Shown here piece by piece: positions 1-64,000 of a DNA stretch of 64,000 bases. Made by a program: the position numbers and the translations under genes. The stretch is taken from contig JAQCBT010000010.1 of assembly GCA_027621405.1 (NCBI GenBank), forward strand, positions 1 through 64,000. Direction: 5' to 3'. The notes under the pieces are model-generated. The model saw nothing but the letters and a program-made list of their open reading frames with translations, searched no databases and had not been told where the DNA came from. Source of the stretch: Pseudomonadota bacterium (lineage in GTDB: Bacteria; Pseudomonadota; Gammaproteobacteria; Pseudomonadales; Pseudohongiellaceae). Each line of letters starts with the position of its first letter. The first letter of the stretch is position 1.

Positions 1-1558
1 CAACCTCAAGAGCGGTCAGGGCTTTAGCAGCGGTGAACGTCATAGAATCATTCGTATCACCTATGATCTGTACCGACTCGCCAGCAGCAAGAGCGGCAAA
101 AGTAACTTTAGTGGTATTTGCCACAGCTTCTACAGCTTTTTTATATACTTTTTCAGCAGTCGTGGGATCTTGGTTGATGGTAACTGAGGTAGTGCTTGTT
201 CCGCCAACTAGCTCAATCTTACCCTGTGTGATTGTCGCGCCAGTAGTGTCTGTCGCTGTTGCTGTATTTGCGCTGTAAGCCTTTTGAGTGACAGTGATGT
301 CGCCTTTGGCTGTTCCAACGATATTACCCAGAGTTGCGTCAGTGGCCGCTGTCACTTTTGCGCCGGTCGAGCTCAAGGTAATGTTGCCGCCAACGGCTGT
401 GCCTTCACCAACTAAAATTGCCGCTATTGCGTCGTTTCCGCCTGCGCCATCGACGTCGTAGTTATTTGCGCCAGCGATCGTAGTTCCACCAACAGTTACT
501 GAAGCGCTAGTGCCGCCATCAACGGCAACGAGTCCTGAGCTTAAGTTGCTATCGTCAACGCTGATTGCACCCTTGGGGGCAGTAGTCGTGCCAACAGTAG
601 TATTTTGAGCTGCTGTTGTGCCAATGATGGAGATGTCTTTACCTCCATTAACCGTCACGGCACCAGTAGCTGCGGAAATGCCTACGTTAGTTGCGGCATT
701 AGCAGTCACTGTAGACGAGGTAGATTGTGTTGTAATTACGTTGTCAAAGGCAGTTGTCGCTACGTCTATTGTAAGTGCGCCTGCACCTCGAGCCGTCAAA
801 GCTTCGACGTTGCTAACATTCAACGTTGCCGGTATGGTTGATCCGTTGGCATCGAGGTCAACAATAACAAGCGTATCAACACCTTCACCACCGTTGATCA
901 TGTCAGTGGCAGCCCAAGTTGCTCCCGTGCCGAGTGTCAGTGAGATTGAGTCATCACCCGCTCCACCTGTGACGTTATCCAGACCAGTAGTGAGCGTAAA
1001 AGTCTGGCCAGCGGCTGGTGGGTTCGCTGTGGTATCCGCAGCGGCTTTTGCAGTTGTGACTGAATCATCACTGCTGGTCACAGTCGCGAGAGTGCTTTGC
1101 AGAGTCGCAATGCTCTCGGAATCCAGCTCGAGAGTCACAGTGTGGTAGGTAGCAACTTCAACTTTGTTGTTGAACAGCGCAGCTGATGAACCAAAGCTTG
1201 GGTCTGATTCGCTCAGAGCCGCCAGATAGGAAGCAGCTTGCAGAATCACGTCTGCGCGGGTACCGCCGCCATTCAGAACGCTTTCTACGACAGAGATACC
1301 TTCAGCGAGTGCATCAGCAGAGGCTTCTGGTACCAGGTTACCCAGGAATTCAGTCGCGAACTCTGTAGCGGTCTGGAAAGTTGGGTAGATTGCTTTAAAG
1401 GTAGTGCTTGTGGTCAGCGTGGTTGCGATATCCGACAGGGACGCGCCACCATCTGCTGCTTCGACAAGATCAGTCAGCAATGCAGTGCCGGGCGCTGCGT
1501 TATACGCAGTTACCACCAGTTCAATAATACTGTTACGGGTTTCAGCTGAAACGGCCAT
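1..1558 (-). CDS. S-layer / RTX-like secreted protein, partial (N-terminal part only)
   Basis: About 519 codons are visible; the reading frame is open to the left edge, so the C-terminus is missing. The ATG at 1558 has a good AGGAG about 7 bases upstream. Residues 1-140 form a helical domain (MAVSAETRNSIIEL...) resembling the DUF4214-like N-termini of proteobacterial S-layer proteins. From about residue 185 the protein is rich in Thr, Ala, Gly, Val and Asp, with few charged residues and no Cys, and has RTX-like glycine/aspartate turns (GGAGDDSI at 198-205, INGGEGVDTL at 221-230). The style is very like Caulobacter RsaA. There is no Sec signal peptide, which fits type I secretion through a C-terminal signal that lies outside the window. 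A full type I exporter is encoded at 8263-12708. A beta-strand-repeat adhesin is the alternative reading. Confidence 0.8.
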   Translation of the reverse strand, partial: MAVSAETRNSIIELVVTAYNAAPGTALLTDLVEAADGGASLSDIATTLTTSTTFKAIYPTFQTATEFATEFLGNLVPEASADALAEGISVVESVLNGGGTRADVILQAASYLAALSESDPSFGSSAALFNNKVEVATYHTVTLELDSESIATLQSTLATVTSSDDSVTTAKAAADTTANPPAAGQTFTLTTGLDNVTGGAGDDSISLTLGTGATWAATDMINGGEGVDTLVIVDLDANGSTIPATLNVSNVEALTARGAGALTIDVATTAFDNVITTQSTSSTVTANAATNVGISAATGAVTVNGGKDISIIGTTAAQNTTVGTTTAPKGAISVDDSNLSSGLVAVDGGTSASVTVGGTTIAGANNYDVDGAGGNDAIAAILVGEGTAVGGNITLSSTGAKVTAATDATLGNIVGTAKGDITVTQKAYSANTATATDTTGATITQGKIELVGGTSTTSVTINQDPTTAEKVYKKAVEAVANTTKVTFAALAAGESVQIIGDTNDSMTFTAAKALTALEV

Positions 1559-1703
1559 TTTAACTCCTTGAGATCGATTTCAATTGTTGTTCCGATGATG
1601 TGACTTCCATCCATGGGCTTCTCTCAATCCTGTAGACAGCCACATAAATGGCAGTAGCCCCATTATCGGTGAACCTAGCATAATCAAAGTACCCCGGCAG
1701 TCT

Positions 1704-1719
1704 TGTGACTGTAGTCACA
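1704..1719. promoter_or_regulatory. Perfect CRP-like operator TGTGACTGTAGTCACA
   Basis: The site is an exact TGTGA-N6-TCACA palindrome; the N6 is CTGTAG. Its centre is about 153 bases upstream of the S-layer-like ATG. A Crp-family regulator whose recognition helix reads SRETVTR is encoded at 7403-8125, and a nucleotide cyclase at 3471-5486. A near-identical site occurs at 7221-7236. The match is seen directly; regulation is inferred. Confidence 0.65.
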
Positions 1720-1901
1720 TGGACTCGGGAAACTGTGAAAATTCTTTCTTTCCTTGATTTATACCTCAGCGAGAGCGCCGCGTGCGCGCACAGGTATCCC
1801 GCTGACACGCATAGGTATCGGCGGGATGCTACAAGCTCTTTAAACCTAAAACAACAGTTAGAGAAAAAAATTAGAAGATATGGGGTAACTGGCTCTTTTT
1901 T

Positions 1902-1928
1902 CGCCATTTTTCATGAAAAAAAATGGCG
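1902..1928. other. Strong hairpin 3' of the TPR/beta-barrel gene
   Basis: CGCCATTTTT (1902-1911) pairs perfectly with AAAAATGGCG (1919-1928). On the minus strand it follows the stop of the 1950 gene and a GGCC-rich stretch that leads into a run of eight T. It may end transcription before the S-layer gene, but it is not a textbook terminator because the T-run lies inside the stem. Confidence 0.4.
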
Positions 1929-1949
1929 GCCTGGCGGCCTCTTGGCAGA

Positions 1950-3302
1950 TTAGAAGCGCCAGCTAAGCCCAATTTCAGCCGTGCTGTCATCGGTCTGGAA
2001 CAGATTCAGCGTGCTGTTCTGGTTCTGGTGGAACAGATTGATGATAAATTGAGCGCGACGGCCAAGGGCGGGCAGATTTTCCCGGTATTGCAGGAAAAAT
2101 GCACTGCGCCCTATCTGGCGCTGGGCGTTATTCGCCAGCAGAGGGCTGTAGCCGCGCTGGTCCTCGATTCGAGTGTGGCTCAGTTGGGCCAGCAAGACCC
2201 CGCGGGACAGGGCGACCTGCCAGTCCACACTCACTTGCCAGCCATCGCGACTACCCCCCAGCCGGTCCGGCTTGAGCTCTCTGTTGTGCAGGAGGTTCAG
2301 TTCAACATTCAGCCTCTGATTCGGTCGCTGCGGCAGGGTGCAGGTGCTGCCCAGTCCCAGTTTGGCCTCAATCCCGTTTAGCCGGCTCTGGTTATGCCAG
2401 GTCTGGTGTTGCAGGGCCAGGCCATAGTGGGGCTGGCATGAGCCAGAGCGGGGCTGCCGGAAACGTAATTCCGCATCCAGGGCCGTGAACAGGGGGGTGC
2501 TGGAGAAGTAGAGATGATTGATTCCAGTGGAGAGCTGCCAGCTGCCCGGTCGAATTTCCCGACTGATGCTGTATCGTCCACTCACCTGGGCCAGATTGGA
2601 ATTGGAATCCTCGCTCAGACGGGTGCGCACTTCCCCGCTAAAGGTCTCCTGGCTGTCCACGGACAGTCGGCGGTGGGTGCCCTGGATGCGGGCATTCAGC
2701 AGAGGGCCGCTGACCACGCGGAATTCCTCACTCAGACTCAAGATGACCGGTTCTCCCGAGAGGGTGAGGGTGATGCTGTCCTGATCAGAGGCGCCATTGA
2801 GGTTGTCATCGTAGCCCCCCAGAATATCCAGCTGCCAACTGGTCTGGCGCGTCAGGGATTGCCAGCGAGACTGGCGCGATTCGATCTGTCCCACCAAAGT
2901 GGGTGGAATATCTTCCCGCTGCAGCAACAGATCATTGATTTCCAGGGCCGTGAAGAGTTGGCCATCGCGGTATAGCGCCTCCCCGTAATCAACCAATGCG
3001 GCGCCATTGTCGGGATTCAGGAGCAATGACCGCTCCAGTGATTCGATCGCTTCTGGCAGTTGTCCTGAATACAGCTGGGCCGCGCCATACAGGGCAAAGA
3101 ATTCACTGCTGCGCAGGCAGCGTGGAAAAATCTCCGCCAGCGCGCTGCGCATCTGCGGCCAATCCGGCTCAGCGTCGCTGTAGTAAGCAGACAGGTCTGG
3201 GCAAGTCTGCGCCTGCGCCAAGGCAAACCGGGGAGCACTCAAGGCGCCCAGTGATACACACAATAAGAGCAGTAGAAGCAGTGAAGGCTTGTTTCGCATC
3301 AT
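1950..3302 (-). CDS. TPR-containing outer-membrane beta-barrel protein (Slam/DUF560-like)
   Basis: About 450 aa. The start at 3302 (MMRNKPSLLLLLLL...) gives a clean Sec signal peptide ending near ALA-QA; an upstream ATG at 3341 would add 13 residues in front of it and is less likely. After the signal, TPR-like helices occupy about residues 40-150 (AAQLYSGQLPEAIESLERSL and the following repeat). The remainder alternates polar and hydrophobic residues, starts with a GGYDDNLN motif typical of TPR/beta-barrel proteins, and ends in Trp-Arg-Phe, a normal C-terminus for BAM-inserted barrels. The architecture recalls surface lipoprotein assembly modulators. It lies between the S-layer-like gene and the cyclase, so a role in surface display or anchoring is plausible but unproven. 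Confidence 0.6.
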   Translation of the reverse strand: MMRNKPSLLLLLLLCVSLGALSAPRFALAQAQTCPDLSAYYSDAEPDWPQMRSALAEIFPRCLRSSEFFALYGAAQLYSGQLPEAIESLERSLLLNPDNGAALVDYGEALYRDGQLFTALEINDLLLQREDIPPTLVGQIESRQSRWQSLTRQTSWQLDILGGYDDNLNGASDQDSITLTLSGEPVILSLSEEFRVVSGPLLNARIQGTHRRLSVDSQETFSGEVRTRLSEDSNSNLAQVSGRYSISREIRPGSWQLSTGINHLYFSSTPLFTALDAELRFRQPRSGSCQPHYGLALQHQTWHNQSRLNGIEAKLGLGSTCTLPQRPNQRLNVELNLLHNRELKPDRLGGSRDGWQVSVDWQVALSRGVLLAQLSHTRIEDQRGYSPLLANNAQRQIGRSAFFLQYRENLPALGRRAQFIINLFHQNQNSTLNLFQTDDSTAEIGLSWRF

Positions 3303-3422
3303 GCTTGTAATTCTTGAACCAGTCCCGCCTGGCCCTTCCATTATCGCGTGCGAAAGTAGCCGGCATCAGCCGTGTTTGTTATTGGCTATCGTTATGTGGC
3401 GACGGAGAATTATCTTGAAACA

Positions 3423-3460
3423 CCCGGGATACTGCAACGCAATAACGGGACGATCCCGGG
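3423..3460. other. Inverted repeat between cyclase and beta-barrel genes
   Basis: CCCGGGAT (3423-3430) and ATCCCGGG (3453-3460) are exact inverted copies separated by 22 bases. They lie in the 168-base gap between the cyclase stop and the beta-barrel start. The pair could be a weak attenuator or an operator; the function is unknown. Confidence 0.3.
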
Positions 3461-3470
3461 CAGGACCAGA

Positions 3471-5486
3471 CTAACGCTTACCACCACTCAGTACGGTCAG
3501 CGCCGGTTGGTTTTTCATGCTGACCACCGGTTTAGCTGCGTGGCCGTAAGCGGGCGCAAACAGGGTGTGCGGTATTCGCAAGCCGCTCAACAGATAGCTG
3601 CCTTGCGATTCCAGCTTCTCATCACTGAGTTGTCTGGCGAAGCATTCACCCACCAGGATAGGCTGGGCCAGTTCGGCCGTCATTTCCTGGATACGCAGGG
3701 TGATGCTGAGGGTGTCGCCCAGCATGGTGAGGCTGCGCCGGTGGGCGGGGCCGATGGATCCAATCAGGACCGGACCCTGTTCGATACCGATGCCAAGTGC
3801 CAGCGGTTCAAGGCCAGAGATAGCATGCTCGGGCAACAGGGTGTCATTCAGGTCTTTCTGCAATTCGCGCGCGGTGCACAGGGCTTTCCTGGCCTCAGCG
3901 CTGTCCGCGCCATCCCACATCGCCAACAGGCTATCACCCTTGAATTCCTGCACTCGACCCCCGTGTCGTTCGATGATGGCGGTGGCCCTGGTGTAGAAAT
4001 AATGCAGCACCGCCGCGGTTTCTTCCGGTGGACGAGCTTCGCCGAAGGCCGAGAAGTTACGCAGGTCGGCATTCAGCAAGGTGACATTGCGGCGGTGAGC
4101 ATTCACGTTGGCATTGGGCAATGCGTAGGCTATTTCCCGGGCAATATCGTCAGGGAGATAGCTGTTCAGATTGCCAAAGACCTGGGAGCGCTCCATGCGG
4201 ACCCGTGCCATCTCAAGCAGCAGCAGTGAAGCCGCTGCAACGGTGCCAAACAGTGCGGAGCCGATCCAGCCGATCCATATATTGCTCGAACCCAGGATCA
4301 GACTATGCAGACCCAGCGCCAGGGCCGGCATGACCAAGGCCGCTACCGGCAATCCATAGGCCGCGACCCTGTCTCCCACTATGGCCAGCACCATGAGGGC
4401 AGCGGCAAAGACGGCACAGAGCAGCAGGGTAAAGAAAATGGCGCCGGCAGGCGTATAGGGCACATTCACATCCAGCAGGCTGGTGAGCAAACGCGCCTGT
4501 AACTCAACGCCCTGCACAGCGCCGCTGTAGGGAGTCGGTACGATATCACCCATGCCGAAGGCAGTGCCACCAATCAGTACCCAGGCATCTTCCAGCATGG
4601 CCGGATCATAGCGGCCAGCAATCACATCCGCTGCGGAGATGGCGGCGAACGCTTCCGGTGCTTTCTCGAAGGAGATGCGCATGCGGCCCTTTGCATCCAG
4701 CGGGATGTCCAGACCGGGATACGCACTGAGGGACATGACTGCCTGGGGTCCAAACAGGGAGTTGCCCGGGTTGATTTCTCCAGACCAACTCGCGCTGTTG
4801 GACAATTGCAGGAATGCCGCGATTGCCAGTGACGGGAAGGCTTGTCCGCCCTGACACACCAGCGCCGGACTATGGCGCACCGCGCCGTCCTTTTCGATTG
4901 GCGCGCCAATATGCCCCTTGGGAATAGCCGCAAAATTGGCCGCTGGCGCAACATAGGTGCTGGCGTTTGGAATCTGTACCGGTGTCGAACTCTCACAAGA
5001 GGCACCCGTGAACCCGTGTGTCATCACGCCTACGGGTGCAATCCCGGTGCCGCCGTTTAAATCGGGTATCTGGGCCAGCACCGCGCCGTTGGCGTTTTGC
5101 AGGCTGGCGATCAATGCCTCATCGCCGGGTCGGGATTCCGGCAGCACGATATCGAATAGCTGCAGCTGGGCACCAGCCTGATCGATGGCATCGACCAGCC
5201 GCGCCATGTCAACACGTTCCCATGGCCAGGGTCCGACTTCGGCGATACTGGCTTCATCGATGACGACCAGGGTAACCCGCTCCTCGGGAGTCTGGTCGGG
5301 ACTCAGAGTCCATCCCAGGGCGCCAGCACGCTCCTCTACCGAAGTCAGCCCACTGCTGAACACGGTAAGCAGCAATCCGCTTAATGCGGCCGCGAGGCCC
5401 AGGGCAATGAATTTGGACATGAGGGGTGATTCCCTCAGCACGACTGAGAGAACACTTGTATTTTTCGACGGCGGCAGGTTAGTCAC
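3471..5486 (-). CDS. CHASE2-domain class III adenylate/guanylate cyclase
   Basis: 671 aa from a GTG at 5486 that overlaps the FecR-protein stop (GTGA); an ATG at 5420 with GAGGGA upstream is an equally good start. Order: one membrane segment (about 24-46), an extracytoplasmic CHASE2 sensor (about 60-345), three membrane helices (about 348-425), a short linker and a class III cyclase domain (about 466-640). The two metal-binding aspartates are visible as D474 (LLNADLRNFS) and D518 (EFKGDSLLAMW), and the transition-state arginine as R598. The partner asparagine of the usual GDTVNxxxR motif is Ser594 here (GDTLSITLR). It probably makes cAMP or cGMP in response to an envelope signal, possibly through the FecR-domain protein encoded just before it. 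Substrate choice cannot be read from the sequence. Confidence 0.85.
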   Translation of the reverse strand: MTNLPPSKNTSVLSVVLRESPLMSKFIALGLAAALSGLLLTVFSSGLTSVEERAGALGWTLSPDQTPEERVTLVVIDEASIAEVGPWPWERVDMARLVDAIDQAGAQLQLFDIVLPESRPGDEALIASLQNANGAVLAQIPDLNGGTGIAPVGVMTHGFTGASCESSTPVQIPNASTYVAPAANFAAIPKGHIGAPIEKDGAVRHSPALVCQGGQAFPSLAIAAFLQLSNSASWSGEINPGNSLFGPQAVMSLSAYPGLDIPLDAKGRMRISFEKAPEAFAAISAADVIAGRYDPAMLEDAWVLIGGTAFGMGDIVPTPYSGAVQGVELQARLLTSLLDVNVPYTPAGAIFFTLLLCAVFAAALMVLAIVGDRVAAYGLPVAALVMPALALGLHSLILGSSNIWIGWIGSALFGTVAAASLLLLEMARVRMERSQVFGNLNSYLPDDIAREIAYALPNANVNAHRRNVTLLNADLRNFSAFGEARPPEETAAVLHYFYTRATAIIERHGGRVQEFKGDSLLAMWDGADSAEARKALCTARELQKDLNDTLLPEHAISGLEPLALGIGIEQGPVLIGSIGPAHRRSLTMLGDTLSITLRIQEMTAELAQPILVGECFARQLSDEKLESQGSYLLSGLRIPHTLFAPAYGHAAKPVVSMKNQPALTVLSGGKR

Positions 5487-6961
5487 TTCTCACTATCCCA
5501 CAAGGTCAGGCCAGATACGGTGCCTTCGTTGATCTGCTTCTCGAACAGATAGCCTGCCTCGGCACCATCATAGCTGACAGCACCACTGATGGTCTGCGTC
5601 TCATCGATCATACGGAAGAAGCCACCGTCGAAGAGACGGCCCGAGCCCGTAATATCAACCTGGCCCGTCAATTCGTGGTCGAGGTTGAGCTCGGTGGCAA
5701 ACAGGCTCTGGTTGAAATCGATTTCGAGACTGCCCCCTTTGACCTGCATGGCGGCGATGCCAGTGTCCGAATTGAACACCGCCTGCGCGGTAGAGAGTTG
5801 GAACCCGATAATGCCCAGGTTGCTATCAAGACGCGCCGGGGTAGTGGGTGTCCGCAACAGCACATGATCCGAATTGCCTATCGTAGTCTCTCGCCCAACT
5901 CTCGCCACACCAAACGGCAGGCTAATGCGGTCGTTTTCCGGTGGGAGCGTGGCGAAGCTGTATCGACCCCACAGCAGCTGGCGGCTGCCGAGCTCGCGCG
6001 TAGTCAGCGCGGATTCTGGCGTGAAGTCGGAAATTGCTGATGTGTTTGAGGCCATCAGCACACTGGCTGCATCACTGGAGACCGCGGAAGTGGTAACACC
6101 TTCCAGCAGGACTTCATTCTGCCTCATGACATCCGATTCGTCTGATGTGCTCAGGGGTGCGACAGGATTGGTGCCTTCAGCGCTGGCAATTGCCAGCTGC
6201 ATCTCGCCCTGCATGGCATCGCGATTGCCAAGATTGTTAACCGGCAATACCTGGGGCAAGGGACTACTGGCATCCAGGGCGAGCATCTGCAGGGACTGGT
6301 CATCCAGCTCCATGGCGTTAGCGACACAGGGGCCTAGCGCATCCTGGCTACACAACGCTGAGAAGGGAGCCAGAATGATGGCACCTTCATAGACTTTCGC
6401 CCGGGTGGTGGCATCGTCGGCACTCACTACAAAGTCCGTGCCGCGGACACCGATGGCCGCGATGGGGGTGTTCAGGCGGAAGCGCTCCCGCGCTGAACTG
6501 GCCGCATCACCCGATATGGCCCGGGTTACGCCTTCCCGAAGGCTGAACTTGACCGCCGAGTCCTGGGGTCGCTCTGCATCGTAGTCGTAGCGGACGATTT
6601 CAAGCACGCTATTGGGCCTTACACTCACCAATGCATCATCGAGGAAGTGAATATGGGCGTGGCCGTTACTTTCCGTGGTGATGCGATCCAGAACCCGGAT
6701 CTCATCGCCTCTACGTAGCCGTTCCGATGAACCATCGGCGCGATGCACATAGGCGCGCCCCAGTACAATGCCGGTTTCACCCACCCGCTGCTGCGCTTGC
6801 ACACGGGAGCCCTGATCTTGTGTGACTGCAGGCTCAAGGGCCAGAGCCGTCGAATTCGTGGTTAGCACAGCGATAGCCAGTGACAAGCCCACAAAATTCC
6901 TGATGAATTCTGTGCCTGCGTCAATTACTCTAGTCAGGAGTTGAACCTGGCTGTTGTTCAT
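5483..6961 (-). CDS. FecR-domain periplasmic protein
   Basis: 492 aa from the ATG at 6961, which places a hydrophobic export segment (FVGLSLAIAVLTTNSTALA) near the N-terminus. An in-frame upstream ATG at 7081 would add 40 charged residues and is unlikely. A FecR-type domain lies at about residues 55-190: GRAYVHRADGSSERLRRGDEI, ITTESNGHAHIHFLDD, then TPIAAIGVRGTDFVV and KVYEGAI. The C-terminal half (about 200-490) is not recognised and is rich in Ser, Ala and Asp. The gene overlaps the CHASE2 cyclase by four bases, so the two are translationally coupled. FecR domains usually relay envelope signals, so this could be the ligand or partner of the CHASE2 sensor; that is inference. Confidence 0.75.
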   Translation of the reverse strand: MNNSQVQLLTRVIDAGTEFIRNFVGLSLAIAVLTTNSTALALEPAVTQDQGSRVQAQQRVGETGIVLGRAYVHRADGSSERLRRGDEIRVLDRITTESNGHAHIHFLDDALVSVRPNSVLEIVRYDYDAERPQDSAVKFSLREGVTRAISGDAASSARERFRLNTPIAAIGVRGTDFVVSADDATTRAKVYEGAIILAPFSALCSQDALGPCVANAMELDDQSLQMLALDASSPLPQVLPVNNLGNRDAMQGEMQLAIASAEGTNPVAPLSTSDESDVMRQNEVLLEGVTTSAVSSDAASVLMASNTSAISDFTPESALTTRELGSRQLLWGRYSFATLPPENDRISLPFGVARVGRETTIGNSDHVLLRTPTTPARLDSNLGIIGFQLSTAQAVFNSDTGIAAMQVKGGSLEIDFNQSLFATELNLDHELTGQVDITGSGRLFDGGFFRMIDETQTISGAVSYDGAEAGYLFEKQINEGTVSGLTLWDSEK

Positions 6962-7402
6962 TGTGAATTCCACATAGTCAGTGAAGGGAGCCTGTGCTGC
7001 CCTGATGCCACGGAAGCGTCGATGAAGGATGCCAACTCGCTCCGATCTCTTAGTTATGGCCCAGTTTTCTATAAAAAACAATAACTAAAGCACAAATCGC
7101 ATCAGCGGCAGAGGCAGCTTGATTGCTGCAGGCACCGTCCTGGACCCTCTTTGGGAGGGCTGCGCACAGCGCTTCCGTAGCTTAACGATCGCTAGCATAT
7201 AGTGACCGGCGATCAATGCAGGTGATTTCAATCACACCAGACTCAAATTCCCGATTTTGCCGCGGTGCATCAAGCACTTATAATGCCGATCAGCCCTATG
7301 AGCCGACTTGTTTGGCGAATTCTGAACTCACCCGGCCAGCGACAACGCCAGGCAGTTAACTAATAGCACCGCACTCGTCCCAGGGGCCCAGGTCCAATAC
7401 GC
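6962..7402. promoter_or_regulatory. Divergent promoter region between FecR and Crp-family genes
   Basis: 441 bases separate the divergent FecR-protein and regulator starts. I see no gene. A near-perfect CRP-like palindrome is at 7221-7236, about 170 bases before the regulator and 265 before the FecR gene. No convincing -10/-35 pair can be singled out. Confidence 0.5.
7221..7236. promoter_or_regulatory. CRP-like operator GGTGATTTCAATCACA
   Basis: This matches TGTGA-N6-TCACA at nine of ten fixed positions (first T replaced by G). It lies between divergent FecR-cyclase and Crp-family genes, a position suited to autoregulation and co-regulation. It pairs with the perfect copy at 1704-1719 in front of the S-layer-like gene. 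Confidence 0.55.
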
Positions 7403-8125
7403 ATGGTAGTAACCCCCGAGCTCCTCAGTGCATTTCCGATTCTGAAGCCGCTGCCCAGGCCAGCCCTGGAGCAGCTTGCAGAATACAGTACAGTGAAGAA
7501 GTTCGCCCGTCGGGGCATTGTACTGACGGCGGGCGAGCAAGAGGATTCCGTGTGTTTTCTCTTCGAAGGGCGGCTTCAGGGCGTCGATTTCACGATTGAT
7601 GGGCGGGAAGTGGGCCTGTTTTTTGTCGAACCCGGCGACTTTTGCGGTGAACTGAGCCTATTCGATGATGGTCCGCAATCGGAGTTTGTCATTGCGCTTA
7701 CCGCCGCCGTGGTCGTTTTTACGCCCAAGGAGGCCTTGCGCCAGATCATGGCGAAAAACCCCGGCATGCTCAGCATCCTGGGAAGCAAACTGGCGGCAAG
7801 AGTGCGGCAGATGACGTTTCAGCGCTCACTCCTTGGCTTGCCGAACATCGCCCAGCGGGTCTGTTGCCAGCTGTGGATGCTGGTACCGGAACGGGACAAG
7901 GCAGATGGCAAGAGTGAACAACAAGCAGCAAACTCGATGATTGCAAATCCGCCAACCCATATGGAGATCGCAATCATGCTCAATATAAGTCGGGAAACCG
8001 TCACCCGGGTGTTTCAGTCTTTACAGAACCGGCAGATAGTTAAACGGGACGGGCCAGCTAAATTGCTGATTTCAGACCTCAATCTGCTCAAACGCTATGC
8101 GGAGGGTTCTGAAGAACTGGGCTAG
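7403..8125 (+). CDS. Crp/Fnr-family transcriptional regulator
   Basis: 240 aa. An N-terminal cyclic-nucleotide-binding fold (about 10-125) has the phosphate-cassette core GDFCGELSLF (78-87), followed by PQSEF where E. coli CRP has ERSAW: the serine is kept but the phosphate-binding arginine is Gln92. A dimer helix leads to a winged helix-turn-helix (about 180-235) with recognition helix SRETVTR (196-202). Its Arg197, Glu198 and Arg202 match the CRP residues that read TGTGA. No FNR-type cysteine cluster is present at the N-terminus. The gene sits between the FecR-cyclase pair and the type I exporter. It likely controls the surface module through the sites at 1704 and 7221. Whether it binds cAMP, another nucleotide or nothing is open. 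Confidence 0.85.
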   Translation: MVVTPELLSAFPILKPLPRPALEQLAEYSTVKKFARRGIVLTAGEQEDSVCFLFEGRLQGVDFTIDGREVGLFFVEPGDFCGELSLFDDGPQSEFVIALTAAVVVFTPKEALRQIMAKNPGMLSILGSKLAARVRQMTFQRSLLGLPNIAQRVCCQLWMLVPERDKADGKSEQQAANSMIANPPTHMEIAIMLNISRETVTRVFQSLQNRQIVKRDGPAKLLISDLNLLKRYAEGSEELG

Positions 8126-8262
8126 GGAATTCAGGTAATTTCCCGGAAAGACTTGAATTCACGCGCTTTAACCGCACCTATGGCCCACCGAGAGAAAAAT
8201 AGCTGTCTGGTCAAGAACGCCATACCAGACTCAAAATCCAAACAAGAACACAGCAACCTGCA

Positions 8263-9978
8263 ATGAGTAAAAATCAATCGGCTCAGTATATTGAGCTTCG
8301 AAATGCGCTGAAAGACTGCAAACAGTATTTCATCTATGCGGGGCTGTTCAGTGCGGCAGTCAATGTGCTGATGCTCACCCCGATTCTTTACATGATGGCG
8401 GTGTATGACCGGGTGGTGGCATCAGGCAGCCTATCAACGCTTGCCATGCTTACTCTCCTGATGGTGGGGCTGTTAATGGCTTCCGGAGGTTTCGAGTGGG
8501 TGCGCTCGCTGATTCTGGTTAGCGCCAGTAATCGCATTGAGACCAATCTGCGGAAGCGTGTCTCGGATGCCACGTTCCGCCGGGCCTTGCTGTCAGGTGG
8601 CATGGTCTCCAATGCGCAACCCATAGCCGATTTGACGGCCCTGCGGCAGTTCCTGACAGGCAATGGCCTGTTCGCCTTCTTCGACGCACCGTGGTTTCCA
8701 ATCTATCTCTGGGTGATGTTCATGTTTCATCCCTGGTTCGGCATCATCGGCATAGTCAGCGGGTTGCTGATGGTCGCCATGGCCTTTGCACAGGAAGCTG
8801 CTACCAACAAGAAACTGCAGGATGCCAATAACGAGGCCAACACCGCATCGAGCCAGTTTCAGGGCGGCCTCAGAAATGCCGAAGTAGTGGAAGCCATGGG
8901 CATGGCTGATGCTATCCGCCGGCGCTATGAGGAAAGGGCGGACAACGTGCTAGGGCTGCAGGCCGATGCCAGTCAGAAAGCGGGCATGCTGGCCGCGGCA
9001 ACCAAGTCACTGCGCATGATTCTGCAGTCGCTCGCCCTCGGTCTGGGTGCCTATCTGGCGCTTAATCAACAAATTTCCCCGGGCATGATGATTGCGGGAT
9101 CGCTCTTGTTGGCGCGCGCCCTGGCACCCATCGACATGCTGGTCGGTACCTGGAAAGCTTTTTCATTGGCCCGGGTGCAATATCGCAGACTGGGAGAGAT
9201 TCTGGAGGGCATACCGGCCCGAAGAGACACAATGAGCCTGCCCGTACCTGCTGGCGAACTCTCAGTTGAACAGGTTGCCGTTGTGCCACCAGGTTCCCAG
9301 AAAGTCGTTGTCCAAGGGGTCACGTTTAACTTATTAGCCGGAGAGGCTGTTGGCATCGTCGGACCCAGCGCATCCGGTAAATCCACCCTGGCCAGAGCCA
9401 TTCTGGGAATCTGGCCCACCTATGCCGGCAAGGTCCGCCTCGATGGGGCCGACATCGCTGCCTGGGATCGTGCGGAACTGGGTCCACACATCGGTTACCT
9501 GCCACAGGATATCGAACTGTTTGATGGCACGATCGCCGATAATATTTGCCGCTTCGATACACCCGACTCGGAAAAAATCGTGCAGGCAGCGAAGCTGGCC
9601 GGTGTACACGACATGATCCTGCGTTTGCCTCAGGGTTATGACACGGTCATCGGTGGTGCCGGCGGCATGCTGTCAGGCGGTCAAAGACAGCGAATAGGGC
9701 TGGCCAGAGCCGTCTATGGCAACCCCAAGCTAATGGTCCTGGACGAACCGAATTCCAATCTGGATGACCAGGGCGAAAAAGAACTGGTAGAGGCCTTGCG
9801 TCGCATCAAGGCACAGGGTTGCACCATCGTTGTCATCACTCATCGCACCATGGTGCTGCAGTGTGTGGATAAAATTCTGGTGATGAAGGGTGGCGCTGCC
9901 GTCAGCTTCGGAGACAAGGACAAGGTTCTGGCCAGCCTCGTGGCACCCGCAGCCGTACCCAAGTCTGCTGCCAGCTAA
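8263..9978 (+). CDS. Type I secretion ABC transporter (PrtD/RsaD-like)
   Basis: 571 aa inner-membrane permease-ATPase that powers one-step export of a C-terminally tagged protein. The N-terminal half has about six membrane helices (from YFIYAGLFSAAVNVLMLTPI onward). The ATPase half shows Walker A GPSASGKST, Q-loop YLPQDIELF, signature LSGGQRQR, Walker B LMVLDEP and the switch histidine in VITHRT. There is no N-terminal C39-like domain, which places it in the PrtD/AprD/RsaD group that exports RTX proteases and S-layer proteins rather than the HlyB group. The adaptor and outer-membrane channel follow directly. The likely substrate is the S-layer-like protein at 1-1558. Confidence 0.93.
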   Translation: MSKNQSAQYIELRNALKDCKQYFIYAGLFSAAVNVLMLTPILYMMAVYDRVVASGSLSTLAMLTLLMVGLLMASGGFEWVRSLILVSASNRIETNLRKRVSDATFRRALLSGGMVSNAQPIADLTALRQFLTGNGLFAFFDAPWFPIYLWVMFMFHPWFGIIGIVSGLLMVAMAFAQEAATNKKLQDANNEANTASSQFQGGLRNAEVVEAMGMADAIRRRYEERADNVLGLQADASQKAGMLAAATKSLRMILQSLALGLGAYLALNQQISPGMMIAGSLLLARALAPIDMLVGTWKAFSLARVQYRRLGEILEGIPARRDTMSLPVPAGELSVEQVAVVPPGSQKVVVQGVTFNLLAGEAVGIVGPSASGKSTLARAILGIWPTYAGKVRLDGADIAAWDRAELGPHIGYLPQDIELFDGTIADNICRFDTPDSEKIVQAAKLAGVHDMILRLPQGYDTVIGGAGGMLSGGQRQRIGLARAVYGNPKLMVLDEPNSNLDDQGEKELVEALRRIKAQGCTIVVITHRTMVLQCVDKILVMKGGAAVSFGDKDKVLASLVAPAAVPKSAAS

Positions 9979-10006
9979 CTCAAGGAATTTACAAGGCGCA
10001 AAGCCC

Positions 10007-11335
10007 ATGAAGATTATTGCCAACCCAAGTCCCGCAACCGCGCCCGACAAGATGGACGCGATTACCAGCATGGAGACACCCAAGCGTGCTGGTCTCTTGT
10101 TATTCGCCCTCGTGTTCGGCGTGTTTGGCCTGTGGGCGAGTATTGCACCGCTGGATGGCGCAGCCTTTGCGCCAGGGCAAGTAACCGTGCGCTCTTATAA
10201 GAAGATCGTGCAACACCTGGAGGGCGGCATCGTTGCCCAGATTCAGGTCCGCAATGGTGATGTCGTTAATCGGGGTGATACCTTGCTGATTCTGGACGAT
10301 ACCCAGGCTCGCGCGGATCTTGAAACGGCGAATGCTCGCTATATTGGCCTCAAGGTACGCGAAGCCAGACTTATCGCAGAGCGTGATCAGTTTGATGAAG
10401 TACGCTTTCCCGTAGAGCTGTCACGCACCGACTCCCGCGTGGCGGAGGAAATGGATGCCCAGGTTTCGATCTTCCAGGCGCGCAAGGCGGCTAACGAGGG
10501 CAGCATAGAAATTCTGGAACAGCGAATCGAGCAGTTGCAGAGCCAGCTCGAAGGCATGCGCGCCGTGCGGGAAGCAAAATTGTTGCTCGCTAACTCGTTT
10601 GAAGAAGAACTGGCGGACACACGCACCCTACTCGAGCAAGGGTTCTCTGATATCAATCGCCTCAGAACCGCTGAGCGCAGCTATGCGTCTTACTCCGGTG
10701 AAGCGGCTGAACTCGCAGCCAATATTTCAGCTACCGAAGTGCGCATCGGTGAGGCACGGCTGGAGATCATTCAGCAACGCAGCGAATTTCGCAACACGGT
10801 TGTCAGTGAACTGGGCGATACCCAGACCGCTTTGAAAGATGTGGCAGAGCGGATTACCGCGCTGGAAGACGTGGTGCGTCGCACACGCGTTGTGTCACCT
10901 GAGTCTGGCATCGTGAACGGTATGCAGGTGCATACAGAGGGTGGCGTGATCGGCCCCGGTTCACCCATTGCCGAGATAGTCCCAGAGAGTGATGAGCTGA
11001 TCATCGAAGCCAGCGTTTCCCCCATGGACATCGATCGAGTTTCCATAGGCCAGGAAGCGCGCATTCGCTTTTCTACGTTCGGCAGCAGGGCACCAACGAT
11101 ATTCGGCAGCCTGTTGAGTCTTTCTGCAGATGCCCTGAATGACGAGCGCACCGGCGGCTCGTTCTACCTGGCCAGAATACAGGTTAATCCTGACAGCATG
11201 GAGGAGTTGGGTGACCTGGCACTGATGCCGGGCATGCCCGCTGAGGTCTATATCAATACCGGATCTCGAACCTTTATGCAGTATCTGTTCAAGCCCCTGT
11301 CGAACGCAGCGGCCCGCAGCTTCAACGAAGACTGA
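10007..11335 (+). CDS. Type I secretion membrane-fusion protein (HlyD/PrtE/RsaE-like)
   Basis: 442 aa from the ATG at 10007, 29 bases after the ABC gene; an upstream in-frame start would overlap that gene and is unlikely. One membrane segment (about 27-47) follows a short cytoplasmic tail. The characteristic KKIVQHLEGGIVAQIQV motif starts the first lipoyl half. A long coiled coil spans about 105-290 (many Glu, Gln, Leu and Ala heptads), then the second lipoyl half (VVSPESGIVNGMQVHTEGG) and a beta-barrel domain. It bridges the ABC protein to the TolC-like channel in the periplasm. It is separated from the channel gene by two bases. Confidence 0.93.
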   Translation: MKIIANPSPATAPDKMDAITSMETPKRAGLLLFALVFGVFGLWASIAPLDGAAFAPGQVTVRSYKKIVQHLEGGIVAQIQVRNGDVVNRGDTLLILDDTQARADLETANARYIGLKVREARLIAERDQFDEVRFPVELSRTDSRVAEEMDAQVSIFQARKAANEGSIEILEQRIEQLQSQLEGMRAVREAKLLLANSFEEELADTRTLLEQGFSDINRLRTAERSYASYSGEAAELAANISATEVRIGEARLEIIQQRSEFRNTVVSELGDTQTALKDVAERITALEDVVRRTRVVSPESGIVNGMQVHTEGGVIGPGSPIAEIVPESDELIIEASVSPMDIDRVSIGQEARIRFSTFGSRAPTIFGSLLSLSADALNDERTGGSFYLARIQVNPDSMEELGDLALMPGMPAEVYINTGSRTFMQYLFKPLSNAAARSFNED

Positions 11336-11337
11336 TC

Positions 11338-12708
11338 ATGAGCTCATCCAGACTACTGCCTAAATTGGCGCTGGGCCTGATGTGCCTTGCCCCATTCACC
11401 TTACCTGCCGCAGAGCCAGCTACTGGCCCCAGTGCGTTGGTGGTGGGTGAAACACTGGAAGATTTCTTTACGGCGGCCATCGATTTCAGCCCGCGGCTGC
11501 GAATTGCCGAAGAAAGCATGAATATTGGCGGAGCCAGGGAACGGCAGGCGCGTGGGCAGCTATTACCCCAGGTGAATGCCAATGCCAGCCTCTCTGACAA
11601 TCGCCGTTATGCACCGCAGTTTGGTGTACAGCGACTCAGTGAATTCGATGGCGAACGCTATTCGGTATCCCTTACCCAGGCTCTCTTCAACTGGCAGGCA
11701 TGGTCGGCGAAAAAGCGTGCTTCCCATATTGAGAATCAGCTGGAAGCAGAATTTTACTACGAGCTCGCCTTCCTGCTCTCCGATGTTGCCTCCCGGTACC
11801 TGGACGTCTTGCAGGCGCAAGATGCATTAACATCAATCGCTTCCGAACTGGATGCCGTTGCTAATCAGCTCGCACAGATCCAGAGTCTGTTCCAGGTGCA
11901 ACAGGCCCAAATCACTGACCTGCGCCAGGCTGAAGCCAGCCTCGCAGCAGTAGAAGCCAATCAACTTCGCCTTCAGGCCGAGCTGGCCATCGCCGAAGAA
12001 TACCTACGCGCGATTACGGGCATTGAAGTTGGGGAACTGTTTGTACTCGACCCGGAAATAAGCCTGCCGGAGGCGGAGAACAGCATCCAGTATTGGGTAC
12101 AAACCGCCAGGGAAAACAACCAGCAGATTGAAGCCAGGCGTTATGCGCTGGAAGCCGCCGAGGAATACATCGCCGAGAATAAAGGTGCCAGCATGCCGCG
12201 CGTCACCTTTATCGCTCAACGCCAGAATTCCAACCTTGGTTTCGATAACGCGTTTATCGACGATACGGAAACAACCTATGTCGGTGTGGACGTGTCGATT
12301 CCCCTGTACGCTGGCGGCACCAACAGCGCGCGAGTTAGTGAAGCGCGCAGTCAACAGAGCATCGCGGAGAGTGAACTCCGACAGGTTGAACTTGAGGCCA
12401 GTGCTCTGGTGAGATCGGCCTACTTGCAGGTTCAATCCAGCGCACTTCTGACGGAAGCGGCTGAACGGCTGGTTGAATCAACGCGCGTGTCCGCGGAGGC
12501 CATGCAAAGAGGTTTTGAACTTGGCACGGTGACCAACGTGGATGTACTCAATGCACTGAGAGATCAATACCAGGCGGAGCGTGAACTACAGACTGCGCGC
12601 TATGAGCACATTAAATACCTGCTGCAGCTCAAGAGAGAGGCAGGTGTACTCAGCGCGGATGACATTCTGGAAGTTGGCGGCTGGTTGATACAGCCAACAG
12701 TTCAGTAG
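11338..12708 (+). CDS. TolC-family outer-membrane channel of the type I system
   Basis: 456 aa. A signal peptide (about 1-25, ending near LPAAEPA) precedes two TolC-like repeats of long helices and strands: ALFNWQAWSAKKRA in the first half and VSIPLYAGGTNSARVSEARS in the second, both in the conserved strand-to-helix position. The C-terminal AERLVESTRVSAEAMQRGFELGTVTNVDVLNA is typical of the family. It completes the exporter with the two genes upstream (spacing two bases), so the three are almost certainly one transcript. It corresponds to RsaF/PrtF. Confidence 0.92.
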   Translation: MSSSRLLPKLALGLMCLAPFTLPAAEPATGPSALVVGETLEDFFTAAIDFSPRLRIAEESMNIGGARERQARGQLLPQVNANASLSDNRRYAPQFGVQRLSEFDGERYSVSLTQALFNWQAWSAKKRASHIENQLEAEFYYELAFLLSDVASRYLDVLQAQDALTSIASELDAVANQLAQIQSLFQVQQAQITDLRQAEASLAAVEANQLRLQAELAIAEEYLRAITGIEVGELFVLDPEISLPEAENSIQYWVQTARENNQQIEARRYALEAAEEYIAENKGASMPRVTFIAQRQNSNLGFDNAFIDDTETTYVGVDVSIPLYAGGTNSARVSEARSQQSIAESELRQVELEASALVRSAYLQVQSSALLTEAAERLVESTRVSAEAMQRGFELGTVTNVDVLNALRDQYQAERELQTARYEHIKYLLQLKREAGVLSADDILEVGGWLIQPTVQ

Positions 12709-12724
12709 AAATCAGAATTCTGCC

Positions 12725-13609
12725 CTACTGATACAAGTCGATTATCTTGTGCGTCACTTCACGAAGCGATAACGCAAGATCAGCTTCATTGAAGAGGTAA
12801 AACCCTTCAGCAAATTTCACCGCAGGCGGCAACGAGAACGTGCGCCCCTTATCCAGCGCCAGGACCAGTTCCTGGTAATTATTCTCACTGTTTTGACTGG
12901 CATAGATCGCCATCACTTCTTCTTTCTGGTCTTTCTGGGCAGTGACATCAAGTAGCAGATTGACAGGATTCTGAACGCCGATCTCGTAGGCGATCGCCTG
13001 TGGACGCTCTCCAGCCTGATAGAGCCTCTGCAAGGCGCTCCAGACGGCGAACGCCGCTGCACGGTGATCCGGGTGTAGCTCCAATGGGCCGGGAAAGAAT
13101 ACGGTGGCTGGCCCAATTTCCTTGATGGCGGCGGCGATGCGCACATCGAGGCCCTCGCTGTGCTCCAGTCCCCGGTCAGCCTCCGGCCAACATTGCAGGC
13201 TGGCGATGCCCATGAGCCTGGCCGCTTCACCTACTTCACGCTGGCGTATCTCTACCAGGTTCTCCTTATCACCACCGAGGGCGCCGTCGGTAAGCACAAT
13301 GAGGTGGGTTTCCACACCTTCGGCCCTGGCTCGCAGCAGGCTACCCCCCATACCATAGGTTTCGTCATCGGCATGGGGCGCGAATACCAGCCACGGGCCT
13401 GTCGGCAAAGGAGACACTTCGAAAGGAATGAGTACGGGTTCGGGATTAAGCACGGTGGAGTCGATACTAATGGGTAGTACGCCTGGTTGTTTGAGTGCGT
13501 TTGATGGTGAGGCCCAAGTATATAGAAGTTTGGCCTTTGACGGTTGATTCGTGGTTAAATTCGCAATCCAGCGATGCTGCAAGAAAACTCCGATTCCAAG
13601 CTTATTCAC
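12725..13609 (-). CDS. PIG-L family (LmbE-like) deacetylase
   Basis: Up to 294 aa. The zinc-binding motifs are clear: PHADDE (about 78-83) and a second histidine pair in ELHPDHRAA. Members remove N-acetyl groups from sugars or related glycan intermediates. The first 65 or so residues before WLVFAPHADDE are not conserved-looking and the start is only 36 bases from the divergent wzm, so the true start may lie further in. Placement between a type I exporter and an O-antigen exporter suggests it modifies a surface glycan, perhaps the anchor for the S-layer-like protein; this is inference from context. Confidence 0.8.
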   Translation of the reverse strand: MNKLGIGVFLQHRWIANLTTNQPSKAKLLYTWASPSNALKQPGVLPISIDSTVLNPEPVLIPFEVSPLPTGPWLVFAPHADDETYGMGGSLLRARAEGVETHLIVLTDGALGGDKENLVEIRQREVGEAARLMGIASLQCWPEADRGLEHSEGLDVRIAAAIKEIGPATVFFPGPLELHPDHRAAAFAVWSALQRLYQAGERPQAIAYEIGVQNPVNLLLDVTAQKDQKEEVMAIYASQNSENNYQELVLALDKGRTFSLPPAVKFAEGFYLFNEADLALSLREVTHKIIDLYQ

Positions 13610-13645
13610 TGAGTCCGCTTACGAGCAGGCGACACGATTCTGGTA

Positions 13646-14452
13646 ATGACTTTTACTCTACTTCGGCAATGGTTGCTGACCCCGGCCACCCATTACCGGC
13701 TTTTTCATAATTTCGCCCGCCAGGATTTCTTTGCCCAGTTCACGGCGTCGATCGGTGGCTTCCTCTGGCTGTTCCTGACCCCGATTGTCCACATCATCAT
13801 CTACTCCTTCGTATTCAGCTACATCTTCCAGGTGCGCGCACCGGAAGAATTCGGCGAGACCCGCTTCGTAATCTTTATGATGATTGGCTATCTGCCCTGG
13901 TTCGCCTTCAGCGAGGCCATGGGCAAGTCCACCGGATTGTTGCTGGAGAAGGCGCCCCTGATAACGAAGGTCATGTTCCCGGTGCAGATTCTGCCAGTGG
14001 TCGGCACACTGGTACCCTATATTACACACGGTATCGGTTTTATCCTGTTGCTTGTGTACCTGGCGCTACAGGGGCTGTTTTCTCCAGGCTGGTTATTGCT
14101 GCCGGTCGTCTTCCTCTTTCAGTTCCTGTTTACCATGGGCATCGTTGCCGTGCTGTCTGCGCTCTGTGTGTTTCTCAGGGACCTGCAGCAACTGGTGTCG
14201 CTGGCTGTCACTATCTGGTTCTTCCTGACACCCATCATCTACCCGATCTCCATGGTGCAGGATGAAGCGATACGCGACCTGTTCCTGCTCAATCCCATGC
14301 ACAGCTTCATCAATCTGTATCGTGAGATCATTCTGCTGGGTGATTTCTCCATGGTCCATTTTGAAATCATCATCCCGGTTTCCCTGCTGACTTATTTCGC
14401 AGGTGGCTGGTTGTTCATGCGTATCAAGCATGCGTTTGGCGACGTGTTATAG
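13646..14452 (+). CDS. wzm: O-antigen/polysaccharide ABC exporter, permease (Wzm-like)
   Basis: 268 aa ABC-2 type permease with about six membrane helices and the family motif LFLTPIVHIIIYSFVFSYIF near residue 45. It is followed 14 bases later by the matching ATPase with a carbohydrate-binding tail, which identifies the pair as a Wzm/Wzt exporter of lipid-linked polysaccharide across the inner membrane. No glycosyltransferases are next to it in this window, so the biosynthetic genes must be elsewhere. Confidence 0.88.
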   Translation: MTFTLLRQWLLTPATHYRLFHNFARQDFFAQFTASIGGFLWLFLTPIVHIIIYSFVFSYIFQVRAPEEFGETRFVIFMMIGYLPWFAFSEAMGKSTGLLLEKAPLITKVMFPVQILPVVGTLVPYITHGIGFILLLVYLALQGLFSPGWLLLPVVFLFQFLFTMGIVAVLSALCVFLRDLQQLVSLAVTIWFFLTPIIYPISMVQDEAIRDLFLLNPMHSFINLYREIILLGDFSMVHFEIIIPVSLLTYFAGGWLFMRIKHAFGDVL

Positions 14453-14466
14453 GGCAGTTTCAAAAC

Positions 14467-15702
14467 ATGGCGCGAATTACCGTTAACAACCTGCACAAGG
14501 AATTCAGAATCTATGAGCGTCCCCAGGATCGCCTGTGGGAGATTCTACAGCGGCGGCCGCGGCACACGCTCTACCACGTGCTGGACGATATCTCTTTCGC
14601 CGTACCTGATGGCAAGAGCCTGGGTATCATCGGCGTTAACGGGGCAGGCAAGTCTACGCTCCTGAAGTTATTGGTAGGCACCCTGCAACCCACCCGCGGT
14701 GAGATAGCGATTGAGGGACAGGTTGCCGCCTTGCTTGAGCTAGGCGCTGGATTTCATCCGGAATTCACCGGTCGCCGCAATATCTATCTCAATGCCTCGC
14801 TGCTGGGTGTGCCCGACGACAATATTGCCGAACTCGAAAGAGACATCATCGAGTTCTCCGAGCTGGACTATTTCATCGATCGCCCGGTCAAGACCTATTC
14901 CTCGGGCATGTATGTGAGGCTGGCCTTTTCCATCGCCACCATGGTGCGCCCCGATATCCTGGTTATCGATGAAGCCCTGTCGGTTGGCGACATGGCATTT
15001 CAGCGCAAATGCGTGGAACGCATGAACCAGTTTCGTGCCGACCAGAAGACCATGGTGTTCTGCAGCCACTCCATGTTTCACGTACAGGAATTGTGCGATA
15101 CCGCGATCTGGATAGACCAGGGCAAGATACGTGAGATGGGCGATAGCGAGCGGGTGGTGGGACATTATGAAGACTACTGCAATAGCAAGAAAAGCTATAA
15201 CAGTATTCGCGAGGACCTGCCCAGGGAACTGGAGTCCAAGGCAACTACTGATGAGTCAGATGCAGCAGAAGATGCTTCGGTTCAGGACTGCCGTATCAAC
15301 AACCTCAGGGTCAAGGACAGCAACGGCAATGTGATCGAAGAGCTCGAACCGCTGGGCACGGTAGTGCTGGAGATGGAGGTTGAGGTACTCAAGGACGGCA
15401 TAGAGGGCAACTTTGGCTTCGCCTTCATGAAATCATCCGAGGAACCTCATGCGTCCTTCCTCACCACTGAAGTAGACGATGTGGAAAAGGGGCCTTTCCA
15501 TAAAGGCGACCGCTTTACCGTGTCGCTCACCGTTGAGCACTTCGCGATGCGCGTAGGAGAGTACTATGTGCTGGGCGGTCTTGCGGACAAGAGCGGCCTG
15601 CTCTGGTATGAGACCAAGTTCAGCAAACTACTCCGCATCAAGGCTACCAAGGGTGTTGGGCCCATCACCATGGTATCGGGTTGGTCGGTAAATCGATTGT
15701 AG
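14467..15702 (+). CDS. wzt: O-antigen/polysaccharide ABC exporter, ATPase (Wzt-like, with C-terminal glycan-binding domain)
   Basis: 411 aa. The ATPase domain (1-240) has Walker A GVNGAGKST, the family-typical LELGAGFHPEFTGRRNIYLNA, signature TYSSGMYVRLAFS and Walker B ILVIDEALSVGD. A linker leads to a beta-sandwich (about 275-405) of the Wzt-C type, which in studied systems recognises the capped end of the O-antigen. Such domains mark polymers whose length is set by terminal modification. It pairs with the permease upstream and ends about 230 bases before the convergent gspK. Confidence 0.9.
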   Translation: MARITVNNLHKEFRIYERPQDRLWEILQRRPRHTLYHVLDDISFAVPDGKSLGIIGVNGAGKSTLLKLLVGTLQPTRGEIAIEGQVAALLELGAGFHPEFTGRRNIYLNASLLGVPDDNIAELERDIIEFSELDYFIDRPVKTYSSGMYVRLAFSIATMVRPDILVIDEALSVGDMAFQRKCVERMNQFRADQKTMVFCSHSMFHVQELCDTAIWIDQGKIREMGDSERVVGHYEDYCNSKKSYNSIREDLPRELESKATTDESDAAEDASVQDCRINNLRVKDSNGNVIEELEPLGTVVLEMEVEVLKDGIEGNFGFAFMKSSEEPHASFLTTEVDDVEKGPFHKGDRFTVSLTVEHFAMRVGEYYVLGGLADKSGLLWYETKFSKLLRIKATKGVGPITMVSGWSVNRL

Positions 15703-15876
15703 GTAGATCAGGAAGCCTCTGAACACTTGCGTGGTTTTGATGGCGTTGTAAGTAGTGCCCTCGAGCGCTGCTGCGGGACGGCAGGGTTACCGCCCCATCG
15801 GCCAGGCGCCCAGTGAGCCTCTGACCAACTATGTATCATCTCTGGCTTTCAGTCGCGCCTCCCTGCTACGTTGCCG

Positions 15877-15932
15877 AGTAAATAGGGACAGATTTATTTT
15901 TTAAAAAAAAAATAAATCTGTCCCTATTTACT
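15877..15932. repeat. Perfect 26-bp inverted repeat (REP/MITE-like) between wzt and gspK
   Basis: The left arm is 15877-15902 and the right arm 15907-15932, identical on inversion, with a four-A loop. The outer part reads AGTAAATAGGGACAG and the inner part is A/T-rich. The right arm reaches two bases into the gspK stop codon. AGGGACAG-type palindromes of this kind occur as dispersed repeats in many proteobacteria. It may also end transcription from both sides. The remaining bases 15703-15876 hold no gene that I can see. Confidence 0.75.
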
Positions 15933-17022
15933 AGTTCGGGAAGAGATAGTCTTCCGGGTGCACGCGTGCCGGGGCTGTATCCGGCAGCACGCCATAGGGG
16001 TCGATCTTGTACACTCGTGGCAGGTTGCTGTAACTGCGCACTTCCACAATTTCCATGTAGGCCTGGGTGACAGGATCGGGATTCACAAACTCCTGGGTTT
16101 GCTCCAGCCTCGCGTATGTCTCCGGATCCAGCTCCGACCTGGGATACACATATATCGAATAGACCTGCGAGGTATTGTTGCCAATCCAGGCCGAAACCTC
16201 CTGCAGGTTTTCGAAGGGAATGATCTCGGCGATCTCGGTGCGATTGCTGATGTCTTCAATCTCCCTGAAGGCGATGATGTTTTCGATCAGTTCTTCATTC
16301 ATGCCCGGCAATAATGCCATGGCTTCGCGAGTCGCCAGATTCAGATTGATGGTGCGGTCGTTACCATAGACGGTGAAGGCGGCCTCCAGATTGACGCCTT
16401 CGAACAGTTCGGCAAAGCCCTTGATATGCAGTATTTCATCGACAGTATCCAGGTCGGCGTTGTTCCTTGGGGAATAAGGAGGTTCCAGGGACTGATAGTA
16501 TTCCTCTTCGGCGCCGCCTAATCCTTCCAGGTCGTTGAGGTCAGTCCAGTCTGTCCATGCTGAAATCAATTCCTGCACCTGTTCCGGATCCGCTTCCTCG
16601 ATACCACCGAGACGCTCTTCAATCAGCATCTGCATGTTGCGGCGTGGAATACGATTGAGGTTGATCTTGCCTGAGTGGTCGTAGATACGCACGACGACAT
16701 CGTCAGGAATCGGATAATACAAATCCAGAACCTGGCCATTGAACCGATAGAACGGATTGCGCTCTTCACCTTCCTCGGTCAACTCGGGCTGAAAATCCAC
16801 CGGTTGTGACATCAGGCTCAGCATGATTTCCATTTCGGCCTGGCTTAGCGCACCCATCAATGATCCCCAGCTTGCACTGGCTTCCTGGTTGTGAAGTACC
16901 GTCTGTGCAGACAGCCTGACCTTGCCTGCCATCGCGGTCACCAGCACGGTCAGTAACACCGAGGTCCACAGCACAATAATCAACACGGACCCTTTCTGTC
17001 TGCAGGATGTCAATTGCTTCAT
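15931..17022 (-). CDS. gspK: Type II secretion minor pseudopilin GspK
   Basis: 363 aa, the last gene of the secretion operon. The N-terminus KGSVLIIVLWTSVLLTVLVTA is a prepilin signal and helix, with Gly-Ser at the cleavage site instead of Gly-Phe, and GspK lacks the usual Glu5 (Leu-Trp here), as is normal. The large periplasmic domain has two helix-hairpin-helix-like segments (YDHSGKINLNRI; RTINLNLATREAMALLPGM). GspK caps the pseudopilus tip with GspI and GspJ. The start overlaps the gspJ stop by four bases. Confidence 0.92.
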   Translation of the reverse strand: MKQLTSCRQKGSVLIIVLWTSVLLTVLVTAMAGKVRLSAQTVLHNQEASASWGSLMGALSQAEMEIMLSLMSQPVDFQPELTEEGEERNPFYRFNGQVLDLYYPIPDDVVVRIYDHSGKINLNRIPRRNMQMLIEERLGGIEEADPEQVQELISAWTDWTDLNDLEGLGGAEEEYYQSLEPPYSPRNNADLDTVDEILHIKGFAELFEGVNLEAAFTVYGNDRTINLNLATREAMALLPGMNEELIENIIAFREIEDISNRTEIAEIIPFENLQEVSAWIGNNTSQVYSIYVYPRSELDPETYARLEQTQEFVNPDPVTQAYMEIVEVRSYSNLPRVYKIDPYGVLPDTAPARVHPEDYLFPN

Positions 17023-17675
17023 ATATCCCCCTGCACTTCCAGGTTAGGGCGAATGCTGCGATGAATGTTGTTGCGAACCCGGGCGAGAACTTCCAGGCTG
17101 GACTCCGCGTCCTCGAAGGCGGTGAAGCGGACATACACGGCCATGGGTAGGCTGAGGGATTCTGCACCGTCCCAGCTCTCAGCCCATTGCAGGGCCTCAT
17201 CCAGTTCCTGGTACAGGTAGCTGAATTCCACGGCATAGCCGGGCAGGATAAGGCTGGCTTTCGAGTCTTCGAGTCTTTGCGCCGGATTATCACTGTAGGC
17301 TGGAGCAAGGCTGAGGTAGACGCCTTCGTCTTCCACGGAGAATAATTCCCAGGCTGTGAGACCCGGAGTTCGTTGTGGAGAAACCGTGGAGACCCAACTC
17401 AGGTAGTCGTCTTCTCCAACGAAGAAAATTTGCCGGGACAGGGTTTCCCTGTTCGTAAAACTGTGGGGAAAAGCGCCATGTAAAGCGCGGTCGATTTGCA
17501 GGAGTGCCAGAGCCTCATCCAGATCCTTATCCAGCACATCGGAGTTGCGATTCCAGTCCTCGGCGACGATGAATATACCCGTACTGAGCAAGCCCAGCAG
17601 CATCGCTGTCAGCGCCAGGGACAGCATGACTTCGAACAGGGTGAATCCCCGCTGAATAGTCCTCATGCAGCTCAT
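17019..17675 (-). CDS. gspJ: Type II secretion minor pseudopilin GspJ
   Basis: 218 aa. The prepilin cleavage motif is QRG-FTLFEVMLSLALTA, with Glu at position 5 of the mature protein. The ATG at 17675 has GGAG upstream and overlaps the gspI stop (ATGA). The periplasmic region has the GspJ features LLQIDRALHGAFP and WAESWD. It forms the pseudopilus tip trimer with GspI and GspK. Confidence 0.92.
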   Translation of the reverse strand: MSCMRTIQRGFTLFEVMLSLALTAMLLGLLSTGIFIVAEDWNRNSDVLDKDLDEALALLQIDRALHGAFPHSFTNRETLSRQIFFVGEDDYLSWVSTVSPQRTPGLTAWELFSVEDEGVYLSLAPAYSDNPAQRLEDSKASLILPGYAVEFSYLYQELDEALQWAESWDGAESLSLPMAVYVRFTAFEDAESSLEVLARVRNNIHRSIRPNLEVQGDI

Positions 17676-18061
17676 CGGGGAAGCTCCAGGCGGATCCAGC
17701 GAGTACCGCTGACATATTCATCCCTGTCTTCACTGACGACTTCGAAGGATTGCAGTGTGTATACCGACGGCTGGGTCTTGCGTTCGGGCGTTTCCAGCTC
17801 GTCCCCCACACGGATGTCATAGGTTTCCGCCACGAGGATGGGTTCTACTGCATGGAATTCATTCTGCAGCAGGGCAAAGTTAGTGGCTGCCCGCAATTCG
17901 GTGGCTCGCTGCAGGCTGGATTCGGAGCGCCAGGACAGTTGCTTGCTGCCGCCTACCAGTGAGAACAGCCCGCCTAATACGAAACCGGTGATCGCCAGTG
18001 CCACGATCACTTCCAGCAACGTAAAACCTTTGATTTTCGCAGGGACTGAACAGGAATACAT
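17672..18061 (-). CDS. gspI: Type II secretion minor pseudopilin GspI
   Basis: 129 aa from the ATG at 18061, which has a strong GAGGAA eight bases upstream; an ATG at 18076 would add five residues and overlap gspH. The prepilin motif is KIKG-FTLLEVIVALAI. The short C-terminal domain includes TRWIRLELP. It nucleates the pseudopilus tip. Confidence 0.9.
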   Translation of the reverse strand: MYSCSVPAKIKGFTLLEVIVALAITGFVLGGLFSLVGGSKQLSWRSESSLQRATELRAATNFALLQNEFHAVEPILVAETYDIRVGDELETPERKTQPSVYTLQSFEVVSEDRDEYVSGTRWIRLELPR

Positions 18062-18065
18062 GATG

Positions 18066-18572
18066 CTATTCCTCATCCAACTGCGGCTGGCTGACCCGGC
18101 CAGTGAAAGGATCGATCAACAGGTGGGCTTCCTGCTCACCCTGGCTCAGGTGCAGGGTGCCACCGGTACTTCCACCTTCAGGATAGAAAGTGATTTCCAG
18201 GCACTCATCGACATTGGTCTCAATGTGAGCGCTATCTTCAAAGCCGAGGGTAATCTCTTCGCTTTCCCAACTACCAACCAGTGTAGGCGAACCAAGGTCT
18301 TCGCAACTTTCACTATTATCTGTGATGATGAAGCGGATGCTGCTGGGTTGACCGCGAACCACGGCGTCGCGCCGGGCATGATTGAGGAGGGTATGGGCCT
18401 GGCGCACCTGGACTGCGAAGCTGCGGGAATCCAGGTTACCCACATTGGGGACGACCAGAATGCTGGCCATGCCGATAATGGTTAGTACCAGCAAGAGTTC
18501 CAACAGGGTAAAGCCACTGTTGGTGTTGCGCTTGCGCGCAAGAATGCTACTGCAGCGAGATATCGGCGTCAT
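18066..18572 (-). CDS. gspH: Type II secretion minor pseudopilin GspH
   Basis: 168 aa from the ATG at 18572, which overlaps the end of gspG by 26 bases; a GTG at 18593 is possible. The prepilin motif is NSG-FTLLELLLVLTIIG. It continues with VRQAHTLLNHARRDAVVRGQP, the usual GspH helix and loop, and a beta-rich C-terminus. It links the minor tip complex to the GspG fibre. Confidence 0.9.
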   Translation of the reverse strand: MTPISRCSSILARKRNTNSGFTLLELLLVLTIIGMASILVVPNVGNLDSRSFAVQVRQAHTLLNHARRDAVVRGQPSSIRFIITDNSESCEDLGSPTLVGSWESEEITLGFEDSAHIETNVDECLEITFYPEGGSTGGTLHLSQGEQEAHLLIDPFTGRVSQPQLDEE

Positions 18573-18978
18573 CGCCTTCGCCGCCCCGTTCACCGTCCGG
18601 GCCGTAGGAGATCAGCGTAAAACTGCGACCATCGGAGTCATAGACATAGTCATTGCCCCAGGGGTCCTGCGGCAGGTCTCGTCGCAGGTAGGGGCCATTC
18701 CAGGCAGCCCGGTCCGAATCATTTTCTATCAATCCGTCCAGAGAGTCTGGATATTGCCCCACGTCGAGGCGGTAGGCATCCAGGGCTGTTTCCAGTGAGG
18801 AGATCTGGGTCAGCGCTGCATCCCGTTGCGCACCAGATTGCTGCCGGAAAATATTGGGCGCAACCATAACCGCCAGCATGCCGATGATCGCCATGACTAC
18901 CAGTATCTCGATCAGGGTAAACCCGGATTGGAATCGTTTCTGAGCTCGCATAGTTGCCGACTGGGTAGTGTTCAACAT
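18547..18978 (-). CDS. gspG: Type II secretion major pseudopilin GspG
   Basis: 143 aa from the ATG at 18978, which has AGGA seven bases upstream; the ATG at 19011 has no ribosome site. The cleavage motif is QSG-FTLIEILVVMAIIGML. The body shows the canonical GspG signature (DAYRLDVGQYPDSLDGL, DPWGNDYVY) and the calcium-binding C-terminal loop GERGGEGDDADI. It polymerises into the pseudopilus that pushes substrate through the secretin. Confidence 0.95.
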   Translation of the reverse strand: MLNTTQSATMRAQKRFQSGFTLIEILVVMAIIGMLAVMVAPNIFRQQSGAQRDAALTQISSLETALDAYRLDVGQYPDSLDGLIENDSDRAAWNGPYLRRDLPQDPWGNDYVYDSDGRSFTLISYGPDGERGGEGDDADISLQ

Positions 18979-19013
18979 TGGTGAATCCTGATTGTTAAAT
19001 CGCTTTTGCATGC

Positions 19014-21239
19014 TTATTGAATATTGAGATCTTCGAATAACTCTGAGGCGAGTTCGAAGCGATCGAGAATATCGGAGTATTGTACACTCGCCTGCTCATT
19101 GAGATTGATTATTTCCGGACGCAAGACAATGAACAGTTCTCGTCGCTCCTGGTTCTCTTGTCGATAGGAAAACAGGTTGCCGAGCACCGGGACACGATTG
19201 AGGCCTGGCACACCGGTATTCAGGGACTCGATATCGTTTTGGATCAAGCCACCCAACACCACGTTCTCGCCATTCCTGACCACCACAGTGGTACTGATCT
19301 CCTGGTTATTGAAGACAGGGTTATTGTTGACCCCTGAGGAACCGGTGTCCACGGAAGACAGGACCTGGCGAATAATCAGGTTAACCACACCGTCGGAGTT
19401 TATCTGCGGCGTGATGTAGAGCTCGATGCCGGTTGGGCGATACTGGATGTTGGTAGTCGCGATACCCCCGGTGCTGATGGATTGGCCTGCTTCCACAGGC
19501 ACATCCGCCCCAATCTGAATCTCGCCTTCCTGGTTGTTGCTCACTGTCAGTGACGGTCGAGCAAGCAATCGCACGTCGTTGTTGGCCGCGATGGCTTCCA
19601 GGGTGGCTTCTACCCTGGCGGCACCATCGAGGAATCCCTTGGAAAACATCAAGCCACCGAGGCTGGGTGTGAAGTTGGTCGTCGTTGTTGTGGAGATAGG
19701 ATCGAGGGTTGCATTGTCTGCTATGCGGCTCCAGTCCACACCGAAGCGAGTATTATCGTTCAGGGTTATCTGCGCGATTACCGCGTTCACCATGACCTGT
19801 AACGGTACGGCATCCAGCTGACTGATGGTCGTTAGCAGTTGCCGATAGTCGCGCGCGGTGCTGCGAATCAGCAGGCTGTTGGTTGCTTCATCGGCCACGA
19901 TTTTAACCGAGAGATTTGCAGAGACCGCGGCCCCTGACGTTCCACTACTTCCGACCACAGTCGCAGTAGCTCCATCCTGGAGTTCTATCGCCCGAACTTC
20001 CAGATCACCGTCTTGACCACCTTCGGGAAACAGTACCGGGCGATTCAACGCGGAGTCGCTCTGGTTTCGTGCCTGGTTGAATACAGGTTCATCGTCGTCT
20101 TCAAATACTTGCGAGAGTGTATCGGCCAGCTCCTGGGCTACCAGGTTCTTAACCCGATAGGTGAATAATTGCTCCACCTGTTCCTGACTGTCCGCATCGA
20201 GGATCTGCACCCAGCGTCCGATTTCCTCGAAACCACGAGCGGCCGGCGCGGTTACCAACAAGGCATTGATGCGTTCGATGCCTTTAACCTGATAGGCGGG
20301 ATTGGGTCCTTCAATCATTTGCAGGATCTCTTCCAGCTCTGTCGCTACTTCCGTGGCGTTGGCGTTGCCTAGTTGGTACAGGCGCATACCCTGATTGCTG
20401 AAAGGGTCGGCGTCGATAAGCATTAGCAGCTGATTTACGCGCTCCAGCTCGAACTCGGAACCGGTGATGAGGAGGAGGTTGCTGTTACCAAGCTGGCTGA
20501 CGGCGCCATTGGGCTCCAGCAGGGGTGTAATGGCCTGTATTACCGAATCGGTAGAGACGTAGACCAGAGGAGTTACTTGCATTACCCGGGCTGCGGTGCC
20601 GTCTCCCAGGGTCTCCGGGGTTGCGATCTCTGCCGTGAGATTGCTGCTCACCCGGCGCGCGTTATAAACATCGCCTGCCCGCTCCAGAATCACGCCGGCA
20701 TCACGGGTCAGGAGCCTGATCAGGGGCCAGATATCATCCCGTTGCAGCGGGCGGTTTGGAGAAGTTCGTATGGAAACCTGGGCATCGATGGTCGGGTCGA
20801 TTACCAGTGTAATGTCCAGGGCATTGGCCAACTCCTCGAGTATCAGGCGCAGCTCAGCCTGCTCATAGTTGAGTTCCACAACATCTTCGCCTACGACAGA
20901 CTCCGGGGTGGGCACCTGTTCACGGAATCCATTGAAGCTGACCCGTTGACCATCACGGTTGATGGCATCGATCAATGCCCGCTGTTCCGCTGTATTGGTA
21001 CCGGCCAGCACGGGAATTGATGTCTCATCCTGGCTAGACACGGCTGTTGTGGCTGTCGGTCGTACTGTATTGGTGCTGGATTGCTGGGAGGAGGCCTGTC
21101 CACCAGATTGCAAAGTCGAGCAAGCTGACAGGGCAGCAATCAGCAAACCCAGAACCGCAGGTTTTCCGAACGATATACCCGGATTGCTGCTGTTACTCTT
21201 TGCAGAGAGACAGCTCTTACTAGTTTGTGAAATCTTCAC
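19014..21239 (-). CDS. gspD: Type II secretion secretin GspD (putative lipoprotein)
   Basis: 741 aa. The N-terminus carries a lipoprotein signal (VLGLLIAALSAC, cysteine near residue 40). N0 starts at VVELNYEQAELRLILEELAN, followed by the N1-N3 repeats (VYVSTDSVIQAITPLLEP; LLVTAPAARGFEEIGRWV; SLLIRSTARDYRQLLTTI) and the secretin barrel (VMVNAVIAQITLNDNTRFGV, VPVEAGQS, NGENVVLGGLIQND, PVLGNLF). It forms the outer-membrane exit pore. A built-in lipid anchor suggests self-piloting without a separate pilotin. The C-terminal S-domain is short. Confidence 0.95.
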   Translation of the reverse strand: MKISQTSKSCLSAKSNSSNPGISFGKPAVLGLLIAALSACSTLQSGGQASSQQSSTNTVRPTATTAVSSQDETSIPVLAGTNTAEQRALIDAINRDGQRVSFNGFREQVPTPESVVGEDVVELNYEQAELRLILEELANALDITLVIDPTIDAQVSIRTSPNRPLQRDDIWPLIRLLTRDAGVILERAGDVYNARRVSSNLTAEIATPETLGDGTAARVMQVTPLVYVSTDSVIQAITPLLEPNGAVSQLGNSNLLLITGSEFELERVNQLLMLIDADPFSNQGMRLYQLGNANATEVATELEEILQMIEGPNPAYQVKGIERINALLVTAPAARGFEEIGRWVQILDADSQEQVEQLFTYRVKNLVAQELADTLSQVFEDDDEPVFNQARNQSDSALNRPVLFPEGGQDGDLEVRAIELQDGATATVVGSSGTSGAAVSANLSVKIVADEATNSLLIRSTARDYRQLLTTISQLDAVPLQVMVNAVIAQITLNDNTRFGVDWSRIADNATLDPISTTTTTNFTPSLGGLMFSKGFLDGAARVEATLEAIAANNDVRLLARPSLTVSNNQEGEIQIGADVPVEAGQSISTGGIATTNIQYRPTGIELYITPQINSDGVVNLIIRQVLSSVDTGSSGVNNNPVFNNQEISTTVVVRNGENVVLGGLIQNDIESLNTGVPGLNRVPVLGNLFSYRQENQERRELFIVLRPEIINLNEQASVQYSDILDRFELASELFEDLNIQ

Positions 21240-21254
21240 CTTCTTCTCCAGAAT

Positions 21255-22460
21255 CTAGAATTCGACCGAGTTCATACTGAACACGGCCGAAAGCATGGTA
21301 ATCGTGATGCCACCGACGGCGATGGCCAGAAAAATAATCAGTGCGGGTTGCAACGCCGACACCAAGGCTGCCATTTGATTTCTTACATAGGTGTCGAACG
21401 TCACCGCGGACTTCAACAAGATGGATGATGTGCGACCAGATTCCTCACCAACCGCGACCAATTGATGGAGCAGGGTCGGGAAATGCTGAGTCTTCTCCAA
21501 TGAGACACCAAGGCCGGCGCCACCGCGGACATCTTCCTCGACTTTCTGCAGTTGTTCGTTCAGGACTGCATTTGAGACTACCTCTCGGGACACTCGCAAT
21601 GCCCTGATAAGTGGGATACCTGCCCCTAATAAGGCGCCAAGGGTGCGGGCGAATACTGCGCACTCACGATAGAGAATCAGGGTGCCGAGCAAGGGCAATG
21701 ACAACAGGAACCCGTGTTTTTGTAGTTTCGTCTTAGGGTCCTGGTCGAGTCGGCGCCAGGCGACCACCATTAATACGATGGCGACGATGAACAAATATCC
21801 ATAGCTCTGCAGAAACTCGCTGAGCGAGAGCAGGAATGCCGCCGATGCAGGGATCTCAGTGCCGGCGTCTTCGAACATGGCAGCGAACTGCGGAACAACG
21901 AAGATAAGCAACAGGAATACAGAAATAATGCCAGTAATCAGTAATACGGTCGGATAGATCATGGCAGAGATTACTGCCTGACGGGTCCGGGCGCTGGTAT
22001 CGAGGAATTCCGCCAGGTCAGGCAGTAGGTCGTGCAGAATGCCGCCTTCTTCCCCTGCACGTACTATATTCACGTACATCTTGCTGAAAACTTGTGGGTG
22101 AGACTCCATGGCCTCCGCCAGGCTCTTGCCTTCTTTCACATCGCGCAGGAGTTGCTTCACCAGCTCACGCATTGCCTGCGACTCGGTGATTCCGTCCAGC
22201 AGTCGCAGCGCCTTGTCGATCGGTACCCTGGCTTCCACCAGGGTGGTGAGACCATTGGTGAAATCCAGCAGATCTGTGTGGGAAATCTTGCTGGTGCGCA
22301 AACGCTCGGATCCCGCCTTGCCGACTGTAATCTTTACCGGTGTGAGGTTGCGCCCTTGCAGTAAACGCACCACCTCCCGCTCCGAGTCGGCGCTGAGCTG
22401 CCCGACCTGCACCTTGCCCTCGGCATCGAATGCCTGGTATTTGAAATAGGATGCGCTCAT
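21255..22460 (-). CDS. gspF: Type II secretion inner-membrane platform protein GspF
   Basis: 401 aa with two repeated cytoplasmic domains (DLLDFTNGLTTLVEARVPID; ARTLGALLGAGIPLIRALRV) and three membrane helices (about 167-190, 220-240, 370-392). The GEESGRTSSILLKSA segment is typical of the family. It couples the GspE ATPase to pseudopilus growth. The gene lies between gspE and gspD, with 15 bases to gspD and an overlapping junction with gspE. Confidence 0.95.
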   Translation of the reverse strand: MSASYFKYQAFDAEGKVQVGQLSADSEREVVRLLQGRNLTPVKITVGKAGSERLRTSKISHTDLLDFTNGLTTLVEARVPIDKALRLLDGITESQAMRELVKQLLRDVKEGKSLAEAMESHPQVFSKMYVNIVRAGEEGGILHDLLPDLAEFLDTSARTRQAVISAMIYPTVLLITGIISVFLLLIFVVPQFAAMFEDAGTEIPASAAFLLSLSEFLQSYGYLFIVAIVLMVVAWRRLDQDPKTKLQKHGFLLSLPLLGTLILYRECAVFARTLGALLGAGIPLIRALRVSREVVSNAVLNEQLQKVEEDVRGGAGLGVSLEKTQHFPTLLHQLVAVGEESGRTSSILLKSAVTFDTYVRNQMAALVSALQPALIIFLAIAVGGITITMLSAVFSMNSVEF

Positions 22461-23977
22461 AGGGCTCTCGTTACCCGCACCACTTCTTCCGGGGTGGTGA
22501 GTCCGGACTTGAGCTTTTCCAGCGCATCTTCGCGGAGCGTGCGCATGCCTTCGCGAATGGCTTCTTCGCGAATTGTGTTAGCGTCAGCGCCAGCGGCGAT
22601 ATGGTGGCGAATTGCATCGGTCATCATCAGGAGCTCATACAGGCCCACTCGCCCTCGGTAGCCGGTCATGCCACAGGCATCACAGCCCCTGCCGCGTTGG
22701 ATTTCGGAGCACTCTGAGGCATCGAGCTGCAGCACGTTGAGTTCATCCTCGGTGATGGGCACGGTTTCAGCGCATTCCTTGCACACCCGGCGCACCAGAC
22801 GTTGCGCCTGGATAGCCAACAAACTTGAGCTGATCAGGTAGCCTTCCACACCCATGTCCTGCAGGCGCGTGACCGCACCGGCAGCGTCATTGGTGTGCAG
22901 GGTAGAAAAGACCAGGTGTCCTGTAAGCGCCGACTCAATGGCAATCTCCGCCGTCTCATGGTCACGGATCTCGCCCACCATCAGGACATCCGGGTCCTGT
23001 CTCACAATAGACCTCAGTCCTGCTGCGAAGGACAGGCCTATGCTGGCATTGGCCTGGATCTGGGTGATGCCATCGAGCTGATACTCGACGGGATCTTCCA
23101 CAGTAATGATCTTTTGCGTGGCGTTGTTGATCTTTTCCAGGGTGGCATACAACGTGGTGGTTTTGCCTGAGCCGGTTGGTCCGGTGATCAGGACCATTCC
23201 ATGAGGCTGATTGATTACCGATTTATAGCCTTTTAGAACCTGCTCCGGGATACCCAGCTCCTGCAACTCGACGGCAGTATCACTGCGGTCCAGTATGCGA
23301 AGCACAACGGATTCGCCGTGCACACCCGGCAGGGTGGAGACTCGCATGTCCAGTTGATTGCTACCCAGCTGATAGTCGATGCGCCCGTCCTGGGGCAGGC
23401 GCTTCTCACCGATGTCGAGGCGTGCCATCAGTTTCAAGCGAGACGCCACAGCCGTGTGGATCTTAATCGGCAGGCGCTCGATGCGCGTCATGATGCCATC
23501 AACGCGGCAGCGCACGTCCAGATAGTTCTCATTGGGTTCGAAGTGAATGTCGCTGGCGTTGAGATCGAGTGCACGGGCGAACAGGTGATTAACGAGGCGA
23601 ATGATTGGTGCATCGGAGGCCAGGTCCAGTAATGCCTCATCGTCCTCAAATCCCGACACAAAGACATCGTCATCCGAGCCTTCTATCTGCGGCGATAGCT
23701 CTGCCCGCCAGTGCTTCAGCATACGACGTACTTCTTCATCGCTGCTGAGCTTGAATTGCACGGCATTGCCAACGATAAATCGAATCTTGGCACGCAGCTC
23801 TATCGAGGGCGCGCGATTGCAGAGCAATATGGAAGATGATGCGAAATCCTGAGCAGGGGCAATACCTTCTGGCTCGAGCAGCTGACTGAACACAGGCAGG
23901 CTCATCGCCTGTTCATGAAAGCTTTCGGTGCCCACGTCGTCGATGGCTGCATTGTTAGTCATCTCGGAGATCGCCAT
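22457..23977 (-). CDS. gspE: Type II secretion ATPase GspE
   Basis: 506 aa. The N-terminal GspL-binding region is followed by the N2 domain (ASDIHFEPNENYLDVRCRVDG) and the ATPase core: Walker A GPTGSGKTT, Asp box VEDPVEYQLDGITQ, Walker B RQDPDVLMVGEIRD and His box GHLVFSTLHTNDAAGAV. The zinc finger is CKEC ... CDAC. It is the cytoplasmic motor that extends the pseudopilus. The start overlaps nothing and sits three bases after gspM. Confidence 0.95.
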   Translation of the reverse strand: MAISEMTNNAAIDDVGTESFHEQAMSLPVFSQLLEPEGIAPAQDFASSSILLCNRAPSIELRAKIRFIVGNAVQFKLSSDEEVRRMLKHWRAELSPQIEGSDDDVFVSGFEDDEALLDLASDAPIIRLVNHLFARALDLNASDIHFEPNENYLDVRCRVDGIMTRIERLPIKIHTAVASRLKLMARLDIGEKRLPQDGRIDYQLGSNQLDMRVSTLPGVHGESVVLRILDRSDTAVELQELGIPEQVLKGYKSVINQPHGMVLITGPTGSGKTTTLYATLEKINNATQKIITVEDPVEYQLDGITQIQANASIGLSFAAGLRSIVRQDPDVLMVGEIRDHETAEIAIESALTGHLVFSTLHTNDAAGAVTRLQDMGVEGYLISSSLLAIQAQRLVRRVCKECAETVPITEDELNVLQLDASECSEIQRGRGCDACGMTGYRGRVGLYELLMMTDAIRHHIAAGADANTIREEAIREGMRTLREDALEKLKSGLTTPEEVVRVTRAL

Positions 23978-23980
23978 GGA

Positions 23981-24544
23981 CTATACCTCAGTGCTCGCGC
24001 TGGTCGCCGGGTCACGAGCAAAACCTACAACCGTAATGGAGCCGCTGTATTGATTACGGCTGCGGTTCAAAGAAAAATCCTTAACCCTCAACAAGGGCGA
24101 AGAGTTTTCCAGGCGCTGCAGGAATCTGATAGTGTCTGCTGCGTCAGTGGTACGGAATGACATCTCCTGGCTAATCAATAGCCAGTCGCCCGATTCCAGA
24201 CGTTCCGCCAGTCGTGTGGAGTTAACCGACAGACCACTCTCCCTGGCATGCTGGGTCAGGTCTCTCTGAATATTGGCTTCGATGAGGGGAATTGTGTTGC
24301 CGCTAAAAATCTGTGCCTCAACTTCTGCTGCCTGAACCTGGGCATCAATTCGCCGCTCGCGCCACTCCGGTGAATTCTCTATCAGTCGCTCCTCCCGGGT
24401 TATCGCCAGCAACACGTCTTCAATTTCCGCTGCACGTCGCTCATAGACTGACTGCACAGCGGGACCCACCTGGGTAATCAGGAATACGACCGCTACTACA
24501 GCGGCCATTACCAGAATGTTCTTTTCACGCTTGCTTACGGGCAT
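23981..24544 (-). CDS. gspM: Type II secretion GspM/PilO-like assembly protein
   Basis: 187 aa. A short cytoplasmic tail (MPVSKREKN) is followed by one membrane helix (about 10-27), a coiled coil (about 30-70) and a ferredoxin-like periplasmic domain ending in RVKDFSLNRSRNQYSGSITVVGF. This is the GspM/PilO plan. It follows gspL by 18 bases and precedes gspE by three. GspM stabilises GspL in the assembly platform. The sequence is divergent, so the assignment rests on architecture and position. Confidence 0.8.
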   Translation of the reverse strand: MPVSKREKNILVMAAVVAVVFLITQVGPAVQSVYERRAAEIEDVLLAITREERLIENSPEWRERRIDAQVQAAEVEAQIFSGNTIPLIEANIQRDLTQHARESGLSVNSTRLAERLESGDWLLISQEMSFRTTDAADTIRFLQRLENSSPLLRVKDFSLNRSRNQYSGSITVVGFARDPATSASTEV

Positions 24545-24562
24545 TGAACAGCTTCCTGCTTC

Positions 24563-25858
24563 CTATGTCTGGTCCGGGAAATAGCGCACCAAATAGCCTT
24601 CGAAATTGACTGAGGCGAGGCGCAGGTCGATGTAGTAACGGGTATTGTTGGTCGCTCGAGAGAACACGACTTCGGTAAACATGGGATCCTGCTCGAGACG
24701 CTGCAATATCGCTTGTGGGTCGGAGCTTGTTCCCTGAATTCGAATTAGTCCATCGGAGAGTTCGAGCGAGCTCAGGCGCTCTGCTGCCAGTACTTCCTGC
24801 AATTGATAAAGGGCTTCCCGCACATGTTGATCAGGGAAATCATTGAAAATTCCCCATTGGTTTTCAAAATCCACCACCACTGCCTGATCTGCTCGCGCTT
24901 CGGCCGACATCTCCCTCGTCGATTCCAGGCGTGAACTCGCCATGGCAAGTTCAAAGCTCTGGGCAATGAAGGGAATCGATGCCAGCATCAGTAGGCCTGC
25001 AACTGCGGCAGCTGCCAATAGTGCCTGCCGTCCCTTCTCGGCTTTCTTGCGAGCTGCAAGCGCCCCGGCAGGAAAGAAACAATATGATTTTTTTGCTTCA
25101 GAATTCAACTTTGACAAGTAATCGTCAGCATCAGCCACATTGACTTCGGCAGGACTAGAATTCGACATGTTTGCCAGTTCTGCCTGCCACTGCTCACTGA
25201 ATTCGTCTTGCTGCAGATCCTGTTCGTTAATCTGCAGCCAACTTTCAAGATAACCATCCATGATAGAGACTGCGGTCAGAATATCACCATCCTTTTCTAT
25301 AACAGTCGTTACTGGTTCATTGGAGAGAAGCTGGAGAAGCCGCGGTCTTACGACTGCGAGCAGTAGGTTTTGCTCTGCGAAGGCGTTGAACAGGGAGTCC
25401 AGTCGCGCCTGGGAAACCCATATAGCAGAAACGGGTTCCTGCTGTATCGCTGGATTGGACTCTACGGCTAACGCCAGCTTCTCGTTGCAAGCGGGCAGCA
25501 ATGTTTCCTTCTGTAGCCGTAGTGCTGATACCAGATTGTCGCCGATGAGTCCGGGCATGGTGCTGCTTGTTGCCACAAATTCAGAAGGTGGCAGGAGCAA
25601 CAGGATAGACCGGTCTTTGCTTTCCGATGGATTTCGTGCAAGCAGCGCAGCTGCCTTTATGGCCAGGTCTTCGGCCTTCAGGGCGGTACCGGTTTCCAAT
25701 TGAGTGCGGGAACCACTCTGGGCATGGATCAAGGTCGAACCAAGTACCAGCAAGGTATCGCTACAGGCCTTAACCAGCTCACCACGGGCATCACCGAATA
25801 AGCGGCTCCGCCACTGTGGAGTGACCAGTTGCTGCAGTTGTTGTTGCCAGGCGCTCAT
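24563..25858 (-). CDS. gspL: Type II secretion GspL-like assembly protein
   Basis: 431 aa. A cytoplasmic actin-like region (about 1-265; SILLLLPPSEFV, ILTAVSIMDGYLESW) is followed by one membrane helix (about 280-300, ALLAAAAVAGLLMLASIPF), a coiled coil and a ferredoxin-like periplasmic domain (about 360-425). That order is diagnostic of GspL. It recruits GspE to the membrane and pairs with GspM. It is the first gene of the operon; the usual gspC is not upstream. Confidence 0.82.
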   Translation of the reverse strand: MSAWQQQLQQLVTPQWRSRLFGDARGELVKACSDTLLVLGSTLIHAQSGSRTQLETGTALKAEDLAIKAAALLARNPSESKDRSILLLLPPSEFVATSSTMPGLIGDNLVSALRLQKETLLPACNEKLALAVESNPAIQQEPVSAIWVSQARLDSLFNAFAEQNLLLAVVRPRLLQLLSNEPVTTVIEKDGDILTAVSIMDGYLESWLQINEQDLQQDEFSEQWQAELANMSNSSPAEVNVADADDYLSKLNSEAKKSYCFFPAGALAARKKAEKGRQALLAAAAVAGLLMLASIPFIAQSFELAMASSRLESTREMSAEARADQAVVVDFENQWGIFNDFPDQHVREALYQLQEVLAAERLSSLELSDGLIRIQGTSSDPQAILQRLEQDPMFTEVVFSRATNNTRYYIDLRLASVNFEGYLVRYFPDQT

Positions 25859-26261
25859 TACATAAATCTCTAGCGTTATACGTCGCTCGTTCGTCGATTC
25901 TTCCGCGGCTACTCGCTACTGGGCCAAGCCCAGGTAACGAGGAAAATGGAACCTGCCACCGTGCTTCTCACAGCGGCCCGATTCTCTCTGCAACCAAGCT
26001 AAGCCCTTGAAAGATTTGTTAATTCTGAGTTTGTATGACTGCTGCCGAAGGAAAATAGTTTTAGCTGCCCGAAATCAGGCCAAAACCAGGGTAGGGAATT
26101 AAGGTATTGGAGGGGGGAGCCTGGGGTGCTGCTTCTGACTGCGGACTCGAGAAGCTCGAGTGGTTTCGAGTACCCACGGGGATGGGAAAAACCCTGGCTA
26201 CAACGAAAAAGCCCCGGCGATGCCAGGGCTTTCTATTCTTCGACGCTTGCCTGAGGCAGAC
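25859..26261. promoter_or_regulatory. Promoter region of the type II secretion operon and dsbA 3' flank
   Basis: 403 bases without a gene. The left part should hold the gsp promoter (minus strand), but no consensus -35/-10 pair stands out. The right part contains a small CTCGAG palindrome near 26146-26160 and the dsbA terminator at 26207-26232. Confidence 0.4.
26207..26232 (-). terminator. Rho-independent terminator after dsbA
   Basis: On the minus strand AAAGCCCTGGC and GCCGGGGCTTT pair (one G-T wobble) around a three-base loop and are followed by a T-run. It lies about 30 bases past the dsbA stop. Confidence 0.75.
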
Positions 26262-26918
26262 CTATTCGCCCGCGTTGGCCAGTGTTGCACGCTCTTTTTC
26301 TATAAGAAAATCAACAACATTGAGCATCTCTTGCTGCGTTGGAACGTTCTCACCGGTAGTAATCAGGTACTTGCCGTTAACGATCATGTTCGGGGTGCTG
26401 CGGATCTGGTAGTCCTGCATACGCTTCTCGGCCTGGTTTACCTTGGTACGAACCGAGAATGAATTAAAGGCTGCCTCGAAGTCATCCCTGGCAATACCAT
26501 GCTCTTCGAACAGTTCGCCAATAACATCTTCGTTATGCATGCGATTGCCCTGCAGATTGATGGCGTTGTAGACATGTTCATGAACGACATCGATCGCATC
26601 CAGCGCCTCAGCCGTGTAGTAGACCTGGGCATGAACCTTCATCAGCGGGTTCCAGTTTGCCGGAAAACGGTGAAAATCCACGTCTTCCGCGATTCCTTGC
26701 TCCCAGGCCACGATTAGTGGCTCGAAGCGGAAACAGTGAGAACAGCCGTACCAGAACGCCTCGATAACCTCTACTTTCGAGGAATCCTGGGTGTTTACCG
26801 GTGTCGGGAGCACTGTGTAATGGGTACCCGCCACATAGCGCTCAATCTGGGCATAGCTGGAAACGGCCAGGGGCAACAGGGATACAAGTACCATGGCCTG
26901 CAGAATTCGCTTAATCAT
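26262..26918 (-). CDS. dsbA: Thiol:disulfide interchange protein DsbA
   Basis: 218 aa periplasmic thioredoxin-fold oxidase. A signal peptide (about 1-23, ending SSYA) is followed by the active site FWYGCSHCFRFEP, a helical insertion, and the cis-proline loop in IRSTPNMIVNGKY. The dipeptide between the cysteines is Ser-His rather than the Pro-His of E. coli DsbA, which should shift the redox potential. It would supply disulfides to exported proteins such as type II substrates. It is a single gene with its own terminator. Confidence 0.93.
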   Translation of the reverse strand: MIKRILQAMVLVSLLPLAVSSYAQIERYVAGTHYTVLPTPVNTQDSSKVEVIEAFWYGCSHCFRFEPLIVAWEQGIAEDVDFHRFPANWNPLMKVHAQVYYTAEALDAIDVVHEHVYNAINLQGNRMHNEDVIGELFEEHGIARDDFEAAFNSFSVRTKVNQAEKRMQDYQIRSTPNMIVNGKYLITTGENVPTQQEMLNVVDFLIEKERATLANAGE

Positions 26919-27038
26919 TTTGCTACTCCGTCAAATTATTCAGGTGCAAACAGCAATCTGTGTATTGGATGCTGCTGAAAAACCTACCATAGCCCCGCAG
27001 AGCTTGCTATCTCGGCCTTCACAATACGAGACCAAGTG

Positions 27039-27063
27039 ACGCTGAAAAACCTTCAGCGTCAGA
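27039..27063 (-). other. Perfect 10-bp hairpin just past cytochrome c4
   Basis: TGACGCTGAA (27039-27048) and TTCAGCGTCA (27054-27063) are exact complements with a five-base loop, eight bases past the stop of the cytochrome gene. There is no following T-run, so it is a possible RNA 3'-end stabiliser or weak terminator. Confidence 0.45.
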
Positions 27064-27070
27064 TGCCTGT

Positions 27071-27682
27071 TTAGTGCAGGCCTGATAAATAGCTGGCCAG
27101 GGCCTGCAATTCCCTGTCGGTCAGACGCTCAACCACGGTTCGCATCATACCGCTAGGATCGTTATCCCGCGCGCCAGAGCGAAATTGCTGCAGTTGCAGC
27201 AAGGTGTATTCGGCGTGCTGGCCGCCAAGAGCAGGGAATCCAGCTGGTTCATTGCCTTTTCCGGCAGGACCGTGACAGGCCGAACAGGCGGCTACGGACA
27301 GGTCCTTGTTACCAGAGCGATAAATGCTCGCGCCCAATTCCAGGGCCTCGGGATCGGCTCCGCCCATCGTTGGCTGCTGGGACGAGTACCAGGCCGCAAT
27401 ATCGGCCATATCCTGGTCTGACAGGCCAGCAACCATGGCCGACATGGTCGCATTCGCGCGGGCACCGGATTTAAACTCCTGGAGCTGTTTAACGATATAG
27501 CTGGCCTTCTGGCCTGCTATTTTGGGATTTATGCTAAGTTCGCTATTTCCGTCAGCACCGTGACAAGTGGCACAGAGGGCAGATTTTGCCTGCCCTGCAG
27601 CCGCATCTCCCTGAGCCAGGGTAACCTGGGATGCAATAATTGTGGCAAGCGCCGATAGCATGACAATGACAAATTTCTTCAT
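27071..27682 (-). CDS. Diheme cytochrome c4
   Basis: 203 aa from the ATG at 27682 (AGGA six bases upstream). A signal peptide (MKKFVIVMLSALATIIASQ...LA) is followed by two similar cytochrome domains with heme sites CATCH and CSACH, each followed by the c4 pattern PKIAGQKASYIVKQLQEFKSG or PALGGQHAEYTLLQLQQFRSG, and axial methionines in MSAMVAGL and GMMRTVV. It is a periplasmic electron carrier to terminal oxidases. The C-terminal part of the CoxB-like protein at 36296 repeats the same domain plan, suggesting an origin by fusion. Confidence 0.93.
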   Translation of the reverse strand: MKKFVIVMLSALATIIASQVTLAQGDAAAGQAKSALCATCHGADGNSELSINPKIAGQKASYIVKQLQEFKSGARANATMSAMVAGLSDQDMADIAAWYSSQQPTMGGADPEALELGASIYRSGNKDLSVAACSACHGPAGKGNEPAGFPALGGQHAEYTLLQLQQFRSGARDNDPSGMMRTVVERLTDRELQALASYLSGLH

Positions 27683-27842
27683 GGGTATTCCTGGAAAATC
27701 TACTACGTTTCGAAGCAATCGAATTGACGCTGATAGAGTATAGTCAGTCTTTTGCCGAGTACCTCTACTTTAGCGGACGCGGATTATAGCCTAATTCAGA
27801 CCCACGCACTACGCAGTGTAGGGGGCTGAAGCTGAACTTGTT

Positions 27843-28430
27843 ATGAATTTTAATGCCACCCATTTTGTGACCAGCGCCGCCACGCTCGGGGACTGCCCCG
27901 AAGACAGCCTCGCAGAAGTCGCCTTCGCCGGCCGTTCCAATGCCGGCAAGTCCTCGGCGATCAATAGTATTACCGGCCATACCCGGCTCGCGCGCATCTC
28001 CAAGACCCCGGGGCGCACCCAGCTGCTGAATTACTTCGAAGTAGAGCCGAGCCGCTACCTGGTGGACCTGCCGGGCTACGGCTTCGCCAAGGTGCCTCTG
28101 GCGGTGAAGGACAAGTGGCAGCAGGAGCTGGAAAACTACCTGCGGCGGCGCGAATCCCTGGCAGGCATCGTCATCCTTTCCGATATTCGTCACCCGTTGA
28201 AGGAATTTGACCAGATGATGGTGGGCTGGGCAGTCCAATCCGAGCTCCCCGTACTCCTGCTTCTCACCAAGGCAGACAAACTCAAGCGCGGGGCCGCACA
28301 AAATACGCTGTTGGCGGTACGCCGTGAGGTAAAGGATTTGCCTGAGGTTCGAGTACAGCTTTTTTCAGCCCTGAAGAATATGGGCGTGGATGAAGTGCGC
28401 CCCGTTCTCACCGAGTGGCTAACCGCATAA
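27843..28430 (+). CDS. engB: Ribosome biogenesis GTPase EngB/YsxC
   Basis: 195 aa P-loop GTPase needed for large-subunit assembly. G1 is [10 protein letters not shown]2 lies in KTPGRTQ, G3 is DLPGYG, G4 is TKAD and G5 is FSAL. It is divergent from cytochrome c4 and convergent with polA, the common gammaproteobacterial engB/polA setting. The 150-base gap to polA holds no clear small RNA. Confidence 0.96.
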
Positions 28431-28580
28431 GAAAACGCAGACCAGGTTTCCCCGCCTAACTGGAGCGTTTGTGTGCTCACTTATGCAGAGCATTGTCCAC
28501 AGGATGATTTTGCGCGAATTGTTACCTACCGCTGCTGAATCGGGGCCTGAAAACCCAGGGAATATCAGTTGAACCTGGAA

Positions 28581-31310
28581 TCAGTGAGCCTCATCCCAAT
28601 TGTCGCCAACCCCGACATCAACCACTAATGGAACGTCCAGGGATGCCGCTGTCGCCATGCGGAATTTTACGCCTTCGGCTAGTAGTTCCACGTCACTCTC
28701 TTTGACTTCAAACACGAGTTCGTCGTGAACTTGCAAGACCATGCGTGCATCCAGATCGCCGATGGCTAGCCAGTTGGAGATGTCGATCATTGCGCGTTTA
28801 ATGATATCTGCAGCCGTTCCCTGCATGGGTGCATTGATGGCAGTGCGCTGCGCGGCCTTGCGAATCATGGCGTTGCCGGCATGGATATTGGGCAAATAGA
28901 GTCGGCGGCCAAACAGGGTTTCCACGTAGCCTCTTTCATCGGCAAAGGCCTGGGTCTGCTCCATGTAGTCCCTTACACCGGGGTATTTCTCAAAGTAGCG
29001 GTCCACATATTTTTGTGCTTCTCCACGACTGACGTTGAGTTGATTGGCGAGGCCGAAGGCTGACATGCCATATATCAGTCCGAAGTTGATAGCCTTGGCG
29101 CTGCGACGTTGTTCGGGTGTTACATCGGCCAGGCTGGTGTTGAATACATCGGCTGCTGTCGCCTTGTGTACATCCGCATCGCTAGAGAAGGCTTCAAGCA
29201 ATCCCGGGTCTCGCGACAAATGCGCCATGATACGCAGCTCAACCTGAGAGTAGTCTGCTGCTAGTAGTTTGTTACCATCATCAGGCACGAACGCCTGCCG
29301 TACGCGGCGACCCTCAGCGGTTCGTATCGGAATATTCTGCAGGTTTGGATCGGTTGAAGATAGGCGCCCGGTTGCGGCTATTGCTTGCTGGAAAGTACTG
29401 TGGATGCGGCCTGTTTTCGCGTTAATTTCCAGCGGCAATTTGTCAGTATAGGTCGATTTCAGTTTGCTCAGGGAGCGTTGTTCCAGGATCAGGCGGGGTA
29501 GCTCGAATTGCTCTGCCAACTCCTGCAGGACGGGTTCAGCCGTAGAGGGCTGGCCGGTTTTCGTCTTCTTGAGTATCGGTAGTTCCAGCTTTTCATAGAA
29601 GATAGATTGTAGTTGCTTGGGCGAAGAGATATTGAACTCTTCACCAGCTAGATCGAATACCTGCTGCTGAATCTGTTCGAGCTTGATGGCGAGCTGTTTG
29701 CTCTGCTTCTTCAACACCTTGGCATCCAGCCTGATGCCATTACGTTCTACTGTTTGCAGGACCTCAATCAGGGGTAACTCATAGTATTTGTACAGTCCTG
29801 CGAGGTGGCCCTCTCTAGCCATATCTTGTTCAAGCGTAATCGCAAGCCTTAGAACAAGATCAGCCTTTTCGCAGGCAAATTTGTAATAGTCCGCAACCTG
29901 AACTTCGCCTGGTTGCAACTTGTTACGCCCCTTACCAAGCAATGTCTCCAAAGGAATTGGGTCAATATCGAGATAGAATTTTGCGATATCCGAAAGCTGG
30001 TGTTTCACAGCCACTGAGTTCAACACATAAGACGCCAGCAATACATCAGATTTTAAAGGGATCAGGTCAATATCATAATTTTGCAGTACGTGGCGTAACT
30101 TCTTCAGGTCATGACCTGCTTTGATTATGTTGGCATTTTCAAAGACGGGCTTGAAGGCTGCCAGTACATCATTTGAATTGTGCTTCGATTCTCCATCACC
30201 GATTGCTACGTAATAGGCCTTGCCTGGTTCAGAGCTGACCGCTATCCCAAAAATTTCCGCTTCCAGAAAGTGTTCACCTTCATATTCAAGCGAGAATGCA
30301 AACTTCGAAACTGAACCCAGAGTCTGGATCAGTTGTTGGAGTTGCTTTTCATCTTCGACAATTTCATAGGTCACCTGATCAGGTACTTCCAGCGACGCCT
30401 GATCTGCTTCATTCACTTCTGTCGAGTCTGGTTGAGGCAGGTCGAGCTTTACCCCACGTTCTTCAAGCTCCTTGATCCAGGTCTTGAATTCCATGGCGGA
30501 ATACAGCTCATACAATTTTTCCTCTTCTTCCTCACCTGCCACCAATTCCTTGATAGCAATATCCAGCTTGCAGTCGAGCTTGATAGTAGCCAACTCGTAG
30601 GACAGTCTTAGCTGGTCGAGATTTTCTCTCAATCGTTCGCCAATCTTACCCCCTATGGATTCGGCATTTTCGATGATGCCTTCCATGGATCCGTGCTCTA
30701 GTAGCCACTTGACCGCAGTCTTCGGCCCGACTCCGGGAACGCCGGGTATGTTATCTGCCTTGTCTCCGGTCAAGGCCAGGAAATCCACGATCAACTCCGG
30801 ACCGACACCGAATTTCCTGATGACTCCTTCACCATCGAGCACCTCGTTGGTCATGGTATTCATCAGGGTTACTTTGTCGTTAACCAGCTGTGCGAGATCC
30901 TTGTCCCCTGTAGAAATCAACGTGGTCATGCCCGAATTACTGGCCTGCACGGACAGGGTGCCAATTACATCATCCGCCTCGACTCCGTCGATGATGAGCA
31001 GGGGTAGACCCATGGCGCGTATGATTTCGTGAATAGGCTGGATTTGGCTTCGCAGTTCATCCGGCATTAGAGGGCGGTGAGCTTTGTATTCCTGGTAGAT
31101 GTCGTTACGAAAGGTTTTCCCCTTGGCATCGAATACGACAGCAATGTTGCTGTCTGGGTGCCCCTTGATCAGCGCCCTGATCATGTTAATCACGCCTTTC
31201 ACAGCACCAGTAGGTTGGCCGCGACTGTTTACCAACGGCGGCAGGGCATGAAAGGCGCGAAACAGGTAGGACGATCCGTCTACCAGGACTAGTTCATGCA
31301 ACTTGGCCAT
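28581..31310 (-). CDS. polA: DNA polymerase I with degenerate 3'-5' exonuclease site
   Basis: 909 aa. The 5' nuclease domain (1-290) is intact (VVFDAKGKTFR, GVEADDVIGTL, STGDKDLAQLV, GDKADNIPGVPGVG). The polymerase domain (about 515-909) has motif A AADYSQVELRIMAH, motif B RRSAKAINFGLIYG and motif C LQVHDELVFEV. The middle exonuclease-like domain (about 315-510) has lost most catalytic carboxylates by eye alignment to E. coli: Asp355 is Ser340, Asp424 is Leu405 and Asp501 is Lys482; only Glu357 (Glu342) remains. It probably repairs and processes Okazaki fragments without proofreading. The start has AGGA six bases upstream. Confidence 0.96.
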   Translation of the reverse strand: MAKLHELVLVDGSSYLFRAFHALPPLVNSRGQPTGAVKGVINMIRALIKGHPDSNIAVVFDAKGKTFRNDIYQEYKAHRPLMPDELRSQIQPIHEIIRAMGLPLLIIDGVEADDVIGTLSVQASNSGMTTLISTGDKDLAQLVNDKVTLMNTMTNEVLDGEGVIRKFGVGPELIVDFLALTGDKADNIPGVPGVGPKTAVKWLLEHGSMEGIIENAESIGGKIGERLRENLDQLRLSYELATIKLDCKLDIAIKELVAGEEEEEKLYELYSAMEFKTWIKELEERGVKLDLPQPDSTEVNEADQASLEVPDQVTYEIVEDEKQLQQLIQTLGSVSKFAFSLEYEGEHFLEAEIFGIAVSSEPGKAYYVAIGDGESKHNSNDVLAAFKPVFENANIIKAGHDLKKLRHVLQNYDIDLIPLKSDVLLASYVLNSVAVKHQLSDIAKFYLDIDPIPLETLLGKGRNKLQPGEVQVADYYKFACEKADLVLRLAITLEQDMAREGHLAGLYKYYELPLIEVLQTVERNGIRLDAKVLKKQSKQLAIKLEQIQQQVFDLAGEEFNISSPKQLQSIFYEKLELPILKKTKTGQPSTAEPVLQELAEQFELPRLILEQRSLSKLKSTYTDKLPLEINAKTGRIHSTFQQAIAATGRLSSTDPNLQNIPIRTAEGRRVRQAFVPDDGNKLLAADYSQVELRIMAHLSRDPGLLEAFSSDADVHKATAADVFNTSLADVTPEQRRSAKAINFGLIYGMSAFGLANQLNVSRGEAQKYVDRYFEKYPGVRDYMEQTQAFADERGYVETLFGRRLYLPNIHAGNAMIRKAAQRTAINAPMQGTAADIIKRAMIDISNWLAIGDLDARMVLQVHDELVFEVKESDVELLAEGVKFRMATAASLDVPLVVDVGVGDNWDEAH

Positions 31311-31376
31311 CTACGTTCCTTGATGAGTTCTCTGCAAACTTTATGCATAGTCGATTCGTATAAGGTTCAGAGCCTT

Positions 31377-32282
31377 CTAATGTCCTTGTAGACATTCTTC
31401 GAAACTCGTCAGGACGTGCCTCATTAGCGCCACGTAGCCGCCCTCCGCAGCCACAATATTGTGACCCAGGACATCTGCCATGACCTTTCTCGGCATCTGG
31501 TCCTGAAATACGGATGCAACCAGGTCCCCTGATGCATCCGGCTCCAGCATGACACAGCCTGGCTGAAGGTTTCCAACCTGATGGCGCAGATTCAGCAGGT
31601 CGCGCATCGAGGGCTCGGACTCTGGATCGTCAACCAGAGTCTCTGAGTGTGTGACGCCGGCTACGGCCTCAAAATAACTGAAGGCGTCGTGATAAACGAA
31701 AAATGGCTCCGAATTCATAGTGCCCAGTGTGGCGATTGGCGCTCGTAGCTCTTCAAGCGCATTGGCCAGACGTAAGGCACGACTTCGAAATTGATCCGCC
31801 CTCTGTGGAACCAACTCTGCAAGTTTTTCGGCGATGGCTCTTGCGATCACGATGCCGTTGCCCGGATCGAGCCAAAGGTGTGGGTCCAGCATGCCGTCGG
31901 GATAGGTTCGCGTGCTGACCTCTGCCAGATTAGTCGCCCTTAGCACTGGCTTGTTAGTGGCTGACGAATCAAACAGGTCAGCCAGTTGCACTTCAAATTC
32001 AGGATCAATCCAGACCAGCACGTCTGCCCGAGCGATTTCCATTCGGTCGTCAGGAGTTAACGTGAAGTGATGGGCTGAATCATTGAGATCAATCAATACC
32101 GAGGAGTAGCCATCTTCTCCCAGCACTTCTGTGGCCAGGAGATGGAGCGGCCAGATTGTGCTTACAACAGTCAAAGGCGCTTCCTCCTCACCCGGCCGAA
32201 CGCCGGCGCTCTGCGGCTGGCCCAACACCGGATTTGTGGAAGTGAGAAAGGCGATTAACAATAGGAGACAAAGGCTACGCAT
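31377..32282 (-). CDS. znuA: Zinc ABC transporter substrate-binding protein ZnuA-like
   Basis: 301 aa from the ATG at 32282, which starts a signal peptide (MRSLCLLLLIAFLTSTNPVLG); an upstream in-frame ATG at 32363 would bury it. Cluster A-1 features are visible: DLNDSAHHFTLTPDD, MLDPHLWLDPG and YHDAFSYFE, supplying three histidine ligands, with EPDASGDL near the C-terminus. The long histidine-rich loop of E. coli ZnuA is absent. It binds Zn(II) in the periplasm for the divergent ZnuCB. No zur gene is in the window. Confidence 0.88.
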   Translation of the reverse strand: MRSLCLLLLIAFLTSTNPVLGQPQSAGVRPGEEEAPLTVVSTIWPLHLLATEVLGEDGYSSVLIDLNDSAHHFTLTPDDRMEIARADVLVWIDPEFEVQLADLFDSSATNKPVLRATNLAEVSTRTYPDGMLDPHLWLDPGNGIVIARAIAEKLAELVPQRADQFRSRALRLANALEELRAPIATLGTMNSEPFFVYHDAFSYFEAVAGVTHSETLVDDPESEPSMRDLLNLRHQVGNLQPGCVMLEPDASGDLVASVFQDQMPRKVMADVLGHNIVAAEGGYVALMRHVLTSFEECLQGH

Positions 32283-32448
32283 GAATGGAAACGGGTCCGA
32301 TTGACAACGCCACCATGATATACCATTGTCTGCGCTGCCATTAAGAGTCATGGTGCTATCCATCCACTTTTAGCCTCTGGAATCAGTTAATGTGCGCCCA
32401 GGTTCGGCAGCGCGTGACCTCTAATTAACAAGTTTAGCGAGCCCTGTA

Positions 32449-33213
32449 TTGTCCTCCGATAATAGTGCGTCAGAAAAATATCTCATAGTCGCCAAGTCCA
32501 TTTGTAAGCGATTTGCCGACAGGGAAATTCTGCAGAACATTAGCCTGACTATAGAACCAGGCAAGGTGGTGACCCTCATTGGTCCCAACGGCGCGGGCAA
32601 AACAACCCTGGTACGGATTTTGTTGGGTCTGTTACCCGCCGATTCCGGAAAGATTGAGCGCAAAACTGGATTGCGCATTGGATACATGCCGCAACGAGTC
32701 GCCCTTGAACATACTCTTCCCATTACGGTCCGAAGATTTCTCAGGAATTCCAGGTGGGGAACAGAGCAGGATATCGATGCCATCCTGGAGGAATTACGCA
32801 TTTCCCATTTGGCGCAGCAACAACTGATAGCCACATCAGGTGGCGAGTTGCAGAGAGTGCTCTTGGCGCGTGCATTGCTGGGCAAACCCAACCTGCTGGT
32901 GCTGGATGAACCAGCCCAGGGTGTCGACCTCGCCGGGCAGGCGGAGCTGTATCAGTTAATTGGCAATATTTGTCGCGAGAACAATTGTGGCGCGCTAATG
33001 ATATCTCATGATCTTAATCTGGTGATGTCGGCAACCGACGAAGTCATTTGCCTAAATCATCATGTTTGCTGCCATGGACAACCGGAACATGTGAGTAATG
33101 ACCCAGCATTTCTCGAGCTTTTTGGTGCGTCCGTATCAGATGGCCTCGCCATCTATACCCATCACCACAATCATGAACATGATCTCAGTGGTGAAATTAA
33201 ACACGATGAATGA
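32449..33213 (+). CDS. znuC: Zinc ABC transporter ATPase ZnuC
   Basis: 254 aa from a TTG at 32449; no ATG or GTG is available in frame between the upstream stop and the Walker A. Walker A is GPNGAGKTT, signature TSGGELQRV and Walker B LLVLDEPAQGVD. The C-terminus is histidine-rich (THHHNHEHD), a hallmark of ZnuC. It powers zinc import with ZnuB, 22 bases downstream, and ZnuA, encoded divergently. A low-efficiency start codon may limit expression. Confidence 0.92.
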   Translation: MSSDNSASEKYLIVAKSICKRFADREILQNISLTIEPGKVVTLIGPNGAGKTTLVRILLGLLPADSGKIERKTGLRIGYMPQRVALEHTLPITVRRFLRNSRWGTEQDIDAILEELRISHLAQQQLIATSGGELQRVLLARALLGKPNLLVLDEPAQGVDLAGQAELYQLIGNICRENNCGALMISHDLNLVMSATDEVICLNHHVCCHGQPEHVSNDPAFLELFGASVSDGLAIYTHHHNHEHDLSGEIKHDE

Positions 33214-33235
33214 ATAAGGAGCCCTTGGGCAAAAC

Positions 33236-34042
33236 ATGCTGGAACTGTTGACCTCGGATTTTTTTATCTATGCTCTTGTAGCAGGGGTTTGCCTGGCAGC
33301 GATATCAGGCCCTCTGGGCTGCTTTATCGTATGGCGCCGTATGTCTTATTTTGGGGACACCCTTGCACATTCAGCTCTATTAGGTGTCGCGCTCGGCTTA
33401 TTGACTGGTAGTAGCTTGCAGTTGAGTATCATCGTTTCCAGCTTGCTCCTCGCCGTATTGCTCTCTCTACTGGAACGTCGTCCCGATCTGGCGACGGATA
33501 CACTACTTGGCATATTGGCACACAGTGCCCTGGCAATTGGCGTAGTTGTCCTGGCTCTAACCCAGAACGTCCGCATTAATCTTGAGGCCTATTTATTCGG
33601 CTCGTTACTCACTATTACCATAAATGACTTGTTATGGATTGTTGCAATCTCTATCGCTGTGTTAGTAGTGCTGCTGCGCAGCTGGAACTCGCTGCTCTCC
33701 GCTACTGTTCATGCCGAGATAGCGCAGATCGAAGGCCTCAATGTAAGACGTCTTAATATCCTGCTCGTTGTAATGATTGCCTTGACCATCGCTGTCTCGA
33801 TGAAGGTCGTGGGGGTATTGTTAATTACATCGCTGCTCATTATCCCGCCAGCCGCGGCGCGACGACTCTCCAGGAACCCTGAACAAATGGCCATGATGGC
33901 TGCCGTCCTCGGGGTTCTCGCAGTGATGGCAGGGCTTGGAGTTGCTTTCTGGCTGGACACACCGGCAGGACCCACCATTGTGGTCCTGGCTACCGCATTT
34001 TTCGCGGGCTCCTATTTCGTAGGCTCCGCTTCGACAAACTAA
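33236..34042 (+). CDS. znuB: Zinc ABC transporter permease ZnuB
   Basis: 268 aa, about eight membrane helices. Family motifs include SGPLGCFIVWRRMSYFGDTLAHSALLGVALG and the EAYLFGSLL segment. It forms the membrane channel for ZnuC. It ends 16 bases before the convergent sco gene. Confidence 0.93.
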   Translation: MLELLTSDFFIYALVAGVCLAAISGPLGCFIVWRRMSYFGDTLAHSALLGVALGLLTGSSLQLSIIVSSLLLAVLLSLLERRPDLATDTLLGILAHSALAIGVVVLALTQNVRINLEAYLFGSLLTITINDLLWIVAISIAVLVVLLRSWNSLLSATVHAEIAQIEGLNVRRLNILLVVMIALTIAVSMKVVGVLLITSLLIIPPAAARRLSRNPEQMAMMAAVLGVLAVMAGLGVAFWLDTPAGPTIVVLATAFFAGSYFVGSASTN

Positions 34043-34058
34043 ACCGAGCGGTGACCGC

Positions 34059-34781
34059 CTAGTCAGCCACCAATTGTGGATAGAGCCTTCTCATTACTTC
34101 TTCGCGAATCGGTGGTCGAATCACGGCGGCTAGCTCACCCTGCGGATTTACCAGACTCACATGCGTGTTGTGGTCGACCCGATAGTCATCCGGGTTCATT
34201 TCAGCCGGCATGGCATTATGTTCATTGCCATGCCCACTATGGTCTCCATCGGATACCTGATAGGCGACATAGAACTGTGCTGCTGCCCTGGCTATTTGTT
34301 CATCAGTTCCGGTTAACCCAATGAATAATTCATTGTATTGCCGGACATAGTCACCTACTTCCTCGGGCCCATCTCGTCCTGGATCGACAGTTACAAACAC
34401 CATTTGAGGTAGCTCGGACGGTGGTATGTTTCCAGGATTGCTATAAAAGCGATCGAGTTCCGCCATAGTGAGAGGGCAAACATCAGGACAGGAGGTGAAC
34501 CCGAAGAACACGAGGCTCCATTGACCCTTTAAATTCGCCTCAGTGAAGACGTCACCATTTTGGTCCGCCAACTGGATGTCTTGCAGCACCGTGGGCGCCG
34601 GATAGCGCGTAGCCCCAAGTTCCCTCAAATCATTAATCTCGTCGATTTCAGAGCGCACCAGGAACAGGTAGACCAGCCAACTCGCCAATAGCAGATCGAA
34701 CGCAAGAAAGGCGCCCAACGCTAACTTAGTATTACGGGAAAGCTCCACAGCCGGAGAGCTAGAACAGGTAGTGATCGACAA
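34059..34781 (-). CDS. SCO1/SenC copper chaperone for cytochrome oxidase
   Basis: Up to 240 aa. The listed start is a TTG at 34781 that overlaps ctaB by 23 bases; a GTG at 34748 is an alternative without overlap. One membrane anchor (about 19-42) is followed by a thioredoxin-like domain with copper site TSCPDVCPLTM and a distal histidine in VDHNTHVSLV. A histidine-rich insertion (GDHSGHGNEHN) may help hold copper. It delivers copper to CuA of the oxidase encoded at 36296-41268. Confidence 0.9.
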   Translation of the reverse strand: MSITTCSSSPAVELSRNTKLALGAFLAFDLLLASWLVYLFLVRSEIDEINDLRELGATRYPAPTVLQDIQLADQNGDVFTEANLKGQWSLVFFGFTSCPDVCPLTMAELDRFYSNPGNIPPSELPQMVFVTVDPGRDGPEEVGDYVRQYNELFIGLTGTDEQIARAAAQFYVAYQVSDGDHSGHGNEHNAMPAEMNPDDYRVDHNTHVSLVNPQGELAAVIRPPIREEVMRRLYPQLVAD

Positions 34782-35646
34782 CGAGAGCGACGAAGAGCAG
34801 AGCCAGGTAAACGATCGAATACTTGAAAGTATCCATCGCTGTCGAGGGGCCTGGCTTAACCATCAGCTTCACCGACCAAACCATGAAACCGGCGCCGAGC
34901 GCCATGGCAGATACCAGGTAGAGCAGGCCGCTCATACCGGAAAAATAGGGGAATGCGCTGACTATCACCAGCATCACAGTGTATACGATGATGTGAATCT
35001 TGGTGACGTGTTCGCCGTGGGTAACAGGCAACATCGGCACACCACTCTTGGCATATTCGTCCTTGCGATGAATTGCCAGGGCCCAGAAATGTGGGGGGGT
35101 CCAGGCGAATATTATCAGCACCAGAATCAGGGCATCCGCCTCAATCGTACCGGTTACGGCTGCCCAGCCGAGCAGTGGTGGCATGGCGCCCGAAAGGCCG
35201 CCAATCACAATATTTTGTGGGGTCGCATGCTTGAGGTAGCCGGTGTAGATAAAGGCGTACCCTATGAAAGACGCCAGGGTGAGCCATGCACTTAGCGGAT
35301 TGACCCAGAATAGCAGGATCGCCATTCCGATAAGCCCGATAGCCACCGCGAAAATAGCCGCCTGGCGAGGATCGACCCGACCCTGGGGGATGGGACGATT
35401 GTGCGTGCGCTTCATCACCACGTCGATTTTGCGATCGATAAGGTGATTTACCACAGCCCCGGACGAGGCGACGAGGGCGATACCCAGATTTCCCAGAATC
35501 AGTACGTCCAGGGGCACCATTCCCGGGACTGCCAGAAACATTCCCACTAGCGAAGTGAGGATCATGAGCATCACCACGCGAGGTTTACACATCTCGTAGA
35601 AATCGCGCCAGGAGGCTGTTGAGCTGTTGCTGGTGATATCTGTCAC
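34759..35646 (-). CDS. ctaB: Protoheme IX farnesyltransferase (heme O synthase)
   Basis: 295 aa UbiA-family prenyltransferase with about eight to nine membrane helices. The first Asp motif is NHLIDRKIDVVMKRTHNRP and the second region is HFWALAIHRKDEYAKSGVPMLP. It converts heme B to heme O for the oxidase. No heme A synthase (ctaA/cox15) is in the window, so it is unclear whether the oxidase uses heme A or O. It is translated just before sco, which it overlaps. Confidence 0.94.
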   Translation of the reverse strand: MTDITSNSSTASWRDFYEMCKPRVVMLMILTSLVGMFLAVPGMVPLDVLILGNLGIALVASSGAVVNHLIDRKIDVVMKRTHNRPIPQGRVDPRQAAIFAVAIGLIGMAILLFWVNPLSAWLTLASFIGYAFIYTGYLKHATPQNIVIGGLSGAMPPLLGWAAVTGTIEADALILVLIIFAWTPPHFWALAIHRKDEYAKSGVPMLPVTHGEHVTKIHIIVYTVMLVIVSAFPYFSGMSGLLYLVSAMALGAGFMVWSVKLMVKPGPSTAMDTFKYSIVYLALLFVALVVDHYLF

Positions 35647-36295
35647 GGTGCTGGTTTAGGACCTGGGGTTTTGAAAATTGCGATTGAAATTGCTAAAGCC
35701 TATGGATCAGGGTAGCTCAAACTATTTGCCGCCAAAATCATACGGCTGACAGTTCGCTTACCAAGGCGCGGCATTTGACCACTTTTACCTCCAAAGCTCA
35801 AGGCAAGTGTCCCATGAACGGCGTGCATTTTCACAAATTTTCCCAGCGATTGTTAGTTAAATTCTGTGGAGCAATTTAAAGCTGACAGTTTCCTGTCAAA
35901 AATGCTTGATCTGGCTCAGAAAACAGGGACTTATTGGCTATATTTACTTGCGAGAAATAGGGTTTTTCTATAGCATTCCGTTGCGCGTGAGGTGTGCCAA
36001 ATTGACTGATTTTTGCCGGGAAATTCCCATTTTTTAAAGGTGAAAGTCGGGCAATGGATTTGCCCCATCCAGATATCAACAAACTAGGATAATCACTCGG
36101 TTCTATTTCATTTTTTAAATGAGTTAGTCGACGCTTGCTCATTGGTTACGCGCATTTGGAAATCCACGAATAGAACTGGTGGATGTGTAAGCAGAGAATC
36201 TCAATTCGGAAGGTCTTTGGGCAACTGCCCAGAAGCTGATCACAAGATTAGCAGGCCATTCGGTTGGGCAAACAATTAAGAAGGAAATCTGGTTT
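35647..36295. promoter_or_regulatory. Divergent intergenic region, ctaB / cytochrome oxidase operon
   Basis: 649 bases, A/T-richer than the flanks, without a convincing gene; an 88-codon frame at 35876-36142 shows no known features. It holds the word GCTGACAGTT twice (near 35744 and 35881), the second copy forming a perfect hairpin TGACAG-TTTC-CTGTCA (35883-35898). The oxidase promoter should lie toward 36200-36290. No FNR/ANR or CRP consensus site was seen. Confidence 0.45.
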
Positions 36296-37651
36296 ATGAC
36301 TTTAGCGGTCGTTATCTTTCTTCTGGTAGTAGCTACTATCATTTTTCACTTTGCCAGCCCCTGGTGGTTCACAGACATCGCTGCTGATTGGAGCACGATC
36401 GACCTGACCATCAGCATTACGTTCTGGGTAACTGGTTTCGTATTCATCGCCTGTAACTTGTTCATGGCTTACTGCGTGTGGAAGTTCCGTCAAAAGGAAG
36501 GCCACAAGGCAGTGTATGAACCTGAAAACCACAAGTTGGAAGCAGGCCTGTCTATCTTCACCACCATCGGTGTAATTGCCATGTTGGCGCCGGGCCTGTT
36601 TGTTTGGGCCACTTTTGTCACGCCACCTGAGAATGCAGCTGAATACGAAGTTCTTGGTCAGCAATGGCAATGGCAATTCCGCTATCCAGGTGCAGACGGC
36701 ATCCTGGGTACTGCTGATACAGAATTCGTTAGCGAATCAAATCCGTTCGGCGTGAACCCCGCTGATCCCAACGGTCGCGACGATGTCATCGTTAATGACC
36801 CTGACATGCATCTGCCAGTGAACCAGCCTGTAAAGGCTCTGCTGCGTTCCAATGACGTATTGCATAACTACACCGTTGCCCAGTTCCGTGTAAAGATGGA
36901 CCTGGTGCCAGGCCTCACTTCTTACCTGTGGTTTGATCCGACGGAAGTAGGCACTTATGACATTCTCTGTGAAGAACTCTGCGGTATCGGCCACTTCATC
37001 ATGCGTGGCTCTGTCACGATCGATACGCAAGAAGATTTTGACGCCTGGCTTGCCAATCAGCCTACTTTTGCTGAAACGCAGTCCATGGCAGCTCCTAACC
37101 TCGCAGCCGGTCAAGCACAGTATGCTGCTTGTGCCGCCTGTCATGGTCAGAACGGTGAAGGCAACCAGGCACTGAATGCGCCGAAGCTTGCTGGCCAGCA
37201 AGCCTGGTACATAGAGCGCCAGTTGAACCACTTTAAGGTGGGCGCAAGAGGCGGCGAAGGTGATACCAATGGCGCGCAGATGGTTGCGTTCGCAGGCATG
37301 CTCACAACCGACGAAGCCGTACGCAACGTGGCTGCTTATATTTCCTCATTGCCTGATACACCTGCACCTACAACAGTTACCGGTGATATCGACAATGGTT
37401 ACGACATCTACGATCGAAACTGTGCAGCGTGTCACCTCGACGACGGAGCTGGCACCTGGTACACCGACGCACCAAAACTCTCAGGTATGAGCGACTGGTA
37501 CTTCGTTACCCAGATCAGCAATTTCCGCGCTGGCATTCGCGGTCTGCACTCCGAAGACGATTACGGTGAGCAGATGGTTGCCATGGCAACTGCCATGGCC
37601 GATGCGCAAGAAATCGCCGACGTGGCTGCTTATATCAATACGCTGCGTTAG
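36296..37651 (+). CDS. coxB: Cytochrome c oxidase subunit II fused to a diheme cytochrome c
   Basis: 451 aa. Three predicted membrane helices occur at about 1-22, 37-60 and 80-102, one more than usual. The CuA domain (about 110-255) has the binding motif CEELCGIGHFIM and the aromatic electron-entry patch GQQWQWQFRYP. An Asp/Asn/Pro-rich insertion (about 130-160) sits inside it. Residues about 265-451 are two cytochrome c modules, each with CAACH and followed by APKLAGQQAWYIERQLNHFK or APKLSGMSDWYFVTQISNFR, close in plan to cytochrome c4. The protein should accept electrons directly or from c4. AAGGAAAT precedes the ATG. Confidence 0.94.
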   Translation: MTLAVVIFLLVVATIIFHFASPWWFTDIAADWSTIDLTISITFWVTGFVFIACNLFMAYCVWKFRQKEGHKAVYEPENHKLEAGLSIFTTIGVIAMLAPGLFVWATFVTPPENAAEYEVLGQQWQWQFRYPGADGILGTADTEFVSESNPFGVNPADPNGRDDVIVNDPDMHLPVNQPVKALLRSNDVLHNYTVAQFRVKMDLVPGLTSYLWFDPTEVGTYDILCEELCGIGHFIMRGSVTIDTQEDFDAWLANQPTFAETQSMAAPNLAAGQAQYAACAACHGQNGEGNQALNAPKLAGQQAWYIERQLNHFKVGARGGEGDTNGAQMVAFAGMLTTDEAVRNVAAYISSLPDTPAPTTVTGDIDNGYDIYDRNCAACHLDDGAGTWYTDAPKLSGMSDWYFVTQISNFRAGIRGLHSEDDYGEQMVAMATAMADAQEIADVAAYINTLR

Positions 37652-37734
37652 TTAAGAATTCGATTAGTCGAAAAGAGTTTTAGTTTATATAGCCAATACA
37701 TTGGCTAAATTTTGAAGAGAGTTAGGAGGAATTA

Positions 37735-39525
37735 ATGGCTTACGTACCATTAGCAGACCGCGATGCGGAAATGGAGATGCATCATCCCCATAGCTTCATC
37801 GAGAAGTATGTATGGAGCCAGGATCACAAAGTCATCGCGATCCAATACGGTAGCGTTGCGGTATTCACCGGTATTGTTGGCCTCGTGCTATCACTGATGT
37901 TCCGCATGCAGCTTGGCTTTCCTGAGACTACTGATTTTGTAGATCCCAATTTTTATTATCAGGCCGTAACCATGCACGGCATGATCATGGTTGTTTACTT
38001 CCTGACTGCGATATTTCTCGGCGGGTTTGGAAACTACATGGTACCGCTCATGTGCGGGGCAAGGGATATGGTATTCCCTTTCATGAACATGCTTTCTGTA
38101 TGGTTCTTCCTGCTGTCAGTGATTATCCTGATGGCCAGCTTCTTCGTCGGAGGAGGGCCAACCGGGGCCGGTTGGACGTTGTATCCACCGCAAACCGCGA
38201 TGGAAGGTACGCCGGGTCATGACATGGGAATCATCCTGATGCTTGTCTCTCTGGCCGTATTCATCGTGGCGTTCACTATGGGTGGTCTTAACTATGTGGT
38301 TACCATTCTGCAGTATCGCTGCCGCGGTATGACACTGATGCGTATGCCACTGACTATCTGGGGCATCTTCGTCGCTACCGTTCTGGGTCTGTTTGCATTC
38401 CCGGCACTGCTGGTGGCAGCCATCATGATGCTGTTTGATACCCTGTTGGGCACAAGCTTTTTCATGCCTGCAGTAATCGAGGCCGGCACCGCGCTTGATC
38501 ACAACGGTGGTAGCCCGATTCTGTTCCAGCACCTTTTCTGGTTCTTCGGTCACCCCGAGGTGTACATCGTGGCACTGCCTGCTTTCGGTCTGGTATCCGA
38601 TGTACTTAGCGTACACGCGCGTAAGAACATCTTCGGTTACCGCATGATGGTATGGGCGATCATCGCTATCGGTGGTTTAAGCTTCATCGTATGGGCACAC
38701 CACATGTACGTGAGTGGCATGAACCCGTACTTTGGATTCTTCTTTGCGACTACAACCCTGATCATCGCTGTACCGACAGCACTGAAGGTTTACAACTGGG
38801 TGTTGACGCTCTGGGAAGGTGACATTCGCATGAACGTGCCAATGTACTTTGCCATCGGCTTTATCTTCACCTTCATCCACGGTGGTCTTACTGGTCTGTT
38901 CCTCGGTAACGTGGTTATCGACCTGCCGCTGTCTGATACCTACTTCGTGATCGCTCACTTCCACATGGTAATGGGTGTATCCCCGATCCTGGTTCTGTAT
39001 GCCGCGATCTACCACTGGTATCCGAAGATGTCTGGTCGTATGTACAACGAAACCCTGGCCAAGGTTCACTTCTGGTTGACTTTCCTGGGCGCCTACGCGA
39101 TCTACTTGCCAATGCACTATCTTGGCTTCCTGGGTGTACCACGCCGCTACTATGCACTGGGTACTACAGACTTCATTCCTCAGTCCGCTCAGGACCTGAA
39201 CGCAGCAATCACTATCGCTGCCCTGATCGTGGGTGTTTCCCAGATCCTGTTCTTCGTAAACATCATTGGCAGCCTGAAGTGGGGCAAGAAAGCAGATCCA
39301 AATCCTTGGGGTGCTGCTTCACTGGAATGGCAAACACCTGACACGCCTCCTGCTCATGGTAACTGGGGTGCCGAGTTGCCCACCGTTTATCGCTGGGCAT
39401 ATGACTACTCCGTACCAGGTGCGCACCAGGACTTCATTCCTCAGAATGTTTCTGAAGCAGAGGAGCCTACAGTGAGCGATGAGCATTTTGATCCTGACAA
39501 AGATCAGTCACTGGCGGACGTGTAA
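37735..39525 (+). CDS. coxA: Cytochrome c oxidase subunit I
   Basis: 596 aa, twelve-helix heme-copper oxidase catalytic subunit of type A1: D-channel ARDMVFPFMN, CuB/Tyr loop FFGHPEVYIVALPAFG, WAHHMYVSGM for the CuB histidine pair, and HFHMVMG for heme ligands. It reduces oxygen to water and pumps protons in the inner membrane. GGAGGAATTA gives a very strong ribosome site. It is followed three bases later by the first subunit III-like gene. Confidence 0.96.
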   Translation: MAYVPLADRDAEMEMHHPHSFIEKYVWSQDHKVIAIQYGSVAVFTGIVGLVLSLMFRMQLGFPETTDFVDPNFYYQAVTMHGMIMVVYFLTAIFLGGFGNYMVPLMCGARDMVFPFMNMLSVWFFLLSVIILMASFFVGGGPTGAGWTLYPPQTAMEGTPGHDMGIILMLVSLAVFIVAFTMGGLNYVVTILQYRCRGMTLMRMPLTIWGIFVATVLGLFAFPALLVAAIMMLFDTLLGTSFFMPAVIEAGTALDHNGGSPILFQHLFWFFGHPEVYIVALPAFGLVSDVLSVHARKNIFGYRMMVWAIIAIGGLSFIVWAHHMYVSGMNPYFGFFFATTTLIIAVPTALKVYNWVLTLWEGDIRMNVPMYFAIGFIFTFIHGGLTGLFLGNVVIDLPLSDTYFVIAHFHMVMGVSPILVLYAAIYHWYPKMSGRMYNETLAKVHFWLTFLGAYAIYLPMHYLGFLGVPRRYYALGTTDFIPQSAQDLNAAITIAALIVGVSQILFFVNIIGSLKWGKKADPNPWGAASLEWQTPDTPPAHGNWGAELPTVYRWAYDYSVPGAHQDFIPQNVSEAEEPTVSDEHFDPDKDQSLADV

Positions 39526-39528
39526 ACG

Positions 39529-40143
39529 ATGGGACTGATTAAAACAGTTACAGAGAAGCCCTGGGAACGCAAAGGCGTTATCGGTGGCATGCGCCCCGAA
39601 GGCGCATTTGACACGGAATCCGAGCGAGTCGCCCTCGTTTACTTCCTGGTCATCGCATCTGTCGTCTTCTCACTGTTCCTGGTTAGCTACTACATCCGCA
39701 TGGAGCTACCAGACTGGCAGCCTCTGTCTGAACCAGGCCAGCTCTGGTTCAACACTGGCTTGTTGGTTCTGAGCAGTGTGTTCTTCCAATGGGCACGGAA
39801 TATCGTGGTCAATGAAGAGAAGCGAAATCTGTATACGGCATTTTTCGGCGCCGGTGTATTCGCGATACTTTTCATCGTCGGCCAGATGGTGACTTGGGAA
39901 AATCTGCAGGCTGGTGGTTATTACATGACTTCCAATCCTGCCAATGCGTTTTACTACCTGATGACTGGACTGCATGCGCTTCACCTTCTGGGTGGCCTGT
40001 GGGTCTGGAGCAAGAGCTCAATTCGCTTGCTGTCAGGTAGCGAGCCAAAGGATATTAAGCTGAGTGTAGAACTGTGCACACTTTACTGGCACTTTTTGTT
40101 GCTGGTCTGGCTGGTACTGTTCGGCGTTCTGGCGAACACATAA
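39529..40143 (+). CDS. Heme-copper oxidase subunit III-like protein (first copy)
   Basis: 204 aa with about five membrane helices. The pattern of subunit III is seen in ANAFYYLMTGLHALHLLGGLWV and in SVELCTLYWHFLLLVWLVLFGVL. It differs strongly from the second subunit III gene 42 bases downstream, so this is not a recent tandem duplication. It starts three bases after coxA. It may be an extra structural subunit or an assembly form. Confidence 0.85.
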   Translation: MGLIKTVTEKPWERKGVIGGMRPEGAFDTESERVALVYFLVIASVVFSLFLVSYYIRMELPDWQPLSEPGQLWFNTGLLVLSSVFFQWARNIVVNEEKRNLYTAFFGAGVFAILFIVGQMVTWENLQAGGYYMTSNPANAFYYLMTGLHALHLLGGLWVWSKSSIRLLSGSEPKDIKLSVELCTLYWHFLLLVWLVLFGVLANT

Positions 40144-40185
40144 TTAGATTTTAAAATTTGCTTTATCGATTAATGGGATAGATGG

Positions 40186-40866
40186 ATGAGTGAAGCAACT
40201 GTGAACGAAGTAACCGGCCACGAAGGAGTGGCAGGAATGGTAGACGACTGGAGCGCCGACAAGCAGGCGTACCATGTGCCATGGGGCAAGGCCATGATGT
40301 GGATTTTCCTGGTCTCGGATACTTTTATTTTCTCCTGTTTCCTGGTGGGCTACCTGAACGTACGCGTCACCACGACAGAGCCATGGCCAGTACAGAGTGA
40401 AATCTTCGCCCTGTCATTCGGTGGCGACCCGATTCCACTGATCCTGATAGCGATCATGACCTTTGTGCTGATTACCAGCTCTGGAACCATGGCACTCGCT
40501 GTTAATTATGGCTATCGGCGCGACAAGGCCAGAACATTCTGGCTCATTTGTGCCACCGCCGCATTCGGTGCAACATTCGTAGGCATGCAGGCCTTCGAGT
40601 GGTCCAAGCTGATTTTTGATGAAGGTATCCGGCCTTGGGGCAACCCTTTTGGTGCGCCGCAGTTTGGATCGATTTTCTTTATGGTGACCGGCTTCCACGG
40701 GTTGCACGTATCCGCTGGGGTTATCTACCTCATGTGGGTAGCCTTCAGGGTTAAACGAGGTTACTACGATAACAAGGGTTTCGAGATCGTAGAGATAGCC
40801 GGTTTGTACTGGCACTTTGTTGACCTCGTTTGGGTATTCATCTTTGCATTTTTCTACTTGTTGTAA
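40186..40866 (+). CDS. Cytochrome c oxidase subunit III (second copy)
   Basis: 226 aa with about five to six membrane helices. It has FFMVTGFHGLHVSAGVIYLMWV and VEIAGLYWHFVDLVWVFIFAFFYLL, the standard subunit III signatures. The long polar N-terminus (about 30 residues) lies ahead of the first helix. It stabilises proton uptake in the catalytic subunit. It precedes the subunit IV gene by 12 bases. Confidence 0.92.
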   Translation: MSEATVNEVTGHEGVAGMVDDWSADKQAYHVPWGKAMMWIFLVSDTFIFSCFLVGYLNVRVTTTEPWPVQSEIFALSFGGDPIPLILIAIMTFVLITSSGTMALAVNYGYRRDKARTFWLICATAAFGATFVGMQAFEWSKLIFDEGIRPWGNPFGAPQFGSIFFMVTGFHGLHVSAGVIYLMWVAFRVKRGYYDNKGFEIVEIAGLYWHFVDLVWVFIFAFFYLL

Positions 40867-40878
40867 GAGGGGACGGTA

Positions 40879-41268
40879 ATGGCTTCGGCTGAAGGACAAC
40901 AACACCCACTGGGAATTTACTACAAAATCTGGGTTCTGCTTTTCGTACTCAGCTTTTTCTCATACATGGTCGATTACCTGGAAGTTCAAGGCGCTATGCG
41001 TTGGACCCTGGTTCTCTTATTCATGGTATTGAAGGCTGGCTTTATTATTGCCATCTTCATGCACGTGGTTTGGGAGCGTATGGCACTGGCTCTCACTATT
41101 CTAGGACCACCCGTCGTACTGCTGCTGCTCATCGGCTTCATGGCTGTTGAAGGTAAGTACACTGAAGAGACTCGCTTTGTGTATCGAGGCGACGATCGAA
41201 ACGCAGTCGCACTCACTCCAAGTGATATTCACGGTGGAGGGGATCACGGCGAAGAGGCTGCTCACTGA
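40879..41268 (+). CDS. Cytochrome c oxidase subunit IV-like protein
   Basis: 129 aa. Three helices are predicted (YKIWVLLFVLSFFSYMVDYL; WTLVLLFMVLKAGFIIAIFMHV; LGPPVVLLLLIGFMAV), with the family motif LKAGFIIAIFMHVVWER. The C-terminus is His-rich (HGGGDHGEEAAH). It is the last gene of the oxidase operon and is followed by a strong terminator. Confidence 0.88.
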   Translation: MASAEGQQHPLGIYYKIWVLLFVLSFFSYMVDYLEVQGAMRWTLVLLFMVLKAGFIIAIFMHVVWERMALALTILGPPVVLLLLIGFMAVEGKYTEETRFVYRGDDRNAVALTPSDIHGGGDHGEEAAH

Positions 41269-41286
41269 TCAGCTACCTGAATTGAT

Positions 41287-41323
41287 AAAAGGGCTTCTGC
41301 TTCTGGCAGAAGCCCTTTTTTTT
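41287..41323 (+). terminator. Strong Rho-independent terminator of the oxidase operon
   Basis: AAAAGGGCTTCTGC (41287-41300) pairs perfectly with GCAGAAGCCCTTTT (41306-41319), with a five-base loop and an eight-T run. Confidence 0.95.
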
Positions 41324-41370
41324 CGCTCTGCTAAACCTGACTACTGGGCGCGAATAGGGTATAAGAAAGA

Positions 41371-42018
41371 ATGGACCTGAATCTAATAGAAGATAAAGTA
41401 GAATCTGCAACTCGCCATGAGTCTGAAACGGGATCCATGCTTGAGAAGCTGGAGTCCGAAATCTCGATACTACCTAGCGTCATATCCTTACCGGATCAAG
41501 ATCCTGCAGTCGCGTTACGGGATTTTGTTGTCGAATACATTAACCACGTCCCCTCTTTCATTGCTGCCGTATCTTTCGCCGCCAGGGACGCAGGTATAGA
41601 GGAGTATGTTTCCCCCTTTCTTGAAGTAGCCGTCAGTTATTTTCTTGAGCCAGTCCCTGAGAGTACAGTGGAAGGCGGGCTGGAAGAGTTAATGCAGCAA
41701 GCTTATCTCGCGCATAGGCTCATTGAAGAGGTCAATGATCAATATATCGTACGTGCCGGTATACCTTTGATACCCATGGAGATGACCAAAGCGAACATAA
41801 TTGTTCACCAGCTAATCGGTGAGACCCTCGCTCTAAGCCTCGATGAAGTGGTAGAAGAAACCGCCAGCCAGATGACCACTCGCGATAACGTCTACGGCTC
41901 GGAGCGGTTCAAAGCTTACGTGGAAACCCGAAAGGGCCCAGGGTGGGATCAAGTCTGGAAGCAATGGACCGATATGACAAATTCCCTCGCCATCGATCTC
42001 GATTTTAGTAAAAGCTAG
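41371..42018 (+). CDS. Acidic hypothetical protein
   Basis: 215 aa, not recognised. It has no signal peptide, membrane segment or known motif. It is rich in Glu, Asp and Val, largely helical, and strongly acidic overall. The N-terminal 40 residues look like a flexible Glu/Ser-rich lead, then a helical body (VALRDFVVEYINHVPSFIAA onward). AAGAAAG precedes the ATG by a few bases and it lies right after the oxidase terminator, so it is probably expressed on its own. It ends about 40 bases from the convergent aroE. I cannot assign a function. Confidence 0.65.
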   Translation: MDLNLIEDKVESATRHESETGSMLEKLESEISILPSVISLPDQDPAVALRDFVVEYINHVPSFIAAVSFAARDAGIEEYVSPFLEVAVSYFLEPVPESTVEGGLEELMQQAYLAHRLIEEVNDQYIVRAGIPLIPMEMTKANIIVHQLIGETLALSLDEVVEETASQMTTRDNVYGSERFKAYVETRKGPGWDQVWKQWTDMTNSLAIDLDFSKS

Positions 42019-42061
42019 TAAACCGTCTAGGGTCAGGGCTTAACTCGCCGATCGAGACTCA

Positions 42062-42871
42062 TTATCGTAATGCAGCAATAACGCATTGCGTGTCCGGCCG
42101 TACACCACGCCAGATCAGAAATGACTCTGCAGCCTGTTCCACCAACATACCCAATCCATCGACCACAAGTTCAGCACCATGATTAACGGCCCACTGCATA
42201 AAAGGAGTGGGGTGGTCACTGTACATGAGATCATAACAGCTACAACCTGCACTTATAATTGCTGGCTGTAGCGGCGGTAATTCACCTGCGATACTCGATG
42301 ATGTAGCATTAATAACAATATCAAAGCCTATGGCCGGTGAAATATCCAGTGGCCCTGTGTCCAAAGGAAATAGTGAACTGTATTCAAGCTGAATTTGTTG
42401 TGCCCTGCTCTGGGTTCGATTCAGAATAGTAATTTTTTCAGGCTTCTCTCCAATTATCGATGGCAGAATACCACGAGCAGACCCGCCAGCTCCGATAACA
42501 AGTACCGATCGATCTTGAATCGTTACGCCAAGATTGTGTTTCAAGTCCCGTACCAGCCCGGCACCATCAGTGTTGTCTGCGGACAGTATTTGATTCTCAC
42601 CAACCCAGAGTGTGTTGGCAGCTTTTGCCAGGCGAGCTCGATCACTGGCATGTTCTGCCAAAGCAAACGCAATTTCTTTGTGGGGCAGGGTTACGTTAAG
42701 GCCACCGCCGCCAGCGGCGAAAAAATCGCGAACAAAGTCAGCCAGTTCCGACTCCGTTACCCGGATTTTTTCGTATTCAACTTTTTCTCCCGTCTGTTCG
42801 GCAAAAAGAGAGTGAATTAGAGGTGATTTGCTATGGGATATGGGATCACCGATAACGGCGTATCGAGTCAC
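42062..42871 (-). CDS. aroE: Shikimate dehydrogenase
   Basis: 269 aa NADP-dependent enzyme that reduces 3-dehydroshikimate to shikimate. Substrate site PISHSKSPLIH, catalytic lysine in NVTLPHKE, Asp in NTDGAGLVRD and nucleotide-binding glycine loop GAGGSARGI with NRTQSRA. It follows hemF by about 50 bases and the two are likely co-transcribed. Confidence 0.95.
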   Translation of the reverse strand: MTRYAVIGDPISHSKSPLIHSLFAEQTGEKVEYEKIRVTESELADFVRDFFAAGGGGLNVTLPHKEIAFALAEHASDRARLAKAANTLWVGENQILSADNTDGAGLVRDLKHNLGVTIQDRSVLVIGAGGSARGILPSIIGEKPEKITILNRTQSRAQQIQLEYSSLFPLDTGPLDISPAIGFDIVINATSSSIAGELPPLQPAIISAGCSCYDLMYSDHPTPFMQWAVNHGAELVVDGLGMLVEQAAESFLIWRGVRPDTQCVIAALR

Positions 42872-42924
42872 TGAAATTTCTCAATTATTGTCAGGTTCTA
42901 TTGTTCTCTACTATTCCACCGGGC

Positions 42925-43863
<939 letters not shown>

Positions 43864-43914
43864 TCACAGCCCAATAGTTGATCGGTATAACAGGCGGGTA
43901 TAATGCTTGTATCG

Positions 43915-44362
43915 GACAGGACTGCACCACTAACCAGACCTCAGTTCCGGGACGATTCGCTGGAATTAACCAGACCGCCTTCCTGATACGAGGCCTATGC
44001 TACTGACAATTACCTCTTCAATTCTTAATCTAGATCGTATTTCTGGTTTACCTATATTGTCCGGGCAAGTCGAACTAATAAACTTGTCGAGTACGCTACA
44101 AAGCAATTGAGCCTGATGGTGTATACCTCACCAACCGCTTTGCTCCTCAGAATTTCTCAATACCGGATGCCGCTATTTTCGTGTGTCCCAAAATGGGAGG
44201 CCTATCTTCAACGACCAGGAAGACTCCGATATCATTCTCGGGGTCCAACATGGCTTAGACAAATGGTTTGGAATTTATGGGATTTCCACCCAATTCTGGC
44301 AGAAGCGGCAAACTACATGAGTCACAAATGCGATGCAATAGTGTGAAAAGGAACTGCTCCAT
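43915..44362 (-). pseudogene. tsaC: Decayed tsaC (threonylcarbamoyl-AMP synthase) remnant
   Basis: Between dprA and hemF the minus strand keeps fragments of TsaC in the right order. From the ATG at 44362, 17 bases after the dprA stop, one frame gives ELGGNPINSKPFV, a stop, then MLDPENDIGVF and RPPILGHTKIAAS, collinear with the GG...YPTEAV...GCDP, RP and LIAA blocks of TsaC. A stop follows, about 45 residues are missing, and a second frame gives QLLCSVLDKFISST and DNIGKPE, matching the LC...LISTSAN...G.P block. A third frame gives EGGLVNSSESSR and SGAVL, matching the GG..NPS.IRD..TG.VLR end. The catalytic PTE and STSAN residues are gone. Alignment was by eye to the E. coli family. Confidence 0.8.
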
Positions 44363-44378
44363 TAGCGACTAGCAGCGA

Positions 44379-45536
44379 CTAGCAACGCGTAACTCTACCT
44401 CCTTCTATAGCGACCAGACCTGCAATTTCGAGTTCCAGCATGATGCTGCTTACTTCAGAAAGGCTGAGATTTACCCGTTGTGCGACGCTATCCATCAGGC
44501 ATTCGGGTTCACTGATCGCGGCCAGTACGCGCTCGCCTGGTGAGCCCGCGGAAAAGGGCTTTATGGCAGGACAACGTGACGGGTTGGCTGAGTGTGATTT
44601 ACATAGTTCTTCACTTAGGGAGTCATCATTCAATCGCCAGCCATCAAGTAATGCAGTGGTAACTCCTTTAGCGTCTTCAATGAGAGTGGCACCATCTCGT
44701 ATGAGTTTATGGCACCCGGATGTATGGCGGGAGCCGATAGGGCCAGGCACAGCAAACACTTCACGACCTTGTTCCATGGCTAGCCGCGCTGTTATTAGCG
44801 AGCCGGACCGGGTCGCTGCCTCGACCACGATAATGCCCAGACTTAATCCACTTATGATCCGGTTGCGTCGCGGGAAAAGGTGCGGACTGGGTTCTGTACC
44901 TAGTGGGTACTCGCTAACTATGGTACCAATCTGCGCGATTTCTTCCATCAGAGCTCGATTCTGCTTCGGGTAGGCCCTGTCTATACCGCACCCTAATATG
45001 GCAATTGTTGATCCGCTTGCCAGCAATGCTCCTCGGTGAGCACAGCTGTCGATGCCTGCGGCCAAGCCGCTGACGATTGTGAATCCGCTCGCCGCCAAAT
45101 CCTGCGCTATCCATTTCGCGTTTCGCATACCGTAGGCACTGGCTTTTCGACTGCCCACCATACCGCAACAAGCGCTACCCAATAGCTCTGGTTTACCGCG
45201 GACGAAGAGTAGTGGAGGTGGACATGGGATCTCTTTCAGCAATAACGGATAGTCAGAGGAATCAAAACAGAGTAAGTGGTTTCCTGGTATCTGCCGCCAG
45301 CGATTTATTAAATCAATTTTCGGGTGGTTCGTGTATTGATCGTTGTCATATGCGGAAGCGAGTGTCGCAAGCTTGTCCAAGTTTCCCGCGGACTGCTCAG
45401 TTAATAAGTACTCGCTAGCTTCTTTGGCCGCTTGCAGCAGACTACCATGCCTGTACAGGATAGGTCCCAGCCAGGCCTCAGATATTCCAGCGTAGAAAAG
45501 CAGGCGCAGGTAGGCCTGAAGGTGTTGCTCTTCCAT
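44379..45536 (-). CDS. dprA: DNA-processing protein DprA
   Basis: 385 aa. N-terminal SAM-like helices (about 1-85), Rossmann fold with GSRKASAYG and SGLAAGIDSCAHRGALL (about 120-300), and a C-terminal winged helix (about 325-385). In competent bacteria it loads RecA onto incoming single strands. It lies next to the LysM gene and across from def-fmt-rsmB, the common gammaproteobacterial setting. The tsaC remnant lies directly downstream. Confidence 0.94.
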   Translation of the reverse strand: MEEQHLQAYLRLLFYAGISEAWLGPILYRHGSLLQAAKEASEYLLTEQSAGNLDKLATLASAYDNDQYTNHPKIDLINRWRQIPGNHLLCFDSSDYPLLLKEIPCPPPLLFVRGKPELLGSACCGMVGSRKASAYGMRNAKWIAQDLAASGFTIVSGLAAGIDSCAHRGALLASGSTIAILGCGIDRAYPKQNRALMEEIAQIGTIVSEYPLGTEPSPHLFPRRNRIISGLSLGIIVVEAATRSGSLITARLAMEQGREVFAVPGPIGSRHTSGCHKLIRDGATLIEDAKGVTTALLDGWRLNDDSLSEELCKSHSANPSRCPAIKPFSAGSPGERVLAAISEPECLMDSVAQRVNLSLSEVSSIMLELEIAGLVAIEGGRVTRC

Positions 45537-45595
45537 TTTTCATCCTTGAAGCTTGGAAAAGTAATTTCTATGGATCTTTTGATCTGGGTTTTAGT

Positions 45596-46696
45596 TCAGG
45601 GGCTAATCAGGCGACTGTTAAGTTCAATGGGTTCAACACTATTAAGTATCACACCGTAGCTCATACGTTCGAATGTGCGATAAACCAACACCGTGCCAAT
45701 CTCGTCACCGGGCAATTCCAGCCGATCATTGCTAAATAATGCTCTAATGCGCTGCCTGAAGCTCATCCGCTCTCGCTCAATGCCATCTATAACCTCTGAA
45801 CCCTCCTTTACCACCGCCAGAACATCCCCAACAGCGAGATTATCGAAGGTGCCGAGATCGACAACAACGGTGTCCAGTTGTGAAGCCATAGTTTCATTAC
45901 CCAGGAATGCGAGCACATGCCCTTCGATTCCAGCTTGTGGTTCTGTTGGAAAGATTGTCGCCCCAATTGCCGACTCTTCCCGCACTAGTAAGCGGTCACC
46001 TACCCGAATCTCCTTGCTGCTGTTGTTTATTAGCAAGCGTCGCACTTCGCTCGATTCAACATCTGTAATACTGGCAAAGCCAAGGTATTCCAATTCCACC
46101 CCGAGATGGATGTCATCATCATCCGGATCCTCATGCTCCCGAAATGGGCGATACACTTCAAAAGATGTCGTGCCTATTGGCCACTGTCCTCGTGCAAAAA
46201 TCTCGTCTCCTGTGGCGATGGCCAGGTTATCGCCAAGGTTTTGCACAATGTAGGGTGCTGCTTGCAATAGCTCCTGGTTAATTATGCGATTGCGGGTAAA
46301 GCTATTTTCAATTGCCTCCAGGGGAATCGCTGGAATCGCACTCGAAAGAGTCTCTTCACGCATCACAGGTCCAAGGCGTGTTTCAGAGCGATCTCCACGT
46401 TGTACCAGTACCCTGGGAGCGCCATCTACATAACCGATTCGGAGCGTATCACCTGGATAGATGAAATCGGCATTGTCCAGGTATGGATCAGGGCGCCAAA
46501 CATCAGGCCATCTTTCTGGATCTTGGAGAAATTGGCCGGCAATTGTCCACAAACTGTCGCCATCTTGCACAGTGTAGGTATCTGGCCGATCGCTACGAAG
46601 CAATCCACCCTGGGCCAAGCTCAAACCATTGAAAAGCAGCAATGAGGCACAAAATACAATGGTGGATATTGCTTGTCTGTGTTCGATTTTCATCAA
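45596..46696 (-). CDS. LysM-domain protein, periplasmic
   Basis: 366 aa. A signal peptide (about 1-28, ending SLAQG) is followed by one LysM domain (about 40-90: YTVQDGDSLWTIAGQFLQDP, WPDVWRPDPYLDNADFIYPGD). The remainder (about 100-366) is a beta-rich region found in the LysM protein encoded beside dprA in many gammaproteobacteria; its function is not established. It probably binds peptidoglycan. It is divergent from def. Confidence 0.9.
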   Translation of the reverse strand: MMKIEHRQAISTIVFCASLLLFNGLSLAQGGLLRSDRPDTYTVQDGDSLWTIAGQFLQDPERWPDVWRPDPYLDNADFIYPGDTLRIGYVDGAPRVLVQRGDRSETRLGPVMREETLSSAIPAIPLEAIENSFTRNRIINQELLQAAPYIVQNLGDNLAIATGDEIFARGQWPIGTTSFEVYRPFREHEDPDDDDIHLGVELEYLGFASITDVESSEVRRLLINNSSKEIRVGDRLLVREESAIGATIFPTEPQAGIEGHVLAFLGNETMASQLDTVVVDLGTFDNLAVGDVLAVVKEGSEVIDGIERERMSFRQRIRALFSNDRLELPGDEIGTVLVYRTFERMSYGVILNSVEPIELNSRLISP

Positions 46697-46812
46697 TTAA
46701 TCTCTGCACTTACTGGCGGCGTAATGGTAGCAATACGGTATAATTATCACTAGCAACGGTTCTGGCACCGACGTTCTATTTTCTACTCTGTAGTGAGAGT
46801 AGTTTGAGACCT

Positions 46813-47319
46813 ATGGCACATCTTCAGATATTGGAATTCCCTGATCCCAGGCTGCGTAAAATAGCCAGCCCCGTAACTGTTTTCGACGAAAAGCTGGAAG
46901 TCTTGATCGAAGACATGTTTGAAACTATGTACGAGGCTCAGGGCATCGGTCTCGCTGCTACACAGGTCAATGTCCACCAACGGTTGCTAGTTATCGACGT
47001 ATCGGAGAACAAGGATAGTCCTCTTGTCTTTATTAATCCAAGATTCGAAGTAATCGAAGACGAACTATCGGAATATGATGAAGGCTGCCTGTCTGTTCCA
47101 GGTTTTTATGAAACGGTTTCCAGGCCTCGGAAGATTAAGATAATGGCTCTCGACAAGTCAGGAGCAGAATTCGAATTGGAAGCCGAGGGACTTCTAGCTA
47201 CTTGTATCCAGCATGAGATCGATCACCTGGACGGCAAACTCTTTGTCGATTATATAAGCCCACTCAAGCGGCAGCGCATCCGGCAAAAGCTGGAAAAAGA
47301 ACACCGGAAAACTGCATAG
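46813..47319 (+). CDS. def: Peptide deformylase
   Basis: 168 aa from the ATG at 46813; a TTG at 46804 would add three residues. Metal and active-site motifs [17 protein letters not shown] and QHEIDHLDG are intact. It removes the formyl group from new proteins. It ends four bases before fmt in the def-fmt-rsmB-trkA-trkH cluster. Confidence 0.97.
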
Positions 47320-47323
47320 CTTC

Positions 47324-48283
47324 ATGTCTGACCTTCGCGTCTGCTTTGCCGGCACGCCACAATTCGCCGCCGATCATCTCTCATGTCTTTTGCAAGATAA
47401 GCAGCAAATTGTCTGCGTCTATACCCAGCCGGACAGACCCGCTGGGCGTGGTAAGCGCCTGCATGCCAGTCCAGTCAAAAACATTGCGCTGGAACATGGG
47501 CTGGATGTAAGGCAGCCATCAAGTTTGAAGGGCGAAGCAGCCCAGGAAGAGTTTCGACAGCTACGGCCCGATTTGCTGATCGTCGTTGCCTATGGACTCA
47601 TATTGCCGAAGACAATTCTTGAAGTTCCCAAGTTTGGCTGTATCAACGTTCACGCTTCTTTACTTCCGCGTTGGAGAGGTGCCGCGCCCATAGAACGCTC
47701 TCTGTTGGCTGGTGATAAGGAGACAGGTGTCACTATTATGCTCATGGATGAGGGGCTCGACACTGGCCCAATGCTGCATAAGCAATTAGTCACTATTGAA
47801 AAGTCTGACAACAGAGAAACCTTAACAAATAAGCTTTCTTTTGCGGGACAGAAAGCCTTGCTATACACATTACACAATCTGCCAGATCTAATTGAAACCA
47901 AGCAACAGCAAGATGATTCTCTCAGTACCTATGCTACGAAAATTGCAAAAGAGGAATCTGAACTGGATTGGACCCAGAAAGCAGAGGTTGTAAATAGGGT
48001 TGTACGCGCTAGCCTTGGGCGTATCCCAGCCTATTCATTTATCAATGGTGAGCGAGTTCGTATTCTCGCAGCACAAGTACTGGATGCTCAAGTGCACGTT
48101 GCGCCTGGTACGATACTTGGAGTCGAGCGTGAGGGAATTGATGTGGCCTGCGACAAATCAGTTCTCAGAGTTAAGCTGCTTCAATTACCTGGCAAGAATC
48201 CATGGTCGGCAGGTGATTTACTGAATTCCCGAAGCTCACTGCTAGCTACAGGTAAACAGTTCGGCAAACCCGGCCCGCAGTAA
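47324..48283 (+). CDS. fmt: Methionyl-tRNA formyltransferase
   Basis: 319 aa. Formyl-transfer domain with FAGTPQFAADHL, VYTQPDRPAGRGK, catalytic region NVHASLLPRWRGAAPI and DEGLDTGPML, then the C-terminal tRNA-binding barrel (about 210-315). It makes initiator fMet-tRNA. Its stop overlaps the rsmB start by one base. Confidence 0.97.
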   Translation: MSDLRVCFAGTPQFAADHLSCLLQDKQQIVCVYTQPDRPAGRGKRLHASPVKNIALEHGLDVRQPSSLKGEAAQEEFRQLRPDLLIVVAYGLILPKTILEVPKFGCINVHASLLPRWRGAAPIERSLLAGDKETGVTIMLMDEGLDTGPMLHKQLVTIEKSDNRETLTNKLSFAGQKALLYTLHNLPDLIETKQQQDDSLSTYATKIAKEESELDWTQKAEVVNRVVRASLGRIPAYSFINGERVRILAAQVLDAQVHVAPGTILGVEREGIDVACDKSVLRVKLLQLPGKNPWSAGDLLNSRSSLLATGKQFGKPGPQ

Positions 48284-49575
48284 TGCTCAATACGCGAGCC
48301 ATAGCAGCGAAGATTATTGCTCAGCTATTGATCGGCAAAGGTTCTCTCTCAACTTTGCTCTCCCCCCATCGCAATCGAGCCGACTATCAACTGTTGCAGG
48401 AAATCTGCTTCGGTAGTTGCCGCTGGTTTTATTCTTTAAAGCCAATCCTGGAAAATTATTTAAGCAAGCCAGTGAAAAGGAAAGACCAGGATGTTCTGGC
48501 CTTGCTTATGATCGGGCTCTATCAACTGTGCTATATGCGTATTCCTGATCACGCTGCGCTAAATGAAACCGTCGCTGCGGCGACTTCCCTCGGTAAGCCC
48601 TGGGCGCGAGGACTGGTCAACGCAGTATTGCGAAGCTATCTGCGGGATCATGATAGGGCTGACATTCAAGCTAGTACCGATCTGGGGACGAAATATTCCC
48701 ATCCCGCCTGGCTGGTGAATAGCTTGGCACATGCCTGGCCGGATCAGCTTGAGACAATATTGGCAGCCAACAATTTAAGGGCGCCCCTGACTCTGCGAGT
48801 CAATTCGCAGAAATCTCACAGGAATACGTACCTTGATACTCTCGCTCGGGCCGGGATACCTGCTCAACAGGGCGAGTTGGCTACTACTTCCATTGTGTTG
48901 CATAAACCAATAGATGTATTTGAACTCCCTGGCTTTGAAGAGGGACTTGTCAGTGTTCAAGATGAGGCTTCCCAACTCGTGGCCCCGCTGCTGCATCTCC
49001 AGGCCGGACATCGTGTCCTGGATGCCTGCGCCGCTCCGGGTGGTAAGACATGTCATATTCTGGAAAGTGAGCAAGGACTTACTTCGGTGCTAGCAATCGA
49101 TGTGTCAGAGCTACGATTGGAGAAGGTTAAAGAAAATTTGGACCGGCTCGACTTGCAGGCATCCTTGATCGCTGCGGATGCGGTGGAAACAGGATCGTGG
49201 TGGGATGGAGTTCATTTTGACCGAATATTGCTGGATGCTCCCTGCTCCGGATCTGGGGTAATCCGGCGCCATCCTGATATCAAGTTGCTGCTGCAACAAG
49301 AGGATATCCCTAAGCTGGTTTCACAACAGCTGAGCTTATTGAAAGCCCTGTGGCCTTGCCTCACCCAGGGTGGGCTATTGCTCTATACCACCTGCTCAGT
49401 CTTGCCGATGGAAAATAATGACGTCATATCATCATTCCTTGAACAAACACCTAGCGCTAAATATGAAGGCATAGCGGCCGATTGGGGAGTAGAATGCAGT
49501 AATGGAAGACAGCTCCTACCAGACGCAGCAAGCGGTCCGGATGGATTCTTTTTTTCCTTGCTTCGCAAACTCTAA
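48283..49575 (+). CDS. rsmB: 16S rRNA m5C967 methyltransferase
   Basis: 430 aa. NusB-like N-terminal domain (about 1-135), then a SAM-binding domain with ACAAPGGKTCHIL, the two cysteines in LDAPCSGSGV and LYTTCSV (catalytic and product-release), and RHPDIK. Length is normal. It follows fmt directly. Confidence 0.95.
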   Translation: MLNTRAIAAKIIAQLLIGKGSLSTLLSPHRNRADYQLLQEICFGSCRWFYSLKPILENYLSKPVKRKDQDVLALLMIGLYQLCYMRIPDHAALNETVAAATSLGKPWARGLVNAVLRSYLRDHDRADIQASTDLGTKYSHPAWLVNSLAHAWPDQLETILAANNLRAPLTLRVNSQKSHRNTYLDTLARAGIPAQQGELATTSIVLHKPIDVFELPGFEEGLVSVQDEASQLVAPLLHLQAGHRVLDACAAPGGKTCHILESEQGLTSVLAIDVSELRLEKVKENLDRLDLQASLIAADAVETGSWWDGVHFDRILLDAPCSGSGVIRRHPDIKLLLQQEDIPKLVSQQLSLLKALWPCLTQGGLLLYTTCSVLPMENNDVISSFLEQTPSAKYEGIAADWGVECSNGRQLLPDAASGPDGFFFSLLRKL

Positions 49576-49620
49576 ATGTCGTGCGTGACCATACGCTGAC
49601 CCAGTCCATAGCTCGACGAT

Positions 49621-50994
49621 ATGAAAATCATCATCCTAGGCGCTAACCAGGTAGGTAGTGCTCTTGCTGAAACTCTTTCCAAGGAAAAAAACGATATCAC
49701 CCTGGTGGATGAGAACAGTGAGCTACTGCGGGAGTTGAATGACAGTATTGATGTAAAGGTGACCGCAGGCGAACCCTCCCACCCAGCCACGCTTGAAGCT
49801 GCGGGGGCCCTGGATGCCGATATGCTAATAGCAGTTACCGATAGTGACGAGGCAAATATTGTCGCTTGCCGGGTCGCCTACACGGTGTTCAATATTACCA
49901 AGAAAATCTGTCGCATCCGCGCTTCCTCTTACACCGACCACAAGGAACTCTTTCAGTACGACAACGATGTGGTCGATGTCGTGGTCAGCCCCGAAGAAAT
50001 TGTCTCTGACTACATTACCCGACTGATCGACCTGCCCGGATCCTTGCAGGTTCTAGACTTCGCAGATGGCAAAGTGCAATTGGTTGCGGTAAAAGCTTTC
50101 TATGGGGGGCCCTTGGTTGGTCAGGAAATTCGGCTAATAAGACAGCATATGCCCGGTGTGGACACCCGAGTGGCAGCGATATTCCGGAAGGACCGCGCGA
50201 TCACACCGGAGGGCTCGACTGTAATCGAAGCTGACGATGAGGTTTTCTTTGTTGCAGCCCAGAACAATATTCGCGCCTGTATGGGAGAGCTACGCAGACT
50301 AGACCGTCCATACCGCAGATTGATTATAGCCGGGGGCGGTAAAATCGGGTTTCGCCTGGCGCAGAATATAGAAGACCGTTACCAGGTAAAGGTAATCGAA
50401 CAAGATGCGAAACGTGCAGCCTTTATTTCTGAACAACTGGATAAGGCTATCGTTCTCAATGGGGAAGCATCGCAGAGGGAGTTATTGATCGAGGAAAGCA
50501 TTGAAGATACAGATGTATTCCTCGCCCTCACCAATGATGATGAAGCAAATATCATGTCTTCCCTGCTTGCCAAAAGACTAGGCGCGAAAAAAGTAATGGC
50601 CATCATAAATAATCCAGCCTATGTGGACCTAGTACAGGGAGGCGACATAGATGTTGCCATCTCGCCACAGCTGGCGACTATTGGCAGCATGTTGACCCAT
50701 GTGCGTCGAGGAGATGTTGTTAACGTCCACTCACTTCGAAGAGGAGCTGCTGAAGCCATGGAAGCCATTGCTCATGGTGATAAGCACAGCTCAAAGGTTG
50801 TCGGTAAAACTGTAGAAGAGATTGATTTGCCGGAAGGCACAACTATCGGCGCTGTAGTTCGGGATGATGAAGTACTGATTGCCCACGATGACACCATCAT
50901 TCAAACCGATGATCACGTCATTCTCTTTTTAACCAATCGAAAGCACATACCAGCTGTCGAACGGCTTTTTGAAGTCGATCTGACCTACTTTTAG
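49621..50994 (+). CDS. trkA: Trk potassium uptake regulatory protein TrkA
   Basis: 457 aa made of two RCK modules, each with an N-terminal nucleotide-binding fold (MKIIILGANQVGSALAETL; RLIIAGGGKIGFRLAQNIE) and a C-terminal RCK_C half. It binds NAD(H) or ATP on the cytoplasmic face and gates TrkH. The trkH gene follows by 17 bases. Confidence 0.96.
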   Translation: MKIIILGANQVGSALAETLSKEKNDITLVDENSELLRELNDSIDVKVTAGEPSHPATLEAAGALDADMLIAVTDSDEANIVACRVAYTVFNITKKICRIRASSYTDHKELFQYDNDVVDVVVSPEEIVSDYITRLIDLPGSLQVLDFADGKVQLVAVKAFYGGPLVGQEIRLIRQHMPGVDTRVAAIFRKDRAITPEGSTVIEADDEVFFVAAQNNIRACMGELRRLDRPYRRLIIAGGGKIGFRLAQNIEDRYQVKVIEQDAKRAAFISEQLDKAIVLNGEASQRELLIEESIEDTDVFLALTNDDEANIMSSLLAKRLGAKKVMAIINNPAYVDLVQGGDIDVAISPQLATIGSMLTHVRRGDVVNVHSLRRGAAEAMEAIAHGDKHSSKVVGKTVEEIDLPEGTTIGAVVRDDEVLIAHDDTIIQTDDHVILFLTNRKHIPAVERLFEVDLTYF

Positions 50995-51011
50995 GCTAAC
51001 GGCTCAAGATC

Positions 51012-52475
51012 ATGCACATTACCATCGTTGCGAAAGTAATCGGCATGCTGCTGATGATTTTCAGTGTGCTAGGTAACTTCCCGCCCCTTCTCGTATCCTT
51101 AATCTACAAGGATGGTGTAGCTGATTCGTTTGCCTATTCAATGGCATGTATATTTATTGTAGGATTTTTGCTCTGGTCGATAACGGCACGCTACAAAAAA
51201 GAGCTGGGCAACCGCGATGGCTTTTTGGTTGTTACTCTGTTCTGGGCTGTACTGGGCACGGCGGGTTGCTTGCCACTGGTTCTATCGGACGCAGTTAATC
51301 TTTCACTGACAGACGCCGTATTCGAATCAATTTCCGGACTATCAACTACCGGCGCGACGGTTATATCCGGACTCGATCAATTGCCAAAGTCCATCCTGTT
51401 CTACCGACAGCTACTACAATGGCTCGGAGGAATGGGAATCATCGTGCTCGCTGTCGCCTTACTTCCTATGCTGGGGATTGGCGGTATGCAACTCTATAAA
51501 GCAGAGAGCCCCGGGCCAATTAAGGATAATAAACTCGTTCCACGCCTCGCGGAAACTGCAAAGAGCCTGTGGTATATCTACCTGTCACTTACGGTTGTGT
51601 GCGCGCTCGCGTACTGGGCGGCAGGCATGAGCCTGTTTGATGCCATATCCCATAGTTTTAGCACCATTGCAATTGGTGGCTTTTCAACACATGACGCAAG
51701 CCTGGGCTACTTCAACAACCCTCTTATCGAAGTGGTCGCCATAGTTTTTATGTTCATCGCGGGAATAAATTTTGCCCTGCATTTTCTTACCTGGAGTAAG
51801 AAGAAAGACACCGGGTTACGTCACTATTTTCAGGATCCGGAGTTTCTGTTTTATAGCTTCATCCTTTTACTGGTATCAACAGTTACAGTCTTCATACTTT
51901 ATATTTCCGAAATTTACGAAACCGCTTTCGAGTCTCTCATTAAAGGTACATTCCAGGTAGTATCATTCGCCACAACGACAGGTTTTACCACCGCCGACTT
52001 CAATTCCTGGCCACTCTTTCTTCCTTACGTTTTACTTTATGCCGCAATCATCGGAGCCTGTGCCGGCTCAACGGGTGGCGGCATGAAGGTAATTCGTATC
52101 TTGCTTATTTTTAAACAGGGTATTCGGGAAGTTCAGCGACTCATTCATCCTCGTGCCGTTATTCCTATCAAGCTTGGCAAGAAGGTAATGCCCGACAGAG
52201 TGATTGAATCTGTATGGGGATTTTTCGCGGTTTACGTGATGGCTTTTATGGCGATGCTGTTAGCATTGCTTGCCACGGGCCTGGATATTATAACTGCCTT
52301 CAGTGCTGTGGGTGCCTGTATTAATAACCTCGGCCCCGGCCTCGCTAATGTGGCGCAAAACTACGGAGAACTACCCAGCACAGCAAAATGGATACTCTGC
52401 TTCGCAATGTTATTGGGTCGCCTTGAAGTGTTTACTCTGCTGGTCTTGTTTAGTCCAATGTTCTGGAAGCGATAA
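51012..52475 (+). CDS. trkH: Trk potassium channel protein TrkH
   Basis: 487 aa, about twelve membrane segments. Selectivity-filter loops: ESISGLSTTGATVISGL, SFSTIAIGGFSTHD, SFATTTGFTTADF and AVGACINNLGPGL. It forms the potassium-conducting pore gated by TrkA. It ends 20 bases before a convergent acyltransferase gene. Confidence 0.96.
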   Translation: MHITIVAKVIGMLLMIFSVLGNFPPLLVSLIYKDGVADSFAYSMACIFIVGFLLWSITARYKKELGNRDGFLVVTLFWAVLGTAGCLPLVLSDAVNLSLTDAVFESISGLSTTGATVISGLDQLPKSILFYRQLLQWLGGMGIIVLAVALLPMLGIGGMQLYKAESPGPIKDNKLVPRLAETAKSLWYIYLSLTVVCALAYWAAGMSLFDAISHSFSTIAIGGFSTHDASLGYFNNPLIEVVAIVFMFIAGINFALHFLTWSKKKDTGLRHYFQDPEFLFYSFILLLVSTVTVFILYISEIYETAFESLIKGTFQVVSFATTTGFTTADFNSWPLFLPYVLLYAAIIGACAGSTGGGMKVIRILLIFKQGIREVQRLIHPRAVIPIKLGKKVMPDRVIESVWGFFAVYVMAFMAMLLALLATGLDIITAFSAVGACINNLGPGLANVAQNYGELPSTAKWILCFAMLLGRLEVFTLLVLFSPMFWKR

Positions 52476-52494
52476 TACTAGAGTTGGCGTTTCC

Positions 52495-53403
52495 TCAGGA
52501 GTAAAACTCGCTATTATCAGGCCTTCGTCTAAAGCGTTTGTATTCCCATTGGTACTGGCTAACAGCCTCGAGAACCGCATTCTCAACCGAGTTGTTGAGC
52601 CCTTGTACGGACTCTTCCAGGTTGCTGCTATATATCGCAGGGTCTGCCTCTCTAAATACAGCACAAAAGCCTTCACCTCTGCGTAATCTTCTTGCGTAAC
52701 CACAATAGACCTTGGCACCAGTGCGTTGTACTAGTTTACTAACAAGGGTCATGGTCAATGCGGGTTCCTCGAAGAAGTTTGCAAATACACCACTTTCATC
52801 TGCCGGCACCTGATCAGGAAGAATACCAACCATTTCGCCGTTCTTCAGAGCCGCCAGTAGCTGAGCAACGCCTCGTTTATTGGTTGGCGCCATTTTCACC
52901 CCGTTACGACTTCGCGCCTGGCGCAACAGGCGATCCAGCCCGTGGGATCGCGGTGGCTGGTACATGAAATTGGCCGCCACTCCTTCACTGGCAAAAAATC
53001 CAAAAACTTCCCAATTACTGAGGTGGGGAGCCAGCAGAATCACTCCTCTGTCTCCATCCACGTCTGCCCGATATTTATCGTAGCCTTCGTTGGATATGAT
53101 CAAGCCCAGGGTTTTTTCGATAGGTGCGATCCAAGCGATGCCCATTTCCAGAGCTGTACACGCTGTGTGGATAAGTGATTCCCTCGTTAATGCGAGGATT
53201 TCAGTTTTATCCTGGTTTGGAAAGCAAGTTTCCAGATTTCTCCGCGTAGTATTCCGTGCCCGATTGGGGATATGAGCCAACATCGTGCCCCAGAACCAGC
53301 CAAGCCCATGAAGCACCGGAAGTGGTAGCCAAGAGCAGATGGTAAGAGCCCCCTTTATCAGAAGGTAGCTGGGAGGTGTGACTGTAGAGGGCTGCAATTT
53401 CAA
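52495..53403 (-). CDS. Lipid A biosynthesis-type acyltransferase (LpxL/HtrB-like)
   Basis: 302 aa inner-membrane acyltransferase with one N-terminal hydrophobic segment. The HX4E catalytic motif is in APHLSNWEVFGFF, and the glycerol/phosphate block is GVKMAPTNKRGVAQLLAALKNGEMVGILPDQVPADE. Members add secondary acyl chains to lipid A. Which step it performs cannot be decided from sequence alone. It is divergent from glyQ. Confidence 0.88.
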   Translation of the reverse strand: MKLQPSTVTPPSYLLIKGALTICSWLPLPVLHGLGWFWGTMLAHIPNRARNTTRRNLETCFPNQDKTEILALTRESLIHTACTALEMGIAWIAPIEKTLGLIISNEGYDKYRADVDGDRGVILLAPHLSNWEVFGFFASEGVAANFMYQPPRSHGLDRLLRQARSRNGVKMAPTNKRGVAQLLAALKNGEMVGILPDQVPADESGVFANFFEEPALTMTLVSKLVQRTGAKVYCGYARRLRRGEGFCAVFREADPAIYSSNLEESVQGLNNSVENAVLEAVSQYQWEYKRFRRRPDNSEFYS

Positions 53404-53600
53404 CGATATGCCGATGCCAAACGAAAATTAGGCGATCTTTTGAGGCATTTTCCTGGATTAAAGGGTCAGGGGGCTAGTTTACACAATTGCCGGTCCTGGA
53501 GCTGCGCTCAGAATGTGAATCGGTCAAGCCCGCTTGCTAGATTACTCTCTAATAATCGAGGATAATTGCAGCCCCGCAATACAGGCATACCTCAGTAATT

Positions 53601-54536
53601 GTGACTCCTGGTAACGACGTTTCAACATTTCAAGGATTAATCCTTGCACTACAGCATTTCTGGGCAGAAAAAGGCTGCGTTGTCATGCAACCCCTCGATC
53701 TGGAAGTGGGCGCGGGTACTTTCCACCCAGCGACTTTCCTGCGGGCCATCGGCCCGGAGAGCTGGAATACCGCCTATGTTCAGCCCTGCCGCCGCCCAAC
53801 AGATGGTCGCTACGGCGAAAATCCTAACCGCTTACAGCATTATTACCAGTTTCAGGTGATTTTGAAGCCGTCTCCCAAGAATATTCAGGCTCTTTATCTC
53901 GAATCATTGGCAAACCTCGGAATAGATATGTCCATTCATGACATTCGATTCGTGGAGGATAACTGGGAATCCCCAACCCTTGGTGCCTGGGGATTAGGCT
54001 GGGAGGTATGGCTGAATGGTATGGAAGTAACCCAGTTTACCTACTTTCAGCAGGTTGGTGGGCTTGAATGCCATCCTGTGAGTGGTGAGATAACCTATGG
54101 CATCGAGCGAATTGCCATGTATCTTCAAGGTGTCGACAGTATCTATGACATCGTTTGGACGGATGGGCCGAATGGCAAAGTGACCTATGGCGACGTCTTC
54201 AAGCAAAATGAAGTGGAAATGTCTGCATTCAATTTCGAACATGCTGACACTGATTTACTATTTCGCTATTTCGACGAATGCGAAGCTCTGTGCAATACGC
54301 TTCTAGAGAAGCAGTTGGCCCTGCCCGCCTACGAACAGGTTTTGAAAGCCTCTCACTATTTCAATTTACTTGATGCACGCAATGCAATTTCAGTTACTGA
54401 AAGACAGCGCTTTATTTTGCGGGTTAGGAGTCTGGCCAGAGCTGTAGCAGAGGGATATTTTACCAGCCGAAAGGCTCTTGGTTTTCCTCTTGCGCCGGCG
54501 GAACTTCGTGACCAATACCTTAAAGAGAAAGACTAA
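53601..54536 (+). CDS. glyQ: Glycyl-tRNA synthetase alpha subunit
   Basis: 311 aa from a GTG at 53601. Strong family blocks: [54 protein letters not shown] and [20 protein letters not shown]. It forms the heterotetrameric synthetase with glyS, whose ATG overlaps the stop by one base. Confidence 0.97.
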
Positions 54537-56614
54537 TGGTCGCCCGTGATTTACTCATCGAGATCGGCACCGAGGAATTGCCACCCAAGGCGTTGCCTGT
54601 ACTGTCGGCCGCACTGGCTGATTCCATGTCGAACCTTTTGGCCCAAGCCTCCCTCGAATTCGAATCAGTGAAGAAGTTCGCGTCTCCGAGACGCCTTGCA
54701 CTGCTGATAACTCACTTGCAGGAGACGCAACAGGATACCGAGCAGACCAGATTCGGACCCGCTGTTAACGTTGCCTTTCAGGAAAACGGTGAGCCCACCC
54801 CCGCGGCCCTTGGTTTTGCCTGCTCCTGTGGTGTTGAGGTAAGCGAACTGCAACGTAGTAACAAGGACGGTGTTGAAAAGCTCTGTTTTGTATTGAAAGA
54901 GAAAGGTAAAGCCGCTAACGAACTCATTCCGGGCATGCTTGAGCAAAGCCTGTCTCAGCTCCCGATTCCCAAGCGGATGCGATGGGGCAGCTCAAGAGCA
55001 GAGTTTGTACGCCCGGTTCACTGGTTAGTTGTATTATTCGGCGAAGAGGTTATCGACTGTGAGATCTTGGGTGTTACGTCAGGCCGTGAAACCTGGGGAC
55101 ACAGATTCCATCACAACAGCCCAATAGCTCTCGTCTCACCTGATGACTACGAGGCCAAACTTGAGAGCCCTGGTCTTGTAATCGCGGACTTCCACAAGCG
55201 CAAGTCATTGATCAAGCAACAGGTCGAGTCTGAAAGCGAAAAGCTTGGCGCATCACCCATTTACGATGATGCTCTTCTCGAAGAAGTAACAAGCCTGGTG
55301 GAGTATCCGGTGGCGCTAACTGGTGATTTCGAAGCAGAGTACCTGGAAGTTCCACAGGAAGCATTGATACTCACCATGCAAAAGAATCAGAAATGTTTCT
55401 GCCTTGTAGGGGACGATGGCAAGTTACTGCCCAAATTTATCACCATTTCCAATCTGATAAGCAAAGATCCCGCTCAAGTAGTGGAAGGGAATGAGCGTGT
55501 GATTCGGCCGCGCCTTGCAGATGCGCGTTTCTTTTTTGAAACGGACAAGCAAATTAGACTGGAGTCCCGGTGCGAGGGCTTGGGGAAACTGATTTTTCAG
55601 GAAAAGCTGGGCTCGGTTCTAGACAAATCGCGGCGAGTTGAGGTGCTCGCGAAAGACATCGCAGCCAAGCTTGGCGTAGATCAGGAGAGCTGTGGGCGCG
55701 CAGCCGTGCTGTCAAAATGCGATTTGCTTACAGCCATGGTAGGTGAGTTCGCAGATCTGCAAGGACTTATGGGTTATTACTATGCGCTCAACGATGGGGA
55801 AGACCCGAACGTAGCGGCAGCTCTCAACGAGCAGTACCAGCCTCGCTTTGCCGGTGATTCAGTACCCGGATCCGATGTTGGGGCTGTACTGGCTATCGCA
55901 GACAAATTAGATACGATGGTTGGGATGTTCGGAATAGAACAGCCACCTACCGGATCCAAGGATCCATTTGCGCTACGTCGGGCCGCTCTGGGCATTCTTC
56001 GCATAGCGACTGAGAGGTCCATGGCACTGGACCTCGCTGTTGCTATTAACACTTCTGTTAACACCTACTCTTACACAAGCCTTGCGCCTTCAACTGCGCA
56101 GGATGTATTTGAGTTTATTCTTGAGCGATTTAAAGCTTGGTACTTGGATGAGGGGATTGGACATGGTGAGTTTCAGTCGGTTTATGTATTAAGGCCCACA
56201 AAGCCACTTGACTTCCACAGGCGTGTACAAGCAGTTCAACTGTTCGCTAGATTGCCAGAGGCGGCTAACCTTGCGGCGGCTAATAAGCGCGTTTCAAACA
56301 TTTTAAGCAAGAATAATGGTTTGGATATTCCTGCTACCGTCAATGAATCTTTGTTAAGTGATAGCGAAGAAGTCCAACTTTATAGAGAACTTGCATCTAA
56401 AGAGTTAGAAGTGGCGCCTATAATAGATTCGGGAGACTATGCTGCAGCCTTGGCTTGCCTCACTTCACTGAAGATCACTGTCGATGCGTTCTTCGACAAA
56501 GTGTTGGTGATGGCAGACGACGAGTCTATTAAGAAGAACCGAATGGCATTACTCCAACGATTGCAATCCCTGTTCATACAAGTGGCGGATATCTCCTACC
56601 TACACCAATCCTGA
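54536..56614 (+). CDS. glyS: Glycyl-tRNA synthetase beta subunit
   Basis: 692 aa. The N-terminal LLIEIGTEELPPKALP motif and FASPRRLALLI are diagnostic. An HD-like central region and a C-terminal anticodon-binding helical domain (about 580-690) follow. Length is normal. It supplies tRNA binding to the alpha subunit. Confidence 0.97.
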   Translation: MVARDLLIEIGTEELPPKALPVLSAALADSMSNLLAQASLEFESVKKFASPRRLALLITHLQETQQDTEQTRFGPAVNVAFQENGEPTPAALGFACSCGVEVSELQRSNKDGVEKLCFVLKEKGKAANELIPGMLEQSLSQLPIPKRMRWGSSRAEFVRPVHWLVVLFGEEVIDCEILGVTSGRETWGHRFHHNSPIALVSPDDYEAKLESPGLVIADFHKRKSLIKQQVESESEKLGASPIYDDALLEEVTSLVEYPVALTGDFEAEYLEVPQEALILTMQKNQKCFCLVGDDGKLLPKFITISNLISKDPAQVVEGNERVIRPRLADARFFFETDKQIRLESRCEGLGKLIFQEKLGSVLDKSRRVEVLAKDIAAKLGVDQESCGRAAVLSKCDLLTAMVGEFADLQGLMGYYYALNDGEDPNVAAALNEQYQPRFAGDSVPGSDVGAVLAIADKLDTMVGMFGIEQPPTGSKDPFALRRAALGILRIATERSMALDLAVAINTSVNTYSYTSLAPSTAQDVFEFILERFKAWYLDEGIGHGEFQSVYVLRPTKPLDFHRRVQAVQLFARLPEAANLAAANKRVSNILSKNNGLDIPATVNESLLSDSEEVQLYRELASKELEVAPIIDSGDYAAALACLTSLKITVDAFFDKVLVMADDESIKKNRMALLQRLQSLFIQVADISYLHQS

Positions 56615-56624
56615 GACTCCGATC

Positions 56625-57185
56625 ATGCTCCCCAATAAAATTATCGTGTTGGACAGGGATGGCGTGATAAATGAGGATTCTGACGATTTCATAAAATCTC
56701 CTGAGGAGTGGCTTCCGATCAACGGGAGCCTGAAAGCAATATCATTGCTACACAGAGCTGGTTACCGTGTTGTAGTCGCAACAAACCAGTCTGGCCTTGC
56801 CCGTGGCCTATTTGATGAGATCACCTTGGCACTGATTCATGGGAAAATGACTGAACTGGTTGAGGCTGAAGGTGGTCATATAGAGGGTGTGTTCTACTGT
56901 CCTCATGGTCCACATGATGGTTGCGATTGCAGAAAGCCCAAAACCGGATTACTTAGAAGAATCAGTTTCGAGTTTCAGGCTGATATCACGGGTTGCTATT
57001 TGATAGGAGATAGCATTCGCGATCTGCAGGCAGCTACTTCAGCTGGACTCTCTCCCGTACTGGTGCGAACAGGAAAAGGTCAAAAAGCAGAGTCGCAACT
57101 TTTTAAAGCTGGGTTTCCCGATATCCCCGTGTTCGATGACTTGCTCGATGCGGTTGTGAATTTTGGCCTGTTACAAGATGTCTAA
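56625..57185 (+). CDS. gmhB: D-glycero-beta-D-manno-heptose 1,7-bisphosphate 7-phosphatase
   Basis: 186 aa HAD phosphatase of the ADP-heptose pathway for the LPS core. Nucleophile motif VLDRDGVIN, motif II in VATNQSG, zinc loop CPHGPHDGCDC and motif IV YLIGDSIRDLQAA. It lies between glyS and a PlsC-like gene, a common gammaproteobacterial order. Confidence 0.95.
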   Translation: MLPNKIIVLDRDGVINEDSDDFIKSPEEWLPINGSLKAISLLHRAGYRVVVATNQSGLARGLFDEITLALIHGKMTELVEAEGGHIEGVFYCPHGPHDGCDCRKPKTGLLRRISFEFQADITGCYLIGDSIRDLQAATSAGLSPVLVRTGKGQKAESQLFKAGFPDIPVFDDLLDAVVNFGLLQDV

Positions 57186-57894
57186 ATTTTTTCTTGGCAT
57201 CAGATCTGCTCTTTTCTATTTAGGCTATGTCTTCATAACGATTGTTATGTCTACTTTTTTCATAGTCGTTTATGGGTTATTACCACCGCGAGGTCGCTAT
57301 AATTTTGCTTCCACATGGTGCTTTTGCGTTCTCCAATGGCTTCGAATTACCTGCGGCGTTAGCTACGAAGTGAGAGGTCTCGAGAATATTCCGCAGGGGC
57401 CGGCTGTCTATCTTTCAAACCATCAGAGTAGTTGGGAAACATTGTTGTTTTATCGGTTGATCTTTCCTATGTCCCCAATATTGAAGAAGGAATTATTGAA
57501 GATTCCCTTTTGGGGCTGGGCTCTTTGGCTGACTCGTCCCATAGCGATCGATCGGAGCAAACCCCGCGAGGCTGGTAAATCATTATTGCTTCAAGGTGTA
57601 AGAAGACTAAAAGATGGAAATTCGATTGTGATATTTCCAGAAGGGACCCGATCACGACCCGGTGAAATTCGGCGATTCTCGAGGAGTGGTGCCACGCTAG
57701 CCGAAGCAGCAGGGGTTCCTGTTGTACCAATTGCCCACAATGCAGGATATGCCTGGCCACCCAGAACCTTCCTAAAATTTCCGCACAAGGTCACGGTGGA
57801 AATTGGTAAACCAATAATTATTTATGACCAAACAGTCAACGAAATAACCGAACGTGCTGAAACGTGGATTCGAGGAGCCGTGGTAGTACAGTGA
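57178..57894 (+). CDS. 1-acylglycerol-3-phosphate O-acyltransferase-like protein (PlsC family)
   Basis: 238 aa from the ATG at 57178, which overlaps the gmhB stop by eight bases; an in-frame TTG at 57163 is less likely. A membrane segment (about 8-35) is followed by the acyltransferase motifs NHQSSWETLLF (HX4E type), PIAIDRSKP, FPEGTRSRPGE and VPIAHNAG. It acylates a glycerolipid or related substrate. Confidence 0.9.
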   Translation: MSKFFLGIRSALFYLGYVFITIVMSTFFIVVYGLLPPRGRYNFASTWCFCVLQWLRITCGVSYEVRGLENIPQGPAVYLSNHQSSWETLLFYRLIFPMSPILKKELLKIPFWGWALWLTRPIAIDRSKPREAGKSLLLQGVRRLKDGNSIVIFPEGTRSRPGEIRRFSRSGATLAEAAGVPVVPIAHNAGYAWPPRTFLKFPHKVTVEIGKPIIIYDQTVNEITERAETWIRGAVVVQ

Positions 57895-57925
57895 TGCTGA
57901 GTTTGCGTCTTTCAGGCCCTGGAGA

Positions 57926-60379
<2,454 letters not shown>

Positions 60380-60427
60380 TTACCGGGGTGCTTTAGAACC
60401 ACTAATACATTGATTATCTAGCTAAAA

Positions 60428-61510
60428 TCAGCTTTTTATTATACCACGTTCCACGTGGAACTTGGCGATCTCTGTAGTTGTCATTGCTCGCAGGTCCAAG
60501 GCGGACGATTCCACACTGGTCATGAATACCTGACTGCCACTCTCCGCCAAATAGTCGACAACCACTCTTCGATTGTTGGTATCAAGCTCTGCTGGCAGAT
60601 CATCAACCAGATAGGTACACTTTCTATTGACTGACTCTGCAAGTAACTTTCCCTGGGTGAACTTAAGTGCGCAGATAAGAAGCTTTTGTTGGCCACGGGA
60701 TAGGACCTCTATCGCTTTCCTGCTACCAATCTTAAGAGAGATATCGGCCCGGTGAGGTCCAAGTTGCGTGGAGCCATATTTTACGTCCATAGGCCTGTAG
60801 CGAAGTAGTTGCTCACTCAGATCAATGTTTTCATCCCAGCCACACTGGTAGGTAATGGAGAGGCGCTCAGCCGATTGCTTAAACACCTCACTAAAGGTTT
60901 CCTGGAAGAGCGGTAGTAGCTGACCCAGATACGACCATCGAAACTGGTGTACCAACGCTGCCGCTTCACACAACTCTCTATCCCACACGGCGATTTCGCT
61001 TTCTGGTAGACGAGTCTGCTTAAGCAACCGATTTCGTTGCGCGAGACATCGGCGTACTCTTCGCCACTGGGCCACAAATCCAGGTTCCACGTGGAACACG
61101 CCCCAGTCCATAAAACGCCGCCTGGCCTTAGGGCCACCTTCCAGTAGTTGAAATGCGCCCGCATCTAGAACCTGTACGGGTAGCTCTCTGGCCACTTCAT
61201 CCCAGTTGCTCTGATTAATCCCGTTTAGTCTGAGCTGGTGCCTCTGTTTACGAGGGCGGCTGAGGCCGATGCTCTTCTTATCAATAGTCTGAGCGAATAC
61301 TGTGGCGGCACTCTCGCCCTCCATAACCAAAGGATCCACGAGTGCACTCCGAAAGGATTTACCAGTAGCCAGGAGGTTTACTGACTCCAATATGCTGGTT
61401 TTTCCGCTGCCATTCAGGCCGTAAACCAGATTGAATTGTCTCGATAAATCCAGTCGGATTTCGCGCAAATTGCGGAGTTTGGACACCTCAAGACGGGTGA
61501 GCGCGGTCAT
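60428..61510 (-). CDS. recF: DNA replication and repair protein RecF
   Basis: 360 aa from the ATG at 61510; a TTG at 61522 is the alternative. SMC-like ATPase: Walker A YGLNGSGKTSILE, signature LSRGQQKLLICAL and Walker B TYLVDDLPAELD. It loads RecA at gaps with RecO and RecR. Two parS-like palindromes lie inside the coding sequence, both encoding Phe-His-Val-Glu. Confidence 0.96.
   Translation of the reverse strand: MTALTRLEVSKLRNLREIRLDLSRQFNLVYGLNGSGKTSILESVNLLATGKSFRSALVDPLVMEGESAATVFAQTIDKKSIGLSRPRKQRHQLRLNGINQSNWDEVARELPVQVLDAGAFQLLEGGPKARRRFMDWGVFHVEPGFVAQWRRVRRCLAQRNRLLKQTRLPESEIAVWDRELCEAAALVHQFRWSYLGQLLPLFQETFSEVFKQSAERLSITYQCGWDENIDLSEQLLRYRPMDVKYGSTQLGPHRADISLKIGSRKAIEVLSRGQQKLLICALKFTQGKLLAESVNRKCTYLVDDLPAELDTNNRRVVVDYLAESGSQVFMTSVESSALDLRAMTTTEIAKFHVERGIIKS
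60447..60462. promoter_or_regulatory. parS-like ParB-binding site near the recF 3' end
   Basis: CGTTCCACGTGGAACT contains the perfect 14-bp palindrome GTTCCACGTGGAAC, the Pseudomonas-type centromere core. It lies in frame inside the last codons of recF. Confidence 0.75.
61083..61098. promoter_or_regulatory. parS site within recF
   Basis: On the minus strand it reads TGTTCCACGTGGAACC, the parS form known from Pseudomonas. It lies about 640 bases from the first copy, near dnaA, where ParB-SMC segregation centres are expected. Confidence 0.82.
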
Positions 61511-61540
61511 GTATGTGAGCAATTCCTCACGGCTTTCTGA

Positions 61541-62644
61541 CTACAGCCGCATCGGCATGACCACGTAGAGCGCATCGCTGCCCTCTTCGGCTTCGAGCAG
61601 GGCGCTACTATTGGGATCAGAAAGCGTCATACGAACATTCTTGCTGCCAATGGTTGAAAGCACATCGATCAGGTAACTCACATTGAAACCTATTTCGATG
61701 GGATCGGCTTCATAGTCAACAGACACTACTTCTTCCGCCTCTTCCTGCTCTGGGTTATTTGCCAGGATCTTCAATTCCCCATTGCTCAACATAACGCGAA
61801 CACCCCTGTACTTCTCGTTCGACAGAATCGCAGCCCTGGAAAACGCCTGTCTAAGCTCCAAGCAGCTCCCAAGCATGACGCGATCCCCACCTTTAGGTAA
61901 TACCCTGTTGTAGTCGGGAAATTTTCCGTCGACCAGCTTGGAAGTGAACGTATACTCCGGTACTCGGGCACGTATGTGATTCTGGCCGAAAGTGAGCGTT
62001 ATCTCACCTCCACCCTCGGTAAGTAAACGCGATAACTCCATAATGCCTTTTCTGGGTAAGATTAGTTGTTGCGTCTCTGATATTGCATTATTCAGCGCCA
62101 CAGTTTCCATCGCCAACCGGTGCCCATCTGTTGCCACCAGCCGAAGATAATCACTGGCGACTTCAAAAAGCATGCCGTTAAGATAGTAGCGGACGTCCTG
62201 TTGTGCCATGGCAAAACTGGTGGCATCCAATAAGCTCCGCAACCGGTCCTGGTCAATACTCAGTGAAAATGTATCTGGCTCCTCTTCTACCCGAGGAAAC
62301 TCTGACGCCGGAAGCGTAGTAAGCGTAAACCGACTGCGACCTGATTTTAGTAATAATTTGTCATCTGCAAGTGTCAAGCTGATATCGGCGTCTTCAGACA
62401 GGGACTTGCAGATATCTAACAGTTTTTTCGCGGGAACTGTAATTTCACCAGCTTTACCACCATCACCCACTACCACGCGGCCTATAAGTTCTACCTCCAG
62501 ATCTGTACCCGTCAACGACAAGCTATTGTCGTTGAATTCCAAAAGCACATTGGATAAGACCGGAAGCGTCTGCCGGCGCTCAACAACGCCGCTCACCAAC
62601 TGAAGTGGTCTTAGCAGGGCATCACGACTGATAGTTAATTGCAT
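61541..62644 (-). CDS. dnaN: DNA polymerase III beta subunit (sliding clamp)
   Basis: 367 aa of three repeated clamp domains. Family blocks: MQLTISRDALLRPLQLVSGVV, LSNVLLEFNDNSLSLTGTDLEVE, ATDGHRLA and the C-terminal YVVMPMRL that forms part of the partner-binding pocket. It lies 32 bases after dnaA and about 30 before recF. Confidence 0.97.
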   Translation of the reverse strand: MQLTISRDALLRPLQLVSGVVERRQTLPVLSNVLLEFNDNSLSLTGTDLEVELIGRVVVGDGGKAGEITVPAKKLLDICKSLSEDADISLTLADDKLLLKSGRSRFTLTTLPASEFPRVEEEPDTFSLSIDQDRLRSLLDATSFAMAQQDVRYYLNGMLFEVASDYLRLVATDGHRLAMETVALNNAISETQQLILPRKGIMELSRLLTEGGGEITLTFGQNHIRARVPEYTFTSKLVDGKFPDYNRVLPKGGDRVMLGSCLELRQAFSRAAILSNEKYRGVRVMLSNGELKILANNPEQEEAEEVVSVDYEADPIEIGFNVSYLIDVLSTIGSKNVRMTLSDPNSSALLEAEEGSDALYVVMPMRL

Positions 62645-62676
62645 TTGGCTTTAATTCCTTATTTCTCAATATGTTA

Positions 62677-64000
62677 CTAGCTTGATAATGAGCGAAGGAG
62701 GTTATTATAATCCTCCTGGATATCCGTAGATGTGTGCCGGAGCTTGTTAATTTGCTTGCAGGCATGAAGCACCGTTGTGTGATCACGGCCTCCGAATGCA
62801 TCACCAATCTCTGGCAAACTGTGGTTTGTTAGCTCCTTCGAAAGGCTCATTGCCACCTGCCGTGGTCTGGCTACAGATCTGTTTCTCCTTTTTGACAACA
62901 TGTCGGCCATTTTTATCTTGTAATACTCCGCTACAGAACGCTGTATGTTGTCAATAGTTACCAATTTGTCCTGCAACGCGAATAAATCCCGTAATGCCTC
63001 TTTAATTAGCTCCAGGGTAATAGGGGCTCCCTTAAAGTTGGCGTGAGCAATCACCCTTTTCAGGGCTCCCTCTAGCTCTCTGACGTTGGATCGCAACCGC
63101 TGAGCAATGAACAACGCTGATTCATAGGGAAGAGTGACATTGCACTGCTCAGCCTTATTCATCAGAATAGCTGCCCGCGTCTCCAGTTCTGGCGGCTCCA
63201 CGGCAACAGTTAAACCCCAACCAAAGCGAGACTTCAGTCGCTCTTCCAGACCATTAATCTCCTTATGAAACCTGTCACAAGTCAGAATGATTTGTTGCCC
63301 ACCCTCAAGCAACGCATTAAAAGTGTGGAAAAACTCTTCCTGAGATCGCTCTTTCCCGGCAAAAAATTGAATGTCGTCTATCAACAGTGCATCAACAGAC
63401 CTATAAAAGCGCTTGAATTCACTAATTGCATTTAACTGAAGGGCTGTCACCATGGTAGCTACAAAAGTTTCTGAATGAAGGTACACCACCTTCGCATCGG
63501 GTTTCTTTTCTACCAGGTAATTGCCAATGGCATGCATTAAGTGCGTTTTGCCCAGCCCAACCCCACCATAGATAAACAGAGGGTTGTAGGCGTACCCAGG
63601 GTTCTCGGCAACTTGCATGGCCGCAGCTCTGGCCAGCTGATTGGATTTACCAATAATAAAATTATCGAAATTATTTTCGGTATTCAGGGCTCCCCGGTGC
63701 CGAAGTTTGCCTTCGATAATGGTATCTACAGCACCAGAATTAGCGCCATCAGTCACGACTCGCTGGGAACTAATTTTACTTTGCGCCCGCACCGGTACAT
63801 TGGGCGTAGCTAAAAGGGCGCCGGCTTCTTCCGCTTTAGGTTGGCTGGTCATCCCCTCTATTCTAGGCGGTTCCTTGATGGCCGCGTGATGAGGGCCATT
63901 TGTCTGATAATCACGGTGAGCCACGTGCAGCTCAACAGGGACTTCCTGTCCTGTAAGGTCTTTTAGGATCTCTTCAATCCTGCAGTGGAATTTGCTCTTT
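62677..64000 (-). CDS. dnaA: Chromosomal replication initiator DnaA, partial (N-terminus beyond the window)
   Basis: The frame is open to the right edge; 440 residues are visible. The last 25 or so upstream codons at 63925-64000 encode the end of domain I ([22 protein letters not shown]), so a GTG at 63924 is not the real start. A linker domain II (about 30-105) is followed by AAA+ motifs: [17 protein letters not shown] (Walker A), ALLIDDIQF (Walker B) and SRFGWGLT (sensor). The DNA-binding domain ends with [16 protein letters not shown]. It starts replication at oriC, which is likely just upstream. Confidence 0.97.

Follow-up and report, generated by a model that had tools for sequence, protein, structure and literature searches.

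A putative dedicated Crp-family switch for an S-layer-like gene and its own sensor operon

Two CRP-type palindromes lie on either side of a cyclase gene and close to a gene for a Crp/Fnr-family regulator, and the question is whether this local regulator reads them or whether they simply belong to a global CRP regulon. The locus occupies one end of the 64,000-nt stretch analysed here (the window), where an earlier note had described a perfect palindrome before the start of an S-layer-like gene, a nine-of-ten match in the divergent FecR/regulator promoter, a class III cyclase gene between the two, and a regulator with recognition helix SRETVTR carrying R197, E198 and R202. All four are present as described (Table 1). 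The note's larger proposal was a self-contained circuit linked by a cyclic nucleotide. Its local part, with the regulator (REG) acting on the S-layer-like gene and the FecR/cyclase operon, is supported, whereas the canonical cyclic-nucleotide link is not, given the missing phosphate-binding Arg of REG and the non-canonical active-site residues of the cyclase.

Table 1. Features of the window around the two palindromes, in window coordinates
Feature	Position	Strand	Basis or remark
SLAY, S-layer-like protein gene	1..1558	-	ATG on minus strand at 1556-1558; truncated at contig start
S-layer promoter, predicted -10 hexamer TATGCT	1677..1682	-	21 nt beyond S site; sequence
S site, TGTGACTGTAGTCACA	1704-1719	.	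0 mismatches; centre at -41.5 of predicted S-layer promoter, about 153 nt upstream of ATG
OMP, TPR protein with predicted outer-membrane barrel end	1950..3341	-	TPR scores below Pfam cut-offs
CYC, CHASE2 - class III nucleotide cyclase	3471..5486	-	Pfam CHASE2 140.5 bits, Guanylate_cyc 38.2 bits
FECR, FecR-domain protein	5483..7081	-	Pfam FecR 55 bits
FECR promoter, predicted -10 hexamer TATGCT	7194..7199	-	21 nt beyond F/R site; sequence
F/R site, GGTGATTTCAATCACA	7221-7236	.	1 mismatch (9/10); -41.5 for FECR, about -62.5 for REG
REG promoter, predicted -10 hexamer TATAAT	7279..7284	+	42 nt beyond F/R site; sequence
REG, Crp/Fnr-family regulator, 240 aa	7403..8125	+	Pfam cNMP_binding 59 bits, HTH_Crp_2 46.6 bits
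PRTD, type I secretion ABC transporter, PrtD type	8263..9978	+	TIGR01842, 741.1 bits vs cut-off 510.15
HLYD, type I secretion HlyD-type adaptor	9890..11335	+	TIGR01843, 373.6 bits vs cut-off 208.65
TOLC, TolC-type outer-membrane channel	11338..12708	+	TIGR01844, 229.9 bits vs cut-off 225.15

Base 1 of the window is base 1 of the contig, and SLAY is therefore incomplete; the truncated product has no Pfam matches. Among four S-layer-like proteins scanned, C-terminal RTX repeats are found in two complete relatives (L263 and L237, 1060 and 1211 aa) and are absent from the window SLAY and L204, both of which are truncated. We call the gene S-layer-like, and a lattice-forming role is putative. Behind REG lie the genes of a PrtD-type type I secretion system, with all three component models above cut-off; the position given for HLYD is that of the listed open reading frame, and the true start is probably inside it. 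S-layers of the Caulobacter type are RTX proteins with their own type I exporter. In methanotroph S-layer loci, too, a surface protein of RTX type is accompanied by a type I secretion operon (PMC13274458), as here, and crp, fecr and chase2 are all absent as words from the main text of that report. On the other side of the S site, OMP is the usual neighbour in related loci, and its barrel end is suggested by a C-terminal ...SWRF. The signal-like N-terminus of FECR indicates that its true start may be the ATG at 6962.

For comparison, 80 of 143 relatives with an orthologous REG were kept as loci, and those truncated by contig ends contribute no S or FECR data; a separate protein search returned 1779 relatives at E <= 1e-15, of which 120 were listed. 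FECR adjoins REG in 78/80 loci and CYC in 70/80, and in the remainder REG is within about 1.7 kb of a contig edge. The closest known system is that of Sinorhizobium meliloti, comprising Clr (SMc02175), the CHASE2 cyclase CyaD1 (SMc02176), SMc02177 with a FecR domain, and SMc02178. A gene set of this type (Crp-like regulator, CHASE2 cyclase and FecR gene) is present together at our locus, but here an S-layer-like gene, accompanied by a PrtD-type exporter, is the target. The Clr regulon is reported to comprise tens of genes (PMC5498481), whereas the targets of REG seem to number two or three promoters.

The two window sites say little when taken alone, and we rejected them as significant on that basis, as both the window count and the one-mismatch genome count are near background. 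The window holds three matches at <=1 mismatch against 1.97 expected, a number reached in 30 of 100 shuffles. The genome-wide scan that the earlier note had suggested yields seven perfect sites, against none for the reversed pattern, and 67 against 47 at <=1 mismatch; because this last excess is so small, a single 9/10 site proves nothing. The scan does not serve as arbiter between CRP and REG either, a use that we rejected: the remaining six perfect sites of the genome adjoin unrelated genes, and the count fits both views.

Conservation is far more informative. Within the 80 loci, which are related by descent and come mostly from metagenome-assembled genomes, a site with at most one mismatch is present in all 80 divergent FecR/REG intervals and in 47/47 S-layer/OMP intervals, whereas the same pattern is found in 1/75, 0/64, 0/70 and 0/64 control intervals of the same loci. 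When all 1024 palindromic half-sites were compared in a set of 22 F/R and 12 S intervals (the larger 80-locus control comparison used 200 random half-sites), TGTGA occurred at <=1 mismatch in 22/22 and 12/12, and the best half-sites not built on GTGA in 5 and 4, respectively. Of 50 relatives scanned for the S site, 47 have a perfect copy, the exceptions being L139 (one mismatch), L192 (none) and L204 (none within the 260 nt scanned); the L204 scan match began inside the gene, and a perfect site is nonetheless present at 3375. An S-layer-like paralog (L062/L192) lacks the site. Both sites are kept in Terasakiispira, a different lineage. Across relatives the two sites are thus conserved far beyond chance. 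That they are chance palindromes, as the near-background window and one-mismatch genome counts might suggest, is refuted by this conservation, by the control intervals and by the fixed -10 spacing described below, and the probability of such an origin is negligible.

The first base of the F/R site is not T in 78/80 relatives. On a REG tree of 79 rows (the broken L205 excluded) this base changed at least 13 times, with one origin of T; at most one T among 13 changes, each with a 1 in 3 chance, has a probability of about 0.04. This is a weak indication that T is avoided there.

Both sites are placed at a constant distance from a predicted promoter. On the FecR side a TAnnnT box lies exactly 21 nt downstream of the site in 75/80 relatives, and on the S-layer side the spacing is exactly 21 nt in 41/48 and 22 nt in 7; the median in a scan of 60 gaps is 0. 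A fixed 21-nt spacing to the -10 box implies class II activator geometry, with the site centred at -41.5, and placement of a site at this spacing is the class II layout described previously (PMC6301791). REG bound at these positions would replace the -35 box of SLAY and of the FecR-cyclase-OMP operon. Polymerase could also be blocked by a protein bound over the -35 region, such that REG would repress rather than activate at both sites, but the constancy of the 21-nt spacing is the layout of an activator, and we regard repression as highly improbable. On the REG side, the window promoter has a -35 of TTGCCG with 16-nt spacing, and TAnnnT is found 42 nt from the F/R site in 37/80 relatives. In many species the F/R site would thus be near -62.5 of the REG promoter, where it may raise expression of REG and of the secretion genes behind it in a weaker, class I manner. 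Feedback on the sensor and regulator genes, as had been proposed, accordingly has a counterpart at the FecR/cyclase operon and, for the REG gene, in part, through the fixed-distance box in those 37 relatives.

REG has an N-terminal cNMP-binding fold and a C-terminal Crp helix-turn-helix, both above Pfam cut-offs, placing it in the Crp/Fnr superfamily, and the base-contact residues (Arg180, Glu181 and Arg185 of CRP) are kept in 81/81. REG shares with E. coli CRP and Pseudomonas Vfr the fold, the R-E-R residues, the TGTGA half-site and the -41.5 and about -62 positions. It differs from them in scoring 74.9 bits on the NCBIfam CRP equivalog model (cut-off 266), in lacking the phosphate Arg, and in coexisting with a separate CRP ortholog in the source genome that is closer to CRP than REG is.

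The presence of this ortholog, together with seven perfect sites, is what could be expected if the sites belonged to a global cAMP-CRP regulon and REG were a bystander, and the motif also occurs at xthA/moaB in a genome (G081) where REG was not found. However, a search for CRP in REG-containing genomes gave no match in ten, six of them 94-98% complete (all fragmented drafts except the single-contig G077), and the F/R site is kept in all ten. The six near-complete genomes also retain REG and CYC; CYC is the sole class III cyclase in all six, and REG is the only CNB-domain protein in five, the sixth having a second such protein with an FNR-type helix. In G077 the only TGTGAYYNNRRTCACA match precedes an S-layer-like gene that is located some 13 kb away from REG, and in G021 and G029 the sole motif match precedes an S-layer-like gene on a different contig, such that three CRP-less genomes have S-type sites before non-adjacent S-layer-like genes. 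In G036 the match is at the end of a contig, where no gene can be read, and G017 and G032 have no match to the strict motif. REG rather than CRP most likely reads both sites, because genomes without a CRP match keep REG, CYC and the F/R site. The earlier note had named one outcome as refuting its circuit, namely that both sites are ordinary parts of a global CRP regulon. This is unlikely, since the sites are conserved and at activator positions, the F/R site is kept in genomes without a CRP match, and there CYC (in six of six) and REG (in five of six) are the sole proteins of their kind.

What REG would respond to is a separate matter, and one for which the Clr comparison is instructive. The predicted model of REG (pLDDT 90.8) matches Clr, CRP and GlxR, with Clr at the top but tied within 1 Z with 2gau. 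Clr is reported to bind cAMP and cGMP via G85, E86, R95, S96, T140 and T141 (PMC10127613), and REG is without the Arg. Two REG alignments have 32 and 34 rows, and pocket residues were counted over 80 intact orthologs. In none of the 80 does an Arg occupy the Arg82 column or the two columns on either side of it; Gln precedes a one-residue gap in 79 and Glu follows it in 79, and eight orthologs carry a loop Arg four positions earlier. The Thr127 place is Met or Leu in all 80, and the Ser83 place is Pro in 76, Ser in two (including the window REG) and Thr in two. Glu72 is kept in 78/80. Loss of the Ser128-place residue was considered and rejected, as the larger alignment shows Thr in 70/80, the same as in the genome's own CRP. 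Among 28 distant Crp-family relatives the Arg-Ser motif is present in 25, one has Cys, and two are unreadable at that place. With the phosphate-binding Arg missing from every one of the 80 orthologs, REG probably does not take cAMP or cGMP as a ligand in the standard binding mode. DdrI of Deinococcus radiodurans, like REG, is a Crp-family protein with an altered cAMP pocket, and it is reported to bind DNA without cAMP, but it keeps the Arg and is described as a global regulator (PMC11253593), whereas REG has lost the Arg and looks local.

The active site of CYC is also non-canonical. Its Guanylate_cyc score is well over the cut-off of 21.9 bits, and in the 64 sequences whose match reached near the domain end both metal-binding Asp residues are present in 64/64. 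The transition-state Arg is kept in 63/64, but its partner Asn in 1/64, and the base-specifying place is Glu in 64/64 rather than the Lys of adenylyl cyclases. The Lys of EFKGD was rejected as the base-specifying residue, as Glu occupies the position four residues ahead of the second metal Asp. By comparison, 27 of 29 CYC relatives from other families have Lys and Asn (two are unreadable), and Lys is present in the four of the genome's five other cyclases that aligned at this place (L015 is unaligned, and L012 lacks the first metal column). Asn loss as the mark of a dead cyclase was rejected, as Ma1120 is an active cyclase with Ala there, and Glu at the base-specifying place is described as the guanylyl-cyclase state (PMC4215837).

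These features bear on whether the CHASE2 cyclase makes cAMP or cGMP that REG binds in a standard CRP pocket, as in CyaD1-Clr. In CRP-less genomes REG and CYC persist together as the one remaining pair of this kind, the catalytic residues retained by CYC, its Glu and the Ma1120 precedent are compatible with activity, and part of the pocket survives (Glu72, Thr at the Ser128 place, and Ser at Ser83 in the window REG) in a protein whose best structural match is Clr. Set against this are the missing Arg and the Met or Leu at Thr127 in every ortholog, the Arg-Ser motif of distant relatives, and the near-complete loss of the CYC Asn, and we consider this reading rather unlikely. A cyclic-nucleotide step between CYC and REG is doubtful. 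In a distant version of the locus (G310), one AGTGACGAATGTCACA precedes an exporter gene, the cyclase keeps Lys and Asn, and the regulator has Arg-Leu-Ala-Ser, its Arg aligned one column before Arg82; this single case hints at the ancestral state. Tentatively, and with somewhat less than even confidence, we propose that REG and CYC moved as a unit off standard cAMP/cGMP chemistry and were wired as a dedicated master switch of the S-layer-like gene and their own sensor, the signal being another nucleotide or a non-nucleotide.

Taken together, the sites, their spacing and their persistence suggest that REG is likely a Crp-family activator dedicated to very few targets, acting as a class II activator at SLAY and the FecR-cyclase-OMP operon. 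A REG dimer would bind GTGAY-N4-RTCAC palindromes, and its input likely comes from an envelope sensor made up of FecR and the CHASE2 cyclase. The putative circuit is borne by a marine bacterial genus, and in 61 genomes of the genus the motif has 38 matches, of which 24 precede an S-layer-like gene, five are at xthA/moaB (including that of G081) and nine are elsewhere. The motif is thus not exclusive to REG targets, and the paralog without a site and the two genomes without the strict motif likewise count against a dedicated switch.

Among the papers listed in searches of the openly licensed literature, none was on a regulator of the REG/CYC kind for an S-layer. In the CRP-less Pseudohongiella-type genomes the whole system seems to consist of a single Crp-family protein, a single class III cyclase and a few conserved sites, which makes them a natural test bed, and the motif alone points to S-layer-like genes, as three non-adjacent ones were found in this way. 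Should REG prove not to bind cAMP or cGMP in the usual way, this would show how a second-messenger pair may alter its chemistry with its DNA sites and target unchanged.

The two sites, the Crp-family regulator gene (REG) and the CHASE2 cyclase gene (CYC) lie in the window where the earlier note placed them when it proposed a self-contained CRP-like circuit. In a draft genome of 3.7 Mb, the window covers contig C53 from its start to 64 kb, and the contig start cuts off the S-layer-like gene (SLAY). By themselves the two sites are weak evidence: at ≤1 mismatch the pattern has 3 matches in the window vs 1.97 expected, and in the genome-wide scan that the note had proposed, perfect sites stand out (7 vs 0 for the reversed pattern) but matches at ≤1 mismatch do not (67 vs 47). 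The genome also encodes a CRP ortholog; the cyclic-nucleotide-binding (CNB) domain is matched 7 times in it and the class III cyclase domain 6 times. The alternative that the note itself had named, with both sites belonging to a global CRP regulon, therefore called for a comparative test.

Positions of features in the window and elsewhere
Feature	Position	Remarks
S site, upstream of SLAY	1704-1719	perfect palindrome
F/R site, between divergent FECR and REG	7221-7236	9 of 10
TPR protein (OMP)	1950-3341	
PIG-L deacetylase and O-antigen-type ABC exporter	12725-15702	after secretion genes; Wzt_C domain
Type II secretion genes	15931-23977	T2SSK, Secretin, T2SSF, T2SSE domains
xthA/moaB palindrome TGTGAYYNNRRTCACA	own genome C32:40461-40476 (L077 position 8462)	also L084, L089, L092, L097
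Distant cluster version	L236 (G310), 2183-11813	another family

Of the 58 genomes in the 'relatives' draw, 22 gave a REG match, its own genome among them, as did 35 of 61 in the genus draw at E ≤ 1e-25; the 21 other-family genomes within the 'relatives' draw gave none. Most loci of enough length have the order SLAY, OMP, CYC and FECR (FecR-domain gene), followed by divergent REG and the type I secretion genes PRTD, HLYD and TOLC, the exceptions being a SLAY that lies apart from the other genes and an exporter that is inverted in a single genome. Scanning named genomes yielded 143 relatives, of which 80 were kept: three isolates (under the names Pseudohongiella or LSUCC0112), many MAGs with the title Gammaproteobacteria, Pseudomonadales or Pseudohongiella, and also Oceanospirillum sediminis and Terasakiispira papahanaumokuakeensis. 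As gene names read from the sequences, the last two have O-antigen-type ABC exporter genes after REG, not a type I exporter, and beside CYC in Oceanospirillum there is no match to OMP or SLAY. In one MAG (L205/L068, G012) stops or frame breaks interrupt the REG, FECR, CYC and PRTD matches, reflecting either decay or sequencing error. The cluster also occurs, with 69% REG identity, in the MAG records L159 and L161, whose titles, Rhodoferax and Klebsiella pneumoniae, look wrong. The distant version in G310 has a REG-like gene, a CHASE2-type cyclase with Lys and Asn present, and, at 53% identity, a PrtD exporter; AGTGACGAATGTCACA lies upstream of the exporter gene, and glycosyltransferase-like genes lie in between.

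Site conservation was scored in two sets with overlapping organisms, 21 loci plus the window and the 80 named loci, whose rows are related by descent and mostly MAGs. In the first, the F/R site is found at ≤1 mismatch in 22/22 and the S site in all 12 SLAY-OMP intervals (11 perfect); among all 1024 palindromic half-sites tested, the best without a GTGA core reach ≤5 (F/R) and ≤4 (S). In the second, the F/R site is present in 80/80 and the S site is perfect in 47/50 (48/50 at ≤1 mismatch), vs 1/75 for REG-PRTD, 0/64 for OMP-CYC, 0/70 for CYC coding sequence and 0/64 downstream of TOLC in the same loci. Both sites share the motif GTGAY-N4-RTCAC (position 6 is Y and position 11 is R in 80/80 F/R and 48/48 S sites) and differ solely at the first base, which is T in 47/48 S sites and non-T in 78/80 F/R sites. 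In F/R sites this base can be A, G or C, and on the REG tree it has changed at least 13 times, with T arising once; the pattern is suggestive, though no proof, of selection for the weaker half.

Across the 61 genus genomes TGTGAYYNNRRTCACA has 38 matches vs 5 for a reversed control: 24 upstream of a SLAY gene, five in the xthA/moaB region and nine elsewhere, a class that takes in a G064 match with neighbours unread. The second recurring palindrome, near xthA/moaB in five genomes (one without REG found), is probably a CRP site. CRP orthologs (E ≤ 1e-30) occur in 38/61 genomes, and 10 of the 35 with REG have no CRP match, six of these being 94-98% complete (G017, G021, G029, G032, G036 and G077). 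All six have CYC and no other class III cyclase. In five of them REG is the only CNB-domain protein, while the sixth (G077, a single contig) has one further such protein, whose helix IETVSR is of the FNR type; in the control genome G028 each domain is matched 6 times. Classical cAMP signalling seems to be missing from these six, an unusual loss. Although CRP is apparently unavailable as a reader, the F/R site is retained in all 10 genomes without a CRP match, and REG has the R-E-R base-contact residues in 81/81. In favour of REG as reader, the sole TGTGAYYNNRRTCACA match in G077, G021 and G029 is upstream of a SLAY gene non-adjacent to REG; against it, TGTGAYYNNRRTCACA is absent from G017 and G032 and its G036 match is at a contig end. 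Judged from sequence, REG would be the natural reader.

Promoter spacing was counted from the site end to a TAnnnT box over 60 gaps. The box lies exactly 21 nt downstream in 75/80 towards FECR and 41/48 towards SLAY (22 nt in 7 more), where the median count across gaps is 0. This spacing puts the site centre at -41.5, given as the class II position in an excerpt of PMC6301791. On the REG side a gap of 42 nt is the most frequent (37/80; median 1), with the centre at about -62.5, a class I position that PMC6301791 reports to be weaker. Counted by eye, the window has all three spacings (21, 21 and 42). By eye, L062-L065 and L067, which come from five genomes lacking a CRP match, keep the FECR spacing and have no matching box on the REG side, so the main targets appear to be FECR and SLAY, with REG autoregulation a frequent addition.

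SLAY is a putative S-layer protein on two grounds: the RTX repeats seen when two complete relatives were scanned, and the exporter encoded next to it. G021 has two S-layer-like genes (L062/L192 and L237), with the site only at the one on the other contig, and exporter genes inverted beside REG. The TPR protein has a barrel-like end and no family name; its gene usually comes after CYC in the FECR operon, and it may serve to anchor or assemble the S-layer. Genes similar to the window's deacetylase/exporter set lie directly after REG in Oceanospirillum and Terasakiispira (L202, L204), so a connection between the S-layer and surface glycan may run through this locus.

Clr-type sets, CRP-like sites, PrtD-type exporters and RTX S-layers are already known. 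What is new is their combination into a predicted switch dedicated to the S-layer, in which the nucleotide link is altered at both ends. No account of such a switch was found in openly licensed full texts, searched mostly at listing level.
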